IMG/VR virus record: IMGVR_UViG_3300050821_000641
Location: 1-46,806 of that record
Source: a virus
Direction: 5' to 3' (one strand)
DNA length: 46,806 nt
The position numbers were made by a program, and so were the translations under genes. Positions 1 through 46,806 of the stretch are shown piece after piece (position 1 is the stretch's first letter; each line of letters opens with the position of its first letter). The notes beneath the pieces were generated by a model, which was not told the DNA's origin, searched no databases, and saw nothing but the letters and a program-made list of their open reading frames with translations.

Positions 1-1647
1 TGGAACAACAGCGTTGGCTACCCAGATTGTTTGCGGTGGTCCTACTCCCCACGGGGTTGTGCCGCCGGATACTCCCGTTGTAATACAAACCCACAATGTA
101 GAGGTAGTCGGCTCTACGACGCAGCTAAAGTTGCGATTCGTAGGACTCGACCAACCGGCGTACGGAGTTGTCGGAGCCCATGTTGAAGAGCCTAAGTTAA
201 TCCATGACAAATCTCCGTCCGGAGTGGTTATCTGTCCCGTAGACGTAGACCAGTTGGGGTGACTATAGCTAGCTGCCGATGTTCCGGCTGTCGTAACCAT
301 CTGGGCATAGCTCGTCTGGTTAGTTACCGGCGGGTTGGCCGGTTCAACTATAAAACCACCGTTTCCACCAGCTGGCGGATTTCCGTACGCTGTTGACGGT
401 TGCCAAGATACTACAAGATGGCCTGCTCCCTGCGGCGTTCCTAACCAAACCCAGTTACATCCACCGTCAAAATAATTTCCGGGGCCGGAAGCAAACGGCG
501 GCTTAGTTGAACCTGATGTTGTTGTAGTGTTGCGGCTATTTTCAAAATACGAGTTGGAGTTGACATCATAAATGACAGCCGGATTGGACGCAGTTCCGAA
601 AGAGCCAGCGCCGCCGAACACCGTGTTCGGTGCCCAAGTTCCGATTGGGCCTTTATTTTCCCATGTAATAGAGCCGTCGGTAGTCGATCCGCCCGGTGTC
701 TGATTCCATGCCGGTTGTCCCTTACTTGACGTACCGAACTGTGTCGAATTAGTTCCCGCCGCGTTAACTGAAATTAACTGTTCTGCGTTATTATTAGAAT
801 CTATGATGATTCCCATTGTAGAGAACCATGTCGATGCTTGCCACGATACGGCGGATACCGCAGCCTCTATCGTTGTGACGTTTGGCTGACTTGCAGGCGC
901 GTTTCCGCCCCAACCCCAGACTGTTCCGTTTGTGTTGAGCGGAGTGTATTTCTTGACATCAACTCCGTCTCCCATGTACAGAACGCCCGCGACGGCAACG
1001 AAGTATGTTTGTCCGGCACCGGCACTCTTAGCAAATAGAAGTGTCTTCGACCCATTCTGGTTGTCAACATAGACTGCTCCGGAAGAAATTGCAGCCGCAG
1101 CCGTTGTCTCGGACGTTCCAGCAGTGTTGTTAAGAGTTAACGTTGTCGCGGTAGAAGCTGTACAAATGAATGTTCCGTTGTTGTTAGCGCCGGTAAATCC
1201 GGTAACTACAAACTTCAATCCCACGAAAGCGTTAGATGCTCCGCCGGTGATCGTTCCGTGATAGACAGTTACTCCACCACCCGCGTTATCAACCGATGTC
1301 AAAGCTAGAGAGCCGGTCGAGCCGGTATCAACTATAACCTGAATCGTTCCGTTAATAAGCTGGAAAGAGAACGCACGTAGCGGTGCGGTAGGCCATAACA
1401 CAGCTGAGAACTGAGTTAGTCCGGGACGACGTTGCAAAGTCAAGCGATTTGTAAGTTCGACGTTTGAACCTTGCCATAGCGCATCCGGCCTTCCGCCGTA
1501 GAACTTCGACGTTACGAAGTCGGACGGGTCGTGAAGGGCATTGCGCTGTGTATAGATTCCGGTAAAAGTACGGTCTATAAATATCGGAACGAAATGAGGC
1601 TGCTTCTGCGGCTGTGCGCCATGTTGTTCAAACTGTCCACCGGCCAT
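1..1647 (-). CDS. Tail structural protein, C-terminus beyond window
   Basis: The frame stays open from an ATG at 1647 to the left edge, giving 549 visible residues; the stop lies outside the window. The ATG overlaps the stop of the upstream tail gene (TAATG), which fixes the start and implies translational coupling. The protein is rich in Gly, Thr, Ser and Asn with alternating beta-strand segments, as in tail needle, fibre or stopper proteins. It contains a module (plus-strand 1100-1275) with the core NNGTFICTASTATTLTLNN, which resembles a module in the next gene upstream. It is the last visible member of the tail operon. The exact tail role is not determined. Confidence 0.75.
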   Translation of the reverse strand, partial: MAGGQFEQHGAQPQKQPHFVPIFIDRTFTGIYTQRNALHDPSDFVTSKFYGGRPDALWQGSNVELTNRLTLQRRPGLTQFSAVLWPTAPLRAFSFQLINGTIQVIVDTGSTGSLALTSVDNAGGGVTVYHGTITGGASNAFVGLKFVVTGFTGANNNGTFICTASTATTLTLNNTAGTSETTAAAAISSGAVYVDNQNGSKTLLFAKSAGAGQTYFVAVAGVLYMGDGVDVKKYTPLNTNGTVWGWGGNAPASQPNVTTIEAAVSAVSWQASTWFSTMGIIIDSNNNAEQLISVNAAGTNSTQFGTSSKGQPAWNQTPGGSTTDGSITWENKGPIGTWAPNTVFGGAGSFGTASNPAVIYDVNSNSYFENSRNTTTTSGSTKPPFASGPGNYFDGGCNWVWLGTPQGAGHLVVSWQPSTAYGNPPAGGNGGFIVEPANPPVTNQTSYAQMVTTAGTSAASYSHPNWSTSTGQITTPDGDLSWINLGSSTWAPTTPYAGWSSPTNRNFSCVVEPTTSTLWVCITTGVSGGTTPWGVGPPQTIWVANAVVP

Positions 1648-2585
1648 TATATGCTACGCCCCTGTGTGCCTTGTTGAAGCTTCAAAGTTACTGACTGGCT
1701 TTCTCTCTGGTAGTTCAACCACTGTTGAATGAAAGCGTTCCTCTGCATTTCTGTTAACCCGTCGGCCTTCGCTAGAAACGAAGCGACTCCGCGCTGACGG
1801 TATGTCTGTGATCTTGGGTCGTCCGTTATCGCCAAAGCTTCCGATAGAAACAACCAGTTGTAGATATCACTGTAGTAATCCGGCACCGGAAACCACGAGG
1901 CATTAACAGCGTACGCCGGTATCGTCTCAGCTACACCGGAAGAGTTTGCAACAACTAGAGTCGTAGAAGTACAGCTTACAATTACGAATGTGCCGTTGTT
2001 AAGTGGGTGCGCTAAGAAACCGGATATCAGCGCCGATTGTCCCGCAACAAACAACGACGGTGTGAACGTTCCGGTATACGTTGTGTTAGCGCCGGAAGCG
2101 TTCGCGCAAGACGTGATAGCGTTAGCTGTAAACGGAACAGCGGCCATCTGGTATGTCAAGTTGACCGTATATATTTGGTCGGGAACTTGCATGAACCTAA
2201 TCTTGATGCTCGTGCCCGGAGTGCTTAGAAGAACGGCTACGGCTAACGGTCGAGAGCGCGAATTTGTCGATCCTGTTGTTGCCGATAGCGGAAGATTGTT
2301 GTAGACATCCTTTATTTCGTATATGTTTCCGTTACTGTCTGTGAGAGAGGCCTTCTCTAGATATCCGAAGTCGGTTAGGCTAACGGTGTAGTCTTGTATA
2401 CCCGCCGTGGTCGTTACGCTGCTGTCTTCCTTACGATTCCATGCCCACGCAAGCGGAGCGGATAACAACGAATTTCTAATAAGGGTAGCTGTCGATACCG
2501 CAGGTTCGCCCAAGGTTCCGGCTGAGAGCGGAGAGTATTGTATATATGGCAACGCCCAGTTCATAGAATTTTGAAGATTGTACAT
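1647..2585 (-). CDS. Tail adaptor/tubular-like structural protein
   Basis: A 312-residue protein inside the tail operon; its stop overlaps the next gene's start (TAATG). The N-terminus (MNWALPYIQYSP, then LIRNSLLSAPLAWAWNR) resembles in layout the N-terminus of the 437-aa protein encoded at 3217-4530, so the two may be paralogous tail-tube or head-tail connector proteins. Around residues 165-220 it carries the module LNNGTFVIVSCTSTTLVVAN, shared in pattern with its downstream neighbour. The assignment to a tail adaptor rests on gene order and composition, not on a catalytic motif. Confidence 0.6.
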   Translation of the reverse strand: MYNLQNSMNWALPYIQYSPLSAGTLGEPAVSTATLIRNSLLSAPLAWAWNRKEDSSVTTTAGIQDYTVSLTDFGYLEKASLTDSNGNIYEIKDVYNNLPLSATTGSTNSRSRPLAVAVLLSTPGTSIKIRFMQVPDQIYTVNLTYQMAAVPFTANAITSCANASGANTTYTGTFTPSLFVAGQSALISGFLAHPLNNGTFVIVSCTSTTLVVANSSGVAETIPAYAVNASWFPVPDYYSDIYNWLFLSEALAITDDPRSQTYRQRGVASFLAKADGLTEMQRNAFIQQWLNYQRESQSVTLKLQQGTQGRSI

Positions 2586-2593
2586 CGTTGCTC

Positions 2594-3208
2594 CTAACTC
2601 CCGAAGCGATCATCGTCCGGTTTGTTGCTCTTTCTGTACAGCGCCTTAGCGGTATACCCGCTAGGAGATTTAAATATTCCAACGATTCCGCCGGGCTTAA
2701 TCTTGGCTCCGTTGTGTTCATCCTTGTTTATAAACCGAGAAATTTCTCGAATAACAGACCCGTGGACAATAGCAATAGACGGAGCACCAGCCGACTCGCC
2801 CTTGTGGATAATAGACAGAACTTTAGGATCAACTCGACGCCTAAATTCATCTATGCTTTCTCCGCCGGGAATCTTTTCCTCTGTATGACTCTGGTAATAA
2901 CTCATCTCATCCATGTTCTTATCATTCTTAGGCTGTCCGGTAAACTGACCTACGTCTAGAGAATCTAAATCGTTTGTCGTGCTCGGACGCATATTTCTAC
3001 CAGATAGGATCGGCTGCGCAGTCTCCTGCGCTCTTTTTAAACCGCTGCGAAAAGCGGCGCTGAGTTTCTTACCCTTAAACAACTCAGCAAGCTTTTCTGC
3101 TTGCTTCTTGCCCTCATCGTTCAGACCAATTTGCAATTCGCCTTTAAAGTCAGAGGCCGCGTTTAGATCGGTTTGTCCGTGCCTTACAAAATATGCAACT
3201 ACTTTCAT
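2594..3208 (-). CDS. Histidine phosphatase (phosphoglycerate mutase-like)
   Basis: The start is set at the ATG of MKVVAYFVRHGQTDLN, preceded by GAGG about 8 nt upstream, giving 204 aa; an upstream in-frame extension would overlap the preceding gene. The VRHGQT motif near residues 8-13 is the catalytic RHG signature, and IAIVHGS near residue 150 supplies the second histidine. Family members remove phosphate from small molecules or proteins through a phospho-histidine intermediate. It is oddly placed between two tail genes, which suggests either a virion-associated or a host-modifying enzyme. The substrate is unknown. Confidence 0.85.
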   Translation of the reverse strand: MKVVAYFVRHGQTDLNAASDFKGELQIGLNDEGKKQAEKLAELFKGKKLSAAFRSGLKRAQETAQPILSGRNMRPSTTNDLDSLDVGQFTGQPKNDKNMDEMSYYQSHTEEKIPGGESIDEFRRRVDPKVLSIIHKGESAGAPSIAIVHGSVIREISRFINKDEHNGAKIKPGGIVGIFKSPSGYTAKALYRKSNKPDDDRFGS

Positions 3209-3216
3209 ACTACGCC

Positions 3217-4530
3217 TCAGCCTAAGAATGGATATGCCGGTCCCGGCCATCCGCTAGATGATCGATTAGTGTTATTCCTATAACCACCGCCGCTCATGAC
3301 GCTACGGTCAAGAGTGAATACGTTCTCTTCAAGTTCTCTATCTTGACGAGCGCGAAGATCATTAAGAGATACAAGCCACAATCTCCAAGCATCTTCGAAC
3401 TTCGCCCTGATTTCCTTCAACGGGCTGTATCTGTAAAGCTGAGCTATGACGCCCATTCTGAAATGTGTTTCGTACTCGTCTAGTAGCGGGTATATCGTCT
3501 GTCCAAGACCGGTGAAACGAACAGGCTTCATCTGGCCAACCAACCTGATCTGCCACTCGTTGCCGGTCGTGCTAGGCGCGGGAGAAATACGGAACCCGCT
3601 TCCTTGTGGATCAACTACCGTCCAAACTGTTGTCGCTCCCGTTCCCGAGACCGTAGTTCCCGGCGCTGAGTTAGCAGCTAAAATCGGCGCAGCCGTTCCT
3701 TCCGTTCCATAAGTCGTAAGCAAAAGAAGATTGCCGTTAGCATCCTTGATCTGAGTGATCGGATTCGACGGCATCGAGTTAGGCGCTCCGGTTACTCCGC
3801 CCGCCTGATACGCTCCCGGATTGCTGGTAGCGGTAACAACTACGTTCAAGCCCGATACGCTTACAACCGTAAACGAGCCGTTATATCCGGCTGGAGAAGC
3901 TTGACTGACTACCAGAGTGCTTCCATTTTGTGTTCCGTTAGGAATATAGTTCAAACCGAATGTAATCTGACCACCGGCTGTTGCCGCCCAAGATGCGCCC
4001 GTCAATATAGCGCCTTGCGGATTCGTATATATCGATCCCGGTCCCGGATTGTTTCCAAATGTTCCTGAGCCGGTATCGTTTGCTCCCCACTGTCCGTAAT
4101 ATAGGGTAGAGTTCGGAAACCAGTTAACGACGAACAAGGGAATCTGCGTTCCGAAGTTGTACCACGATCCTGTCTGCTGAGGTAACTGACGACCGACTTC
4201 AACGAATCGATAACACTTCGGCTTAGACGTGTTATTGATGTCGATAGCAACGCCGCGCTCAAGCCACGACAAGCTCGTTACGCTCGACCCATCCGAGTTA
4301 ACAATAGCATAGTCCTGTTGCAAAGAATTCGTATAGAAAAACGGAAGATTAAGCTCGTTCCACTTATGAGGAAAGTTTACCGCGCATATAGCATTCATGA
4401 CATCGTTACAGCACGTCAAGAACGGTTGATTCTGAGAACCACCGGCGTTTAAAGTCGGCTGGCAATCTCCGAACGCATTACAGATATCAAGAATCTGTTG
4501 TAGTGTAACCGTGCTCTGACTGTTAGCCAT
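3217..4530 (-). CDS. Tail adaptor/tubular-like protein, larger paralogue
   Basis: A 437-aa protein whose ATG overlaps the stop of the LamG gene (TAATG). The N-terminus resembles the 312-aa tail protein encoded downstream. The C-terminal third (residues about 330-415) is charged and helical, with MKPVRFTGLGQTIYPLLDEY and RAKFEDAWRLWL, as in head-tail connector or tail-tubular proteins. The middle is a Gly/Thr-rich beta region that includes NGSFTVVSVSGLNVVVTA, similar to modules in its neighbours. Its function is inferred from operon position. Confidence 0.6.
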   Translation of the reverse strand: MANSQSTVTLQQILDICNAFGDCQPTLNAGGSQNQPFLTCCNDVMNAICAVNFPHKWNELNLPFFYTNSLQQDYAIVNSDGSSVTSLSWLERGVAIDINNTSKPKCYRFVEVGRQLPQQTGSWYNFGTQIPLFVVNWFPNSTLYYGQWGANDTGSGTFGNNPGPGSIYTNPQGAILTGASWAATAGGQITFGLNYIPNGTQNGSTLVVSQASPAGYNGSFTVVSVSGLNVVVTATSNPGAYQAGGVTGAPNSMPSNPITQIKDANGNLLLLTTYGTEGTAAPILAANSAPGTTVSGTGATTVWTVVDPQGSGFRISPAPSTTGNEWQIRLVGQMKPVRFTGLGQTIYPLLDEYETHFRMGVIAQLYRYSPLKEIRAKFEDAWRLWLVSLNDLRARQDRELEENVFTLDRSVMSGGGYRNNTNRSSSGWPGPAYPFLG

Positions 4531-5411
4531 TATTCACCCGGCCCGAAAGTTCCCGGAGTTCTAGAGTTCTGAGGATATGTTCCGCAAGCAACCGGCGCTC
4601 CCGCAGTGCGACTGTCTACAGGCGGAATGGCGTGGTTAGAACTTGTTTGAACGTCGTACGTTAAAGTTCCGTTAACGTTCCTGCTCGTTGCGCTACTTGG
4701 TTTCGTAGTACGACAATCTGGTACGCTATAAGGCATAGTTGTCACCGGAGGATTGTTAGAACTGAATGCTGCGTTTGTTATGACACCGACATTACTATTG
4801 CCGCTAACATCGGGCTCGGTAGCTCCTTGATTTGTAAGAAAAGTTAAAGAGTCTACTAGATTGCCCGGAAGAACATTTGTACCAGCGTAATCGGCTGCGA
4901 CTTGAAGAGCCGTAAGAGCCGTATTCCACAGCTTGACACCGGCTATACTTCCGCCGAATATGTCATTTGCTTGTCCGTTGCCTACGTAAAAGTTTCCGCC
5001 AGAGTCGTTAAACTGACTGCCGGTAAGAGCAGTTTGCGATCTATAACTTACTTCAACTCCGTTTTTGTATAGATGAAACTTCTTATCTCCGTTGAAATCA
5101 AACGTCATCACGACGCGCTGCCAGACGTTTAAAACAATCGTATTATCAACAGATGCAGAAAACGCATCAACGGTGTTGTTGAATCCTAAACCTACTAAGG
5201 CGTTGGTTGATGGAGCCTGACTACTAAAGCACATCTCTATTTCAGAGGTGTTTGGGTCTTTACTGGTGATTACAGAATAATTAAGATTCGGGTCTGGACC
5301 GGCGGTAGGAAAAATCCATGCGGCATACGTAAACGCAGCAAGATTATTAATAGATGCCGATGCCGCAATAGCAACAGAACTAGAGGTTCCTTCCGTAAAT
5401 ACTCTGCTCAT
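4530..5411 (-). CDS. LamG-like (concanavalin A-like) domain protein
   Basis: A 293-aa protein. Residues 1-170 have the LamG/laminin-G jelly-roll pattern: FTYAAWIFPT, WQRVVMTFDFNGDKKFHLYK, then NFYVGNGQ and IAGVKLWNTALTA. Such domains bind glycans and occur in phage tail or decoration proteins. The C-terminal 80 residues are Ser/Thr/Asn-rich and unassigned. It lies inside the tail operon, directly upstream of a tail protein with a TAATG overlap. A carbohydrate-binding virion protein is likely; the ligand is unknown. Confidence 0.8.
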   Translation of the reverse strand: MSRVFTEGTSSSVAIAASASINNLAAFTYAAWIFPTAGPDPNLNYSVITSKDPNTSEIEMCFSSQAPSTNALVGLGFNNTVDAFSASVDNTIVLNVWQRVVMTFDFNGDKKFHLYKNGVEVSYRSQTALTGSQFNDSGGNFYVGNGQANDIFGGSIAGVKLWNTALTALQVAADYAGTNVLPGNLVDSLTFLTNQGATEPDVSGNSNVGVITNAAFSSNNPPVTTMPYSVPDCRTTKPSSATSRNVNGTLTYDVQTSSNHAIPPVDSRTAGAPVACGTYPQNSRTPGTFGPGE

Positions 5412-5499
5412 ATAAAATTTCTCCGCAACTAAAACTCAAAAAGATTTGTAAGGATTAGTCGCACATGAGGAAGGTAGAGTGAGGAAAGGATAGCAGTCT

Positions 5500-5532
5500 C
5501 CATAAAATGATCCGGTGTTTTCGGCACACCGG
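5500..5532 (-). terminator. Hairpin, likely intrinsic terminator
   Basis: On the minus strand CCGGTGT pairs with ACACCGG around a 7-nt loop. It is followed by an AT-rich stretch containing TTTT. It lies in the 143-bp gap after the 194-aa gene and before the LamG gene. Confidence 0.55.
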
Positions 5533-5554
5533 AAAGCCGTGGATAGTAGTTGGG

Positions 5555-6139
5555 TTAATCGTTCTCTAGTTGAGCCAGAGCCGCCTGCGGAGTTGCCTGC
5601 ATCGGAATTTCTGAACTCGACGGGGTGTTCGTTGTTTGTTCTAGCATCTTCGATGCTTCGAACCAGCCCATCTTAGTGTGGTTGGCAATCTTCTTGCCGC
5701 GACGTACCAAGAATTCGGCTGTATCGTTAATCTTCCAGATCATCTTGCAAATGAAACATCGAATCTCGTAGTGAGAGTCAATGTATGTGTGAATGTAAAC
5801 GGCATAGTCACGAACCTGACTACGCGGTCCTTTACGTCCACCTTTCAAGTGTGAGCAACGCGCTTGACGAAGCAAGTCCTTCGCCGTATGATCCTGCGAA
5901 TTCTTCTCACGTTGCTTAGCACGAGCTAGACGAGCTTCTTCTTCCTGCTGATCCTTAGCAGCTAAACGAGCTTGCTGCTGAATAAGAATCTGCAAAAGTT
6001 GAGCGTTCATCTGCTCTGCTGCTGTCATTGCCGGTGCCGCTGGAGCCACGGGTGCTTGCGCTACCGGGGCTTCAGTATTTGCTGCTCTCTTCTGTGCTGC
6101 CTCTCTAGCAGCCTCTCTTGGATCGAACGTTTCGTTCAT
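5555..6139 (-). CDS. Unknown protein with Ala/Gln-rich coiled N-half and Cys-containing C-half
   Basis: A 194-aa protein with AGAGGAT about 6 nt before the ATG. Residues 1-90 are Ala/Pro/Gln-rich and then strongly charged and helical (QQQARLAAKDQQEEEARLA), probably coiled coil. Residues 95-160 contain CSHLKGG and RCFICKMIW, which could form a zinc site (C-H...C-x2-C) in a compact domain. It sits downstream of the capsid gene. I do not recognise the family; a DNA- or capsid-binding structural role is only a guess. Confidence 0.6.
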   Translation of the reverse strand: MNETFDPREAAREAAQKRAANTEAPVAQAPVAPAAPAMTAAEQMNAQLLQILIQQQARLAAKDQQEEEARLARAKQREKNSQDHTAKDLLRQARCSHLKGGRKGPRSQVRDYAVYIHTYIDSHYEIRCFICKMIWKINDTAEFLVRRGKKIANHTKMGWFEASKMLEQTTNTPSSSEIPMQATPQAALAQLEND

Positions 6140-6218
6140 CTTATCCTCTATGCCCGCTTACAATTGGGCTGTCCACTCCCCGCGTACTGGCAGGAGTCAT
6201 CTCGAATTAACTGTCGAG

Positions 6219-6860
6219 TCAGTTGTCTCCGTATTCGCTTCCGTTCCAGCCTAGGCCGTTGCGGTAGTTATACAGGGTCTCGCGGTAACGACGGCCATTG
6301 ATACTCTCCGTCGGCTTACCAAATATTTGATGGCACTTCTTCTCTGTCAGAATCTTCTTAGCGATAATTTGTGACAGAACGGTGCGCCAGCCACGGAAAC
6401 GCTCCCCGGCGGGAAGGTCGTGGTGGTCTAATCTCAACAGAGACCATTCGTACATCGCTGGAATCTGTAAATAACAAACGTATAGCGGGTTCGGTCTATC
6501 CGGGCGCATCGCCCAGAGACCTACCGTTTGAGGCATCCCGTTATCCACGGTGAAACAACGGACGCCGTTTTTACGGAGCTTCAAAATGAAGTCTCTCGTT
6601 CCCATCGGGTTGACCTTACGCGCTACGGCGTTGGTCAGGATATGTTGATCTTCCATTTTATAACTGGAGACCATAGCATCTGATTGTTCTTTATCTTCTT
6701 GGAAGCTCTCACGGACGAAATTTTTATAGTCTTCCGGCCACTTCACCCAATTAGGTGTGCCGTTTGCTAGAAGGGCTTTGATAGATTCTTGCGTTGCTTT
6801 GATATTGTGACGACTCGTAATAACGTCTACGTCTGAACCTTGAATCTGAAATTGTCTCAT
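6219..6860 (-). CDS. Unknown virion-region protein
   Basis: A 213-aa protein starting at an ATG preceded by AATAGGAGTAC, nearly the same leader as the 108-aa gene ahead of the scaffold. The sequence is mixed alpha/beta with many aromatic residues in the C-half (YVCYLQIPAMYEWSLL, RETLYNYRNGLGW). It lies directly after the capsid terminator hairpin. Position suggests a head-completion or internal protein, but no family motif is visible. Confidence 0.6.
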   Translation of the reverse strand: MRQFQIQGSDVDVITSRHNIKATQESIKALLANGTPNWVKWPEDYKNFVRESFQEDKEQSDAMVSSYKMEDQHILTNAVARKVNPMGTRDFILKLRKNGVRCFTVDNGMPQTVGLWAMRPDRPNPLYVCYLQIPAMYEWSLLRLDHHDLPAGERFRGWRTVLSQIIAKKILTEKKCHQIFGKPTESINGRRYRETLYNYRNGLGWNGSEYGDN

Positions 6861-6870
6861 TGTACTCCTA

Positions 6871-6915
6871 TTATATTAAAATAAAGGGGCGTGACCTTTA
6901 TTGATCTCGCCCCTT
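6871..6915 (-). terminator. Terminator/attenuator after the major capsid gene
   Basis: On the minus strand AAGGGGCG pairs with CGCCCCTT (8 bp), and the hairpin is followed by TATTTTAATATAAT. It lies between the capsid stop and the ribosome-binding site of the next gene. This probably lowers expression of downstream genes relative to capsid. Confidence 0.8.
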
Positions 6916-6927
6916 GAATTGGTTTGA

Positions 6928-7965
6928 CTACTGGATCGCCGGAACCGAATCAATCCAACGGATACGCTGCGTGTTAGCGCCGATAGCCGGTGGAAGAGTT
7001 ACGGTCTGGTGGAACTTGTACGAGCACCATCCGCCGATTGTTGCTGTCGGATCGAATGATGACATCGGAGCATCTGTCACAACGCGGCAATCAATTGTGC
7101 GCCAGTCTCCGTCGTCCAAATCTGTGTCGCCCGGAACAGCTAGCCATACACCGATCATAGCGTAGTTACCGAATACGTAAGTACGGTATGCTGTGTGGTT
7201 CGTGCTCTGGTAGTTGCTTGTCTTCGTCACAAACGGTGTCTGACGGAAGGCAATGTTTGTACCCGGAAGGATGATCTCCTTCGTCTGGTCGCTGCCTGCC
7301 ATTTCGTCGAACTTCTCGGCGTTTGGAGACTGCTTCCAGAAGTCAACAATCGAGTTGTTAACTGTGGTCGAGTTGTAGATATCACCTAGAACGTTCGGGC
7401 TGATTGCGCCGCAGAAACGTCCCTTCTTGCAAGGCAGAACGTCAATCGAAACAAGTTGCTGCTTCAATTCACGGATCGTTGCCAAGTCAAGCGTGTACGG
7501 AGACGACAACAAAGCACTCTGGTTAACATTGCTGTCAACTGAGCTTGCGCCCGCGCTGTCGGCTACCGAACTGTACAGTTCTGAGATCGACTGTCCAGCC
7601 TGATATCCCAATTCTTGAGCCGAATTTCCAACCAAGTCGTCAATCGACGAAGCGATTGCGAAGGCCGAGAAATTCGTGTAGTTGTTCCATTCGCCCAACT
7701 GCGCCGGGGCGCTGATCTGGGAAACGAATTCTGGAGCACCTACCGTACCGTCTGCGCTCTGCACAGTATCACCACTCAAGGTGTTGTACTGGAAGAACGT
7801 ACGGTTGATACCCATGTGCAATCCCTGCACACGGCGTTCTGCTGCGCTTACGAAAGCGTCAGTTTGTCCCTTTAGGTTCGGGATCAGTTCCTTATCGAAC
7901 AGGACTGCCTGAGCCGTTAGGACGTTTCCTACGTTTGCTGCTGATGGCGATGGACCTGTGCCCAT
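6928..7965 (-). CDS. Major capsid protein, N4 gp56-like/HK97 fold
   Basis: A 345-aa protein preceded by GGGAGAAAGACT and the ATG. It follows the scaffold gene, as expected for a capsid gene, and is followed by a strong terminator. The segment GRFCGAISPNVLGDIYNS resembles the P-domain 'IHPDVAYDL'-type segment of the N4 gp56 capsid family. LTAQAVLFDKELIPNL at the N-terminus and the long spine-like helix (LATIRELKQQLVS) also fit. It builds the icosahedral shell. The role is well supported by order and size; the subfamily is less certain. Confidence 0.85.
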   Translation of the reverse strand: MGTGPSPSAANVGNVLTAQAVLFDKELIPNLKGQTDAFVSAAERRVQGLHMGINRTFFQYNTLSGDTVQSADGTVGAPEFVSQISAPAQLGEWNNYTNFSAFAIASSIDDLVGNSAQELGYQAGQSISELYSSVADSAGASSVDSNVNQSALLSSPYTLDLATIRELKQQLVSIDVLPCKKGRFCGAISPNVLGDIYNSTTVNNSIVDFWKQSPNAEKFDEMAGSDQTKEIILPGTNIAFRQTPFVTKTSNYQSTNHTAYRTYVFGNYAMIGVWLAVPGDTDLDDGDWRTIDCRVVTDAPMSSFDPTATIGGWCSYKFHQTVTLPPAIGANTQRIRWIDSVPAIQ

Positions 7966-7999
7966 AGTCTTTCTCCCACGCTAAATTTGCGATGCGTTA

Positions 8000-9187
8000 T
8001 TACTGGCTAAGAGTGCGCTGACTTAGACCGTTCTTAATCTGTAGCGCATTAACGGCTGCTACAAACTTCGGGTCTTTCATCCTGCGCCTGAATTCTTCTC
8101 TCGGCATGTTGATAACATCATCTTTTGTGAGTCCTTTCGGCTGGCTAGATGGACGCGGCGCTGACTGCGTGCCGGGTACTAGCCCACCGTTGACTCCCGG
8201 ACGTGACGCTGGCGGCGCTGGAGGATTAGGCGCTGCTGGCGGTGCCGGTGGTGCTACTGGCGCTGGTGGAGGCGCGACAGGAGCGGGCGCTACTGGTGCC
8301 GGATTTGCCGGTACTATAGGCGCGGGTGTATCTTTAGGAGCAAGTTGCGACTCTACCGCGATAAGAGCGGCCTCCAAGCTGTTCTCTGTCCACTCAAGTT
8401 GATTATCCTTGATGTAGTCAGATAGAAGTTTGTTGTTCGCTTCGCAGTTATTATAGTCGTGTACATGCTTTGTCAAAAACTTATAAGAAACCTGAGCCTG
8501 ACGAGCGTTTTCAATTGCTTGTTCAGCCTCAAAGAATTTCTTAGCTTCGTCATCTCGACGAATCTTTTCAGCGGCCTTTGCTGCCGCGTCCCGATCTTCA
8601 CTCTTCAAGTCTTCTTGAAGTTGTATAAGCTCTGTATCGGTTAATGTCTGTGGAGGTGGTAATGCTTCCTTCTTCTTTGTAAATGTCTGCTTCTTTACAC
8701 GTTCGCCGTAGCGTACGGCGTGCTCGTGAGCAGCCTGCTGCTTGACAGATAGCTCAAGCCAGTCCTTTGCCTCAAGGTATGTCGGACGACCAATTGGTAA
8801 GCCCGCTTCGTCGCGAGCCTGATAGGTCTTGATAATCTTTATAATATTTCCGCTACTGTCTGTTTCAACAGTTACGCCAGCGGCTTTGTACGCTGCGTCT
8901 TGCGCGGCCTTTGCTGCAACCTTATCAGCTTCAACTTTTGCTGCGGCTGCTTCTGCTGCTACACGCTCTGCTTCTGCATTAGTCGCGTCATCTGGAACAA
9001 CCGGGTCAACTACAGGATCGACGACCGGATCAACTACAGTGTCATCTGTAACAACCGGTTCAACTACTTCGCCGCTCAGAATGGAATTAGCTTCAGCAAG
9101 CTTCGCCGGATCGTGAACGATCTTTTTCAAATCTTCTGTTGACATCTTGAGAAATGATTCTCGTGTCAACGCAGGTGTTGTAGACAT
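8000..9187 (-). CDS. Scaffold protein
   Basis: A 395-aa acidic, low-complexity protein directly upstream of the capsid gene; AGGAGAATAAG precedes the ATG. The N-terminal quarter has a VVDPVVDPVV repeat and an Ala/Glu/Lys-rich helix. The middle (residues about 150-250) is a long charged coiled coil. The C-terminal third is Pro/Ala-rich (about residues 290-350) and ends in a basic helix (EEFRRRMKDPKFVAAVNAL), the usual place for capsid binding in scaffolds. It should be internal to the prohead and leave during maturation. Confidence 0.8.
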   Translation of the reverse strand: MSTTPALTRESFLKMSTEDLKKIVHDPAKLAEANSILSGEVVEPVVTDDTVVDPVVDPVVDPVVPDDATNAEAERVAAEAAAAKVEADKVAAKAAQDAAYKAAGVTVETDSSGNIIKIIKTYQARDEAGLPIGRPTYLEAKDWLELSVKQQAAHEHAVRYGERVKKQTFTKKKEALPPPQTLTDTELIQLQEDLKSEDRDAAAKAAEKIRRDDEAKKFFEAEQAIENARQAQVSYKFLTKHVHDYNNCEANNKLLSDYIKDNQLEWTENSLEAALIAVESQLAPKDTPAPIVPANPAPVAPAPVAPPPAPVAPPAPPAAPNPPAPPASRPGVNGGLVPGTQSAPRPSSQPKGLTKDDVINMPREEFRRRMKDPKFVAAVNALQIKNGLSQRTLSQ

Positions 9188-9188
9188 C

Positions 9189-9515
9189 TTATTCTCCTAA
9201 CTGTAATTGATTGTCCAAATCTTCGGTGGCAGCTTTGCCAGCCGATTCTATGTGGTACTGAACTGCGTCTCTTAGGTCTCGGGCATTTTCATGAGTCGTT
9301 CGACTCTTCAACTGCCGAACCGAGAGAAGCTTTTCATAATTCTGAATATCTTTTTCAGGGTCAAGCTTTATTACGTTCTTGACAGCCTCTTCACACATTG
9401 CATCGATCAGCTTAACGAGAACAGGAAAACCGACATGCCTCGTCAAGCTAGCCAGCATTATCTTTTCTGGTAACGTTAATCCGTCTCTTAAAATTGGTAG
9501 TCTCGCTTCTGCCAT
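9189..9515 (-). CDS. Small protein between portal and scaffold
   Basis: A 108-aa, mostly helical protein with AATAGGAGTAC before its ATG. Its C-terminus is acidic and Gln-rich. It is separated from the portal gene by a hairpin terminator and abuts the scaffold start. The family is not recognised. Its place between portal and scaffold suggests a small head-assembly protein. Confidence 0.6.
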   Translation of the reverse strand: MAEARLPILRDGLTLPEKIMLASLTRHVGFPVLVKLIDAMCEEAVKNVIKLDPEKDIQNYEKLLSVRQLKSRTTHENARDLRDAVQYHIESAGKAATEDLDNQLQLGE

Positions 9516-9524
9516 TGGTACTCC

Positions 9525-9558
9525 TATTTAGAAAGGGGCGTCAAATGATAACGCCCCT
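9525..9558 (-). terminator. Terminator after the portal gene
   Basis: On the minus strand AGGGGCGT pairs with ACGCCCCT across a 9-nt loop, followed by TTCTAAAT. It is placed just after the portal stop and before the next ribosome-binding site. Confidence 0.75.
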
Positions 9559-9563
9559 ATCGA

Positions 9564-11675
9564 TTATAATGCGGTCGTGTCACCGAAGCCGGTATTGCCG
9601 GGTGTTCCTTCGGTTTCTAGATTAGCTAGCCCGTGAGATATAGCCTGACGGGTAACTTCGGCAGTAGCTTTACCTAACTGCTTCTGGTCTTCTAGCTTTT
9701 CTTGCTGTTCGAACTGGGCCTGCTGCGATTGCTTTTGCGCTCCTATCTGTTGCGCCTGCAATGCGGCGGGAGAGTTAGCATCATGCTTCTGCTTTTCTTC
9801 CGGTGTCATCTTGCGTAAGAAGTCCTGACTGAACTTCCAGCCAGCGGCATCTACGAACGCCTTGAAGATAGCAACACCGTCGAACATATAGCCGCCGTCC
9901 GTAATGTTCTGAACGAAGGTTGGGTTGTTCAACAGTTGCATGATTAAAGGTAGAGCCTGTGCCATTTCTTTCTTAGCGCCCAAATGAGCGCCAGCTAGCA
10001 CTTCGTACTCTATCTTCGCGTTTCTGTATTCGATGTGATCTACCTTGTAAGCCTCTCCTAGCTCTTCGCCTAATGTGTCACGAAGAACAGAAGTCGGTAG
10101 AAGGTCGTTGTTAAGTTCATCCATCAGGTACAGCCACGGGACGAAAATCTGACGAATGAATCGTCCGTCCGGACCGTCTAGACGAGATGCGTTAGCTTGA
10201 ACAACGGCGGCAGCGCCCGTTCCCGAACGCATACCGGTTGATCTGATTCCTGCTGCGCCTGCGCCCTGAATTACCTGCTCGTTAGCGCCTGATGTAGCGG
10301 CAGCGGATGCTTGAGCTTGCTGAATGAACTGCCACGCTTCGGCAGGCACAGGAGGCATCTGCAAAAACTTAAACGCCTTGTCAACATCCTCGTCAACGTC
10401 AATGATCTTACCCTGACCCCAACGAGTGTTTTGAGTTAGTGTATTGAAACCTTTCTTGCGAACGGCAGTCGGCTGTAGCCCATAAGACAACAAGTCGAGT
10501 GCTAGATTCGTGACCCCTTGTTCTACGAGTTGCTCACTCCCGATCAAAAGGCCAAGTCCCTGCCCGTAAAATGCGTCCGGAATGTTTCTCCAGTTGGCAG
10601 ATAAGAATGGGATTTTCCCGTATGGATTGACTTCGTTACGAATCAAGATGTTGTGACCGTTGAATGACAGCACAACAATGACACGATCATTGTCCCAACG
10701 CTCAAGAATTTCCATCGGCTGTTCAAGCAAGTCTGCCGATGTCTTGTGGTTTCTAGGAACGGCGTGCTGAATATATCCGCGCATTGCTTCCGGAATCGTA
10801 AGCGATATATTATCCCCGCCCGCTGATACCGGCTTCATGAAGAAGCTTCTTAGGACAAGCTCTTCTGGAATGTCGTAACCTTCGACACCGCGCAAGTTAT
10901 CCAGATCAGAATATGTTGCGTAGTCTCTATAGACAACCCATTTAGCGTTGCGAATATCCCCGACGCGAGTCGAAGGATCGACCAGAACCGACCGTATGTC
11001 ACAGTATTTAATCCAAGGACGAGAGTATAACTTCTCGATATATTCGATTACCACTTCGTCCGAATCCGGGGTGTCAATCAATACCGGCTTCTGGTCTAGC
11101 GGGCTCGTCTCGACTATCTGAGCCGCCTTGCGACGGTAGGTCTTCTGTTTCTTTTTGTGTTCTAGATAACCCCACTTCATAATGCAGGTTCCTAGAAGGG
11201 CCATCTGGTCTAAAGCGCGTTCTGCTTCCTCTTCGAACTTCATCTGCCCAAGTTGAGCAGAGAAGAGCGCAGTCTTAGCGCGTATTATTTCTTGAGTCGT
11301 TCCCGGAAGCGGACGCAATGTGAACGGAGGGTCTTCATAGAAGATTCCGCCCATAAGCTTCGGAACGATACTGCTAATGTGATTCGATACGATGAACTTC
11401 GGAACGTTAGCCTGTCCAACGTTTCCGCCGTCGAATGCCGAGGCTGACGCCGGTGACTGATATATGGTATCAGCGAGTGTCCACCCTGCGGCCCACTGAT
11501 TGATGTTAACAAAGTTATCGGCTACTGCTGTATCATCTAGAACTAGCTTAACCGCAGCGCGATCATCATATTCCCAAATACCTGTTTCTTCATCTTTAGA
11601 AAGATTGTCTTCGGTAATCTCTGCCGCAGGCTCGATGTATAGTTCGTTCTGCTTGGCTGTTAGGTCTTCGCTCAC
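9564..11675 (-). CDS. Portal protein
   Basis: A 703-aa protein starting with a GTG that overlaps the terminase stop (TTGTGAGC); GAGGG lies upstream of it. The size, the position right after TerL, and a large alpha/beta core with a long C-terminal Gln-rich coiled segment (QQIGAQKQSQQAQFEQQEK) fit a podovirus-type portal. The segment IRNEVNPYGKIPF with GQGLGLLIGSEQLVEQGVTN is a typical portal core segment. It forms the dodecameric DNA channel at one capsid vertex and docks the terminase. Confidence 0.88.
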   Translation of the reverse strand: MSEDLTAKQNELYIEPAAEITEDNLSKDEETGIWEYDDRAAVKLVLDDTAVADNFVNINQWAAGWTLADTIYQSPASASAFDGGNVGQANVPKFIVSNHISSIVPKLMGGIFYEDPPFTLRPLPGTTQEIIRAKTALFSAQLGQMKFEEEAERALDQMALLGTCIMKWGYLEHKKKQKTYRRKAAQIVETSPLDQKPVLIDTPDSDEVVIEYIEKLYSRPWIKYCDIRSVLVDPSTRVGDIRNAKWVVYRDYATYSDLDNLRGVEGYDIPEELVLRSFFMKPVSAGGDNISLTIPEAMRGYIQHAVPRNHKTSADLLEQPMEILERWDNDRVIVVLSFNGHNILIRNEVNPYGKIPFLSANWRNIPDAFYGQGLGLLIGSEQLVEQGVTNLALDLLSYGLQPTAVRKKGFNTLTQNTRWGQGKIIDVDEDVDKAFKFLQMPPVPAEAWQFIQQAQASAAATSGANEQVIQGAGAAGIRSTGMRSGTGAAAVVQANASRLDGPDGRFIRQIFVPWLYLMDELNNDLLPTSVLRDTLGEELGEAYKVDHIEYRNAKIEYEVLAGAHLGAKKEMAQALPLIMQLLNNPTFVQNITDGGYMFDGVAIFKAFVDAAGWKFSQDFLRKMTPEEKQKHDANSPAALQAQQIGAQKQSQQAQFEQQEKLEDQKQLGKATAEVTRQAISHGLANLETEGTPGNTGFGDTTAL

Positions 11676-13717
11676 AATGCCCTCATACCGTTACCGCCGA
11701 ATATGTCTCCCGGTCTGCGCTGAACTTGCGGCGCGTCAACCGGAGGCGGGACTTGTTGTGGCCCACCGAAATACATCTCGTATTTTCGCTTGCGCAAATT
11801 CTGTTCCTTTTGCGCTTTTACGAGAGCCTGCATCTCTTCGGAATCTTTTGATCCGTCGAGTGGTGTAGGCAAGAAGAATGACAAATACGAAAGGGCATCC
11901 GGGATGTCATCCTTTCGACCGCGATTCTTCCTCTCTCCGGTGTATCTTGTAAGCTGAGAGAAGGTCTCGTCGAGCCATGCCCCGACAACGAAATACAATC
12001 TGTTATCGGATAATAGCGATTCGAGTCCCTTAATCCTATTGCGCTTTGCGTTCTCTTGTAGCGCCGGTGGTTTCCAAAAGATATCCAACGTTGCGTCAAA
12101 ACGGACAGCTACCCTTGCAATCTCAAGGTTAAGTAGCTCCGCGCCGCTTGACTTTTCGATTAACGTCTTCTTGGGATTCCACTTCTTATTGAATGAAACT
12201 ATTTGAAGAGCTAGCTCCGATGCACGCCATCGCCCGTAGATTATCTCTAGAACGCAGATGCCCCAGATACCGTCTTTGAAATATACTCGGCCAGCTACTC
12301 CGACCGAAAAATCTGAGTACTTGTTTGCTGATAGCGCCCAGTCCCAACAGATGAAAACGTCTCCATCTTTAGGGGCGTTCGCCGTCGGGATCATGTGAGC
12401 CCTTAGCGCGTCTTCATCGAATTGGACACGGAAGCCGTCGTCCTTATCCAGACCGGCGGGCTCGTTAAGCTGCTGGCAGCGGAAGCTTCTCTCGTTATTC
12501 AATAGCTTCTTGCGAAGCTTGTTGAAGTTTTCCTTCTGAGGGAAGGTGACAACCACCATGTCTGCGGTAAGTTCCTTTAGCGGAACTTCCACGAACTCTG
12601 GCTTAACTATCCAGCAAGCGCGACAGAAATACTTAATCGCGTTCTCTTGCGGGTCTTGTCGATAGCTTTCTAGACGGGTACCGTACCAGTCGTTAGGAAA
12701 GTATCTCGTACCGATATTATCGGAAAATCCCCAAGGGTCTAGAACGTTGTCTGTACCGTCGAACTTCTCTTTCAAAGCGATACGAACTTCTTCGCTATTT
12801 GAGTTAGAGTCGTCTACAACGTCATCACCTTTCTTAACGTCGCAGTGGTTTCCTGACAAGCTTGAGTCAATAGAGTTGACCCAGATTGTAGGAGCAACCT
12901 GTGTATGCTTCCTTACGTCTAGAAGCAAAGGTTCTTTCGAGGTTCCGTCTACCCCCCTGACAATATACTCGGGGAATAGAAACTGAAAGTCAGTCGGCTC
13001 AGCACCGTCGGCTAGATACAGATAACCCTTGATTTCTTTTAAGAATCCGATACCGAGTTTGTAAACTCCGGTAATTAAAAATATTCGTATATCAGGGACG
13101 TTTATCATCCACTGAATCGCGTCGATCCCGTCTATGGTAGACTTGTAGAATCCACGGGGGTCGAGAAGGATCATCTCCTTTGTCGGGACGCCGCGCTCAT
13201 CGAAACGCTCTTGCCTATCTATGGCTTCGTGAACGTCTTTGATCGTGTAGCCTTCCGGGAAGGCACTGTCAAAGTTTTTCTTAACAAACTGGTCGCATAC
13301 GATCTGGTGAACTTCCGGAATAACATCCTTTCCGAGAATTTCGCACAGCCAGAACAAATCCTTTCTAGCGCGATCTCTCAGAGCAAGCCAGTTGTCGAAC
13401 GCAGCCTGAAGGTCTTCGATTGTATCGTGTACGGGCTTTTCAGCGCCGAAGAAACCGTGAGCAGAAGGGTTAATAACCTTCTTCTTTTTCTTGTTAGCTG
13501 GAGACGTACGACGATCATCTTCTTCTTGCGTCTCTTTCCACTCTACGCCGGTGAACATCTTGGCGAGAGATAGCTGATCTAGAACTTCAGACTTGAATCT
13601 ATTCTTTCCTGCTATTGCGTCTCTTGCTACTGCTGTTTCATAAAACTGCGGTACTAGATTCTTTCTTACTTTCTCCAGAGCGCGTATTTCGCGCTTCTGT
13701 TCGGGTGTAAACGGCAT
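11672..13717 (-). CDS. terL: Terminase large subunit (ATPase-nuclease)
   Basis: A 681-aa protein. LLDPRGFYKST (residues about 184-194) is a variant Walker A. KKGDDVVDDS (about 295-304) fits Walker B. FICWDWALSANKYSDFSVG (about 456-472) carries the first nuclease aspartate, and RGRKDDIPDALSYL near residue 600 the last acidic cluster. It cuts and pumps phage DNA into the prohead. The N-terminal 80 residues are charged with a lysine tract (about 76-80), possibly for DNA or small-subunit contact. Its stop overlaps the portal start. No small terminase is obvious nearby. Confidence 0.93.
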   Translation of the reverse strand: MPFTPEQKREIRALEKVRKNLVPQFYETAVARDAIAGKNRFKSEVLDQLSLAKMFTGVEWKETQEEDDRRTSPANKKKKKVINPSAHGFFGAEKPVHDTIEDLQAAFDNWLALRDRARKDLFWLCEILGKDVIPEVHQIVCDQFVKKNFDSAFPEGYTIKDVHEAIDRQERFDERGVPTKEMILLDPRGFYKSTIDGIDAIQWMINVPDIRIFLITGVYKLGIGFLKEIKGYLYLADGAEPTDFQFLFPEYIVRGVDGTSKEPLLLDVRKHTQVAPTIWVNSIDSSLSGNHCDVKKGDDVVDDSNSNSEEVRIALKEKFDGTDNVLDPWGFSDNIGTRYFPNDWYGTRLESYRQDPQENAIKYFCRACWIVKPEFVEVPLKELTADMVVVTFPQKENFNKLRKKLLNNERSFRCQQLNEPAGLDKDDGFRVQFDEDALRAHMIPTANAPKDGDVFICWDWALSANKYSDFSVGVAGRVYFKDGIWGICVLEIIYGRWRASELALQIVSFNKKWNPKKTLIEKSSGAELLNLEIARVAVRFDATLDIFWKPPALQENAKRNRIKGLESLLSDNRLYFVVGAWLDETFSQLTRYTGERKNRGRKDDIPDALSYLSFFLPTPLDGSKDSEEMQALVKAQKEQNLRKRKYEMYFGGPQQVPPPVDAPQVQRRPGDIFGGNGMRAL

Positions 13718-13732
13718 TATAACCTCTTACTG

Positions 13733-13966
13733 CTATTTCCCTATTTCATTTAGGGCTTTATCAACGTCGGATTTGTGCGATCTAAGAGTGTGCGCCAAAG
13801 AATACGGCGCTTGATGTTGAGCGCTCTTAGGGGCACTTGGCGGCGGTCTTAATCCTTCTGGGACAGGAACCGGAGCCGGGCTATTCAATCGAGATGTCTC
13901 TTCGGCGTGTTGGACAGCCGCCTTAGCGTCTGACAAGATGCTGTCTACAGATTTACCTGCTGCCAT
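13733..13966 (-). CDS. Small protein with C-terminal YSLAH motif
   Basis: A 77-aa protein preceded by GGGAG, whose start overlaps the protease gene end by 14 nt. It has a helical N-terminus, a Pro-rich middle and a C-terminal APYSLAHTLRSHKSD. That ending resembles PSYKMAHDARK and SPYKMAHEVRK in two other small genes of this module (20887-21039 and 21029-21205). It sits just upstream of terminase. A small-terminase role is possible but unsupported. Confidence 0.7.
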   Translation of the reverse strand: MAAGKSVDSILSDAKAAVQHAEETSRLNSPAPVPVPEGLRPPPSAPKSAQHQAPYSLAHTLRSHKSDVDKALNEIGK

Positions 13967-14741
13967 TGTGACTCCCGAATAAAATATCTAACAGAGATTC
14001 TTCTTGCTCGGGATAAGCGTATTTGAATTTCTCTACGGTGTTATCCTTAAGATCATTTAAAAAGTCTAGAACGCGGTCGCCCGGTATTGCTATGTTGTAG
14101 CTTCCCTCTTCGAAAGTTCCTACGGCAACGCCTACAAGCCCGTGCTGACTTTGACTGAATACACCGCTTCCGCTCGAACCGTGAGCAATCGTTAGGTTCA
14201 TGGGCATGGCGTATATCCACTGGGTATACTTAACCATTATCTCTAACGGCAGAGACGGGAAGAAAGAACCCATGTACTCGCCGTGGAAGACAGCCTTACC
14301 GCTTCCTAGAGGAAACGATACATTGAATAGCGGCGCTCCGCTAGAAAGTCTTCGCTCATCTTTAACTGCAACGCTCGGGATATCCGCGCCGTCGTTCAGA
14401 TACAGTAAAGCTAAGTCATCTGTAAGAGAAAGAGCTATCGGCGTTGCATCATAGAAAGGGCCGCTCTGGTTGGCGCTAAACGAGACGGTCAGATTTTCAT
14501 AAATCTTATTCGTCTCGGTGTTAGCTACGCAGTGGCGGGCTGTCAAAAATATACCGCCGCCATCCTTAGTCTTTCCTATTTCGGTACCGGAGCAATAGAA
14601 TCTGCGCTGACCATCCTTGTTCATGAATATCGCGCCGGATGCAGATCGTGCTTCCGGTTCGAACGACTTTAGACGATAGTGTGCCTTATAAGAACCTATT
14701 GATAGAACAGCGGCTAAAAGTAACGCGAGAAGCTTTTTCAT
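13953..14741 (-). CDS. Exported trypsin-like serine protease
   Basis: The start is set at the MKKLLALLLAAVLSIG ATG, preceded by GAGAAGG, giving 262 aa. Residues 1-20 are a signal peptide or anchor. The chymotrypsin-fold triad is readable: LTARHC (His near 70), SLTDDLALL (Asp near 105) and IAHGSSGSGV (Ser near 200). Cleavage of proteins outside the cytoplasm is expected. A secreted S1-type protease is unusual in a phage late operon. It could aid lysis, process tail or surface proteins, or alter the host envelope. The same transcript continues towards terminase. Confidence 0.85.
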   Translation of the reverse strand: MKKLLALLLAAVLSIGSYKAHYRLKSFEPEARSASGAIFMNKDGQRRFYCSGTEIGKTKDGGGIFLTARHCVANTETNKIYENLTVSFSANQSGPFYDATPIALSLTDDLALLYLNDGADIPSVAVKDERRLSSGAPLFNVSFPLGSGKAVFHGEYMGSFFPSLPLEIMVKYTQWIYAMPMNLTIAHGSSGSGVFSQSQHGLVGVAVGTFEEGSYNIAIPGDRVLDFLNDLKDNTVEKFKYAYPEQEESLLDILFGSHNGSR

Positions 14742-14827
14742 CGAGTTGCCTTCTCTCACGCATCCTTGACAGAGCACCTAGCGCGAGAAATGCCGTTCGC
14801 CTGCGGGCGAGCCTCTGTTCGACATTA

Positions 14828-14850
14828 CCATTTCCAGAACTGGAAAATGG
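14828..14850 (-). terminator. Hairpin downstream of the FN3 gene
   Basis: CCATTT-CCAG pairs with CTGG-AAATGG. No strong T-run follows on the minus strand, so termination is weak or the hairpin has another role. The 120-nt gap (14742-14861) also holds a GC hairpin (GCTCGCC/GGCGAAC) and no gene. Confidence 0.35.
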
Positions 14851-14861
14851 ATTTGAGAAAA

Positions 14862-15146
14862 TTAAGTAACTGTAATAGCCAGTGAGGTAGGCGGCGCGAT
14901 AGGTATCACCGCGCTGACTTCGTTAGAGTGGACCGACTCCACTCCGCTGCTGGATACAGCGGTTACAACGTAGTCAACCTTTTCCCCGGCTGTAACACCA
15001 GTGTCGGTGAATGTCGTAGCCGTAATCAACGATGTGTTGATCGGAGTTGCGCCTTCGTTACCCGGAGGGTTCGTACCACGGTAAACGTTATATCCTGCTA
15101 CCGCGTCAACTGATGCTGTCCAAGACAAAATCGCTGAGTGTGCCAT
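14862..15146 (-). CDS. Single fibronectin type III domain protein
   Basis: A 94-aa protein that is almost exactly one FN3 domain. The marks are LSWTASVDAVAGYNVYRG, then TTFTDTGVTAGEKVDYVVTA and VESVHSNEVSA. FN3 domains on phages usually decorate virions and bind surfaces. It is the first residue-abutting neighbour of the holin-like gene (stop of that gene at 15147). No enzymatic part is present. Confidence 0.85.
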   Translation of the reverse strand: MAHSAILSWTASVDAVAGYNVYRGTNPPGNEGATPINTSLITATTFTDTGVTAGEKVDYVVTAVSSSGVESVHSNEVSAVIPIAPPTSLAITVT

Positions 15147-15365
15147 TTAATCTCCCTTGATTGCAGAAGAAATTTTACTAACGCCTAGATGCGATGTTGC
15201 AAGAGTCGCCATGCCGCCCATAGTCAAACCGTCGGGAAGAGCGCGGGTATGCCATACGAAGTAGGTTCCCCATACGATAACAGCTAGAGTGCAGACTGCC
15301 GAGAGCAGTCGGCTTGAGCTAGGAGTTCCGTTATCGGAGAATGCTTTTACAATAAAGTCTTTCAT
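15147..15365 (-). CDS. Small two-helix membrane protein, holin candidate
   Basis: A 72-aa protein. LLSAVCTLAVIVWGTYFVW (residues about 20-38) is a clear transmembrane helix. A second weaker helix (LTMGGMATLATSHLGV) follows, and the C-terminus is short and charged. The N-terminus (MKDFIVKAFSDNGTPSSSR) resembles small phage membrane proteins annotated as holins. Position next to a coiled-coil gene and structural genes is compatible with lysis, but no endolysin is visible beside it. Confidence 0.65.
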   Translation of the reverse strand: MKDFIVKAFSDNGTPSSSRLLSAVCTLAVIVWGTYFVWHTRALPDGLTMGGMATLATSHLGVSKISSAIKGD

Positions 15366-15367
15366 GA

Positions 15368-15520
15368 TTACTCAGATGGTTTTGAATCTTGTTTTGAATC
15401 CGGCGCTGGAGGTTGCGCCGCAATTGCGGAAAGAGCCTTTGCAGCCGCTAGCTGTTCCTGAAGATGCATAACCTCTAAGTGCAAACGACCTAATTCTTGA
15501 AACAATTTTTCTATTGGCAT
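15368..15520 (-). CDS. Small coiled-coil protein
   Basis: A 50-aa protein too short for most gene finders, with AGAGGA 6 nt before the ATG. MPIEKLFQELGRLHLEV and the following residues show heptad leucines, and the C-terminal third is Pro/Ser/Asp-rich. The stop lies 3 nt before the next start, so it shares an operon with the holin candidate. A partner protein for the membrane gene is plausible. Confidence 0.75.
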   Translation of the reverse strand: MPIEKLFQELGRLHLEVMHLQEQLAAAKALSAIAAQPPAPDSKQDSKPSE

Positions 15521-15538
15521 ATTATCCTCTTGATTATT

Positions 15539-16204
15539 TTAACCGCCTACTCCTAAACTAGACAGAAGATGACCACCTGCTACCTGCGGCTTAAATGCAG
15601 CGATAGACGCATCCCAAGTTCCTGATGTCTGCGTCCAGCTAGGATTGAAATTAGTTGCTGCGGCATAAAGGTTATGTGCTATGCCGTCTCCTGTGCTCGT
15701 GCCGTTAATGATATCTGCTGGCGTAAAAGGGGCAGCTACAGCGGTTGCTGTAGTTGCGGTAGCAAGTACGACCACGACGATCCCGCCATTTGTAGTCGGC
15801 GTGATTGAGGGGCCAACTGGGTTAGTAGTAGCTGGTTGACTACTTAAGATTGCGTGGGCTTCGAGAGGGGCGTTGCTATCCGCGCCAGCGCAGTCATAAA
15901 AGACCATGCTAAGAAAATTCGATGCAGGGCTCACTGTTACCTGTAGAGTAGTAACCCCGGTAATTGCATTCTTGACGTAGAATATTCTAGACGGCCCGGC
16001 AGTCACATCTGTCGCATTGTTATCGACAGGCAACCATGTGTTAAGCTTGTTGTCGGTAATCCCTGTAATAGTGTTAGACGCGCTGCTTCCGCCGATAGCA
16101 CAGATCAAAAGATTTCCGGTACTAGATGTTACCGTAAAAGAGCCGGAAGAGCCGGTGATAGGGTTACCTATGCTAACTGGATTAGCAAGAGTGATACTGC
16201 CCAT
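15539..16204 (-). CDS. Fibre/decoration-like protein
   Basis: A 221-aa Thr/Ser/Ala/Gly-rich beta protein with strands such as GSFTVTSSTGNLLICAIGG, NAITGVTTLQVTVSPASN and GGIVVVVLATATTATAVA. The composition resembles phage decoration or fibre proteins and it heads a run of four similar genes. The family is not recognised. Confidence 0.65.
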   Translation of the reverse strand: MGSITLANPVSIGNPITGSSGSFTVTSSTGNLLICAIGGSSASNTITGITDNKLNTWLPVDNNATDVTAGPSRIFYVKNAITGVTTLQVTVSPASNFLSMVFYDCAGADSNAPLEAHAILSSQPATTNPVGPSITPTTNGGIVVVVLATATTATAVAAPFTPADIINGTSTGDGIAHNLYAAATNFNPSWTQTSGTWDASIAAFKPQVAGGHLLSSLGVGG

Positions 16205-16207
16205 TAA

Positions 16208-16540
16208 TTATGCGCTCCATCCCGTAACGCTATCAAAGAATACTCCAAAGACAGAGTTCGGTCCTACGCCGCCGAGTTGAGTGTTTCTAGCTGTCCACCA
16301 TTGTTGAAGAACAGTCTTGATGGTCGCTACGGGTGTTCCTATAGCAAACTGAAAGCTGTTAACTTCTTCTATAACCGATCCAGCAGTTATAGCAGAATTT
16401 TCAGCGGCAGACGCTCCGCCCCACTGGCTGACAGAAGAAACCGGTTTCAATCCGGAAGTAATCGGGTACCAGAAGGCTACTGTATAAAAGACAGTTGTGC
16501 CGTTGGAGCTTGTGCTTAAAGCTATAATTTCTTTAGCCAT
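16208..16540 (-). CDS. Unknown small structural protein
   Basis: A 110-aa protein in the fibre/decoration cluster. It starts MAKEIIALSTSSNGTTVFYT and contains FAIGTPVATIKTVLQQWWTA. Spacing to the neighbours is 3 nt on each side, so it is co-transcribed with them. No known domain is visible. Confidence 0.65.
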   Translation of the reverse strand: MAKEIIALSTSSNGTTVFYTVAFWYPITSGLKPVSSVSQWGGASAAENSAITAGSVIEEVNSFQFAIGTPVATIKTVLQQWWTARNTQLGGVGPNSVFGVFFDSVTGWSA

Positions 16541-16543
16541 AAT

Positions 16544-16915
16544 TTACCTATAAAAGAGATTGATTATAAGATCGTGTATCGCCACGGCTGTATTATCTGA
16601 ATCAGCCGGATTAACGACGGTCGTTATAGCCAACCCATTTGAAAACTGAATGGCTACAGTATCAGCTAGCGCGTTAGCCGCGCCGGAAGCCGGAATACCC
16701 ATCTTCCACCATATTCCCGATCCCGCAATCGGAGTACCGGCGATATCGTGAAAAACTAGATACCTGTCTGCCGCATTAGTGTTCTTGACATACCATCCGG
16801 TTAGCTGTCCCTGACCTGTTTTGATAAGCGTGGCATTCACTGTAGCCGCGCTATCGAGATGGAATGTTTTAGAACCACCGGACAGACTCGGTATTATAGT
16901 GATTGCTTGCGGCAT
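16544..16915 (-). CDS. Unknown beta-rich structural protein
   Basis: A 123-aa protein. The run of strands (ATVNATLIKTGQGQLTGWYV, ADRYLVFHDIAG, GIWWKMGIPASG) is typical of small phage decoration proteins. Its start overlaps the stop of the 214-aa gene by one base. No exact function can be given. Confidence 0.65.
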   Translation of the reverse strand: MPQAITIIPSLSGGSKTFHLDSAATVNATLIKTGQGQLTGWYVKNTNAADRYLVFHDIAGTPIAGSGIWWKMGIPASGAANALADTVAIQFSNGLAITTVVNPADSDNTAVAIHDLIINLFYR

Positions 16916-17559
16916 TATATTGCTATCTCAGCCCACGAAAGAGATGCTTGAACGACAGTCGAGGTACCCAAGGTTCCGCTTATTCCGATAACTCCGCCCG
17001 GAGGCACAATGAAACGACCAGCTATCTCTTGATAGACTTGGTTGTTTGAAGTTGTGGCAGCTATAGCTCCAGCGAAAGGCGTAACTGGAAATGGTTCTAG
17101 CATCACCGAAGCGGCTGAACCGGTCATAGCAGACTGAGCAAATGTTTTAGCAATAGAACCACCGGTAACAAGAGTAGCTAAGCTAACTGCGCCAGCGCCG
17201 CCCGCAGCGGTGACACCGGCGTTAGGGGCTACGAAGCCCCAGACGATACCACCGGAGGTCGGTGTTCCTGAAAGAAAACCAGCCGTTGCAGATAGTATGA
17301 CTAGGTTTACTCCGCTGTTAAGAGGATTGAATAATCCTACAGCCGGGTTCCACGCCGTTTGACCGATAGCGCTAGCGGCGACCAGTGTGGTTCCCGCATA
17401 TCCGTTGTTGAGTGTGTAAACCTTGCCTCGATAAGCCCATTCGTAGTAACGAGCCTGAAGCTCGCTAACTAGAATCTCACCGTATTCCCCGGCGCTTGCT
17501 ACAGGAACCTGCCCTACTTGTTTTCCGGTAGCACCTTGCTGTATACCTATGTTTGACAT
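16915..17559 (-). CDS. Structural protein, fibre-associated
   Basis: A 214-aa protein. The N-terminal part (QVPVASAGEYGEILVSELQA, then YYEWAYRGKVYTL) and the Gly/Ala-rich middle resemble fibre-associated virion proteins. The C-terminus has PPGGVIGISGTLGTS, a beta-turn-rich end. It lies between the repetitive 560-aa protein and the small structural genes. Confidence 0.65.
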   Translation of the reverse strand: MSNIGIQQGATGKQVGQVPVASAGEYGEILVSELQARYYEWAYRGKVYTLNNGYAGTTLVAASAIGQTAWNPAVGLFNPLNSGVNLVILSATAGFLSGTPTSGGIVWGFVAPNAGVTAAGGAGAVSLATLVTGGSIAKTFAQSAMTGSAASVMLEPFPVTPFAGAIAATTSNNQVYQEIAGRFIVPPGGVIGISGTLGTSTVVQASLSWAEIAI

Positions 17560-17567
17560 ACCTACTC

Positions 17568-19250
17568 CTAGTTCAAAGTTTGAAGACCGAGGCTATCTGG
17601 ATCAAAGTCGCTGTCGCGAACTGAGCCCGTTTCCGTTACCATATAGACCAGAACTGATCTCATTGCGCGAGTTTCTGTAATTAGAGTCTGAAGTAAATCT
17701 ATCATAACCGTTGACGCGCTAACTCCGGTGTTAGATATATTTACCTGCAAAGGGGCGTTAGCACTTACTGCTACCGCGCCTTGAAACAACGAAGCGTTAA
17801 CGTTTCCGGAAGCTACAGAGCCCGGAGAAACACCGAAGTTTGCAGGAGCGCCTAGAAGAATTCCACCCCACTCATTAACGTTTACTCTTAAATTTCCGCC
17901 TAAGTCCACGGAAGAAAGAACTAGATCACCTTCTGTCCATAGAGGCGTGGCAGCATTCGCTAGAGAAGATAAAACTCCAAGGTTTGCAGCGCCGGGAGCG
18001 GCGTTGTTGTTTGTAAGATTGCCTGCGACAACCCACGGGCTAGTACCCTGAGTAACAGATACAGTTCCGGTTATAGTAGTTGAAGTTAGAGAAACTACCC
18101 AAGGACTTGTTGACTGGGTGACCCCGATTGATCCCGAATCTACGATCACATGTTGTGCAGAGGCGAACGTGATCGGGTCAGCAGTAACTAAGAACTTATT
18201 TGTATTAGCTGGTGTGTCCTTAAGGCTAATACGCAATAGCCCGCTAGTATCGAGCGATAGAGCATCGCTCTTAGCTGTCGTATATGACGGAGCGTTTGTT
18301 GTAACCGCTCCGAACGCTGTAAGACCTTTTACACCCGCTGTTGTTGCTTCTTGAGAAATAAGCGCCGCATCCAGAGTCGCTTCTTGAACTGCGAATGTTC
18401 CGCCGTTACTTACTACCCACGGGCTTGTGCTCTGAGTAACTCCGATTGATCCCGAATCTACGATTACGTGCTGCGGAGAGGCAAATGTGATCGGGTCGGC
18501 AGTAACTAAAAACTTATTTGTATTAGCCGGTGTGTCCTTCAGACTGATGCGCAATAATCCGCTCGTATCAAGTGAGAGAGCGTCACTCTTGGCAGTTGTG
18601 TACGATGGGGCATTTGTTGTTACTGCCCCGAATGCCGTAAGACCTTTTACGCCTGCGGTTGTTGCTTCTTGCGAAATAAGTGCAGCATCTAAAGTTGCTT
18701 CTTGAACGACAAAGGTACCACCGTTACTTACTACCCACGGGGAAGTTCCTTGTGTAACCGATACAGTTCCAGTTATGGTAGTTGACGAAAGAGAAACTAC
18801 CCACGGAGAAGTTCCTTGTGTAACTGATACTGTTCCGCTAACCGGCTGCGTAGTCGTACCGGTAGGATCAATTCTAAGGGGGTTTGAAGATGAAACGCCC
18901 TGAAGTTTTCCGGTTCCGTCAATGATACCTATTTCGGTAGCTGACGTAGGAGCCGCAGCGCCGGTAAGACCTACTGACGGATTTGATCCACCGCCAGAGA
19001 TAACGGCAACCTTTAAAGCGCCCGACCCGTCAGAGTTTAATACGTTTCCGGAAGAGTCTTGAATCTTTACCGAGCTAGCTGTTCCGCCGCCGCCTACAGC
19101 GACGTTAACAAGAAGATTTCCTTGGCTGTCTAGTTGTAGGGCACAAGGTTGCTGGTCTGCTGGCGCAGGGGGTGATGCGTTAAAAACTCCTCCGACTATA
19201 AAGCTTGTTGACGGGTCGGCTGAGTTCAATGGGCCACGGGTGTTAGCCAT
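17568..19250 (-). CDS. Long repetitive virion protein with TSPWVVS motifs
   Basis: A 560-aa protein. It contains several SVTQGTSPWVVS or GVTQSTSPWVVS motifs and two tandem copies of a 106-residue block starting near the GVTQ motif and holding TLDAALISQEATTAGVKGL and LSLDTSGLLRISLKDTPAN. Such TSPWVV repeats occur in tail-fibre or head-fibre proteins. The duplication is old, since the two DNA copies differ mainly at third positions. Its start abuts the stop of the coiled-coil gene. It is probably a trimeric fibre or shell-associated protein. Confidence 0.75.
   Translation of the reverse strand: MANTRGPLNSADPSTSFIVGGVFNASPPAPADQQPCALQLDSQGNLLVNVAVGGGGTASSVKIQDSSGNVLNSDGSGALKVAVISGGGSNPSVGLTGAAAPTSATEIGIIDGTGKLQGVSSSNPLRIDPTGTTTQPVSGTVSVTQGTSPWVVSLSSTTITGTVSVTQGTSPWVVSNGGTFVVQEATLDAALISQEATTAGVKGLTAFGAVTTNAPSYTTAKSDALSLDTSGLLRISLKDTPANTNKFLVTADPITFASPQHVIVDSGSIGVTQSTSPWVVSNGGTFAVQEATLDAALISQEATTAGVKGLTAFGAVTTNAPSYTTAKSDALSLDTSGLLRISLKDTPANTNKFLVTADPITFASAQHVIVDSGSIGVTQSTSPWVVSLTSTTITGTVSVTQGTSPWVVAGNLTNNNAAPGAANLGVLSSLANAATPLWTEGDLVLSSVDLGGNLRVNVNEWGGILLGAPANFGVSPGSVASGNVNASLFQGAVAVSANAPLQVNISNTGVSASTVMIDLLQTLITETRAMRSVLVYMVTETGSVRDSDFDPDSLGLQTLN
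18126..18745 (-). repeat. Two tandem 318-bp repeats inside the fibre gene
   Basis: The same block recurs with a 318-bp period (for example GATTGATCCCGAATCTACGA at 18126 and 18444). The encoded 106-residue copies are nearly identical while the DNA differs at many wobble sites. Confidence 0.9.
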
Positions 19251-19483
19251 TACGTTTTAACTCGGCATGAGCTATCGCGAACTAGGCGAGTGGCATCGAA
19301 ACCCATCTCCTTTACAATCCGGTTCACAAACTCTCGCAGTTGAGTAACTTCTTCTTTCACAGCATCTAACTTTCGATTTGTAGAAATACTCTCGTTAGTG
19401 AGAACAGAAATAAGATTAGCTAATACGTCTAGGTCTCTTCTCTGATCGTCAACTGTGTCTAACAAATTCGAAAGTTCACTCAT
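19250..19483 (-). CDS. Small coiled-coil protein
   Basis: A 77-aa protein. The ATG of MSELSNLLDTVDDQRRDL is preferred because TTGAGGAATCAG precedes it; a longer frame to 19519 lacks this. Heptad leucines run from about residue 5 to 60, then comes a basic tail. It overlaps the upstream membrane gene by 8 nt. Assembly or oligomerisation is the likely role. Confidence 0.7.
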   Translation of the reverse strand: MSELSNLLDTVDDQRRDLDVLANLISVLTNESISTNRKLDAVKEEVTQLREFVNRIVKEMGFDATRLVRDSSCRVKT

Positions 19484-19802
19484 CTGATTCCTCAATCCGA
19501 ACATGGCGGAAAGGGGCAATCAGACCCGATCCTTTCTGAAGACGCTCTCTGATCGTCTTATTGGAATTAATAACTTCTGGGTCTCTAGCCTTAGATGCGA
19601 TCATCTCGCGTCTATCTTGTTTAGAGAGAAATTTTTCTCTAGGCTCACAATTCAATCTAGTTGGAATAGACTGAGCTATCTGAACTGGTGGGGCAGGTTG
19701 AACGATATCGGGAACTCGTCTATCGTTCTTTCTAGATACATATATTGCGTACAGAGACGCAATAAGGCTAGTCGCAGATAAAACTATTGCTGGCTCAATC
19801 AC
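19476..19802 (-). CDS. Membrane-anchored protein with basic cytoplasmic tail
   Basis: A 108-aa protein with a GTG start preceded by AAGGTG. Residues 3-20 (EPAIVLSATSLIASLYAIYV) form one transmembrane helix. The rest is Pro-rich and then highly charged and basic. This layout is common among small phage envelope proteins, including spanin- or exclusion-type proteins. No specific family is seen. Confidence 0.65.
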   Translation of the reverse strand: MIEPAIVLSATSLIASLYAIYVSRKNDRRVPDIVQPAPPVQIAQSIPTRLNCEPREKFLSKQDRREMIASKARDPEVINSNKTIRERLQKGSGLIAPFRHVRIEESDE

Positions 19803-19817
19803 AGAGCACCTTACCTA

Positions 19818-20006
19818 TTAGTGCTTAAATGTTGACATCGTGTGCGCGAAGTTAGCCATGTGCTGAATGTGCGGATTACTTGAGTGCTTCGCAGCTTCTA
19901 GCTTCGACGCCGGAATCGTCTTATCTTCCGGAACACCTAACGCTCTATGCAATCCACCTTTACGAAGATGATGCAGAGCGCGGTATAGAGATGGGTTGTG
20001 TGCCAT
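19818..20006 (-). CDS. Small His/Lys-rich protein
   Basis: A 62-aa basic protein: MAHNPSLYRALHHLRKGGLH and a C-terminal HMANFAHTMSTFKH. Its ATG overlaps the stop of the His-rich gene (TAATG). The SLYRALHHLRK part loosely resembles the YSLAH/YKMAH motif of neighbouring small proteins. Function is unknown. Confidence 0.6.
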   Translation of the reverse strand: MAHNPSLYRALHHLRKGGLHRALGVPEDKTIPASKLEAAKHSSNPHIQHMANFAHTMSTFKH

Positions 20007-20266
20007 TACTGTGCTCCACCCGGCATCGGAAGACCGGCTGGTCCGGCAACCGCCGGTGGTACTGCGTGCTGGCCCATGTCAGCTTCAGCCTCGCCCGGAT
20101 TCGGAGACGATGTGTGATCCATCATCGAGTCCATCATAGCATCGTGGCTCTGGACAGCGTGCTTAACATCCTTGTGCGGGCCGTCTTCGTGATGGTGAGT
20201 AACCGTGTGCGAACCGTCTTTGTGGTGATCGACGGTCGTGTGAGAAAACTTGTGCTTCTTTGCCAT
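20006..20266 (-). CDS. Small histidine-rich protein
   Basis: An 86-aa protein. Residues 5-50 are packed with His, Asp and Lys (TVDHHKDGSHTVTHHHEDGP), which suggests metal binding. The C-terminal third is Pro/Gly/Ala-rich. It sits between two small genes of the same operon. Metal binding is inferred from composition only. Confidence 0.65.
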   Translation of the reverse strand: MAKKHKFSHTTVDHHKDGSHTVTHHHEDGPHKDVKHAVQSHDAMMDSMMDHTSSPNPGEAEADMGQHAVPPAVAGPAGLPMPGGAQ

Positions 20267-20293
20267 AATGACTCCTGCAAACTTTCAAACTTT

Positions 20294-20887
20294 CTAACTT
20301 GTAAAAGACTTCATTCCCTTCGTGTCATTCAAAGCGCAACATCCATCTCCGTATACTCTGAATGCGCCCTGCTTACAAAAGCCGCTTCTGCCGTGACTAT
20401 CAGGAGACTTTGCTTGCGTCATATATTCGCAACGCTTACAGCTAAACCCCTCTCTAGGAGTTTCTCCGTAGTCGGCCATATCTTTACTTATCTTTTCAGC
20501 AAATTTTAGCTCAGCGTCACCGGCGTCTAAATCTTCCCAGTGTCTACAACTTCCGTGATCGCCGCTTATCTTTCCCTCGACCGCTAAGCAGGCGTTAGGC
20601 TCATACTTGTTGCAGTCTTCACACAGGTAATCGCCTTGAAGATCAAAACTTCTAGAATCACCGGACCATGGGTCGGCGTACTGAAACATTTTTGCAAATG
20701 TGTCTCTTAAATGAGATTCAGAAATCTCGTCATATTTTCCCGTGTCTTCGAATAGGCCATCTTTTCCTTTCACGGGAGTTACAACTTTACGAACATCGGT
20801 TGGCTTGTTGTTTAGAATTACAAACGGGCTGGAAGAAGGCCTGCTATCTTTAACCAGACTGTACGGAGCCTTAGAATATTCGTTCAT
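20294..20887 (-). CDS. Cysteine-rich, probably metal-binding protein
   Basis: A 197-aa protein. The C-half has many Cys in pairs: YLCEDCNKYEPNAC, SCRHWED, SCKRCEYM, FCKQGAF and DGCCALND. This suggests one or more zinc or Fe-S sites. The N-terminus has APYSLVKDSR, a variant of the small-gene YSLAH motif. Its ATG overlaps the stop of the 50-aa gene (TAATG). Confidence 0.7.
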   Translation of the reverse strand: MNEYSKAPYSLVKDSRPSSSPFVILNNKPTDVRKVVTPVKGKDGLFEDTGKYDEISESHLRDTFAKMFQYADPWSGDSRSFDLQGDYLCEDCNKYEPNACLAVEGKISGDHGSCRHWEDLDAGDAELKFAEKISKDMADYGETPREGFSCKRCEYMTQAKSPDSHGRSGFCKQGAFRVYGDGCCALNDTKGMKSFTS

Positions 20888-21039
20888 TACTTTCTCGCGT
20901 CATGGGCCATCTTATAAGACGGCGGAGTCTTAGCATCCCATCCAACAGGAGGCTTCGGAGGCTCAGGCGCTTTAGGCGCTGGAGTCTCGTCTACAACCTT
21001 AAGCAGAGGGTCGGAGTTGGTTAGATAGTTATCCGCCAT
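20887..21039 (-). CDS. Small Pro-rich protein ending in PSYKMAHDARK
   Basis: A 50-aa protein: MADNYLTNSDPLLKVVDE, then APKAPEPPKPPVGWDAKT and PSYKMAHDARK. It overlaps the next gene (21029-21205) by 11 nt and the Cys-rich gene by one base. The C-terminal motif recurs in two other small genes. Family unknown. Confidence 0.75.
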   Translation of the reverse strand: MADNYLTNSDPLLKVVDETPAPKAPEPPKPPVGWDAKTPPSYKMAHDARK

Positions 21040-21205
21040 CTTTCCTTACCTCGTGCGCCATCTTGTAAGGCGAAGATTTATGAACGTGTTCGGGAAGATC
21101 GTGCTGGCCTTTAGACGCAGCGTCCCACTCCTTCAGCGCTTTCTTGCCTAGCACTTCCGGATGGGCGTGAAGATAGCCGCGTTGTGCTGCGCTAACGAAT
21201 GGCAT
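21029..21205 (-). CDS. Small virion-region protein, MPFxSxAQ family
   Basis: A 58-aa protein. The N-terminus MPFVSAAQRGYLHAHPEVLG matches a pattern common in small phage proteins (MPFxSxAQxxFxxAxHPE). The C-terminus is SSPYKMAHEVRKDGG. It overlaps both neighbours. The family is widespread but of unknown role. Confidence 0.75.
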   Translation of the reverse strand: MPFVSAAQRGYLHAHPEVLGKKALKEWDAASKGQHDLPEHVHKSSPYKMAHEVRKDGG

Positions 21206-21485
21206 CGTCTCCCTCAGACGTATCAGCTAAAGAATCGACGTGTTCGTGACTTCGTCCAGACATATGTCTTAAATCGGATTCGATATGCGAAAGGTGGTTA
21301 TTCAAAAGAGTCTGCATATCCTTGCGTGTATCTGCCATGAACTGATTCGCATTATCGAAAAAATCTATAGCAGGCTGAACCCAACTTCGCACTTTCCAAC
21401 CGAATGTTAAAACAGTGAACACGACAACTACGTCTCTAACTGAAGAGATGACCTCTCCGAATGGCATCTGACCAATCGGTATCAT
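21192..21485 (-). CDS. Membrane protein with coiled C-half
   Basis: A 97-aa protein preceded by AAGGAA. VISSVRDVVVVFTVLTFGW (about residues 12-30) spans the membrane; the C-half is a charged amphipathic helix with a His-rich end. It overlaps the 58-aa gene by 14 nt. It could be part of the lysis set, for example a holin or antiholin, but nothing proves this. Confidence 0.65.
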   Translation of the reverse strand: MIPIGQMPFGEVISSVRDVVVVFTVLTFGWKVRSWVQPAIDFFDNANQFMADTRKDMQTLLNNHLSHIESDLRHMSGRSHEHVDSLADTSEGDDAIR

Positions 21486-21589
21486 ATAGGTTCCTTAGAA
21501 AATGTGCGGGGGCTTTTACGTCCGCTGCTATGGTTTTCGCATATAAGCTGCGAGGCTGCATAAGCGAGCCGTCACCAGCTTGAGATCAA

Positions 21590-21611
21590 GGGCGACTATC
21601 TCTAGCCGCCC
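21590..21611 (-). terminator. Stable hairpin in the 137-nt gap before 21485
   Basis: GGGCGGCTA pairs with TAGTCGCCC around GAGA on the minus strand. The T-run is weak (TTGATCTC), so it may be an attenuator. The rest of the gap shows only a second GC stem. Confidence 0.45.
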
Positions 21612-21622
21612 CGAAGGTTGGT

Positions 21623-22246
21623 TTAGTACAATTCGAACTGGTACATGTTTGCGGCGTTGCCCGGTTCTGACACTGAGAACGTTACGCGAACAAGCAATCC
21701 GAAAACCGGATCAGTCGTAGTCTGGTTCGATGACTGAGCCTGAGCCGCCGTCGGACCGAATGCAAGACCTGACAAGTTGTTTGTCAAAACAACGTTGTTA
21801 CGTACGACAGAGCCGTCAATAACAGCCGAATACAAACCGGTCAATGTTCCCGATCCTGTCGAGCCGATAACTTCTGCGTCGAAGAACCAGTCATAGAATG
21901 TGCCGGTCAAGTTCTGGGCCGTAATCTGACCAGAAGTCATGATAACCGTGTACGACGGAGACGTTACCGTTCCCGTATTAGCAACAACTTCGATCAATAC
22001 GTTCGGGCAAGCTCCACCTGAACCTACTTCGAAGTTACCTGCTGCAACGATTCCGAATGCACGTCCGTTCACAATGTTACGTCCCGGAACATCTAGCTGG
22101 CCAGCGGCGTTTGTAGCCGAAGGTGCTGTGCCGGTTGTGTTGATCTGGCCTGATGGAGCCGGGAAATACTTTGCGGTTGTTCCCGTTCCGCCGACAGTTG
22201 ACGGATATGTTCCGCTCACCTGCCAGTTATTAAATGGTGTAGACAT
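21623..22246 (-). CDS. Beta-rich virion protein
   Basis: A 207-aa protein with AGGTGA ahead of the ATG. It is Gly/Thr/Ser-rich with strands such as NVLIEVVANTGTVTSPSYTV and FGLLVRVTFSVSEPG. A decoration or fibre protein is likely. It is monocistronic in appearance, with hairpins on either side. Confidence 0.65.
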   Translation of the reverse strand: MSTPFNNWQVSGTYPSTVGGTGTTAKYFPAPSGQINTTGTAPSATNAAGQLDVPGRNIVNGRAFGIVAAGNFEVGSGGACPNVLIEVVANTGTVTSPSYTVIMTSGQITAQNLTGTFYDWFFDAEVIGSTGSGTLTGLYSAVIDGSVVRNNVVLTNNLSGLAFGPTAAQAQSSNQTTTDPVFGLLVRVTFSVSEPGNAANMYQFELY

Positions 22247-22334
22247 GTTTCACCTATGAACGTCAACGCTCGCGGATCACGCGTCGTTGGCGCTTTAATG
22301 TGTCCGCGTTTGCTCGTGCTACGCGAAAACAAAA

Positions 22335-22508
22335 TCAGTTTTGAATCGTAACGCAATTAGTCGGCAGGATAATTGTTTGTGTCTTCTTATCCACCAGAAC
22401 TCGAACGCGCTCGAACTCAACTGTAAAATGAGTATCAGTGGGATCATCGTTAATGATCGTACCGATTTTAGAGAATCCTCTGACGATTATCTTGTCAGGT
22501 TTAGACAT
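22335..22508 (-). CDS. Small unknown protein
   Basis: A 57-aa protein: MSKPDKIIVRGFSKIGTI and EFERVRVLVDKKTQTIILPT. Its ATG overlaps the stop of the 127-aa gene by 8 nt, which supports coupling. It looks like a small beta-barrel. The gap 22247-22334 holds an imperfect hairpin (CGCCAACG/CGTTGACG) and no gene. Confidence 0.7.
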   Translation of the reverse strand: MSKPDKIIVRGFSKIGTIINDDPTDTHFTVEFERVRVLVDKKTQTIILPTNCVTIQN

Positions 22509-22884
22509 ACGCTAGCGTAACTTTAACCGCAGATGATGGAGATACTGTGCCGCCAGTGCCACCAGTGGTAACGCAGGCTGCGGTTAGAGCAGTTCCGAAG
22601 GTCTTTCCTAGCACAGCGCCCGTTAGATACGGAACAGTTATGATAGCCCCTCCGGGAACATAGATGACTTCGTCTGGCGCTGTAACACCTAAGGTGACGC
22701 TACCCGATGCGACGTTAAACAGCTTAACGTACGAGGCTGCTCCACCGTTAGCTGAATTGTCAATAATGGCGTAAAGCAAAAGAGTGGACGACGCCTTGAC
22801 AGCATCAAGAGCGTTGCCCATAGCGGTGTCGGTAAAGATTGTTTCGCCAGCCGGACTTGCTACAACAACTTGTGTTACTGCCAT
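22501..22884 (-). CDS. Small beta-rich virion protein
   Basis: A 127-aa protein with GAGGG before the ATG; hydrophobic strands (SSTLLLYAIIDNSA, EVIYVPGGAIITVPY) resemble small decoration proteins. It starts a three-gene series of similar proteins upstream in this operon. No exact family. Confidence 0.65.
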   Translation of the reverse strand: MAVTQVVVASPAGETIFTDTAMGNALDAVKASSTLLLYAIIDNSANGGAASYVKLFNVASGSVTLGVTAPDEVIYVPGGAIITVPYLTGAVLGKTFGTALTAACVTTGGTGGTVSPSSAVKVTLAYV

Positions 22885-22915
22885 AATAGTCCCTCAAGCG
22901 CAATAGCTGCGCAGA

Positions 22916-23302
22916 TTAAGCGCCGTGCGCTACGCCAAGATAGTCCAGCCAGTAGGAGACGTTGCCGCCTTCATTTATAATTTGGAAGATGTCGAGGTTA
23001 CTTGAGTTGGTAGGAAAAGCTGCTGCGAAGCATTGGGCTACTGTGGATAGCGTAGCGCCGTTAAGACAATCGAACTGACCTAGAATAGTTTCCTTCTTTG
23101 TTTCTATACCCGACCCGCCGGAACCGTTGGCTGCTGTGGCAGGATTCAAATTTACAACTCCGTTATAGGACACGCTAATGACTTTCTTGTATCCGGGAAC
23201 TTGGACGAGTTGCAGAATGTCATACTTAGTCGGATTAGTGAACGCAGCAAGCAAGCTCGGTCCGAAAAACTGCCCTAACATAGTTCCGTTTGTTGCCGCC
23301 AT
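22916..23302 (-). CDS. Virion protein sharing a QxINEGG motif
   Basis: A 128-aa protein. Its C-terminal NLDIFQIINEGGNVSYWLDY matches the N-terminal SDFLQMINEGGSAMGGID of the 180-aa gene upstream. The two genes lie 12 nt apart. The shared motif suggests a common oligomer contact in a head or fibre complex. Confidence 0.65.
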   Translation of the reverse strand: MAATNGTMLGQFFGPSLLAAFTNPTKYDILQLVQVPGYKKVISVSYNGVVNLNPATAANGSGGSGIETKKETILGQFDCLNGATLSTVAQCFAAAFPTNSSNLDIFQIINEGGNVSYWLDYLGVAHGA

Positions 23303-23314
23303 ATCTTCTCCGTA

Positions 23315-23857
23315 CTACTGAGTTGATTCAATACTGTAATATACTTCTAATATCAGATTACCGTTTCCTAAAGTCAAGCTTCCGCCGCCGGTAAGTCCTA
23401 ATACGATAGGCTGGTTTACAAAATCCGAGACCTTGATAGGGTTTAAGGTAGAGACTCCCTGAGCGATATAGCTTGCCGACTGATCGACAAATCCCACGGT
23501 AGGAAGAGTAAAGTAGAACGGTGCGCTAGCAGGAGCAGGACCGATGGTAAAGTCTACCTCTCCGACGCCGACTATAGTGTACGGAGTTGTTACGAAATTA
23601 TATTGTGCGGTTACGACAATAACATTCGCAAAAGAATTTGCGCCGGTCGGAGGCACCAGAGTTATCGGGGTTGTTGCTAAGCTGAGAATTTGAGAACTGG
23701 TTACACCTATATGAGCTTTCTTAAACGGGGCAAGGTTGCCGAATGGATTAGCGTTTGCGTCTATTCCGCCCATCGCTGAACCTCCCTCGTTAATCATCTG
23801 GAGAAAGTCGGAGCCGCCCGATGTCTCCCACACGTTTTGAGCCCGAGTAGTTGACAT
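23315..23857 (-). CDS. Virion protein sharing a QxINEGG motif
   Basis: A 180-aa protein whose N-terminal QMINEGG motif recurs in the gene downstream. The C-half is beta-rich (GGSLTLGNGNLILEVYYSIE). It is the first structural gene after the RNA operon terminator; AGGAGATGT precedes its start. Confidence 0.65.
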   Translation of the reverse strand: MSTTRAQNVWETSGGSDFLQMINEGGSAMGGIDANANPFGNLAPFKKAHIGVTSSQILSLATTPITLVPPTGANSFANVIVVTAQYNFVTTPYTIVGVGEVDFTIGPAPASAPFYFTLPTVGFVDQSASYIAQGVSTLNPIKVSDFVNQPIVLGLTGGGSLTLGNGNLILEVYYSIESTQ

Positions 23858-23866
23858 ACATCTCCT

Positions 23867-23906
23867 AAATAGAAATGCTCAATAAACCGTTTGGGTTTAC
23901 TGAGCA
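23867..23906 (-). terminator. Terminator of the tRNA operon
   Basis: On the minus strand TGCTCAGTAAACC pairs with GGTTTATTGAGCA (13 bp, one G-T), followed by TTTCTATTT. It lies between the last tRNA (Gln-CTG) and the first structural gene. Confidence 0.9.
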
Positions 23907-23920
23907 GACTTGCTTTAAAT

Positions 23921-23995
23921 TGGCTGCGGCGCGTGGACTCGAACCACGATTAGAGCTTTCAGAGAGCCCCGTCCTACCGATTAGACGACATCGCA
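23921..23995 (-). tRNA. tRNA-Gln (CTG)
   Basis: Anticodon loop CTCTGAA reads CAG. CCA is encoded. The D-loop keeps GG and the T-loop is TTCGAGT. One A-C mismatch occurs in the acceptor stem. Confidence 0.95.
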
Positions 23996-24003
23996 ATTGA
24001 AAT

Positions 24004-24077
24004 TGGTTGGGTTTAACGAAGGCGCTACTCTTCCACTTCCGCCCTGTGGGACGGCGTGCTCTTTACACTATGACCCA
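24004..24077 (-). other. Degenerate tRNA-like element
   Basis: The ends fit a tRNA (5' TGGGTCA, 3' AACCCA-A-CCA). The D-arm (GTGT AAAGA GCAC) resembles that of tRNA-Ile(GAT), but the D-loop lacks GG. The anticodon stem CCGTC/GGCGG leaves only a 6-nt loop, and no canonical T-arm forms. It sits between the two Gln tRNAs with normal spacing. It is either a decayed tRNA or a non-canonical RNA. Confidence 0.5.
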
Positions 24078-24085
24078 GTAGAAAT

Positions 24086-24160
24086 TGGTTCCGGCGCTAG
24101 GACTCGAACCTAGATTCACGCTTTCAAAGAGCGTCGTCCTACCGGTTAGACGACATCGGA
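24086..24160 (-). tRNA. tRNA-Gln (TTG)
   Basis: Anticodon loop CTTTGAA reads CAA. CCA is encoded. The T-arm and D-arm are canonical (GG in the D-loop, TTCGAGT in the T-loop). Confidence 0.95.
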
Positions 24161-24167
24161 ATAGAAA

Positions 24168-24259
24168 TGGAGGAAGGCCAGAGAATCGAACTCTGTCACG
24201 CCCATTTAGAACGTGTCATCGTTTTCAGGACGAGTAGGCACCATTGCCCGCTGCCTTCC
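24168..24259 (-). tRNA. tRNA-Ser (TGA), C33
   Basis: A class II tRNA with a long variable arm, alignable to the adjacent Ser(CGA). Anticodon loop CCTGAAA gives anticodon TGA with C instead of the near-universal T at position 33. The discriminator is T, unusual for Ser. CCA is encoded. Confidence 0.85.
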
Positions 24260-24267
24260 ATAATATT

Positions 24268-24354
24268 TGGCGGAACGCCAGTGAGTCGAACACTGTCACG
24301 CTAAAGCGTGTCACGATTTTCGAGATCGTTAGGCACCGTTGCCTGCTGCGCTCC
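24268..24354 (-). tRNA. tRNA-Ser (CGA)
   Basis: Class II with a long variable arm. Loop CTCGAAA reads TCG. Discriminator G and CCA are encoded, as expected for Ser. Confidence 0.95.
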
Positions 24355-24357
24355 AAA

Positions 24358-24479
24358 TAATCGCCCTCGGGTTTCAACCGTCTCGTACGGGACCGCACGT
24401 CCGGTCTTATCACCGGAATATTCAATCCGACCGCAACGGAATATAGTACCGTTCGTCGGCACTCGCATGAAGGCGATTA
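24358..24479 (-). other. Structured spacer RNA, 8-bp closing stem
   Basis: TAATCGCC and GGCGATTA close a 122-nt segment holding hairpins ACGG/CCGT and CCGGT/ACCGG. A 55-aa frame from an ATG at 24468 runs into tRNA-Ser(CGA), but it has no ribosome-binding site. The RNA reading is preferred. Confidence 0.4.
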
Positions 24480-24530
24480 CGGCTTTGACGACGCCGTGCC
24501 GGAATCAGGCCCGATTTATCGGGTACAAAT

Positions 24531-24616
24531 TGGCGGAGTGAGGATGACTCGAACATCCACGTCCTTTCGGACGACAGTTTAGCAAACTGTTCCGGCTACC
24601 GTTTCGGCACCACTCC
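24531..24616 (-). tRNA. tRNA-Ser (GCT)
   Basis: Class II. Loop TTGCTAA reads AGC and AGT. Acceptor GGAGTGG/TCACTCC, discriminator G, encoded CCA. Confidence 0.95.
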
Positions 24617-24617
24617 A

Positions 24618-24800
24618 TTATCTTAACTTCAAATTTTCAGACGATGAAATAAAATGAGTCGTCACACCATCCGTGTTTGCGGGATGGATATAGAAGTGGA
24701 AAGTTCCATCTGAAAGCTTTTCAATCCGAAGCGCATGATCGATAACTGGATATGGCTTACGATTCCAGTTTGCTTCGAAGTAATCAAACAGTTCTTTCAT
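24618..24800 (-). CDS. Small protein directly behind tRNA-Trp
   Basis: A 60-aa protein, MKELFDYFEANWNRKPYPVI then HFYIHPANTDGVTTHFISSS. The ATG follows the tRNA-Trp CCA after 5 nt, with no ribosome-binding site. The longer frame into the tRNA is rejected. It ends 2 nt before tRNA-Ser(GCT). Function unknown; translation is probably leaderless once the tRNA is cut out. Confidence 0.75.
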   Translation of the reverse strand: MKELFDYFEANWNRKPYPVIDHALRIEKLSDGTFHFYIHPANTDGVTTHFISSSENLKLR

Positions 24801-24805
24801 AAATT

Positions 24806-24879
24806 TGGCAGGCCGTGGGAGAGTCGAACTCCCGCTCTTCGGTTTGGAGGCGAATGTGCTTCCGTAACACTTACAGCCT
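24806..24879 (-). tRNA. tRNA-Trp (CCA)
   Basis: Loop CTCCAAA reads TGG. Acceptor AGGCTGT/ACGGCCT, discriminator G. Canonical D and T loops. Confidence 0.95.
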
Positions 24880-24883
24880 AAAT

Positions 24884-24944
24884 TGGAGTCGTATGAGTGT
24901 CGGCGCGATCTTGCCAACCGTGCGCGGGCTCGCCCTATTACGAC
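24884..24944 (-). other. 61-nt tRNA-like element with CCA, no T-arm
   Basis: GTCGTA pairs with TACGAC as an acceptor-like stem, followed by T and CCA. Inside are only two hairpins (GGG/CCC and GCGC/GCGC), so the T-arm is missing. It is the shortest tRNA-shaped element in the array that still ends in CCA. Confidence 0.45.
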
Positions 24945-24974
24945 GTTCGGGTCTGAGCACTCTTTCTAGAAACT

Positions 24975-25048
24975 TGGACCGGCGTAGCGGAATCAAACCG
25001 CTGTTTGATGTTTTGCAGACATCAGTCTTATCACTTGACGAACGCCGT
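24975..25048 (-). tRNA. tRNA-Cys (GCA)
   Basis: Loop CTGCAAA reads TGC. The discriminator T fits Cys. The D-loop AAGTGATAA has no GG, and the T-loop is TTTGATT (C56 lost). Confidence 0.92.
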
Positions 25049-25049
25049 A

Positions 25050-25128
25050 TGGCGGTGATAGCGGGATTCGAACCCGCGATAAGTCCGTCGTGACAGGACG
25101 GCGCGATTGGCCTCTACGCGATATCACC
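25050..25128 (-). tRNA. tRNA-Asp (GTC)
   Basis: Loop CTGTCAC reads GAC. Perfect acceptor GGTGATA/TATCACC, discriminator G. It begins one nucleotide from tRNA-Cys, the tightest spacing in the array. Confidence 0.95.
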
Positions 25129-25137
25129 GTAAAAATT

Positions 25138-25212
25138 TGGCTGGCACCATAGGATTCGAACCTACATCTTCACCGTTAACAGCGGAGCGTCTTACCGTTA
25201 GACGAAGTGCCA
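25138..25212 (-). tRNA. tRNA-Asn (GTT)
   Basis: Loop CTGTTAA reads AAC. Acceptor TGGCACT/GGTGCCA, encoded CCA. One T-T mismatch in the anticodon stem. Confidence 0.95.
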
Positions 25213-25223
25213 ACAGAAAAATT

Positions 25224-25310
25224 TGGTGGATAGGGCACGACTCGAACGTGCGTAGGTCCAAGGACCGTCAAGGTTACAGCTTGGTGTAATTGCCGCTATA
25301 CGACCTATCC
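25224..25310 (-). tRNA. tRNA-Tyr (GTA)
   Basis: Class II with a long variable arm, as usual for bacterial Tyr. Loop CTGTAAC reads TAC. Acceptor GGATAGG/CCTATCC, discriminator A. Confidence 0.95.
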
Positions 25311-25316
25311 AAAATC

Positions 25317-25562
25317 TTATTGCAAGAAACTTGTTTGCTGACTCGACATCGACGCTGTGTTCTGTTGATGCTGACAGATAACCGTCGGGTAAATCGGGTC
25401 TACGTAATACGGCTGCGGATAAACCGTAGGCTGCGAAGCAGGAATCGGTTGCGTTTGTGGCGCAAAGGTGATAATCATCGGACGCGCTTCGAGCAACTGA
25501 ACTCTCATCTTCAGTTCAGCAACTTCCTTTTCGAGTTGTTCGATCTTTTGCTTTTGTGTCAT
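25317..25562 (-). CDS. Small leucine-zipper-like protein behind tRNA-Glu
   Basis: An 81-aa protein. Residues 1-30 (MTQKQKIEQLEKEVAELKMR) form a heptad coiled coil; the rest is Pro/Tyr/Gln-rich. The ATG follows the tRNA-Glu(TTC) CCA after 6 nt and has no ribosome-binding site. Oligomeric small protein of unknown role. Confidence 0.75.
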   Translation of the reverse strand: MTQKQKIEQLEKEVAELKMRVQLLEARPMIITFAPQTQPIPASQPTVYPQPYYVDPIYPTVICQHQQNTASMSSQQTSFLQ

Positions 25563-25568
25563 AAAATT

Positions 25569-25642
25569 TGGTAGGGCTGGAGAGAATCGAACTCTCATGA
25601 ACAAGTTGAAAGCCTGTCATGCTACCATTGCATCACAACCCC
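25569..25642 (-). tRNA. tRNA-Glu (TTC)
   Basis: Loop CTTTCAA reads GAA. Acceptor GGGGTTG/CAGCCCT with discriminator A. Canonical D-loop GG and T-loop. Confidence 0.95.
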
Positions 25643-25646
25643 AAAT

Positions 25647-25721
25647 TGGTTCTCAGAGAAGGAGTCGAACCTTCACTACACGGTTATCGGCCATGCGTGC
25701 TAACCTTTACACTACCCGAGA
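25647..25721 (-). tRNA. tRNA-Ile (GAT), C33
   Basis: Loop CCGATAA gives anticodon GAT (codon ATC) with C at position 33 instead of T. Acceptor TCTCGGG/TCTGAGA. Its 5' end lies 10 nt from the 3' end of the RNase P RNA. Confidence 0.85.
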
Positions 25722-25730
25722 ATAGAAACT

Positions 25731-26012
25731 TTGTGGCGAACAATAGCCGGGATTTTGTCGAGGGCTATCATTCATCTTTGCTCTCACCCGCCGGTCAAAG
25801 ATTGGATCGATCTACCGGCCTACTTGAGATTGCACAGTCAGGGAGTGCCTTCGCTTGAATGAGCCGGGATGGTGCTCGACCGGATGACCGGTGCGTTCCC
25901 AACCGACTACGAAGCCTTACCCGTCGCATTGCTGCGCTCGCAACTTCCACGATGACTTGACCCGTGTGTCCCGAACTTCCTCTGTTTCCAGCGATAGCCT
26001 AGTTCACCACAA
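25731..26012 (-). ncRNA. rnpB: RNase P RNA (compact, phage-encoded)
   Basis: A 282-nt RNA in the tRNA array. P1: TTGTGGTGAAC pairs with GTTCGCCACAA (11 bp). P2: GGCTATC pairs with GATAGCC. P3 is reduced to CTG-GAAA-CAG. The 5' conserved region AGAGGAAGTTCGGGA and the 3' conserved region (GATGAATGATAGCCC, then CGACAAAATCCCGGCTAT) match the bacterial RNase P signature and can form helix P4 with its bulged U. GGTAAGGC and GGGAACGCACCGG match the specificity-domain segments. The usual L15 GGU motif that binds tRNA CCA is not evident. Flanking tRNAs 6-9 nt away suggest that tRNA processing makes its ends. It should cut tRNA 5' leaders, probably with the host protein. Confidence 0.92.
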
Positions 26013-26018
26013 TCAAGA

Positions 26019-26111
26019 TGGTAGTCTCGGTCGGATTCGAACCGACATCACGCTCTAATCTAGAGCTTACAGTTTATAAGGCTGCTGCACTAACCGTTGT
26101 GCTACGAGACT
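26019..26111 (-). tRNA. tRNA with TAT anticodon (Ile), long variable arm
   Basis: Loop CTTATAA gives TAT (codon ATA). A 22-nt variable arm (GCTCTA/AGAGC) makes it class II-shaped, unusual for Ile, and stem pair 31-39 is C-A. Acceptor AGTCTCG/CGAGACT, encoded CCA. It directly precedes the RNase P RNA. The identity is less certain than for other tRNAs. Confidence 0.75.
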
Positions 26112-26116
26112 AAATT

Positions 26117-26191
26117 TGGTAGCCCGCGAGTGAATCGAACACTCATCGCCTCTTTGTAAGAGAGGCAGTCTTGCCGTTGACATAGCAGGCT
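26117..26191 (-). tRNA. tRNA-Val (TAC)
   Basis: Loop CTTACAA reads GTA. Acceptor AGCCTGC/GCGGGCT, encoded CCA, canonical loops. Confidence 0.95.
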
Positions 26192-26197
26192 AAAATT

Positions 26198-26254
26198 TTC
26201 GGCATACAATCTCAGGCTTTAATATGCCTTGAGGCGTTAATTCGCCATGCCGAA
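26198..26254 (-). other. 57-nt structured spacer, two-hairpin closed stem
   Basis: TTCGGCAT pairs with ATGCCGAA around two hairpins (GGCG/CGCC and CTCAAGGC/GCCTGAG). No CCA follows. The shape is that of a tRNA lacking one arm. Confidence 0.45.
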
Positions 26255-26257
26255 CTT

Positions 26258-26333
26258 TGGATGCCGTGACGGGAATCGAACCCGCCTTGTTCCCTTTAGG
26301 AGAGGGACGCTACTTCCAATTAGCTACACGGCA
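26258..26333 (-). tRNA. tRNA-Arg (CCT)
   Basis: Loop CTCCTAA reads AGG. Perfect acceptor TGCCGTG/CACGGCA, discriminator T, encoded CCA. Confidence 0.95.
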
Positions 26334-26339
26334 ATAAAC

Positions 26340-26416
26340 TGGTACTCCCGGCAGGACTCCAACCCGCATCGACAACGTTCGTAGCGTTGCGCCTTTTGCA
26401 ATTAGACCACGGGAGC
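26340..26416 (-). tRNA. tRNA-Arg (ACG)
   Basis: Loop CTACGAA reads CGT. D-loop AATTGCAAA lacks GG and the T-loop is TTGGAGT (C56 to G). The 5' end overlaps the stop of the preceding small gene by 15 nt. Confidence 0.9.
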
Positions 26417-26674
26417 AAAAGAAAACTGTTCAATATTCTGATCGCATTCCGAACACCATGTTGCGCCGTTCGGACTATACTCGATTCTTATAACATCATC
26501 CTGCGGGCATGTGTAAGGACGCCCGGAAGAGAAGAAGGTAACAGTACCATCAAAATTCATGTGAAAGGAATGGCAAGTATATCCTGTTTCACCGTCAGGT
26601 TCTTTCTTTACAACCCCGTTTTCGTCCCATACTAAATAGTGCCGAACGACAACAATGAGGTTTGCTCTCTTCAT
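26402..26674 (-). CDS. Small protein behind tRNA-Lys, overlapping tRNA-Arg
   Basis: A 90-aa protein starting MKRANLIVVVRHYLVWDENG, with CxxC-like GATWCSECDQ near the end. The ATG follows the tRNA-Lys(CTT) CCA after 4 nt without a ribosome-binding site. The last codons lie inside tRNA-Arg(ACG), so mRNA and tRNA compete for the same transcript. Function unknown. Confidence 0.75.
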   Translation of the reverse strand: MKRANLIVVVRHYLVWDENGVVKKEPDGETGYTCHSFHMNFDGTVTFFSSGRPYTCPQDDVIRIEYSPNGATWCSECDQNIEQFSFAPVV

Positions 26675-26678
26675 AAAT

Positions 26679-26753
26679 TGGTGGATCGCCACAGAATTGA
26701 ACTGTGTCCCCGCACGTTAAGAGCGTGGTATGCTTCCGTAACACCTGCGATCC
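26679..26753 (-). tRNA. tRNA-Lys (CTT)
   Basis: Loop CTCTTAA reads AAG. Perfect acceptor GGATCGC/GCGATCC, T-loop TTCAATT, encoded CCA. Confidence 0.95.
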
Positions 26754-26757
26754 GAAA

Positions 26758-26813
26758 TTTGACATCTGTTGTTGCGGAGTAGTGTCCACTCCGGACGATT
26801 ACTTGTCGTCAAA
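26758..26813 (-). other. 56-nt structured spacer, two-hairpin closed stem
   Basis: TTTGAC and GTCAAA can close two hairpins: GACGA/TCGTC with a 7-nt loop and CGGAGT/ACTCCG with a 7-nt loop. The first hairpin competes with the closing stem. Size and shape match the 26198-26254 element. Confidence 0.4.
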
Positions 26814-26817
26814 CTAA

Positions 26818-26908
26818 TTCGGACTCCGGTCATATCTTACGGTTAGACCGTCTTAGCAATCCACAAAGATGTACCGTAAGCGGGAACCTCTGTGCGAGCG
26901 CGTCCGAA
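26818..26908 (-). other. 91-nt structured spacer
   Basis: TTCGGAC pairs with GTCCGAA, and CTTACGG with CCGTAAG inside. It directly abuts the small gene below it on the minus strand (26911). It is tRNA-sized but has no recognisable T-loop. Confidence 0.4.
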
Positions 26909-26910
26909 AA

Positions 26911-27156
26911 TTACTTAGCGAAGTTCGCATCGGAAACATTGTTCCCGGAAAGAACTACCTGCTGAATTGCTAACGGCTGTGCCGCCGTATACAAATTGTA
27001 AACGCCATCAGCTAAACCGGTAAAGGAGTAGTTCTTGCTTGCGTCGGCAACAGTCATGTCCGGTGTAGGAAAAGAGTAATCACCTACCGGACAGATGTAA
27101 ACAATCTCACCTACAGTGCCCGCGCCTACGTTACCGCTGATCGAATGCGTTGCCAT
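26911..27156 (-). CDS. Small Ig/carboxypeptidase-regulatory-like protein
   Basis: An 81-aa protein: MATHSISGNVGAGTVGEIVY, ADASKNYSFTGLADGVYNLY and ends DANFAK. The pattern fits one small beta-sandwich domain (carboxypeptidase-regulatory or SpaA-like). AGAGGT precedes the ATG, unlike other small genes in this array. The upstream frame into tRNA-Lys(TTT) is rejected. Confidence 0.75.
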   Translation of the reverse strand: MATHSISGNVGAGTVGEIVYICPVGDYSFPTPDMTVADASKNYSFTGLADGVYNLYTAAQPLAIQQVVLSGNNVSDANFAK

Positions 27157-27170
27157 ATTACCTCTAATGT

Positions 27171-27246
27171 TGGTCGGTCGCCAGAGACTCGAACTCTGAA
27201 CCCACAGCTTAAAAGGCTGGTATGTTGCCTCTAACACCTGCGACCG
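27171..27246 (-). tRNA. tRNA-Lys (TTT)
   Basis: Loop CTTTTAA reads AAA. Acceptor CGGTCGC/GCGACCG, encoded CCA, canonical loops. Confidence 0.95.
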
Positions 27247-27247
27247 A

Positions 27248-27321
27248 TGGAGCCAAAGGAAGGAATCTAACCTTCGATTGTTCTTTACCAAAGAACTGTT
27301 TTAACACTAAACTACTTCGGC
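27248..27321 (-). tRNA. tRNA-Thr (GGT)
   Basis: Loop TTGGTAA reads ACC. D-loop AGTGTTA lacks GG and the T-loop is TTAGATT (C56 to A). Spacing to tRNA-Lys is 1 nt. Confidence 0.92.
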
Positions 27322-27322
27322 G

Positions 27323-27396
27323 TGGAGCAGGACAAGCGAATCGAACGCTTGTATCATCTTTACGAGAGATGCATAATGCCACTATATTAGTCCTGC
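27323..27396 (-). tRNA. tRNA-Thr (CGT)
   Basis: Loop CTCGTAA reads ACG. Perfect acceptor GCAGGAC/GTCCTGC. D-loop GG and TTCGATT are kept. Confidence 0.95.
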
Positions 27397-27406
27397 AAAA
27401 TCGTTT

Positions 27407-27461
27407 GGCAGTTCTTGGAGCCGAAGCATTGTCTAGAATAACTTCGGTTATCGTCTCTGCC
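27407..27461 (-). other. 55-nt structured spacer
   Basis: GGCAG pairs with CTGCC. Inside, ATAAC/GTTAT with a CGAA loop competes with CCGAAG/CTTCGG. It fills the gap between tRNA-Thr(CGT) and tRNA-Glu(CTC). Confidence 0.35.
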
Positions 27462-27463
27462 TC

Positions 27464-27538
27464 TGGTCGGCTCAACGGGAATCAAACCCGTATCCCTTTC
27501 GTGAGAGGAAAGGATGCTTATCATTGCACCATGAACCT
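27464..27538 (-). tRNA. tRNA-Glu (CTC)
   Basis: Loop CTCTCAC reads GAG. D-loop AATGATAA lacks GG, the T-loop is TTTGATT (C56 lost), and the first acceptor pair is A-G. Confidence 0.9.
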
Positions 27539-27592
27539 AACGATCTGGGATGCCCGCCCTTTCGTTTACACACCGGGTTAGGGCCACAGAAT

Positions 27593-27667
27593 TGGAGCGG
27601 AATGTCGGCTCTGCCCCGACACATTCAGTTTGGAAGACTGACATGCTACTGTTAACATCAATCCCGC
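27593..27667 (-). tRNA. tRNA-Gly (TCC), T-loop GGCAGAG
   Basis: Loop CTTCCAA reads GGA. The T-stem GTCGG/CCGAC closes a T-loop GGCAGAG that lacks TTC altogether; the D-loop TAACAGTA has no GG. Acceptor GCGGGAT/ATTCCGC. The most divergent functional-looking tRNA of the set. The 54-nt gap before it (27539-27592) holds a weak hairpin. Confidence 0.85.
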
Positions 27668-27675
27668 TTAGAAAC

Positions 27676-27749
27676 TGGTCCTCACTGTTCGAATCGAACG
27701 AACACTGCTCGTGTTTCAGGCGAGAGTGCGACCACTACACCAAATGAGG
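27676..27749 (-). tRNA. tRNA-Phe (GAA)
   Basis: Loop CTGAAAC reads TTC. Acceptor CCTCATT/AGTGAGG, canonical T-arm; one C-A pair at 31-39. Confidence 0.95.
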
Positions 27750-27750
27750 A

Positions 27751-28437
27751 TTAAAATAAATTGTCTTCTGTCGTACGTCGTCTCGGGAATTCAATCGAGA
27801 ACGTTAGCGATACTCCGACGCCGAAAGATGTATTGCGTGGGCACGTTACCGCGCCCTCTGTTCCGTCACAAACCGGATTGCCCTGTTGCAGAACGTGCCC
27901 GGCAGCAAACTGCTCGCTGCCACGGTAGCATACCGCGCCGGTGCAACCTAATCTTGTATCTACCTTGATATATCCGCCGGTCAGATGCGATGTCTCAACG
28001 CCGTTCGTAATACCGTTGTTGAACTGTTGAGTGTAGCCAAAGCTTACTCTCGAAGGAAAGCCGAGAACGTAAGTCTTAACAGTTGCTCCAGCTAGAGCGT
28101 ACGCTGCGGTCTTGCTTACCTTCGTTACGCTGTATCCGCTGTCTTCAAGCTTACCGGACAATCCGACTTTATCAGTAAGCCAGACCGTTCCGCCAGCAGA
28201 CGCTATGTTCGCGTGCCCGATTCCTAATCCTACGTGTGTCTCGTACGGAGAGTAGGTATCGTTTAAATCTAGTTCGAACCGGTGAAGAAAAGGAACCTCA
28301 AGTCCGGCTGAAACTCCCGCGCTCATGTTATTGAACTCGTTCGATCCAGATAAACCGAGAAGGACTCTGGTCTGCGCCTTTGCGCTAGGAACCATTAGTG
28401 CCAAGGCTAACAGCAAACTCAGAATGAACTTTTTCAT
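27751..28437 (-). CDS. Exported outer-membrane beta-barrel-like protein
   Basis: A 228-aa protein with AAAGGACAATA before the ATG. MKKFILSLLLALALMVPSAK is a signal peptide with a likely cut after AKA. The rest alternates strands (VGLGIGHANIASAGGTVWLT, SRVSFGYTQQFNNGITNG) and ends in a strand, FGVGVSLTFSIEF, followed by a charged tail. This fits a small outer-membrane barrel. An RNA operon is a strange home for it. Receptor masking, superinfection exclusion or adsorption change are possible roles. Two Cys pairs in the C-half may be disulphides. Confidence 0.7.
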   Translation of the reverse strand: MKKFILSLLLALALMVPSAKAQTRVLLGLSGSNEFNNMSAGVSAGLEVPFLHRFELDLNDTYSPYETHVGLGIGHANIASAGGTVWLTDKVGLSGKLEDSGYSVTKVSKTAAYALAGATVKTYVLGFPSRVSFGYTQQFNNGITNGVETSHLTGGYIKVDTRLGCTGAVCYRGSEQFAAGHVLQQGNPVCDGTEGAVTCPRNTSFGVGVSLTFSIEFPRRRTTEDNLF

Positions 28438-28555
28438 TATTGTCCTTTGCTTAAAAGATTAGACACTCGCAACGCTTTATGCTCTCGGTAGTGTCGAACC
28501 GGCTGGCGCTGATCGCAATAGCTACTTGCGAAGCATCCAGCGAACATCAGAAAAT
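28438..28555 (-). other. Structured leader before the barrel gene
   Basis: The gap between tRNA-Met and the barrel gene holds hairpins TCGCAA/TTGCGA (7-nt loop) inside GCTGG/CCAGC, and GACACT/AGTGTC. It could be a 5' regulatory leader or another tRNA remnant. Confidence 0.35.
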
Positions 28556-28627
28556 TGGTAGCAGAGGCGAGAGTCGAACCCGCGTAGAGCGGCTTATGAG
28601 ACCGCCTTGAATCCCATTCTCCCTGCT
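28556..28627 (-). tRNA. tRNA-Met (CAT), short D-arm
   Basis: Loop CTCATAA reads ATG (or ATA if the C34 is modified to lysidine). Only 15 nt lie between the acceptor and the anticodon stem, so the D-arm is short, but GG and TTCGACT remain. Acceptor AGCAGGG/CTCTGCT. Confidence 0.9.
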
Positions 28628-28628
28628 A

Positions 28629-28702
28629 TGGTGGACAACCGGGGAATCGAACCCCGAACACTAGTGTGCAAAACTAGTAGTATCCCGTTTACCTAGTCGC
28701 CC
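28629..28702 (-). tRNA. tRNA-Ala (TGC)
   Basis: Loop TTTGCAC reads GCA. Acceptor GGGCGAC/GTTGTCC, encoded CCA. The acceptor lacks the usual G3-U70; here G3 pairs with T as a wobble, which may serve. Confidence 0.92.
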
Positions 28703-28918
28703 GAAATTTAATGCCGTTATAACGCCACGGCTTTACCCGTCCTACCTTTTGAGGGAATCGGGACAGCGTTTCGATGTATGCACGCTAGGAGCATGGTATT
28801 GCTCTGACATTTGTGTGTCTTACTCCGTGCAATACATTTCAAATCTGGGCAAGTATATTTCGTTGGCCTCTTCCTAGAAAGGACCGTGGCCTACTTGCTT
28901 GATGGCCGTTTATATAAT
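28703..28918 (-). other. 216-nt structured, gene-free spacer
   Basis: Contains stems GCCGT/ACGGC, GTATTGC/GCAATAC, GAGCA/TGCTC and CAAGTA/TACTTG on the minus strand, some mutually exclusive. A 22-aa frame is not convincing. No canonical tRNA T-loop is seen. Confidence 0.4.
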
Positions 28919-29002
28919 TGGTGCGCCGCGAGGGATTTGAACCCCCACCCCTTTCGAGACCAGTTTCTAAGACTGGCGTGTCTGCCGTTCCACCAGCAGC
29001 GC
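28919..29002 (-). tRNA. tRNA-Leu (TAG)
   Basis: Class II. Loop CTTAGAA reads CTA. Acceptor GCGCTGC/GCGGCGC, T-loop TTCAAAT, encoded CCA. Confidence 0.95.
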
Positions 29003-29011
29003 ATAAACTAA

Positions 29012-29094
29012 TAGCGGGATGCGAGCATAGTTGCGTTGTTTAGGACAAGGCAACATCTTCTGAACGCTCTCTTACCTAACCTCAGAGCCCGCTA
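29012..29094 (-). other. 83-nt tRNA-sized structured spacer
   Basis: A perfect 7-bp acceptor-like stem (TAGCGGG/CCCGCTA). Inside are a D-like hairpin CTCT/AGAG with GG in its loop and a stem GCGTT/AACGC, but no T-loop or CCA. Confidence 0.45.
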
Positions 29095-29098
29095 AACT

Positions 29099-29186
29099 TG
29101 GTAGGCCGCGCCGGATTCGAACCGGCATGGGGTGTTATACCCGGCGGGGTTTAAGCCCGCTATGTCTGCCATTCCATCAGCAGCCT
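29099..29186 (-). tRNA. tRNA-Leu (TAA)
   Basis: Class II. Loop CTTAAAC reads TTA. Acceptor AGGCTGC/GCGGCCT, TTCGAAT T-loop. Confidence 0.95.
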
Positions 29187-29190
29187 ATAA

Positions 29191-29310
29191 TTACACAGGG
29201 TTAGTTAAATAACTCAATCTCTTTGTGAATTGTCTCAGAAGTTTCAGAGCATCTTTGGCGCTCAGATGAAACCCCGGCATGTCATTTAACCATTGTTGAA
29301 ATTCTTTCAT
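29191..29310 (-). CDS. 39-aa small protein
   Basis: MKEFQQWLNDMPGFHLSAKD then a basic helix and LTNPV. TAGGAG lies 5 nt before the ATG, so this is a conventional start. It fits exactly between tRNA-Leu(TAA) and tRNA-Leu(CAA). Helical, function unknown. Confidence 0.75.
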   Translation of the reverse strand: MKEFQQWLNDMPGFHLSAKDALKLLRQFTKRLSYLTNPV

Positions 29311-29336
29311 AGCGTCTCCTATTATCTTTCTAATCT

Positions 29337-29419
29337 TGGTCGGTCGCCCCGGAGTCGAACCGGGATGATTTCTCGCCGCTTTTTGAGAACGGTGTGTCTG
29401 CCTATTCCACCAGCAACCG
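29337..29419 (-). tRNA. tRNA-Leu (CAA)
   Basis: Class II. Loop CTCAAAA reads TTG. Acceptor CGGTTGC/GCGACCG, encoded CCA. Confidence 0.95.
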
Positions 29420-29423
29420 ATAA

Positions 29424-29597
29424 TTATTCTGGACGATTCATTCTTTCTTGTTTAGCCGCTCGTCTCAAAATTCTTCGTTCGTCGAGCTTATCCCACAACT
29501 TCAAGACTTGCCAGTAAGAGGATAGCATCACCGCTATCAGGAGCGGGATGACAGCTAGCTTGACAAAGATAACCGGAATCGTGATCGTCTCTTGCAT
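29424..29597 (-). CDS. 57-aa single-span membrane protein behind tRNA-Pro
   Basis: MQETITIPVIFVKLAVIPLL and following residues form one transmembrane helix (about 6-28); the C-half is basic. The ATG follows the tRNA-Pro(TGG) CCA after 3 nt with no ribosome-binding site. Probably leaderless translation. Function unknown. Confidence 0.75.
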   Translation of the reverse strand: MQETITIPVIFVKLAVIPLLIAVMLSSYWQVLKLWDKLDERRILRRAAKQERMNRPE

Positions 29598-29600
29598 AAT

Positions 29601-29674
29601 TGGTAGAGATACCCGGAATTGAACCGGGTGCTCACGCTCCCAAAGCGTGCCGTCGTCCGTCCACTTATATCTCT
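29601..29674 (-). tRNA. tRNA-Pro (TGG)
   Basis: Loop TTTGGGA reads CCA. Perfect acceptor AGAGATA/TATCTCT. Its 5' end overlaps the HNH gene stop by 10 nt. Confidence 0.95.
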
Positions 29675-29994
29675 AAAGAATGATGTATAGCGTGGCAGTT
29701 AGCACAGAGAACATCACACTTTGCTATCTCTGCGAGAAGTGTTAAAACACTGACACTAGCTATACCTGTACATATATCAAAACTTTTAGTTTCAGGTTCT
29801 CTGTGATGAAAACAAAGTGCGCTATGGTGCTTATCGTATCCGCAAACTCTACAACCGCAAATCAGTTTTATCTGATCGACTATACGTTTAAGAAATTTAC
29901 GCCGTTTAGCAACGCGAGCATTCTTAGAGTCTGCTAGTCTTTCTTTGTTCTCTTTGTACCACTTTCTGTGATACGCCCTGCTTGACTGAGACAT
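29665..29994 (-). CDS. HNH endonuclease inside the tRNA array
   Basis: A 109-aa protein. The N-half is basic and helical (RKWYKENKERLADSKNARVA). The nuclease core has CGCRVCGYDKHHSALCFHH and CDVLCANCHAIHH, giving two Cys pairs for zinc and the HNH catalytic residues. The ATG follows the tRNA-Pro(CGG) CCA after 3 nt, with no ribosome-binding site. It may be a free-standing homing nuclease that spread with the tRNA cluster. Confidence 0.85.
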   Translation of the reverse strand: MSQSSRAYHRKWYKENKERLADSKNARVAKRRKFLKRIVDQIKLICGCRVCGYDKHHSALCFHHREPETKSFDICTGIASVSVLTLLAEIAKCDVLCANCHAIHHSLEI

Positions 29995-29997
29995 AGA

Positions 29998-30071
29998 TGG
30001 TCGGGAAGCCGAGAATCGAACTCGGGCCATACGTATCCGAAACGTAGAGACTACCATTATCAGACTTCCCG
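29998..30071 (-). tRNA. tRNA-Pro (CGG)
   Basis: Loop TTCGGAT reads CCG. Perfect acceptor CGGGAAG/CTTCCCG, discriminator A. Confidence 0.95.
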
Positions 30072-30076
30072 TAATA

Positions 30077-30151
30077 TGGGGTGAATGAAGAGATTCGAAC
30101 TCTCGTTCAGCGAGTCACAGTCGCTTGTCCTACCATTGGACGACATCCACC
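30077..30151 (-). tRNA. tRNA-His (GTG)
   Basis: Loop CTGTGAC reads CAC. An extra 5' G (G-1) faces discriminator C, the tRNA-His hallmark, which here is encoded. Acceptor GTGGATG/CATTCAC. Confidence 0.95.
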
Positions 30152-30153
30152 GT

Positions 30154-30275
30154 TGAATCATGCCCGGCGTTCTACCATTAAACTACATAAACTACACGGT
30201 TAGGCTACCCGCCGTACTAGGATTCGAACCTAGACTTCCGGGCTCTTCCGCCTACAAAATTCGTAGGACTTAAAC
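30154..30275 (-). other. Two tRNA halves in permuted order
   Basis: A T-arm half (CTAGG TTCGAAT CCTAG at plus 30217-30233, with GCCCGG before it) lies 5' of a D-arm half (TAGTTTAATGGTAGAAC at 30169-30185, followed by CCGGGC). GCCCGG and CCGGGC would pair as an anticodon stem only in permuted order. The acceptor pairing is weak (ACGG/CCGT). A further hairpin CCTAC/GTAGG leads. It is either a permuted tRNA gene or two fragments. Confidence 0.45.
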
Positions 30276-30276
30276 T

Positions 30277-30352
30277 TGGAGATCGAGGTGGGATTCAAAC
30301 CCACGACAGACTCTTTAGAAGAGAGCCACTCTGTTCGCTGAGTTACTCGATC
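30277..30352 (-). tRNA. tRNA-Arg (TCT)
   Basis: Loop CTTCTAA reads AGA. D-loop AGCGAACA lacks GG and the T-loop is TTTGAAT (C56 lost). Perfect acceptor GATCGAG/CTCGATC. It starts about 2 nt from the predicted P2 transcription start. Confidence 0.92.
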
Positions 30353-30360
30353 ATGAAACC

Positions 30361-30389
30361 ATTCTAACACGACTTCTGATATTTGTCAA
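30361..30389 (-). promoter_or_regulatory. RNA-operon promoter P2
   Basis: -35 TTGACA and -10 TAGAAT, 17-bp spacer, followed by GGTTTCA. The -35 contains the stop codon of the 100-aa gene. The start falls next to the tRNA-Arg(TCT) 5' end. Confidence 0.85.
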
Positions 30390-30688
30390 GCTAAATCTTT
30401 CAGAAGTTCAAAATATTTTTCAGGTATCGCCGCTCCGCTGACAACTACAGTCCGATCCGGAAACTGCAAAGTTCCTTTCTTCTGAATCTCTGGTTTATCT
30501 TTCCAGCCGTAGTCGTAAACTCCGACGACGGTAATTGACCAACAGGGTTTGTTATCCCACGAATCTTTCCGTGGCTTAATAGCCAGAACCTTTCCAATCT
30601 TAAGGACAGCGCAACGACCGAGAGCAGAAGAGTAGACGATGTAGTCGCCTACCGTTATATCCCGACCGAGTTTGTCTTTCGGCACCAT
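30386..30688 (-). CDS. Small conserved phage protein, KOW/SH3-like
   Basis: A 100-aa protein. LGRDITVGDYIVYSSALGRC and AVLKIGKVLAIKPRK look like a small beta-barrel of the type found in phage proteins with KOW-like folds. The ATG follows the tRNA-Thr(TGT) CCA after 6 nt, with no ribosome-binding site. The 3' end carries promoter P2. The role is unknown. Confidence 0.75.
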   Translation of the reverse strand: MVPKDKLGRDITVGDYIVYSSALGRCAVLKIGKVLAIKPRKDSWDNKPCWSITVVGVYDYGWKDKPEIQKKGTLQFPDRTVVVSGAAIPEKYFELLKDLA

Positions 30689-30694
30689 AATGTT

Positions 30695-30768
30695 TGGAGC
30701 ACAATGGACGATTCGAACGCCCGCGACTAAGGTACAAGCTTAGCATACTGCCGCTATATGAATCGTGC
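30695..30768 (-). tRNA. tRNA-Thr (TGT)
   Basis: Loop CTTGTAC reads ACA. Acceptor GCACGAT/ATTGTGC. It is the first tRNA of the operon, about 17 nt from the P1 start. Confidence 0.95.
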
Positions 30769-30791
30769 TCTGCCTTCCCGACCCTGAAACC

Positions 30792-30819
30792 ATTCTACCA
30801 CGGATACGGAATTTGTCAA
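30792..30819 (-). promoter_or_regulatory. RNA-operon promoter P1
   Basis: -35 TTGACA and -10 TAGAAT with a 16-bp spacer, followed by GGTTTCA exactly as in P2. It drives tRNA-Thr(TGT) and downstream genes. Confidence 0.85.
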
Positions 30820-30827
30820 GCTTTATT

Positions 30828-30998
30828 TTATAGCTTAGATGCAACAGATGTCTCGACCTTCGTCGCGACTGCCTTCACCGATGCTTCGTATGACGCTAGC
30901 TTGGCCTGTGCCGCTGCCAGCTTCGCCTTGTTCTTGATGCGGCCTACTCCGAATCCCGCTGCCGATGCTGCTAGAAGTAAAAGTATTCCGTGAATCAT
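30828..30998 (-). CDS. 56-aa small membrane protein
   Basis: MIHGILLLLAASAAGFGVGR gives a transmembrane helix, then a charged Ala/Lys helix to VASKL. AGGGAG lies before the ATG. The stop lies just upstream of P1. It was missed by longer overlapping frames. Function unknown. Confidence 0.75.
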   Translation of the reverse strand: MIHGILLLLAASAAGFGVGRIKNKAKLAAAQAKLASYEASVKAVATKVETSVASKL

Positions 30999-31015
30999 TT
31001 TCTTCTCCCTCAGTC

Positions 31016-31288
31016 TTAATTACCCTGACGAGCATAATGTCGAGCCCTGTCCAGATACGAAAAACTCTGACGTATGAAGACGGCCACAGCTTTGCCGCTC
31101 GTGCTAAACCCCTGGCGGCGGTGGAGATACTGTACTTCTTCATACGGACCAGCCGGGTATGGGCGGTCTGCCCGTAACCCCTGTGTATAGTATAGGTTAC
31201 AGGCGAAATAGCGTACCTGCGTGTAATTTCTTGTTGCCAAGGCAAATGCAACTGGCTCAGGGATGGCTATGGGGCGACCGTACTCCAC
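31016..31288 (-). CDS. Possible 90-aa protein upstream of the small membrane gene
   Basis: A GTG-started frame without a clear ribosome-binding site, ending 17 nt before the 56-aa gene. The sequence reads like protein (LATRNYTQVRYFACNLYYTQ, GKAVAVFIRQSFSYLDRARH) and its codon use resembles its neighbours. An overlapping frame to 31251 looks random. The start is uncertain. Confidence 0.45.
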   Translation of the reverse strand: MEYGRPIAIPEPVAFALATRNYTQVRYFACNLYYTQGLRADRPYPAGPYEEVQYLHRRQGFSTSGKAVAVFIRQSFSYLDRARHYARQGN

Positions 31289-31328
31289 CCAAAGGACTTT
31301 AAGTCATTTCTTTTCAACGACATACAGA

Positions 31329-31349
31329 GGTACTAGTACTCACAGTACT
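31329..31349. promoter_or_regulatory. GTAC-box cluster
   Basis: GGTACTAGTACTCACAGTACT: three GTAC cores spaced like the operator-like boxes ahead of early promoters. It lies upstream of the 90-aa minus-strand frame. Confidence 0.4.
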
Positions 31350-31775
31350 CTAAGCAAGTCGAGGGCCAATCGCTAAGTCCTTTAGAATCAGACACAGCAA
31401 TCACATGGCCGAACCGCGAGCTAACTTCATTGCGCCGGTTTATTGCGCGAAGTGCTCTCGATTGAGTCGGTTGCGCAGCAAATGTTATTCAATACGCTAT
31501 TGAATCACACCGAATGCGGCGCACAATTCATTTAAATCGTTGAAAACAAAGAATTTAGCAAAATATTTCGAAATTTTTCGATTATTTATGTGAGTTTGGT
31601 ATTGAAAATGTCCGAACGTTGTTCGTCTCTTGCGTTGCGGCTAAGTGTATTAGACTCTTGGTCTTGGGCCGTTAGTTATTCGCAATAGGTCCAGCTTATG
31701 TTATGAGGTCAAGGTCGAGAGATTCTCACACGCCCGGCTTTACGGTATTGTCCCAGAGTTGATCTGACGCCCACC

Positions 31776-31804
31776 TATAAGATGCCTAGGTTGTGTCATG
31801 ACTT
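31776..31804 (-). repeat. 29-bp motif, copy 1 (minus orientation)
   Basis: Its reverse complement equals 41466-41494 base for base (begins AAGTCATGACACAACC, ends CATCTTATA). A shorter related copy lies at 41062. Confidence 0.85.
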
Positions 31805-32113
31805 ATCGTTTATAGATTAACCGCATGATTCAATTGATCTTATGCGTTGCGGGAAATACCTCATTCAATATTCAAGAATACTGAATGACCTGCTCTTGAG
31901 AGCAAGCTATCTTTGTTAGGATGCCCTCAAGCGCATAACCGGCACGATGATGCCAGTTGAACGATAGGATTAGCTTAAGAGGCATCTTGTTACCGGAACG
32001 CTAACGCGGTCGCGTGTCGAGCGCGGATCACCCTCAAATTGTACCATTGGCCTTCGCTTTACTTTCGAAGTGTATGAGGATAGTGTCACCAGAATGCTGT
32101 CACCAGCCTGTCA

Positions 32114-32274
32114 AAGACGAGAGAGATTACCGTGTTTAACTCTTATGTATAACGAATGTGACCCTTTATTATTGATAATAAAAGACTTAGCTATTTTAGT
32201 CTAATTTACGCTCAATTATTATAATTAGTCGAGCGCGTTAAATTAAGCAAAGTTAAGCTAATTTCTCTCGTCTT
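32114..32274. other. AT-rich segment bounded by 16-bp inverted repeats, origin candidate
   Basis: AAGACGAGAGAGATTA (32114-32129) is inverted with one mismatch at 32259-32274. Between them are palindromes TTTATTAT/ATAATAAA, AGACT/AGTCT and AATTATTATAATT. There is no coding frame. Confidence 0.45.
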
Positions 32275-32355
32275 ACTAGGAATGCCCCTTTGGTGACAGA
32301 ATGTGCCTCTGACCCGCGCCAGTATTGGCTACATACACATGACCATGACTCTGTT

Positions 32356-32478
32356 TACATGTGGATGGAGTTGAACTCCATCCATGTGTATGACACATAC
32401 ATGTGAATGGAGTTCAACTCCATCCATGTGTATATTGCACGAACGGCATGTGTATGAAGTTGGATGTGTATGAAGTTG
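32356..32478. repeat. Paired 35-bp palindromes and half-site repeats
   Basis: Two near-identical palindromes centred on GGAGTTGAACTCC and GGAGTTCAACTCC occur 42 bp apart (32356-32390 and 32397-32433). They are followed by two tandem copies of ATGTGTATGAAGTTG at 32449 and 32465. All lie just upstream of the strongest early promoter. Confidence 0.8.
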
Positions 32479-32510
32479 AACAGAATTCTGTCACCAGATT
32501 AAAATGCCTC

Positions 32511-32539
32511 TTGACACATGTATGAGACGATGATAATAT
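32511..32539 (+). promoter_or_regulatory. Strong early promoter
   Basis: -35 TTGACA, 17-bp spacer, -10 TAATAT, close to the sigma70 consensus. The spacer overlaps an ACATGTATGA box related to the upstream palindromes, which suggests repression or activation there. Confidence 0.9.
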
Positions 32540-32568
32540 CTCCAGATGGGCACAGGAGACCCCAACTA

Positions 32569-32997
32569 ATGAGTAACCAACCGACAGTATCAGACTTGAA
32601 AGAGAGGATCATCACGTCGATTAAGCAGTTCGAGACCAATGCTGTAATGCTAGAATCAACCGGCGGATCAGTCAACCGCACCCGAAGATCACTTCGCAAT
32701 AGGTATAGCACTCCAGATGGACGAGAAGCATACAATCAACTGATATCAGAGAACGAGATTCACGAGCAGGGCTCAGGACGCCCCGGAGACCCGATTATTG
32801 TCGTGCTCGGCCCGAAGCCTATCGATAAGCCAATCGTTCCTCAACCGTGGTCATTCATCGAACAGATGAGCCTGATAGATTTTATCCTGAGAATCCAAAG
32901 CGAATATGAATCGAAGGGCTGGAGCATCGAAACTCTAGACATCAGGGCAGAGCTTAAGAAGGCGCTCTCTTCGTACCAGCCTGAACGACCGTACTAA
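32569..32997 (+). CDS. First early protein, unknown
   Basis: A 142-aa protein. The ATG at 32569 is used because AGGAGA lies 9 nt upstream; an earlier in-frame ATG is inside the promoter. The start is MSNQPTVSDLKERIITSIKQ. Helical and charged, with a Pro-rich centre (VVLGPKPIDKPIVPQPW). First gene behind the strongest promoter, so a candidate host-takeover protein. Confidence 0.75.
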   Translation: MSNQPTVSDLKERIITSIKQFETNAVMLESTGGSVNRTRRSLRNRYSTPDGREAYNQLISENEIHEQGSGRPGDPIIVVLGPKPIDKPIVPQPWSFIEQMSLIDFILRIQSEYESKGWSIETLDIRAELKKALSSYQPERPY

Positions 32998-33055
32998 GGT
33001 ACTATCAAAAGAGTACCAACGGTCTATTGCCTCTGTTAGATGGCTCAGGTAAAAT
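32991..33055 (+). promoter_or_regulatory. Early promoter with GTAC boxes
   Basis: GTACTAAGGTACTATC and a further GTAC core (33013) precede -35 TTGCCT (33027) and -10 TAAAAT (33050), 17-bp spacer. The following GTCTTTAGAAAGTGAGGAC is repeated at the 33545 promoter. Confidence 0.75.
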
Positions 33056-33076
33056 GTCTTTAGAAAGTGAGGACAC

Positions 33077-33208
33077 ATGACACGGATCATTCGAGCAATT
33101 GGATTAACTCTCGGAGACATCGCATACGACCGCAACCTGCTCAACGCGGCATCCTTCTGCTATTACCGGATCGCTGGATATCCTCGCCGGATGAAGGTGA
33201 GCCAGTAA
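33077..33208 (+). CDS. 43-aa early protein
   Basis: MTRIIRAIGLTLGDIAYDRN then FCYYRIAGYPRRMKVSQ. GTGAGGACAC gives the ribosome-binding site. Its stop overlaps the next start (TAATG). Basic, unknown. Confidence 0.7.
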   Translation: MTRIIRAIGLTLGDIAYDRNLLNAASFCYYRIAGYPRRMKVSQ

Positions 33209-33531
33209 TGTCAGTCAAAATGAGACAAGAGGTCGAGCGTAAAATCGCAACCGCATTCATCAAGTCCGCTCTCGACGCCGATTATGAGATCAGCATTAAT
33301 AACGGCGGTGACGAAGACGAGACCGAACCTCTGTTCGATCAGACTAGCATTCTCAACGCGATGTTCCAGACCGACGAAGAGCACCTGTATCTGTGGAAGA
33401 ATAGCAAGATCGTCGGTTGGGTCTTCTTTGTATACGGTAACGACGGATGGGACGTTATCAGCGATTATACGACCAACCTCGAACCGCTGATGGCCGAGGC
33501 GAACAAGATCAGCGAGTACTACTCAGATTGA
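33208..33531 (+). CDS. 107-aa acidic early protein
   Basis: MSVKMRQEVERKIATAFIKS, with an acidic stretch NNGGDEDETEP and a hydrophobic centre KIVGWVFFVYGNDG. The start is set by the TAATG overlap, not by the longer GTG frame. Family unknown. Confidence 0.75.
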   Translation: MSVKMRQEVERKIATAFIKSALDADYEISINNGGDEDETEPLFDQTSILNAMFQTDEEHLYLWKNSKIVGWVFFVYGNDGWDVISDYTTNLEPLMAEANKISEYYSD

Positions 33532-33537
33532 ACCTAA

Positions 33538-33573
33538 AGTACTATTGCCCTATTTCACGGCCTCAAGTAAAAT
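33538..33573 (+). promoter_or_regulatory. Early promoter with a GTAC box
   Basis: AAAGTACTA box, -35 TTGCCC (33545), 17-bp spacer, -10 TAAAAT (33568). The downstream leader matches the 33027 promoter. Confidence 0.8.
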
Positions 33574-33599
33574 GTCTTTAGAAAGTGAGGACATCGAAA

Positions 33600-33809
33600 A
33601 TGTACACCGACATCGACTTCAAGACAAAGAAGGCGCTCAAGGAAGCGGTCGCATCCGGTAAGCAGGTGACAACCTTTCAACCGGGGCCGTTTCCAGCAAC
33701 TCGCGACGGTCGCATCGCGTTAGAAGGACCGCACTATCCAGCGCCCCACTCATGGTACGCGTCAGCTATCGTCAAGGACGGCGTTATCGTTCCGGGAAGC
33801 GTGAAGTAG
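33600..33809 (+). CDS. 69-aa small phage protein (EGPHYPxPHxWYA type)
   Basis: The ATG follows GTGAGG by 9 nt. GPFPATRDGRIALEGPHYPA and PHSWYASAIVKDG match a motif pattern found in many small phage proteins. Compact beta fold likely; function unknown. Confidence 0.75.
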   Translation: MYTDIDFKTKKALKEAVASGKQVTTFQPGPFPATRDGRIALEGPHYPAPHSWYASAIVKDGVIVPGSVK

Positions 33810-33880
33810 TGTCTTGCACTCCACGTTTGCCTTGTAATCAGAAATACTGTTACGGACACTGTTCAAATCAGGAGCGTAAA

Positions 33881-34099
33881 ATGGTATACGGAACCATTCT
33901 CGACTCAAAACCAGTTCGAACTTCATTCGGCATGGAATACCGTGTCATGTACGATTCTAATCCGGAAGCCAAAGCTCAATCAGGTTGCGCCGGTCCGGGA
34001 ATCTCTGGTGAACAGTTCAAACCCGGAGACCGCGTTCAACTAGCATACGAGACCGGAACGTCATTCGGACTGTGGTTCATTATAGGGAAGGTGTACTAA
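33881..34099 (+). CDS. 72-aa small early protein
   Basis: MVYGTILDSKPVRTSFGMEY, then GEQFKPGDRVQLAYETG; a small beta-barrel is likely. CAGGAGCG precedes the ATG. The gap 33810-33880 shows no gene. Confidence 0.7.
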   Translation: MVYGTILDSKPVRTSFGMEYRVMYDSNPEAKAQSGCAGPGISGEQFKPGDRVQLAYETGTSFGLWFIIGKVY

Positions 34100-34770
34100 T
34101 GAAGATCGAGCGCGTTCCCGTAATCGGCAATGAGAAAAGCAGGTACGCTTTCAGTCACGAGGGCAACCTGATAGCGCACATCGAACGCATTAGTTCAAAC
34201 CGATGGTATATCCGGAAGACTAACGGTATTGTCGGCGTTGTATCTAGCAAGGCGCGGGCAGTCAGGACTCTAGCGCGGTCTATCGGCATTGATATTCCAT
34301 ACGAATACAAACGCAGGACTCAGACAATGCTGCCTGTTAAACGTGAGCATCCTGCTGGCCGGTTCGAAAATGAGACGAACGACTGTACCGTATGCGCATT
34401 AGCAAATGCTACACCATTGACGTACTCCGAAGCTCACGCTCTATTGAAACAAGAGGGCCGCGTTGATCGCGACGGATTCAGGTTTGGTCCGTGGATGCGC
34501 AAGATAGCGCGTCTCGATTCGTTTAACGGTCTCAAGTTTACGTGCGTATTCGATTGGATCAACTGCGACAAGCCTGACCTGGCTATATGCTGCGGGAAAT
34601 TCCAGCGCCGGTTTACGATTAACCAATTCATTAAGTCGAACCCCAGTGGTAACTATATCATTATCGTCAAAAGACACACGTTCGCAGTCTCCGATGGAAC
34701 TATCATCGATGCCGTACGCAACGGAGCGCGTAAGAATATAGAACAAATTTTTAAGGTGGAGTCGATATGA
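34099..34770 (+). CDS. Papain/C39-like cysteine peptidase-fold protein
   Basis: A 223-aa protein coupled by TAATG. NETNDCTVCALANATPLTYS (around residues 94-113) has the Cys of an NDC-type active site, and IIVKRHTFAVSDGTIIDAV near residue 200 supplies the His and Asp. These patterns occur in phage cysteine-peptidase-like proteins. The N-terminal 80 residues form a basic arm. Peptidase or transglutaminase-like action is plausible; the substrate is unknown. Confidence 0.7.
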   Translation: MKIERVPVIGNEKSRYAFSHEGNLIAHIERISSNRWYIRKTNGIVGVVSSKARAVRTLARSIGIDIPYEYKRRTQTMLPVKREHPAGRFENETNDCTVCALANATPLTYSEAHALLKQEGRVDRDGFRFGPWMRKIARLDSFNGLKFTCVFDWINCDKPDLAICCGKFQRRFTINQFIKSNPSGNYIIIVKRHTFAVSDGTIIDAVRNGARKNIEQIFKVESI

Positions 34771-34850
34771 AGATGGTCTTCCGCATATTCTGGACTGCGG
34801 TATGCGTTGTATCATTAGTAATGTTTCTCATATTTGTCATCTGGAGATAA
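34767..34850 (+). CDS. 27-aa single-span membrane peptide
   Basis: MKMVFRIFWTAVCVVSLVMF then LIFVIWR. Its ATG overlaps the preceding stop (ATGA). Entirely one transmembrane helix. Confidence 0.6.
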   Translation: MKMVFRIFWTAVCVVSLVMFLIFVIWR

Positions 34851-34851
34851 C

Positions 34852-35328
34852 ATGACCGACCGCGATATCGTCAACTTATTTGAACAAGAGCATCCGAAGA
34901 CCGTCGAAGATATTCAATCTCTCGGATTATCTCCTCGATTCCTAGGCGCAGGCTGCTCCCGGAGCGCGTATAAGATCAGCAAGAATCTGGTAGTCAAGAT
35001 TCCGAATGATCCCAAGTCCCGGTATGATCTTCGCCAGTCGGCATCGGAAATTAGCTTTCTGGAAACGGTGCATCTTAGTGAAGACGAGGAAACAAAAGAG
35101 ATCACGGCGCACCTGATGCCACTATATTACGGAAACAAAGAGACCGGTGTCGTCGTAACAAGATACTACCCCGACGCCATTGACGAGTGCGGCAAGCACC
35201 ATGACGAGTTCAACAGACTCAGGAGTTTCTTTAGTGGTTACGGCGTCGGTGATATGCACTCAGGAAATTTTCGCGTAACAGAATCCGGCCAGCTTGTAGC
35301 AATCGATCTTGGATATTCTAACATATAA
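34852..35328 (+). CDS. Protein-kinase-like fold protein
   Basis: A 158-aa protein with GGAGATAAC before the ATG. SRFLGAGCSRSAYK-like glycine loop (near 31-41, read as FLGAGCSRSAY), a lysine in LVVKIP (near 49), a VGDMHSGNF catalytic loop (about 133-141) and AIDLGY (DFG-like, about 151-156). It is shorter than full kinases, so it may be a minimal kinase or a kinase-fold binding protein. Early position suggests modification of host proteins. Confidence 0.75.
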   Translation: MTDRDIVNLFEQEHPKTVEDIQSLGLSPRFLGAGCSRSAYKISKNLVVKIPNDPKSRYDLRQSASEISFLETVHLSEDEETKEITAHLMPLYYGNKETGVVVTRYYPDAIDECGKHHDEFNRLRSFFSGYGVGDMHSGNFRVTESGQLVAIDLGYSNI

Positions 35329-35336
35329 GGAGAAAC

Positions 35337-35534
35337 ATGGCAGACTCAATGGGCAAGAGCAAGGCACGTAAAATCGCAGAACACGTCTATCTTAATCTGT
35401 TAACCGAAGACGGTCTCCGTCTAGTCACCCTGCTAGGTCAGGGCCGGTATTCAGTTCCTCTCGACTCACAGGCATTAGCGGCGTTAGAGGTCGCGATCAG
35501 TGAGGGCATGGAGAAGTTTAAGTACCAAGATTAA
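35337..35534 (+). CDS. 65-aa early protein
   Basis: MADSMGKSKARKIAEHVYLN, then GLRLVTLLGQGRYSVPL. AAGGAG lies 6 nt ahead. Possibly helical DNA- or RNA-binding from its basic N-terminus. Unknown. Confidence 0.7.
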   Translation: MADSMGKSKARKIAEHVYLNLLTEDGLRLVTLLGQGRYSVPLDSQALAALEVAISEGMEKFKYQD

Positions 35535-35582
35535 TTTGGTACTAAAGTACTATTGCAATTAGTACTAGGCTTGTGAGACAAT
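35522..35582 (+). promoter_or_regulatory. Early promoter with GTAC boxes, leaderless start
   Basis: GTACC and GGTACTAAAGTACTA boxes, then -35 TTGCAA (35553) and -10 GACAAT (35577), 18-bp spacer. The ATG lies 7 nt beyond the -10, so the mRNA is probably leaderless. Confidence 0.7.
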
Positions 35583-35588
35583 CTCTAC

Positions 35589-35876
35589 ATGATGAACAGA
35601 CAAAAAGAAGTCAACGACCGCAACCGCGAGATTAAGCGCAAAGCGCAAAAGGTGAACGACGGCCTTTACGCTATCGGTCTCAAGTATTGGGATTATATCC
35701 CGGTGTACGAAATGGACAGCCTGCTAGTCGAGAACGGTTTTGATGCGACCGAAGCGGGCATCTACTGCGGCACCGATAGCAAGATTCACGAGCACGTCGG
35801 AGCGGGAAAATTTTTCTCGATGTCGTATCACAAGATGGAGTCTGGCCGGTTTGAGATCGTAGCGTATCTTAACTAG
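35589..35876 (+). CDS. 95-aa early protein, leaderless start
   Basis: MMNRQKEVNDRNREIKRKAQ, then YCGTDSKIHEHVGAGKFFSM. No ribosome-binding site; the ATG coincides with the predicted start of transcription. A two-methionine start (35589 or 35592). Family unknown. Confidence 0.75.
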   Translation: MMNRQKEVNDRNREIKRKAQKVNDGLYAIGLKYWDYIPVYEMDSLLVENGFDATEAGIYCGTDSKIHEHVGAGKFFSMSYHKMESGRFEIVAYLN

Positions 35877-35880
35877 ATAC

Positions 35881-36009
35881 GCGCAAGAAATTGATTGTAT
35901 TTGTTACGTGACCAGCATCCGCGTGAGCCTGAAAGCGGCGGAGCGCGTAGCATAGAGCTTCTAAACTCTTGACATCGGACGCGGTGTCTGATACAGTCAG
36001 TTTCTTGCG
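35881..36009 (+). other. 129-bp element bounded by 16-bp inverted repeats
   Basis: CGCAAGAAATTGATTG at 35881 is inverted, with two mismatches, at 35994-36009 (CAGTCAGTTTCTTGCG). It contains GC-rich stems and a sigma70-like promoter at 35969-35997. It may be a large cruciform or a small RNA. Confidence 0.45.
35969..35997 (+). promoter_or_regulatory. Early promoter
   Basis: -35 TTGACA, 17-bp spacer, -10 TACAGT. It precedes the gene at 36028. Confidence 0.65.
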
Positions 36010-36027
36010 GGTATCTAAAGGAGACTT

Positions 36028-36228
36028 ATGAAAAAGATTATCGAAACTCTCGAATGTTCGAACCTGAAAGAGTTACAAGAAGCCATCGACACTCTTGTCG
36101 CGCTATCCGGCAACCGGGATGCCGAGACCATTTATCTAGAAGACGGCACCGGAATGAATGTTACTCTCCGTCTAATCGAGACAGTTCTTAGCGACCGCTC
36201 CACAACTTATGACGTGAGGCTTTCTTAA
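36028..36228 (+). CDS. 66-aa early protein
   Basis: MKKIIETLECSNLKELQEAI, then LEDGTGMNVTLRLIETVL. AAAGGAGACTT precedes it. Its stop overlaps the next start. Unknown. Confidence 0.75.
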   Translation: MKKIIETLECSNLKELQEAIDTLVALSGNRDAETIYLEDGTGMNVTLRLIETVLSDRSTTYDVRLS

Positions 36229-36449
36229 TGAAGACTTTGTATCACATGGCAACTCGCGGTAACCTTTACTCTATCGCGCTCCGTCAGGACACGACCGGAT
36301 TTGAAATTGTCGAATATAAGCACGGACGTTTGCAAGGCGTGGCCTATCTTGGACTCGTCGAACGTGAAAACGCGGTCACCGAATATAACAAGCGAATTGA
36401 CGACTCGGCAAAGTACGATCAAATTTATTACACGAAGGCGGTCATATGA
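36228..36449 (+). CDS. 73-aa early protein
   Basis: MKTLYHMATRGNLYSIALRQ, then GFEIVEYKHGRLQGVAY. Coupled by TAATG to its neighbour and by ATGA to the next. Unknown small alpha/beta protein. Confidence 0.75.
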   Translation: MKTLYHMATRGNLYSIALRQDTTGFEIVEYKHGRLQGVAYLGLVERENAVTEYNKRIDDSAKYDQIYYTKAVI

Positions 36450-36523
36450 GAATCAGAACGTCAATCGTAATCGGGCTAGTCGCGGGAATTCTGATTGTAC
36501 TCGCGGCAGCTTTCATCTTATAA
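36446..36523 (+). CDS. 25-aa single-span membrane peptide
   Basis: MRIRTSIVIGLVAGILIVLA then AAFIL: a basic N-terminus and one transmembrane helix. It overlaps the preceding stop by 4 nt. Confidence 0.6.
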   Translation: MRIRTSIVIGLVAGILIVLAAAFIL

Positions 36524-36531
36524 GGAGAGCC

Positions 36532-36942
36532 ATGCTTTCAAAAGAGCAAGTTCAAAGACTGCGAAAAATTTCGGCCTTTATTTTGAAACAGCCGAAACGC
36601 TTTAACATCAAGGAAGGTCTCGTAAACTCATACGAGGCGGTAGGACAGCTTGAGCAACCGCCTTGCGGGACTGCGTGCTGCTACGCTGGTGCTGGTTACA
36701 TTATCGGAAAGAATCTCCGCAACATTAACAAGCTTTACGTGCAGTGGCGAACAGTTCAGGAGTACTCTCAAGAGTTTTTGGGTTTCGGCACCGACTGGGA
36801 GATGCGGGACCGCCTCTTCTATGAGCAAAATTGGCCTGTATTCTACCAGCAGGCTTACACTCAATCAAAATCAGCCAAAGAACGCGCCTTTGTCGGCGCT
36901 GCCCGAATCGAGCACTTTATCGCGACCAACGGAGATGAATAG
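36532..36942 (+). CDS. 136-aa early protein with clustered Cys
   Basis: The ATG at 36532 follows AAGGAGAGC; a longer frame upstream lies on another gene. MLSKEQVQRLRKISAFILKQ, then PPCGTACCYAGAGYIIGKN near residues 43-62. The helical domain with three Cys may bind metal or form disulphides. Unknown. Confidence 0.75.
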   Translation: MLSKEQVQRLRKISAFILKQPKRFNIKEGLVNSYEAVGQLEQPPCGTACCYAGAGYIIGKNLRNINKLYVQWRTVQEYSQEFLGFGTDWEMRDRLFYEQNWPVFYQQAYTQSKSAKERAFVGAARIEHFIATNGDE

Positions 36943-37206
36943 ATGGAAAATCAAAATGAGATTCTCGAACAGGTAACAGCTAACCCGGCAACCTTGCCGA
37001 CACCAAATCCGGGTTGGGTGCCTAAGCGTCCAGAGGCTTATACCAACCGCATCCGCAAGATGTCCGACAAGGCCATCAAAGCGGAAGTCATCCGGCAAGG
37101 TAAGGCAGAGATGAACCGCTCTAACGGCATGGGCGTCATCTTAGCAACCGCGCTCGACATTATGATGAAGGGTCATATCGATGGTCGAGCGCCGTACGTC
37201 CGATAG
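36943..37206 (+). CDS. 87-aa early protein
   Basis: MENQNEILEQVTANPATLPT, then basic RIRKMSDKAIKAEVIRQGKA and IDGRAPYVR. Adjacent to the previous stop, with GGAG in the preceding gene. A nucleic-acid binder is possible. Confidence 0.7.
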   Translation: MENQNEILEQVTANPATLPTPNPGWVPKRPEAYTNRIRKMSDKAIKAEVIRQGKAEMNRSNGMGVILATALDIMMKGHIDGRAPYVR

Positions 37207-37240
37207 GTAGCAGAGAGTAAATCCAAATTCGAGGTATCAA

Positions 37241-37519
37241 ATGGTAATCAGCACGAATGGTGTCAAGATTCACAAACCGAATAATAGACACAATCCAGTT
37301 AAGCTGTATGCAAATGTTCCGAGTCGAAGTCGGCCCGGAAAATTTCATACGGTGACATACATACGCAAACCCGGAGTAACAGAACGATGGTTCTGCACTT
37401 GTGAGGATCAGGTGTTTGTTCGAACTTCAAAACGTCAACACTGCGATCACATCAAGAAAGTAAAATCAACCGGCGAAATGCTGCCTAACGGAAGGCCTGT
37501 ACTGGTGACGTTCGCATGA
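37241..37519 (+). CDS. SWIM-like zinc protein (CxC...CxH)
   Basis: A 92-aa protein. VPSRSRPGKFHTVTYIR and RWFCTCEDQVF...QHCDHI (C-x-C, then C-x-H) match a SWIM-type zinc motif. The same two motifs occur in reverse order in the 198-aa gene at 39173, so they are paralogous parts. SWIM motifs bind nucleic acids or proteins. Confidence 0.75.
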   Translation: MVISTNGVKIHKPNNRHNPVKLYANVPSRSRPGKFHTVTYIRKPGVTERWFCTCEDQVFVRTSKRQHCDHIKKVKSTGEMLPNGRPVLVTFA

Positions 37520-37800
37520 AACTCGAACTAACAGTTTCAGAATTACGAGATATGGTGCAACCCGGCGTTGATATACAAACTACGATGGGCATCAGGCCAT
37601 CGGAGACAAAGGAATACTTCAAGCGACCGGCAGGCTCAGACGTTGTTCCCTGCGTCGTTGACGAGATAATCTTCTATCTATATCGCGGAGAGAAGATCAA
37701 CGCGATAAAGCGATACAAGGAACGCTACAGCGTCGGACTCAAGGAAGCAAAAGACGCCATCGACGACTTCGATGTTACGCTAGGAAAAATCTTCCCGTAA
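37516..37800 (+). CDS. Protein with ribosomal L7/L12 C-terminal-like helix motif
   Basis: A 94-aa protein. EKINAIKRYKERYSVGLKEA and KDAID at residues 65-90 match the L7/L12 C-terminal pattern (KIxxIKxxRExxxxGLKEAK). In ribosomes that domain recruits translation GTPases. The ATG overlaps the preceding stop. Mimicry is only a hypothesis. Confidence 0.6.
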   Translation: MKLELTVSELRDMVQPGVDIQTTMGIRPSETKEYFKRPAGSDVVPCVVDEIIFYLYRGEKINAIKRYKERYSVGLKEAKDAIDDFDVTLGKIFP

Positions 37801-38001
37801 ACTGGTCTCATGGATCGAGGGCGGGACTGAAACAAGGGAACGTACTAGACGGCATGATCGAACGACCAGAGCATTAGCGTGCTGCTGCCCAAGAGTGTCA
37901 GTCTAGCGAAGACCCGGATGACTGCGAAAGCAGGGCAATAAAAGCGCTCTAGCGGCGGCTCCTAACAAGGGTCGCCGTCGCGCTACTTGAATCGAGGGTA
38001 T
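37801..38001 (+). ncRNA. Structured gene-free segment, possible small RNA
   Basis: Contains CTGC-GAAA-GCAG (GNRA loop), GTCT/AGAC inside CAGTC/GACTG, and a long stem TAGCGGCG with its complement CGCCGTCGCGCTA. No coding frame. It may be a small RNA or mRNA leader for the next gene. Confidence 0.4.
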
Positions 38002-38190
38002 ATGAAAGAGAAAAAGAAAGAGAAGATACAGGTATCCTATACTATCGGGACAGAGAGAATACACTTTGAGAACGTAACCGGCGTAACAATCGAAGAGGGC
38101 GGAGTCCTTATATTCAAGACCGACAAGGGCACAACTCATTGGATATGTTCTGCATCCAACTGGCATGTCTGTAGTACTCCTGTCGAGTAG
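38002..38190 (+). CDS. 62-aa early protein
   Basis: MKEKKKEKIQVSYTIGTERI, then EEGGVLIFKTDKGTTHWICS. The ATG at 38002 is preferred over a TTG at 37987; GAGGG lies close ahead. Basic N-terminus, compact beta fold. Unknown. Confidence 0.65.
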   Translation: MKEKKKEKIQVSYTIGTERIHFENVTGVTIEEGGVLIFKTDKGTTHWICSASNWHVCSTPVE

Positions 38191-38256
38191 TACTTTCGTA
38201 CCAGTTTAAATTCGGTACTAAGGTACTATTGTCTTATTTTAGGCTTCTGTTAAAAT
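38189..38256 (+). promoter_or_regulatory. Early promoter with GTAC boxes
   Basis: AGTACTTTCGTACC and CGGTACTAAGGTACTATT boxes, then -35 TTGTCT (38229) and -10 TAAAAT (38251), 16-bp spacer. It drives the DUF932 gene. Confidence 0.75.
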
Positions 38257-38301
38257 AGGGACATCAAATCGAGAGCCGCTAGTCGGCAGAAAAGAGATCA
38301 A

Positions 38302-39102
38302 GTGAATAACAATCAGAAGCCCCTGACAGACGAGCAAATCCAGATGGTAGCGCCGTCGGTCTTCGCAGGACAACCGTACTCTGACCGGTCTGACCGGTAC
38401 ACGTTCGTCTCCACTATCGAAGTTGTCAACGGGATGCGCGATGCTGGCTTTCTTCCGATGTCCGTCCAACAGTCCAATACCCGCGTTTCCGGGAAGGAAA
38501 ACTTCACAAAGCACATGATCCGCTTCCGTTCGCAAACGCCTCTCGTCAACGTTGGCGATATGGCGCTCGAAACGGTCATCATCAACTCTCACGACGGCAC
38601 GTCGTCCTATACCGGACACTGCGGTTTAATCCGGTTCGCTTGCATGAACGGATTGATCGTTTCCGATGCCTTGATTAACTCTTTCAAGGTTCGACACGTC
38701 GGCAATATCGTCGAAGACATTCTGAAAGCGAATGCCGAAATGCTGGCGTTTGCTCCCAAGGCTATCGAGGTTGTCCATACTTGGAAGCACATCATGCTGA
38801 CCCTTGCTGAACAGGTTGCTCTCGCTGAGGCCGCTCACACTCTCCGCTTTGAAGAGGGCTCAACTCTGGCCCAGACTTTCAATCCGGAAGCGCTCTTGAC
38901 ACCCCACCGGTATGCTGACAATGGAAGCGACCTCTGGTCAGTGTTCAACCGCGTTCAAGAAAACGCCGTACGCGGCGGTAAGGTTCGCGTCGGATTCAAG
39001 TCACGCAAGATTCGGTCGGTCTCCGGAATCGACGAATCCACGAAGCTGAACAAGGCGTTGTGGACGTTGGCTGAGAAGATGGCCGAATTAAAGAAGTCCT
39101 AA
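38302..39102 (+). CDS. DUF932 (phage/plasmid-like) protein
   Basis: A 266-aa protein with a GTG start after AAGAGA; the N-terminus is conserved, so the GTG is preferred over the internal ATG. YTFVSTIEVVNGMRDAGFLP and the HMIRFR-type pattern match DUF932 (TIGR03299-like) proteins found on phages and plasmids. The family's function is unknown; it is often an abundant early protein. It has its own GTAC-box promoter. Confidence 0.85.
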   Translation: MNNNQKPLTDEQIQMVAPSVFAGQPYSDRSDRYTFVSTIEVVNGMRDAGFLPMSVQQSNTRVSGKENFTKHMIRFRSQTPLVNVGDMALETVIINSHDGTSSYTGHCGLIRFACMNGLIVSDALINSFKVRHVGNIVEDILKANAEMLAFAPKAIEVVHTWKHIMLTLAEQVALAEAAHTLRFEEGSTLAQTFNPEALLTPHRYADNGSDLWSVFNRVQENAVRGGKVRVGFKSRKIRSVSGIDESTKLNKALWTLAEKMAELKKS

Positions 39103-39172
39103 CGCTTGAGGATGCGGGCCGGAACTCACCGGCCCAACTCCTGAACTGCTAGGAAATTCAAAGGAGAAACTA

Positions 39173-39769
39173 ATGACATCAGCGGACATCGAATTCTATT
39201 ACGATCAAGACGAGAAGGGCACGGATGCAAGGTGGGATTGCACCTGCGAAGATCAGAAGTGGAACAAAGGTCCAAAAGGACTAAAGTGCGATCACATCTT
39301 TCAAAAGGTGTGGGTCACGTCTCCGCTCTCTGAAAGTTTTTCGGTTAAGGTTCCCAGTCGCAGCCGCACCGGACTGGAGCATACCGTGACCTATACAGCG
39401 GCAAGTGAAATAAGGTACCGGAAGCTTGCTGCTCGTCTTTATCAGCACGCGGACGGATATCCGCACAGCATCATCCCCGATCTTCGCCGCCTTGAGGATA
39501 TCGTGTCCGGCGTCAATCAATCGAAGAGCATATATGGGTCTCGCGTTAATGATCCCGAATGGTGCGCGGCAGAATACGTCAGCGAGTTCCGTCAGCCCGG
39601 CACCGGCAATATCTATGTCTCGCAAGACCGGCACGACGATACCCGGTTTCTGTACAAGGTATACTGCCACGTTGACGGATTCCATATCGAGGTCTTTGTT
39701 CCGGGAAATAAGCGTATCACCGATGTAACCGCGAAATATCACCCGATTACCGGTCAAGGGGTCAAATGA
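39173..39769 (+). CDS. SWIM-like zinc protein with C-terminal domain
   Basis: A 198-aa protein. RWDCTCEDQKWNKGPKGLKC and DHI (residues about 20-42) give CxC...CxH. VPSRSRTGLEHTVTY follows, and a C-terminal alpha/beta part holds NDPEWCAAEYVSEFRQ. The VPSRSR and SWIM motifs recur in the 92-aa gene at 37241. AAAGGAGAAACTA precedes the ATG. Confidence 0.75.
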   Translation: MTSADIEFYYDQDEKGTDARWDCTCEDQKWNKGPKGLKCDHIFQKVWVTSPLSESFSVKVPSRSRTGLEHTVTYTAASEIRYRKLAARLYQHADGYPHSIIPDLRRLEDIVSGVNQSKSIYGSRVNDPEWCAAEYVSEFRQPGTGNIYVSQDRHDDTRFLYKVYCHVDGFHIEVFVPGNKRITDVTAKYHPITGQGVK

Positions 39770-39993
39770 AAATTCCTAAGAGATTCAAGGGGCACGCGGC
39801 TAACCAGCTACGTGCCCTCTTGAAGCATTACAAGCCTGTGACAAAGATTGAAGTCATGGAACGTGTCTACGACCGGACAGAGGATGGCCCGGAGATAGAT
39901 ACTATCAAATTTTTTCGAGCGCATCCCAGAGGCTCAAAGAGAGGAATTGCAAGGTGTCTACACATTCGCGAAGGGGTATGCATTTCTCTTTGA
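39766..39993 (+). CDS. 75-aa basic protein
   Basis: MKIPKRFKGHAANQLRALLK, then HPRGSKRGIARCLHIREG. ATGA overlap with the previous gene. A small basic, possibly nucleic-acid-binding protein. Confidence 0.65.
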   Translation: MKIPKRFKGHAANQLRALLKHYKPVTKIEVMERVYDRTEDGPEIDTIKFFRAHPRGSKRGIARCLHIREGVCISL

Positions 39994-40232
39994 TCGAAGG
40001 CGTAGTCAGGACGGTATTCTGTATAGCATGTAAGCGTACGATTCAAGCTGGCACCGTGCCCTATATGCCAGCTAACGGAAGCGGGGAGCCGTCTCAGCCT
40101 GAGATGGCATACCTAGAGCGGAGAGGACATGTCTACTGTCAAACGTGCGCCGAAGGGCACGCGGAAGCCGAAGACGAAACCCGGTCAGTCGGATGCTATT
40201 ACGCCGACACTGACGGACGCATCATTCGTTGA
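39954..40232 (+). CDS. Four-cysteine zinc protein
   Basis: A 92-aa protein. The GTG start at 39954 has AGAGGA 8 nt ahead and overlaps the previous gene by 40 nt. VFCIACKRTI and VYCQTCAEGH give a C-x2-C...C-x2-C zinc ribbon. Unknown binding partner. Confidence 0.65.
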   Translation: MSTHSRRGMHFSLIEGVVRTVFCIACKRTIQAGTVPYMPANGSGEPSQPEMAYLERRGHVYCQTCAEGHAEAEDETRSVGCYYADTDGRIIR

Positions 40233-40596
40233 CGTGTATATTGGAAATTGGGAGGGCAATCCACTTAAAGACGATCCGCCATACGTCCGATACGCCGAAG
40301 CACGGAAGCTGGACGTGGGAACTATTCGGAAGATGGAAGCGCAACTGCGCTCGTCGAGGATCGTCAACCCGAATCCGTTTGTTCCGACTACGGTTCCGGC
40401 TAGCGTCAAGCCGCCTGCTATTAAACCGGTGGTCAGGACGCACTCTCACGCGTCCTACCTTAAGCCTATCGTTCCACGTGTCAACTGCGACCGTACAATC
40501 GAACAGGTAATAGAGAAGCTGAAAGGTGTAGACTTCGACACCATAGCCGTGAGAGGGGTCTCCGGGCTTCTAGTCGGCCCCTGCTGGCTTATGTAA
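40129..40596 (+). CDS. Phosphoribosyltransferase N-part with basic arm, shifted against its C-part
   Basis: A 155-aa product. Residues 1-100 are a low-complexity basic/Pro arm. The end VDFDTIAVRGVSGLLVGP is the N-terminal half of a type I PRTase core (FDTIxGRGxSGLLVxP). The following CWLM and stop are out of frame: in the -1 frame the DNA continues as LLAYVMKKELLVIRK. So the enzyme is split by a -1 shift in a CCCC run at 40578-40581. It overlaps the previous gene by 104 nt. Confidence 0.75.
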   Translation: MSTVKRAPKGTRKPKTKPGQSDAITPTLTDASFVDVYIGNWEGNPLKDDPPYVRYAEARKLDVGTIRKMEAQLRSSRIVNPNPFVPTTVPASVKPPAIKPVVRTHSHASYLKPIVPRVNCDRTIEQVIEKLKGVDFDTIAVRGVSGLLVGPCWLM

Positions 40597-40892
40597 TGAA
40601 GAAGGAGCTTCTAGTCATCCGGAAGGATAAAGAGCGTAGCGCGTCCTGTAATGAGTATGAAGGGCATATCGCTTTGAAGAGATACGTTATAGCGGATGAT
40701 CTTGTGTCTACCGGCAGCACGTGCGTCCGGATTATCAGGGCTATAAAGGAGTTGATATCTCCCGACGCGATTCTGGTGGGCATCCTTTTGTACAGTGACG
40801 GGGATGCTGTGAACTTTTATCCGGCTGAGTCGGATCGTGTTAAAAACACTACAGATAGCGCGGCAGACTCTACCTTTATACCGTTCCGATAG
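40596..40892 (+). CDS. Phosphoribosyltransferase C-part
   Basis: A 98-aa product from an ATG overlapping the previous stop (TAATG). RYVIADDLVSTGSTCVRII (about 29-47) is the PRPP-binding loop of type I PRTases, followed by AIKELISPDAILVGILLYSD. On its own it lacks the first half of the fold. It is made by reinitiation, by -1 frameshifting, or the gene is damaged. The base removed or shifted lies just upstream. Confidence 0.8.
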   Translation: MKKELLVIRKDKERSASCNEYEGHIALKRYVIADDLVSTGSTCVRIIRAIKELISPDAILVGILLYSDGDAVNFYPAESDRVKNTTDSAADSTFIPFR

Positions 40893-40938
40893 TACTCCCA
40901 CGGTACCATTGTACCACAAATGAGGTACGTTCGTACCG
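40891..40938. promoter_or_regulatory. GTAC-box cluster
   Basis: Five GTAC cores (GTACTCCC, GGTACC, TTGTACC, GGTACG, CGTACC) in 48 bp behind the PRTase gene. Same box type as ahead of early promoters. Confidence 0.5.
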
Positions 40939-40941
40939 TTA

Positions 40942-40979
40942 CGAATACCAGAACCGGTCTCGAATACCAGAACCGGTCT
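40942..40979. repeat. Two tandem 19-bp repeats
   Basis: CGAATACCAGAACCGGTCT occurs twice without a gap, next to the GTAC cluster. A possible binding site pair. Confidence 0.85.
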
Positions 40980-41016
40980 CGAATTTTCAGAAATTCTCTG
41001 GTGAAACATAGTCGCT

Positions 41017-41045
41017 TTGAGAGTCCGAAAAGACTCTCCCAACTT
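41017..41045 (+). terminator. Weak terminator hairpin
   Basis: GAGAGTC-CGAAAA-GACTCTC, then CCAACTTT. It lies in the 200-bp gap (40893-41093) and separates the PRTase block from endonuclease VII. Confidence 0.5.
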
Positions 41046-41093
41046 TGATGTTCAATAATTCATGACACAACCGGGGCCTCTGCTGAGGTCTAT

Positions 41094-41474
41094 ATGGCAG
41101 ATGAAAAGGCGCGTGCTAAGCGTATTCTCCAATTCTTTAACTTGACAATACCGGAGTGGGACAAGATCAGCGCTTATCAGGGCGATCATTGCGCGATCTG
41201 CGGACGCGTTGCTACGTTGGGCAAGCATTTGTCTACCGATCACTGTCACAAGACAGGGCTAGTGCGCGGCCTGCTGTGCAACATCTGTAACCGGTTGCTA
41301 GGGAAGATCGAGAATCAGTGGGGTCCGGATGTTCTTAAGCTTATCTTGCGTGCGGTAGACTACCTGAGAGACCCGCCAGCGGGTAAAGCATTGGGTAGAC
41401 AGGTGTTTACATTCGCAGGCAGATTAGGTACAAAGAGGCACCGTAAGGCGCTTAGAAAGCTAAAGAAGTCATGA
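41094..41474 (+). CDS. Recombination endonuclease VII
   Basis: A 126-aa protein with TGAGGT ahead of the ATG. HCAICGRVAT, LSTDHCHKTGLVRGLLCNIC and NRLLG match the Endo VII (T4 gp49-type) zinc and catalytic motifs. It resolves branched DNA before packaging. A shorter copy of the 29-bp motif (TCATGACACAACC) lies at 41062, about 30 nt upstream. Confidence 0.92.
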   Translation: MADEKARAKRILQFFNLTIPEWDKISAYQGDHCAICGRVATLGKHLSTDHCHKTGLVRGLLCNICNRLLGKIENQWGPDVLKLILRAVDYLRDPPAGKALGRQVFTFAGRLGTKRHRKALRKLKKS

Positions 41475-41494
41475 CACAACCTAGGCATCTTATA
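41466..41494 (+). repeat. 29-bp motif, copy 2 (plus orientation)
   Basis: Identical to the reverse complement of 31776-31804. It overlaps the end of the endonuclease VII gene and ends 1 nt before the next ATG, so it may set that gene's start or promoter. Confidence 0.85.
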
Positions 41495-41495
41495 C

Positions 41496-42236
41496 ATGGC
41501 ATCTACACCAGCACCGATACAGGTACCGCCGGTAGTCGCGCCTATGCAGCACTGGGTTACAACATGGGGCTCGTTCATCAAGGCGCATGAGAAGTTACTC
41601 ATCATAATTCTCGCGTCGTTCCTGCTCTTTCGTGCCGGTCAAGGTATCGAGAATATAATTTTAAAACACGACTCTAAGGTAGCAACGCAAGCGGCCACGG
41701 TAGTAAAGACCGACGAGGTATCGAACAAGGCTCTCGCTGACCAGCTATCTCAAATGAAATCGGACGCGGCAAAGCAAACCGCGATTCTAAATAATCAAAT
41801 TTCTTCTTTGCAATCGGCGCTCGTTAAGCAGAAAGCGAAAGACGCCATATCGACGCCGACCGAAATAGATTCTAGGTGGCAAGAGCTTTTACCTTTAAAG
41901 CCGGGGAGCATCACATCAATCGACCAATCTACAACCGGCGTAACAAACGAGGCGGCAAATCAAACGGTTCAAGCACTGGAAGAAATTCCCGTCTTGAAAG
42001 TTCAAGTCGCGAACTTGACAACCGAGTTAGGAACGGATCAGAAGATAATCATCCAGCAGGACAATACAATCACCGGCTTGAACACGCAAATAGTAGACGA
42101 GAAGTCGAGTCATGTTGCCGACGTGAAGCTAGAGAAGGACAAAGCTAAGAAATCTTTTTGGAAAGGTTTCAAGGTCGGCTTGATTGTAGGCGCAGTCGGA
42201 GTAGAGGCTGTGCGAATCTGGGCTGGACGCCCCTAA
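41496..42236 (+). CDS. Two-span membrane protein with long coiled coil
   Basis: A 246-aa protein. KLLIIILASFLLFRAGQG (about 32-49) is one membrane helix. A long coiled coil follows (LADQLSQMKSDAAKQTAILN and further), and a C-terminal helix KGFKVGLIVGAVGVEAVRIW. It resembles phage membrane proteins that could be spanins or envelope organisers. There is no ribosome-binding site because the 29-bp motif abuts its ATG. Confidence 0.7.
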   Translation: MASTPAPIQVPPVVAPMQHWVTTWGSFIKAHEKLLIIILASFLLFRAGQGIENIILKHDSKVATQAATVVKTDEVSNKALADQLSQMKSDAAKQTAILNNQISSLQSALVKQKAKDAISTPTEIDSRWQELLPLKPGSITSIDQSTTGVTNEAANQTVQALEEIPVLKVQVANLTTELGTDQKIIIQQDNTITGLNTQIVDEKSSHVADVKLEKDKAKKSFWKGFKVGLIVGAVGVEAVRIWAGRP

Positions 42237-42237
42237 G

Positions 42238-42984
42238 ATGATAACAACTGATGCGAAGGTACTGTTCGTAGACATTGAGACGGCCCCGAGTTTGGGATGG
42301 ATATGGGGAAAGTGGCAGCAGAACGTAATCGACTTTAAGCGCGACTGGTATATGCTCTCGTTTGCTTATAAGTGGAGCACCGATAAGAAAGTTACGACAC
42401 GCGGACTGATTGATTTTCCGCTGCGGTTCAATGCCGATCTTGAGGATGATTCGGCACTGGTACAAGAGTTGTGGCAGGTTCTTGACGGGGCTGATATCGT
42501 TATCGCGCATAACGGCGATTCTTTCGATCTACCGAAGATCAACACCCGGTTTTTAGTTCACGGTCTTCGACCGCCATCGCCGTATAAGACGGTTGACACT
42601 TTAAAGATTGCTCGCAAAGTTTTTGCGTTCGATTCGAACAAGCTAGATGATCTAGGCCACTATCTGAATATCGGTCGTAAGCTTCCGCACACCGGCTTCC
42701 ATCTCTGGAAAGGTTGCATGTCCGGAGACCCGATAGCGTGGGCGAAGATGAAGAAGTACAACGGGCACGACGTAGAACTGTTAGAGAAAGCGTATTACAA
42801 GATGCAGGCATGGGCACCGCAGCATCCGACAGTGAATCAAGGTAAGAAAGAGAATTGCCCGAGATGCGGATCAGATAAGGTTCAGCGAAGAGGGTTCAGC
42901 TTTACAGCGCTAAGTAAGAAGCAAAGAATGCAATGTACCTCATGCTGTGGATGGTTCGAGATGGGGTCGAAAAGGATAAAATAA
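42238..42984 (+). CDS. DnaQ-like 3'-5' exonuclease with zinc ribbon
   Basis: A 248-aa protein. FVDIETAP (D12, E14), IVIAHNGDSFDLPKINTRFL (about 86-105) and KYNGHDVELLEKAY are DEDD exonuclease (RNase H-fold) motifs. C-terminal NCPRCGSDKVQRRG and MQCTSCCGWFE form a zinc ribbon. It proofreads or degrades nucleic acids. Its stop overlaps the next start. Confidence 0.9.
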   Translation: MITTDAKVLFVDIETAPSLGWIWGKWQQNVIDFKRDWYMLSFAYKWSTDKKVTTRGLIDFPLRFNADLEDDSALVQELWQVLDGADIVIAHNGDSFDLPKINTRFLVHGLRPPSPYKTVDTLKIARKVFAFDSNKLDDLGHYLNIGRKLPHTGFHLWKGCMSGDPIAWAKMKKYNGHDVELLEKAYYKMQAWAPQHPTVNQGKKENCPRCGSDKVQRRGFSFTALSKKQRMQCTSCCGWFEMGSKRIK

Positions 42985-43703
42985 TGGCTATCTGTTTTGT
43001 ATGTAAAATAAAAGATGCTATCCCGTCTAGACACGGACGTTGCAGGACTTGCAACGAGGGTAACCCAACCGGGCAGCAGAGAATTGTTGCCGCTAGAAAC
43101 GTTGGATTGCTTCATCTGAAGCCAGCAAACGCGCACCAGCTAGTTCGCTGGCCGTATACAACGAGACAGTGGAACAAAATAGAAGCAGAGCGCTTCCGAC
43201 TTTACGGTAACGTAGGCACCCCCAAACCACAAGAGCGCTCTAGGCGTGGTTTATCTGCTCTAGAGAAGGCTACGACAGATAAGCAAAGATTGGCTTTGCT
43301 TAATAGTCGGTCAGGTTCTAAATCTGTCAAAGGACCGAAGCGAGAAGAGAGGGTTACAGACCCTCACGTCTATCTTGATGAACAGACTATGCCGGGAACA
43401 CCGACACAGTATGCCTTCATCAAGCACGGTAGCTCATTCCACGGTGACGACAATCGTAACAAGGCATACAGCACATCGAGTCCTCTACGCGCAGGCATTG
43501 CCGGTAGGAATAGCGTTCCAGCTAGAACACGATCAGAACTTAGAAAACTAGAAGCACTTCATCGCAGCTACATCAATGAGCGCATAAAGGGAACTTCGAT
43601 AACGCAGACCGGAGAAGTCTATTATCTCAACGGCTCTCGCCGTTCGACATTAGTTAAAGCATTCGGTTATGCAACCCGAGAGACTAAGAGGCTGGTGAAA
43701 TAA
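42984..43703 (+). CDS. Zinc-finger-bearing basic protein
   Basis: A 239-aa protein. MAICFVCKIKDAIPSRHGRC and RTCNEG give a C-x2-C...C-x2-C finger; the rest is basic and helical. The TAATG overlap fixes the start; a longer frame on the exonuclease gene is rejected. Nucleic-acid binding is likely. Confidence 0.75.
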   Translation: MAICFVCKIKDAIPSRHGRCRTCNEGNPTGQQRIVAARNVGLLHLKPANAHQLVRWPYTTRQWNKIEAERFRLYGNVGTPKPQERSRRGLSALEKATTDKQRLALLNSRSGSKSVKGPKREERVTDPHVYLDEQTMPGTPTQYAFIKHGSSFHGDDNRNKAYSTSSPLRAGIAGRNSVPARTRSELRKLEALHRSYINERIKGTSITQTGEVYYLNGSRRSTLVKAFGYATRETKRLVK

Positions 43704-43704
43704 C

Positions 43705-44709
43705 ATGAAACAATATATCGGAATAGCAAGAGATCACTCAGGCTCGATGGCGTCGTTAAGAAACCCGGCAATCTCAGACTACAACGAATCGGTCAAAGCC
43801 ATTAAGACAGCAGCACAAGAAAATAACATCGATACAATCGTATCAACGGTTAAGCTAAGCGGCAACGGAGTCGAAAGAGAAGTGGTCAACTCCGGAATCA
43901 ACAGGCTAAAGCCGATTACCAGCTATCCTACAGACGGCGGGACGCCTTTGTTCGACGCGGTAGGCGAGCTAATCACAATTCTTGAGAAGACGCCGGATGC
44001 GAAGAGCAAAGATGTCACGTTCCTTGTCATGGCTATCACGGACGGAGAAGAAAACTCTTCTGACGTATGGGAGCACACACTCGGACAGAAGATCAAAGAG
44101 TTGCAAGCAACAGACCGCTGGACGTTTGTCTTCCGTGTTCCTCGCGGATACGGTCGTAACCTTGAATCTCTTGGCATCCCATCAGGCAATATTCAAGAGT
44201 GGGAACAGACAGAGCGCGGTCTCCGCGAAGCGTCGGTCGTAACGAGGTCAGCCATCTCGAATTATTACGGAGCGGTCAGCCGTGGCATCCGCGCAAGCAC
44301 AAGCTTCTACGCCGATATGAAGAACGTAACTAAGCGTGAAGTAGCTTCAACGATGACAAATATCTCTAAAGAAGTTCACATCTTCCCGGTTAGAGACAAG
44401 GTTGACATCGCCCCTTTCATAATCTTCAAAACTGGGTCACAGTATGAGAAGGGCACCGCGTTCTACCAGCTAACGAAGACCGAGAAGAAAGTTCAATCTT
44501 ATAAGCTGATCGTCGTACGTAATAAGCAGACCGGAGAAGTTTATGCCGGTCAGTCAGCAAGAGACTTGCTTAACCTTCCGACAACCAGAACGATCCGATT
44601 AGCGCCGGGAGATCACGGCAACTGGGACATCTACATTCAATCGACGAGCACAAACCGAATCCTCATGCCCGGCACTACAGCGCTTTACTGGCCGGACGCA
44701 CGGAGCTAA
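43705..44709 (+). CDS. von Willebrand factor A domain protein
   Basis: A 334-aa protein. ARDHSGSMASL (D10, S12, S14) is the MIDAS metal site; YPTDGGTPLFDAVGEL and MAITDGEENSSDVW complete it. The C-terminal 130 residues are an alpha/beta part (KLIVVRNKQTGEVYAGQSAR). vWA proteins act as metal-dependent scaffolds. Target unknown; next to the dNMP kinase. Confidence 0.88.
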   Translation: MKQYIGIARDHSGSMASLRNPAISDYNESVKAIKTAAQENNIDTIVSTVKLSGNGVEREVVNSGINRLKPITSYPTDGGTPLFDAVGELITILEKTPDAKSKDVTFLVMAITDGEENSSDVWEHTLGQKIKELQATDRWTFVFRVPRGYGRNLESLGIPSGNIQEWEQTERGLREASVVTRSAISNYYGAVSRGIRASTSFYADMKNVTKREVASTMTNISKEVHIFPVRDKVDIAPFIIFKTGSQYEKGTAFYQLTKTEKKVQSYKLIVVRNKQTGEVYAGQSARDLLNLPTTRTIRLAPGDHGNWDIYIQSTSTNRILMPGTTALYWPDARS

Positions 44710-44710
44710 T

Positions 44711-45274
44711 ATGCTGCTAGCATTCGGACACAAAGCGAGACAAGGCAAAGACACGGCGGGCGAGGCGGTTGTAGAGATATATAACCGCCGCCGTGCTGAC
44801 GCGGTTCACTTCTACGGAAACAGAGCAGATTTGAAGCTGTTCCCGGAAGCCAAGATGTTCAAGTTTGCTGATGCTCTTTATAAGGTTTGCCGTGAAGAGT
44901 ACGGCATGACTGTAAAGGACGCGCCCCTATTGCAGAAGGTTGGAGACGGTCGCCGCGAGCAATTCGGAAAGACGTACTGGATCGACCAGCTTGCTGCCCA
45001 GATCGACGCGTTCAAAGGTATAGCAGTCATCACAGACGTTAGGTATACAAACGAAGCAGACTGGGTTAACAGCCGTGGCGGGCACTGTATCAACGTTACT
45101 CGCCTGCATCCAGACGGCTCTCCGTTCATAACTACCGACAGAGACCCGAACTTTATTAGTGAAGTCCAGCTTGACGGCTACAATTACGAGTTCTATATCA
45201 AGTCGAAGTACGCGGCATATACAGCAGAGGCCGCGATCACGATAGCCGAATTCATTAGAGGTTTGGAGCGATGA
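44711..45274 (+). CDS. Deoxynucleoside monophosphate kinase-like
   Basis: A 187-aa protein. GHKARQGKDTAGE (residues 6-18) is a P-loop of the GxxxxGKDT type seen in phage dNMP kinases. FKFADALYKVCREEYG and ITDVRYTNEADW match the substrate and second-D regions. It makes dNDPs for phage DNA synthesis. Confidence 0.85.
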   Translation: MLLAFGHKARQGKDTAGEAVVEIYNRRRADAVHFYGNRADLKLFPEAKMFKFADALYKVCREEYGMTVKDAPLLQKVGDGRREQFGKTYWIDQLAAQIDAFKGIAVITDVRYTNEADWVNSRGGHCINVTRLHPDGSPFITTDRDPNFISEVQLDGYNYEFYIKSKYAAYTAEAAITIAEFIRGLER

Positions 45275-45375
45275 ACTTTTACCAGTTTGCCGGGCAGCAC
45301 CCAGTCTTAACGTTCTTTTTATTCGCAATAGTAGCGGACGTTATCAGAACATTCATCAAAGAGACTCTAAAATAA
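45271..45375 (+). CDS. 34-aa membrane peptide
   Basis: MNFYQFAGQHPVLTFFLFAI then VADVIRTFIKETLK. ATGA and TAATG overlaps on both sides support it. One transmembrane helix. Confidence 0.65.
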   Translation: MNFYQFAGQHPVLTFFLFAIVADVIRTFIKETLK

Positions 45376-45704
45376 TGGCCGAATCAGATACAGTTAGGGC
45401 TCGCCGCCTAGAGATAGCGGCGAAGGAAGCGATAGAGCAGAAGCTAGGACCGACCCACCTTATCGGCGTTGTAGAGTCACCTGACGTTGAAGAACCGGAG
45501 CGCATCGTAGTCGAAAATCCTATCGAGGGCTCGTGCTACGATGCTCTGGTTTATTTAAGAGAGGGAATGGCTCGTGAAGAGGTAATCAAGATCATACTTC
45601 TTAGAAACAAAATTTCTAAAGCGGATGCGGAGAAGATCGTAGATCGGGTTATAGAACAGAGAAAGGAACAAAATGCAAACAACGGCAGCAGCGCCGAGAA
45701 TTAA
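45375..45704 (+). CDS. 109-aa charged protein
   Basis: MAESDTVRARRLEIAAKEAI, then IEGSCYDALVYLREGMAREE and VIEQRKEQNANN. Helical, highly charged, ends 32 nt inside the next gene. Function unknown. Confidence 0.75.
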   Translation: MAESDTVRARRLEIAAKEAIEQKLGPTHLIGVVESPDVEEPERIVVENPIEGSCYDALVYLREGMAREEVIKIILLRNKISKADAEKIVDRVIEQRKEQNANNGSSAEN

Positions 45705-46236
45705 AACCTTTACGGGTATCGCGTTCGATATCCTGAATCCTACTCCCGATATGATTAGCATTCGGGATATAGCGCACGCCGGAAGCCAGCTTTGCCGGTG
45801 GACAGGGCATACTAAGTTCCATTACTCGATTGCACAGCACGAGCTACTCGGCAGCTATCTGGTACCAGAAGAAAACGCTCTTGAGTTTCTGCTTCATGAC
45901 GCGGCTGAGTCTTATGTGAACGACATGTCCCGGCCCTTAAAGCACATGAGCGATTGCGGCACCTATTATAGGCCGATTGAAGATCATATTCAAAGTCTTA
46001 TACGCGAGCAGTTCGGTCTTCCTCAAAATCAGTCTGCGATTATCCACGAGGTAGACAACATGATGCTCGAAGCTGAGAGGCAGCAGCTAATGAACGGCGG
46101 AGTAGAACTGAACGATCTGGAAACGGTCTGCATTAACACCAGAGCCGCAGCAAAGGTTGAGATTATCAAGATGGTTCCCGAGGTTGTAGAATACAGCTTT
46201 CTAGAACGGTTTAAGAAGTTAACTAATAGGAGATAG
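45673..46236 (+). CDS. HD-domain phosphohydrolase (YfbR-like)
   Basis: A 187-aa protein. AAAGGAAC lies ahead of the ATG. FHYSIAQHELLG (first His), LLHDAAESYVNDMSRPLK (HD near residue 76 and the ESY-ND motif) match YfbR-type 5'-deoxynucleotidases. It likely hydrolyses dNMPs or other nucleotides for phage DNA synthesis. It overlaps the previous gene. Confidence 0.88.
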   Translation: MQTTAAAPRIKTFTGIAFDILNPTPDMISIRDIAHAGSQLCRWTGHTKFHYSIAQHELLGSYLVPEENALEFLLHDAAESYVNDMSRPLKHMSDCGTYYRPIEDHIQSLIREQFGLPQNQSAIIHEVDNMMLEAERQQLMNGGVELNDLETVCINTRAAAKVEIIKMVPEVVEYSFLERFKKLTNRR

Positions 46237-46238
46237 AA

Positions 46239-46741
46239 GTGACAGGGAAGAGATTCGGAAGTTGGGTTGTAATTAGTGGCCCTCTTCATGTTAAGGGAAA
46301 TGATAATCACAAATTTTATAGGGTAAAGTGTGAATGCGGCAAAGAGAAGTTTGTTCGGATATTTTGCCTTAGAGATGGGAGTAGCACTAGTTGCGGGTGT
46401 AGTAAAGCGCCGAAGAAAGAATCAAGTTTGAGAGGGCTTCTCTACTATTATAAATATAGTGCCCATGCTCGCAACATTTCTTGGAGATTGTCTAGGACAC
46501 AATTTGAAAAACTGATCTCCGAAAATTGTTATTATTGCGGTGACTGTCCAAAAATTAGAATGAAGAAGAGCGGCTATAACCAATAGAGGCAAACGGTGTA
46601 GATAGATTAAATCCGTCTTTAGGTTACAATATAAAGAATTGCGTTTCTTGCTGCACGATGTGTAATGTCATGAAAAGAGATTTTTCGTATGTTGAATTTT
46701 TGAATCAGGTTGTCAAAATTTACAAACACAAGGAGAATTAA
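46239..46741 (+). pseudogene. HNH homing-type endonuclease, frameshifted
   Basis: A GTG start after AATAGGAGATAGAA. The first frame gives 115 aa (KRFGSWVVISGP, VKCECGKEKFV, STSCGC, then NCYYCGDCP) and stops at 46586. Near 46578-46583 the expected reading shifts by -1: the other frame then continues PIEANGVDRLNPSLGYNIKN and CVSCCTMCNVMKRDF to a stop at 46741. All family motifs are present across the two frames. A one-base loss, a sequencing error or a programmed shift are possible. Confidence 0.8.
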
Positions 46742-46742
46742 A

Positions 46743-46806
46743 TTGATACAGAATACCCAATTTACCACGGTGACGTGCGATTTTCCGGAGTGCGGCAAGA
46801 CCGCTA
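46743..46806 (+). CDS. Start of a zinc-type protein, cut by window edge
   Basis: A TTG start with AGGAG 7 nt ahead: MIQNTQFTTVTCDFPECGKT visible before the edge. The C-x4-C pair suggests a zinc site. Only 21 residues are seen. Confidence 0.5.
   Translation, partial: MIQNTQFTTVTCDFPECGKTA

What the first reader, a model, noticed from the sequence alone, without database searches (positions are those of the whole stretch)
25731..26012. A phage-encoded RNase P RNA inside a tRNA operon
Seen directly: an 11-bp P1, a 7-bp P2, a minimal CTG-GAAA-CAG P3, and the 5' and 3' conserved sequences that pair as helix P4, including the bulged U. Established: these are the hallmarks of bacterial RNase P RNA, normally a host gene of about 350-400 nt. 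Here it is 282 nt, lies between two tRNA-Ile genes, and appears to lack the L15 GGU that contacts tRNA CCA. Inference: the phage supplies its own tRNA 5' maturase, either to process unusual tRNAs or to replace a damaged host enzyme. I am not aware of this as a common phage feature.
Basis: partly seen in the sequence, partly recalled or inferred. Interest (0 to 1): 0.97.

Follow-up and report, generated by a model that had tools for sequence, protein, structure and literature searches.

The report
Phage-encoded RNase P RNA in tRNA array
This virus of bacteria carries, in the middle of a run of 31 tRNA genes, its own copy of the RNA enzyme that trims the front end of tRNAs; similar, often drastically shortened copies sit in the tRNA runs of dozens of other uncultured phages, which suggests that phages bring part of their own tRNA-maturing machinery.

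Summary
Window 26012-25731 (-) matches Rfam RNaseP_bact_a over the whole model (81.7 bits, E 2.7e-25; below the curated 100-bit cut-off). One sub-claim is wrong: the L15 GGU that pairs with tRNA CCA is present (CGGGU, 25790-25786), and all 31 tRNAs encode CCA.

It is not a lone oddity. Motif scans of IMG/VR found RNase P RNAs in about 40 other contigs, mostly inside same-strand tRNA arrays and often 1-18 nt after a tRNA. Many belong to a phage-type group with three P4 pairs changed on both sides and, in a 'mini' form, a core about half the usual length that Rfam misses. A covariance model of the mini form, built without the window, finds the window (E 5e-16). No rnpA was found in any of 49 records searched.

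Best explanation: a class A-derived RNase P RNA, co-transcribed with the tRNAs, that recruits host RnpA to cleave the phage's tightly packed pre-tRNAs. Homology is close to certain; activity is inferred. I found no report of phage RNase P RNA in the papers held here. New variant of a known kind.

The parts
25731..26012 (-). Phage RNase P RNA gene (class A-derived), P1 to P1'
   Evidence: RF00010 81.7 bits, E 2.7e-25 over 1-367; found by phage model R1, which was built without it, 65.6 bits, E 5.2e-16
26002..26012 (-). P1 5' strand (pairs with 25731-25741)
   Evidence: 11 bp, 0/2000 shuffles as good; the P1 sequence differs but stays paired in other phages
25731..25741 (-). P1 3' strand
   Evidence: as above
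25993..25999 (-). P2 5' strand (pairs with 25763-25769)
   Evidence: 7 bp; paired with different sequence in most other phage RNAs
25763..25769 (-). P2 3' strand
   Evidence: as above
25982..25991 (-). Minimal P3, CTG-GAAA-CAG
   Evidence: sequence; CAG/CTG swap in relatives such as L080 and L098
25969..25977 (-). P4 5' strand in GAGGAAGUUCGGGAC, bulged U at 25974
   Evidence: 8 pairs; three changed on both sides relative to canonical bacterial P4
25745..25752 (-). P4 3' strand in ACAAAAUCCCGGCUA
   Evidence: as above
25965..25968 (-). P5 5' strand (CACA), pairs with 25833-25836 (UGUG)
   Evidence: Rfam alignment; by-eye helix, covarying in relatives
25837..25961 (-). Specificity-domain region (P7-P12), reduced and diverged
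   Evidence: Rfam alignment with deletions; details not resolved
25786..25790 (-). L15 CGGGU, the GGU expected to pair with tRNA CCA
   Evidence: Rfam alignment, position in core
25769..25777 (-). Conserved AGAUGAAUG (J18/2); P18 absent upstream of it
   Evidence: Rfam alignment, shared by the other phage RNAs
26019..26111 (-). Upstream tRNA-Ile(UAU), CCA-encoded, with long variable-region insert
25647..25721 (-). Downstream tRNA-Ile(GAU), CCA-encoded
23921..30768 (-). tRNA array of 31 tRNA genes, all on the minus strand
11672..13717 (-). Terminase large subunit (marks the contig as phage)
   Evidence: phrog_38, E 5.9e-39
9564..11675 (-). Portal protein
   Evidence: phrog_1216, E 4.2e-20

Best explanation
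The element is a phage-borne RNase P RNA derived from the class A (ancestral bacterial) type. It is transcribed as part of the polycistronic tRNA array, pairs with the RnpA protein of the infected cell, and cleaves the 5' leaders of the phage's own closely packed pre-tRNAs. Its catalytic domain (P2-P4, J18/2, P15 with the CCA-binding GGU) is kept, while the specificity domain and P18 are reduced. Cleavage of the downstream tRNA-Ile would create the RNA's own 3' end, and 3' maturation of the upstream tRNA-Ile its 5' end, so the enzyme would be released by the processing it performs. Shown: homology, structure, phage context, recurrence, coding of CCA, absence of a detectable rnpA. Inferred: transcription, partner protein, catalysis, self-release and the benefit (fast supply of mature phage tRNAs, independent of host RNase P RNA).
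For: Full-length RF00010 match, E 2.7e-25, only match in the record. P1 beyond 0/2000 shuffles; P1 and P2 remain paired with different sequences across phage RNAs. P4: pairs 67-359, 68-358 and 71-356 changed on both sides, 74-353 alternating A-U and G-C, bulged U kept. Model R1 built from 13 other mobile-element RNAs finds the window at E 5.2e-16 and nine long phage-type loci (L063, L065, L066, L068, L072, L074, L075, L077, L078) at E below 1e-3. Relatives lie in same-strand tRNA arrays, in many cases 1-18 nt from a tRNA, including canonical-type RNAs over Rfam's cut-off in contigs of 100-463 kb. GGU kept and 31 of 31 tRNAs encode CCA. No PF00825 in the window or 48 other phage records. Established: host RNase P cleaves phage T4 pre-tRNAs with spacers under 5 nt (review PMC11143913), so such arrays are RNase P substrates.
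Against: No expression or activity data. Score below Rfam's gathering cut-off. P6 in the window is only weakly supported (p 0.04, two competing pairings), and the T-loop-recognition part of the specificity domain is too diverged to align securely. The host's own RNase P RNA should already suffice, so the benefit is not obvious. The contig is a linear fragment; an rnpA could lie outside it.
Confidence: 0.68

Rival explanations
1. A decoy or regulator: the phage RNA binds host RnpA without efficient catalysis and so draws it away from host RNase P, slowing host tRNA maturation while the phage's tRNAs are made or stored.
For: No phage rnpA, so the RNA must act through the host protein or alone; the specificity domain is reduced and diverged, strongly so in the mini form.
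Against: The most conserved parts are the catalytic core and the CCA-binding GGU, which a decoy would not need to keep; location among the phage's own substrates.
Confidence: 0.14
2. A decaying captured host rnpB gene without function.
For: Below Rfam's cut-off; diverged specificity domain; the boundary pair of P4 is mismatched in L063 and L066.
Against: P1, P2 and P4 stay paired while their sequences change, across many phages; recurrence at the same kind of site in dozens of contigs.
Confidence: 0.06
3. Host (cellular) sequence: contamination, chimeric assembly or a prophage boundary.
For: This is what most blastn hits in named phage records turned out to be (MaAM05 and Acinetobacter MD-2021a records).
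Against: The RNA sits inside a 31-tRNA array on a contig with terminase, portal and head genes; its P4 type was found once in a scan of 84,980 species genomes, on a second, tRNA-bearing contig of a MAG that has its own normal rnpB; many independent phage contigs show the same layout.
Confidence: 0.03
4. An active RNase P whose main substrates are other phage RNAs (mRNA leaders, other structured RNAs in the array) rather than the tRNAs.
For: RNase P cleaves several non-tRNA substrates (review PMC11143913); a reduced specificity domain might relax substrate choice (inference).
Against: Tight physical link to tRNA genes and retained GGU opposite CCA-encoding tRNAs.
Confidence: 0.09

Closest known systems
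Bacterial RNase P RNA, class A (rnpB; Rfam RF00010)
   Same: Full-length model match; P1-P5, P15, bulged U in P4, AGAUGAAUG, L15 GGU
   Different: 282 nt against about 377 nt in E. coli; P18 absent, P3 minimal, specificity domain reduced and diverged; three P4 pairs changed on both sides; encoded by a phage inside a tRNA array
Diverged RNase P RNAs of Candidate Phyla Radiation bacteria (PMC8172020)
   Same: Below-threshold scores, missing peripheral helices including P18
   Different: Those are the cell's only rnpB and some lack the UGG/GGU motif; here GGU is kept, and the gene is viral
Type T archaeal RNase P RNA (Pyrobaculum; from general knowledge)
   Same: Natural RNase P RNA with little or no specificity domain, comparable to the mini phage form
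   Different: Archaeal, works with archaeal proteins; no sequence link was tested
HDV-like theta ribozymes of phages (PMC10879173)
   Same: Phage-encoded ribozyme linked to phage tRNA genes, proposed to process tRNA
   Different: Self-cleaving, about 3' trailers, unrelated fold; that paper treats RNase P as a cellular enzyme
Host RNase P acting on phage T4 tRNA precursors (reviewed in PMC11143913)
   Same: Phage multimeric pre-tRNAs with very short spacers need RNase P
   Different: T4 relies on the host enzyme; here the phage carries an RNA subunit

Membership tests
Bacterial RNase P RNA class A (RF00010) | Significant covariance-model homology over the full model | tested here: met
   E 2.7e-25 in 481 bases against 4227 families, model 1-367; E 6.2e-27
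Bacterial RNase P RNA class A (RF00010) | Score at or above Rfam's curated gathering threshold (100 bits) | tested here: not met
   81.7 bits. This is a curation threshold, not a structural feature; three of the eleven control genomes in which RF00010 rings are also under it. I therefore call it a class A-derived variant, not a standard member
Bacterial RNase P RNA class A (RF00010) | P4 formed by CR-I and CR-V with a bulged U | tested here: met
   8 pairs, bulged U, compensated changes across phages
Bacterial RNase P RNA class A (RF00010) | P1 and P2 | tested here: met
   11 and 7 bp; covarying
Bacterial RNase P RNA class A (RF00010) | L15 GGU for tRNA CCA | tested here: met
   CGGGU at 25790-25786
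Bacterial RNase P RNA class A (RF00010) | P6 pseudoknot with L17 (separates class A from class B) | tested here: inconclusive
   Window p 0.04 with two competing pairings; combined over ten phage RNAs p 2e-6
Bacterial RNase P RNA class A (RF00010) | Specificity domain with conserved J11/12-J12/13 module | tested here: inconclusive
   Region aligned with deletions and low identity
Bacterial RNase P RNA class A (RF00010) | pre-tRNA 5' cleavage in vitro, stimulated by RnpA | not testable with these tools
   needs biochemistry
RNase P holoenzyme encoded by the same genome | rnpA (PF00825) | tested here: not met
   0 in the window, 0 in 16 and 0 in 32 further phage records; controls ring. Records may be fragments
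Phage HDV-like theta ribozyme | HDV-like ribozyme at the tRNA 3' end | tested here: not met
   No HDV-like Rfam match at the locus

The most novel reading that the evidence does not exclude
Phages of many uncultured lineages carry a dedicated RNase P RNA lineage, with its own P4 sequence type and a specificity domain shrunk to a stub, that lives inside tRNA arrays, borrows host RnpA, matures the phage tRNAs and frees itself in the process. The mini form would be among the smallest known bacterial-type RNase P ribozymes and is missed by current RNA family models.
Probability: 0.5. Interest if true: 0.9.

Novelty: new variant of a known kind. Interest (0 to 1): 0.82.

Why it matters
RNase P RNA is regarded as a core gene of cells. 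Finding it repeatedly in phage tRNA arrays would mean that phages with large tRNA sets also bring tRNA maturation capacity, which bears on the old question of what phage tRNAs are for. It also offers many natural variants, some about half the usual core length, to ask how little of the ribozyme is needed, and shows that Rfam's RNase P models overlook a viral group.

Tried and rejected
1) First thought that the phage P4 was register-shifted by one base; an ungapped comparison shows a canonical 8-bp P4 with bulged U and compensated pairs, so the shift was dropped. 2) blastn of the window RNA, of mini and long phage-type RNAs and of three canonical-type RNAs against 50,697 phage records: no convincing isolate. 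The window's own hits are 29-nt chance matches; other hits lie in records that look bacterial or at a prophage boundary (MaAM05, Acinetobacter MD-2021a), in a Salmonella genome record, or in unverified, unannotated gut contigs. 3) The negative scan of bacterial genomes for the phage-type 3' end has limited weight: my positive control, the canonical 3' end, was found in 0 of 99 Bacteroidota genomes because that phylum's CR-V differs. 4) A PF03237 terminase search marked only 2 of 16 records; the model is too narrow for jumbo phages and was not used. 5) First P6 test was mis-anchored and was redone. 6) Own-versus-other strand percentages for P5 and P6 use helices chosen by eye, so only the shuffle test counts. 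7) Ten literature searches found no report of phage-encoded RNase P RNA; PMC8172020 states that its megaphages had only tRNAs and a tmRNA.

Full report
WHAT IS THERE. The window is a whole IMG/VR virus record of 46,806 bases, linear, probably a fragment. It has phage structural genes: terminase (phrog_38, E 5.9e-39), portal (phrog_1216, E 4.2e-20), major head protein (phrog_1357, E 3.4e-4). Between 23.9 and 30.8 kb lie 31 tRNA genes, all on the minus strand, all with encoded CCA, some 1-11 nt apart. The finding lies between tRNA-Ile(UAU) and tRNA-Ile(GAU), same strand.

IS IT RNase P RNA? Rfam's bacterial class A model matches 26011-25728 (-) from end to end, 81.7 bits, E 2.7e-25, and this is the only match in the record. 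It stays under the curated cut-off of 100 bits, so routine annotation at gathering threshold misses it. What is missing is P18, and the P12-P14 region is reduced and diverged. P6 is possible but not secured in the window.

IT IS A RECURRENT PHAGE TRAIT. A scan of IMG/VR for the window's 17-mer around CR-I gave 20 contigs, of which Rfam recognised two (L025 48 bits, L026 41 bits). A scan for the canonical 17-mer gave 17 contigs, 14 with RNase P RNA over Rfam's cut-off. Of these 14, about eight lie inside tRNA arrays of contigs of 31-463 kb; others have no tRNA array beside them in the stretches seen and could be cellular. A third scan, for the 3' end, gave 23 contigs; of the 19 new ones, 11 had a match. 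A fourth scan, GAGGAAGTTCGGGAC with CAAGTG downstream, gave 23 contigs, mostly those of the first scan. All the loci of this last set carry tRNA genes on the same strand, 3 to 32 of them, although Rfam sees most of their RNAs as nothing at all.

THE MINI FORM. The last set shares a highly conserved RNA whose span from CR-I to CR-V is 154-189 nt when the P12 arm is short, against about 300 nt in E. coli (general knowledge). By eye it has P1, P2, P3, P4, P5 (CUUGU/ACAAG), a 6-bp P6 pseudoknot (CAAGUG/CACUUG in L17; shuffle p 0.0015 in L014), P15-P17, CGGGU in L15, no P18, and a specificity domain reduced to one stem whose P12 loop varies from a GAAA-closed stub to about 155 nt. L026, nearly identical over most of its length, is recognised by RF00010 (E 8.2e-13), which ties the mini form to RNase P. 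A covariance model (R1) built from 13 RNAs without the window finds the window at 25731-26012 with 65.6 bits, E 5.2e-16, and the long phage-type RNAs L063, L066, L072, L074, L075, L077, L068, L065 and L078 at E 1.4e-14 to 1.6e-4. Two cautions: many R1 members were found through a 17-mer of the window, so part of that score is selected for; and E-values of R1 are rough.

COVARIATION. P1 and P2 have different sequences in each phage lineage and stay paired in nearly all (P2 of L068 was not resolved). In P4, normally almost invariant, the phage type shows 67-359 A-U to G-C, 68-358 G-C to U.G (C-G in L094), 71-356 C-G to G-C, and 74-353 A-U or G-C, with the bulged U kept; L063 and L066 have a mismatch at 74-353. 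The comparison assumes an ungapped alignment of the two conserved blocks. P6 pairing before L15 is supported over ten phage RNAs together (Fisher p 2e-6).

IS THE P4 TYPE PHAGE-SPECIFIC? A scan of 84,980 species genomes for the phage-type 3' end gave one contig (L094), in a Flavobacteriales MAG that has a separate, normal rnpB (209.7 bits). That contig carries tRNA genes after the RNA, and R1 finds the RNA there at E 5.6e-30 (L094 is one of R1's own members) but in none of 394 other Bacteroidota genomes (few candidates per genome are scored). The matching positive control failed in Bacteroidota, so phage specificity is likely, not proven.

HOW IT PROBABLY WORKS. Known: host RNase P makes the 5' ends of phage tRNAs, as in T4, from precursors with spacers under 5 nt (PMC11143913). 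The RNA subunit is catalytic; in vivo a protein, RnpA, is needed (established knowledge). None of 49 phage records examined (window, 16, 32) has an RnpA gene detectable by PF00825, though most records are fragments. The simplest reading is that the phage supplies the RNA, the host the protein, and the enzyme matures the phage tRNAs. The position in the same transcript unit, often within 1-18 nt of tRNAs, suggests that the RNA's own ends are produced by the tRNA processing around it, the 3' end possibly by the enzyme itself. Transcription, activity and self-release are inferred. A decoy for RnpA is the main rival; conservation of the catalytic core and of GGU argues against it.

KNOWN OR NEW. 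The closest family is class A bacterial RNase P RNA; this is a diverged derivative. In the library of open papers I found no description of phage-encoded RNase P RNA; absence there is not proof of absence elsewhere. The nearest published concept is the HDV-like theta ribozyme of gut phages, proposed for tRNA 3' trailers (PMC10879173). I rate it a new variant of a known kind.

Noticed in passing
L008:7589-7668 (-), inside the RNase P RNA at L008:7452-7748 (-): A tRNA (Rfam tRNA 42.8 bits, E 5e-6; not called by ARAGORN) lies inside the P12 arm of a mini RNase P RNA: a tRNA nested within the enzyme that should process it. L006 has a similar tRNA-like insert ending in GGTTCGAATCCC...CCA by eye, which Rfam did not confirm.
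   Followed up: partly
L012, L016, L096: P12 arms of the mini RNase P RNAs: Long P12 inserts (about 115-145 nt) flanked by complementary ends; no Rfam match in L016 and L096, L012 not scanned. L007, L010, L095 and others instead carry a direct repeat of AAATTTACTTTGGTATT in the P12 loop.
   Followed up: partly
L073/L087 (190.7 kb contig), RNA at L087:1507-1701: A canonical-P4 RNase P RNA over Rfam's cut-off (118.5 bits) with only about 157 nt between CR-I and CR-V, so shrinkage of the specificity domain also occurs outside the phage-type P4 group.
   Followed up: no
L075 (RNA near 47-401, tmRNA 2138-2507), L066 (tmRNA 7060-7516), L088: Some RNase P RNA-bearing contigs also carry a permuted tmRNA and, in L066 and L075, a CTA-anticodon (suppressor or Pyl-like) tRNA close by.
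   Followed up: no
L008:5650-7071 (-), L014:7333-8862 (+), L095:1883-3301 (-): Mini-RNase P phages carry within the array a conserved protein, phrog_850 'RNA-binding protein' (E 1e-130 to 1e-142), with DUF7788/DUF2828 domains; a candidate partner in RNA processing.
   Followed up: no
window 43705-44709 (+) and L068:1465-2514 (-): Same phage family (phrog_26613, E 2.8e-87 and 1.6e-82; related to Caulobacter phage Cr30, 50% identity) occurs in the window and on another RNase P RNA-bearing contig.
   Followed up: partly
window 24168-24259 (-): ARAGORN calls a tRNA with a four-base anticodon (gaaa, undetermined amino acid), CCA-encoded; Rfam's gathering scan does not list it. No tRNA-Gly was found among the 31.
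   Followed up: no
MW495066.1 (Microcystis phage MaAM05), 111-119 kb: This 'complete phage genome' record holds fabI, engB, mtgA, glyS and an unannotated normal RNase P RNA; it looks like bacterial DNA filed as a phage.
   Followed up: partly
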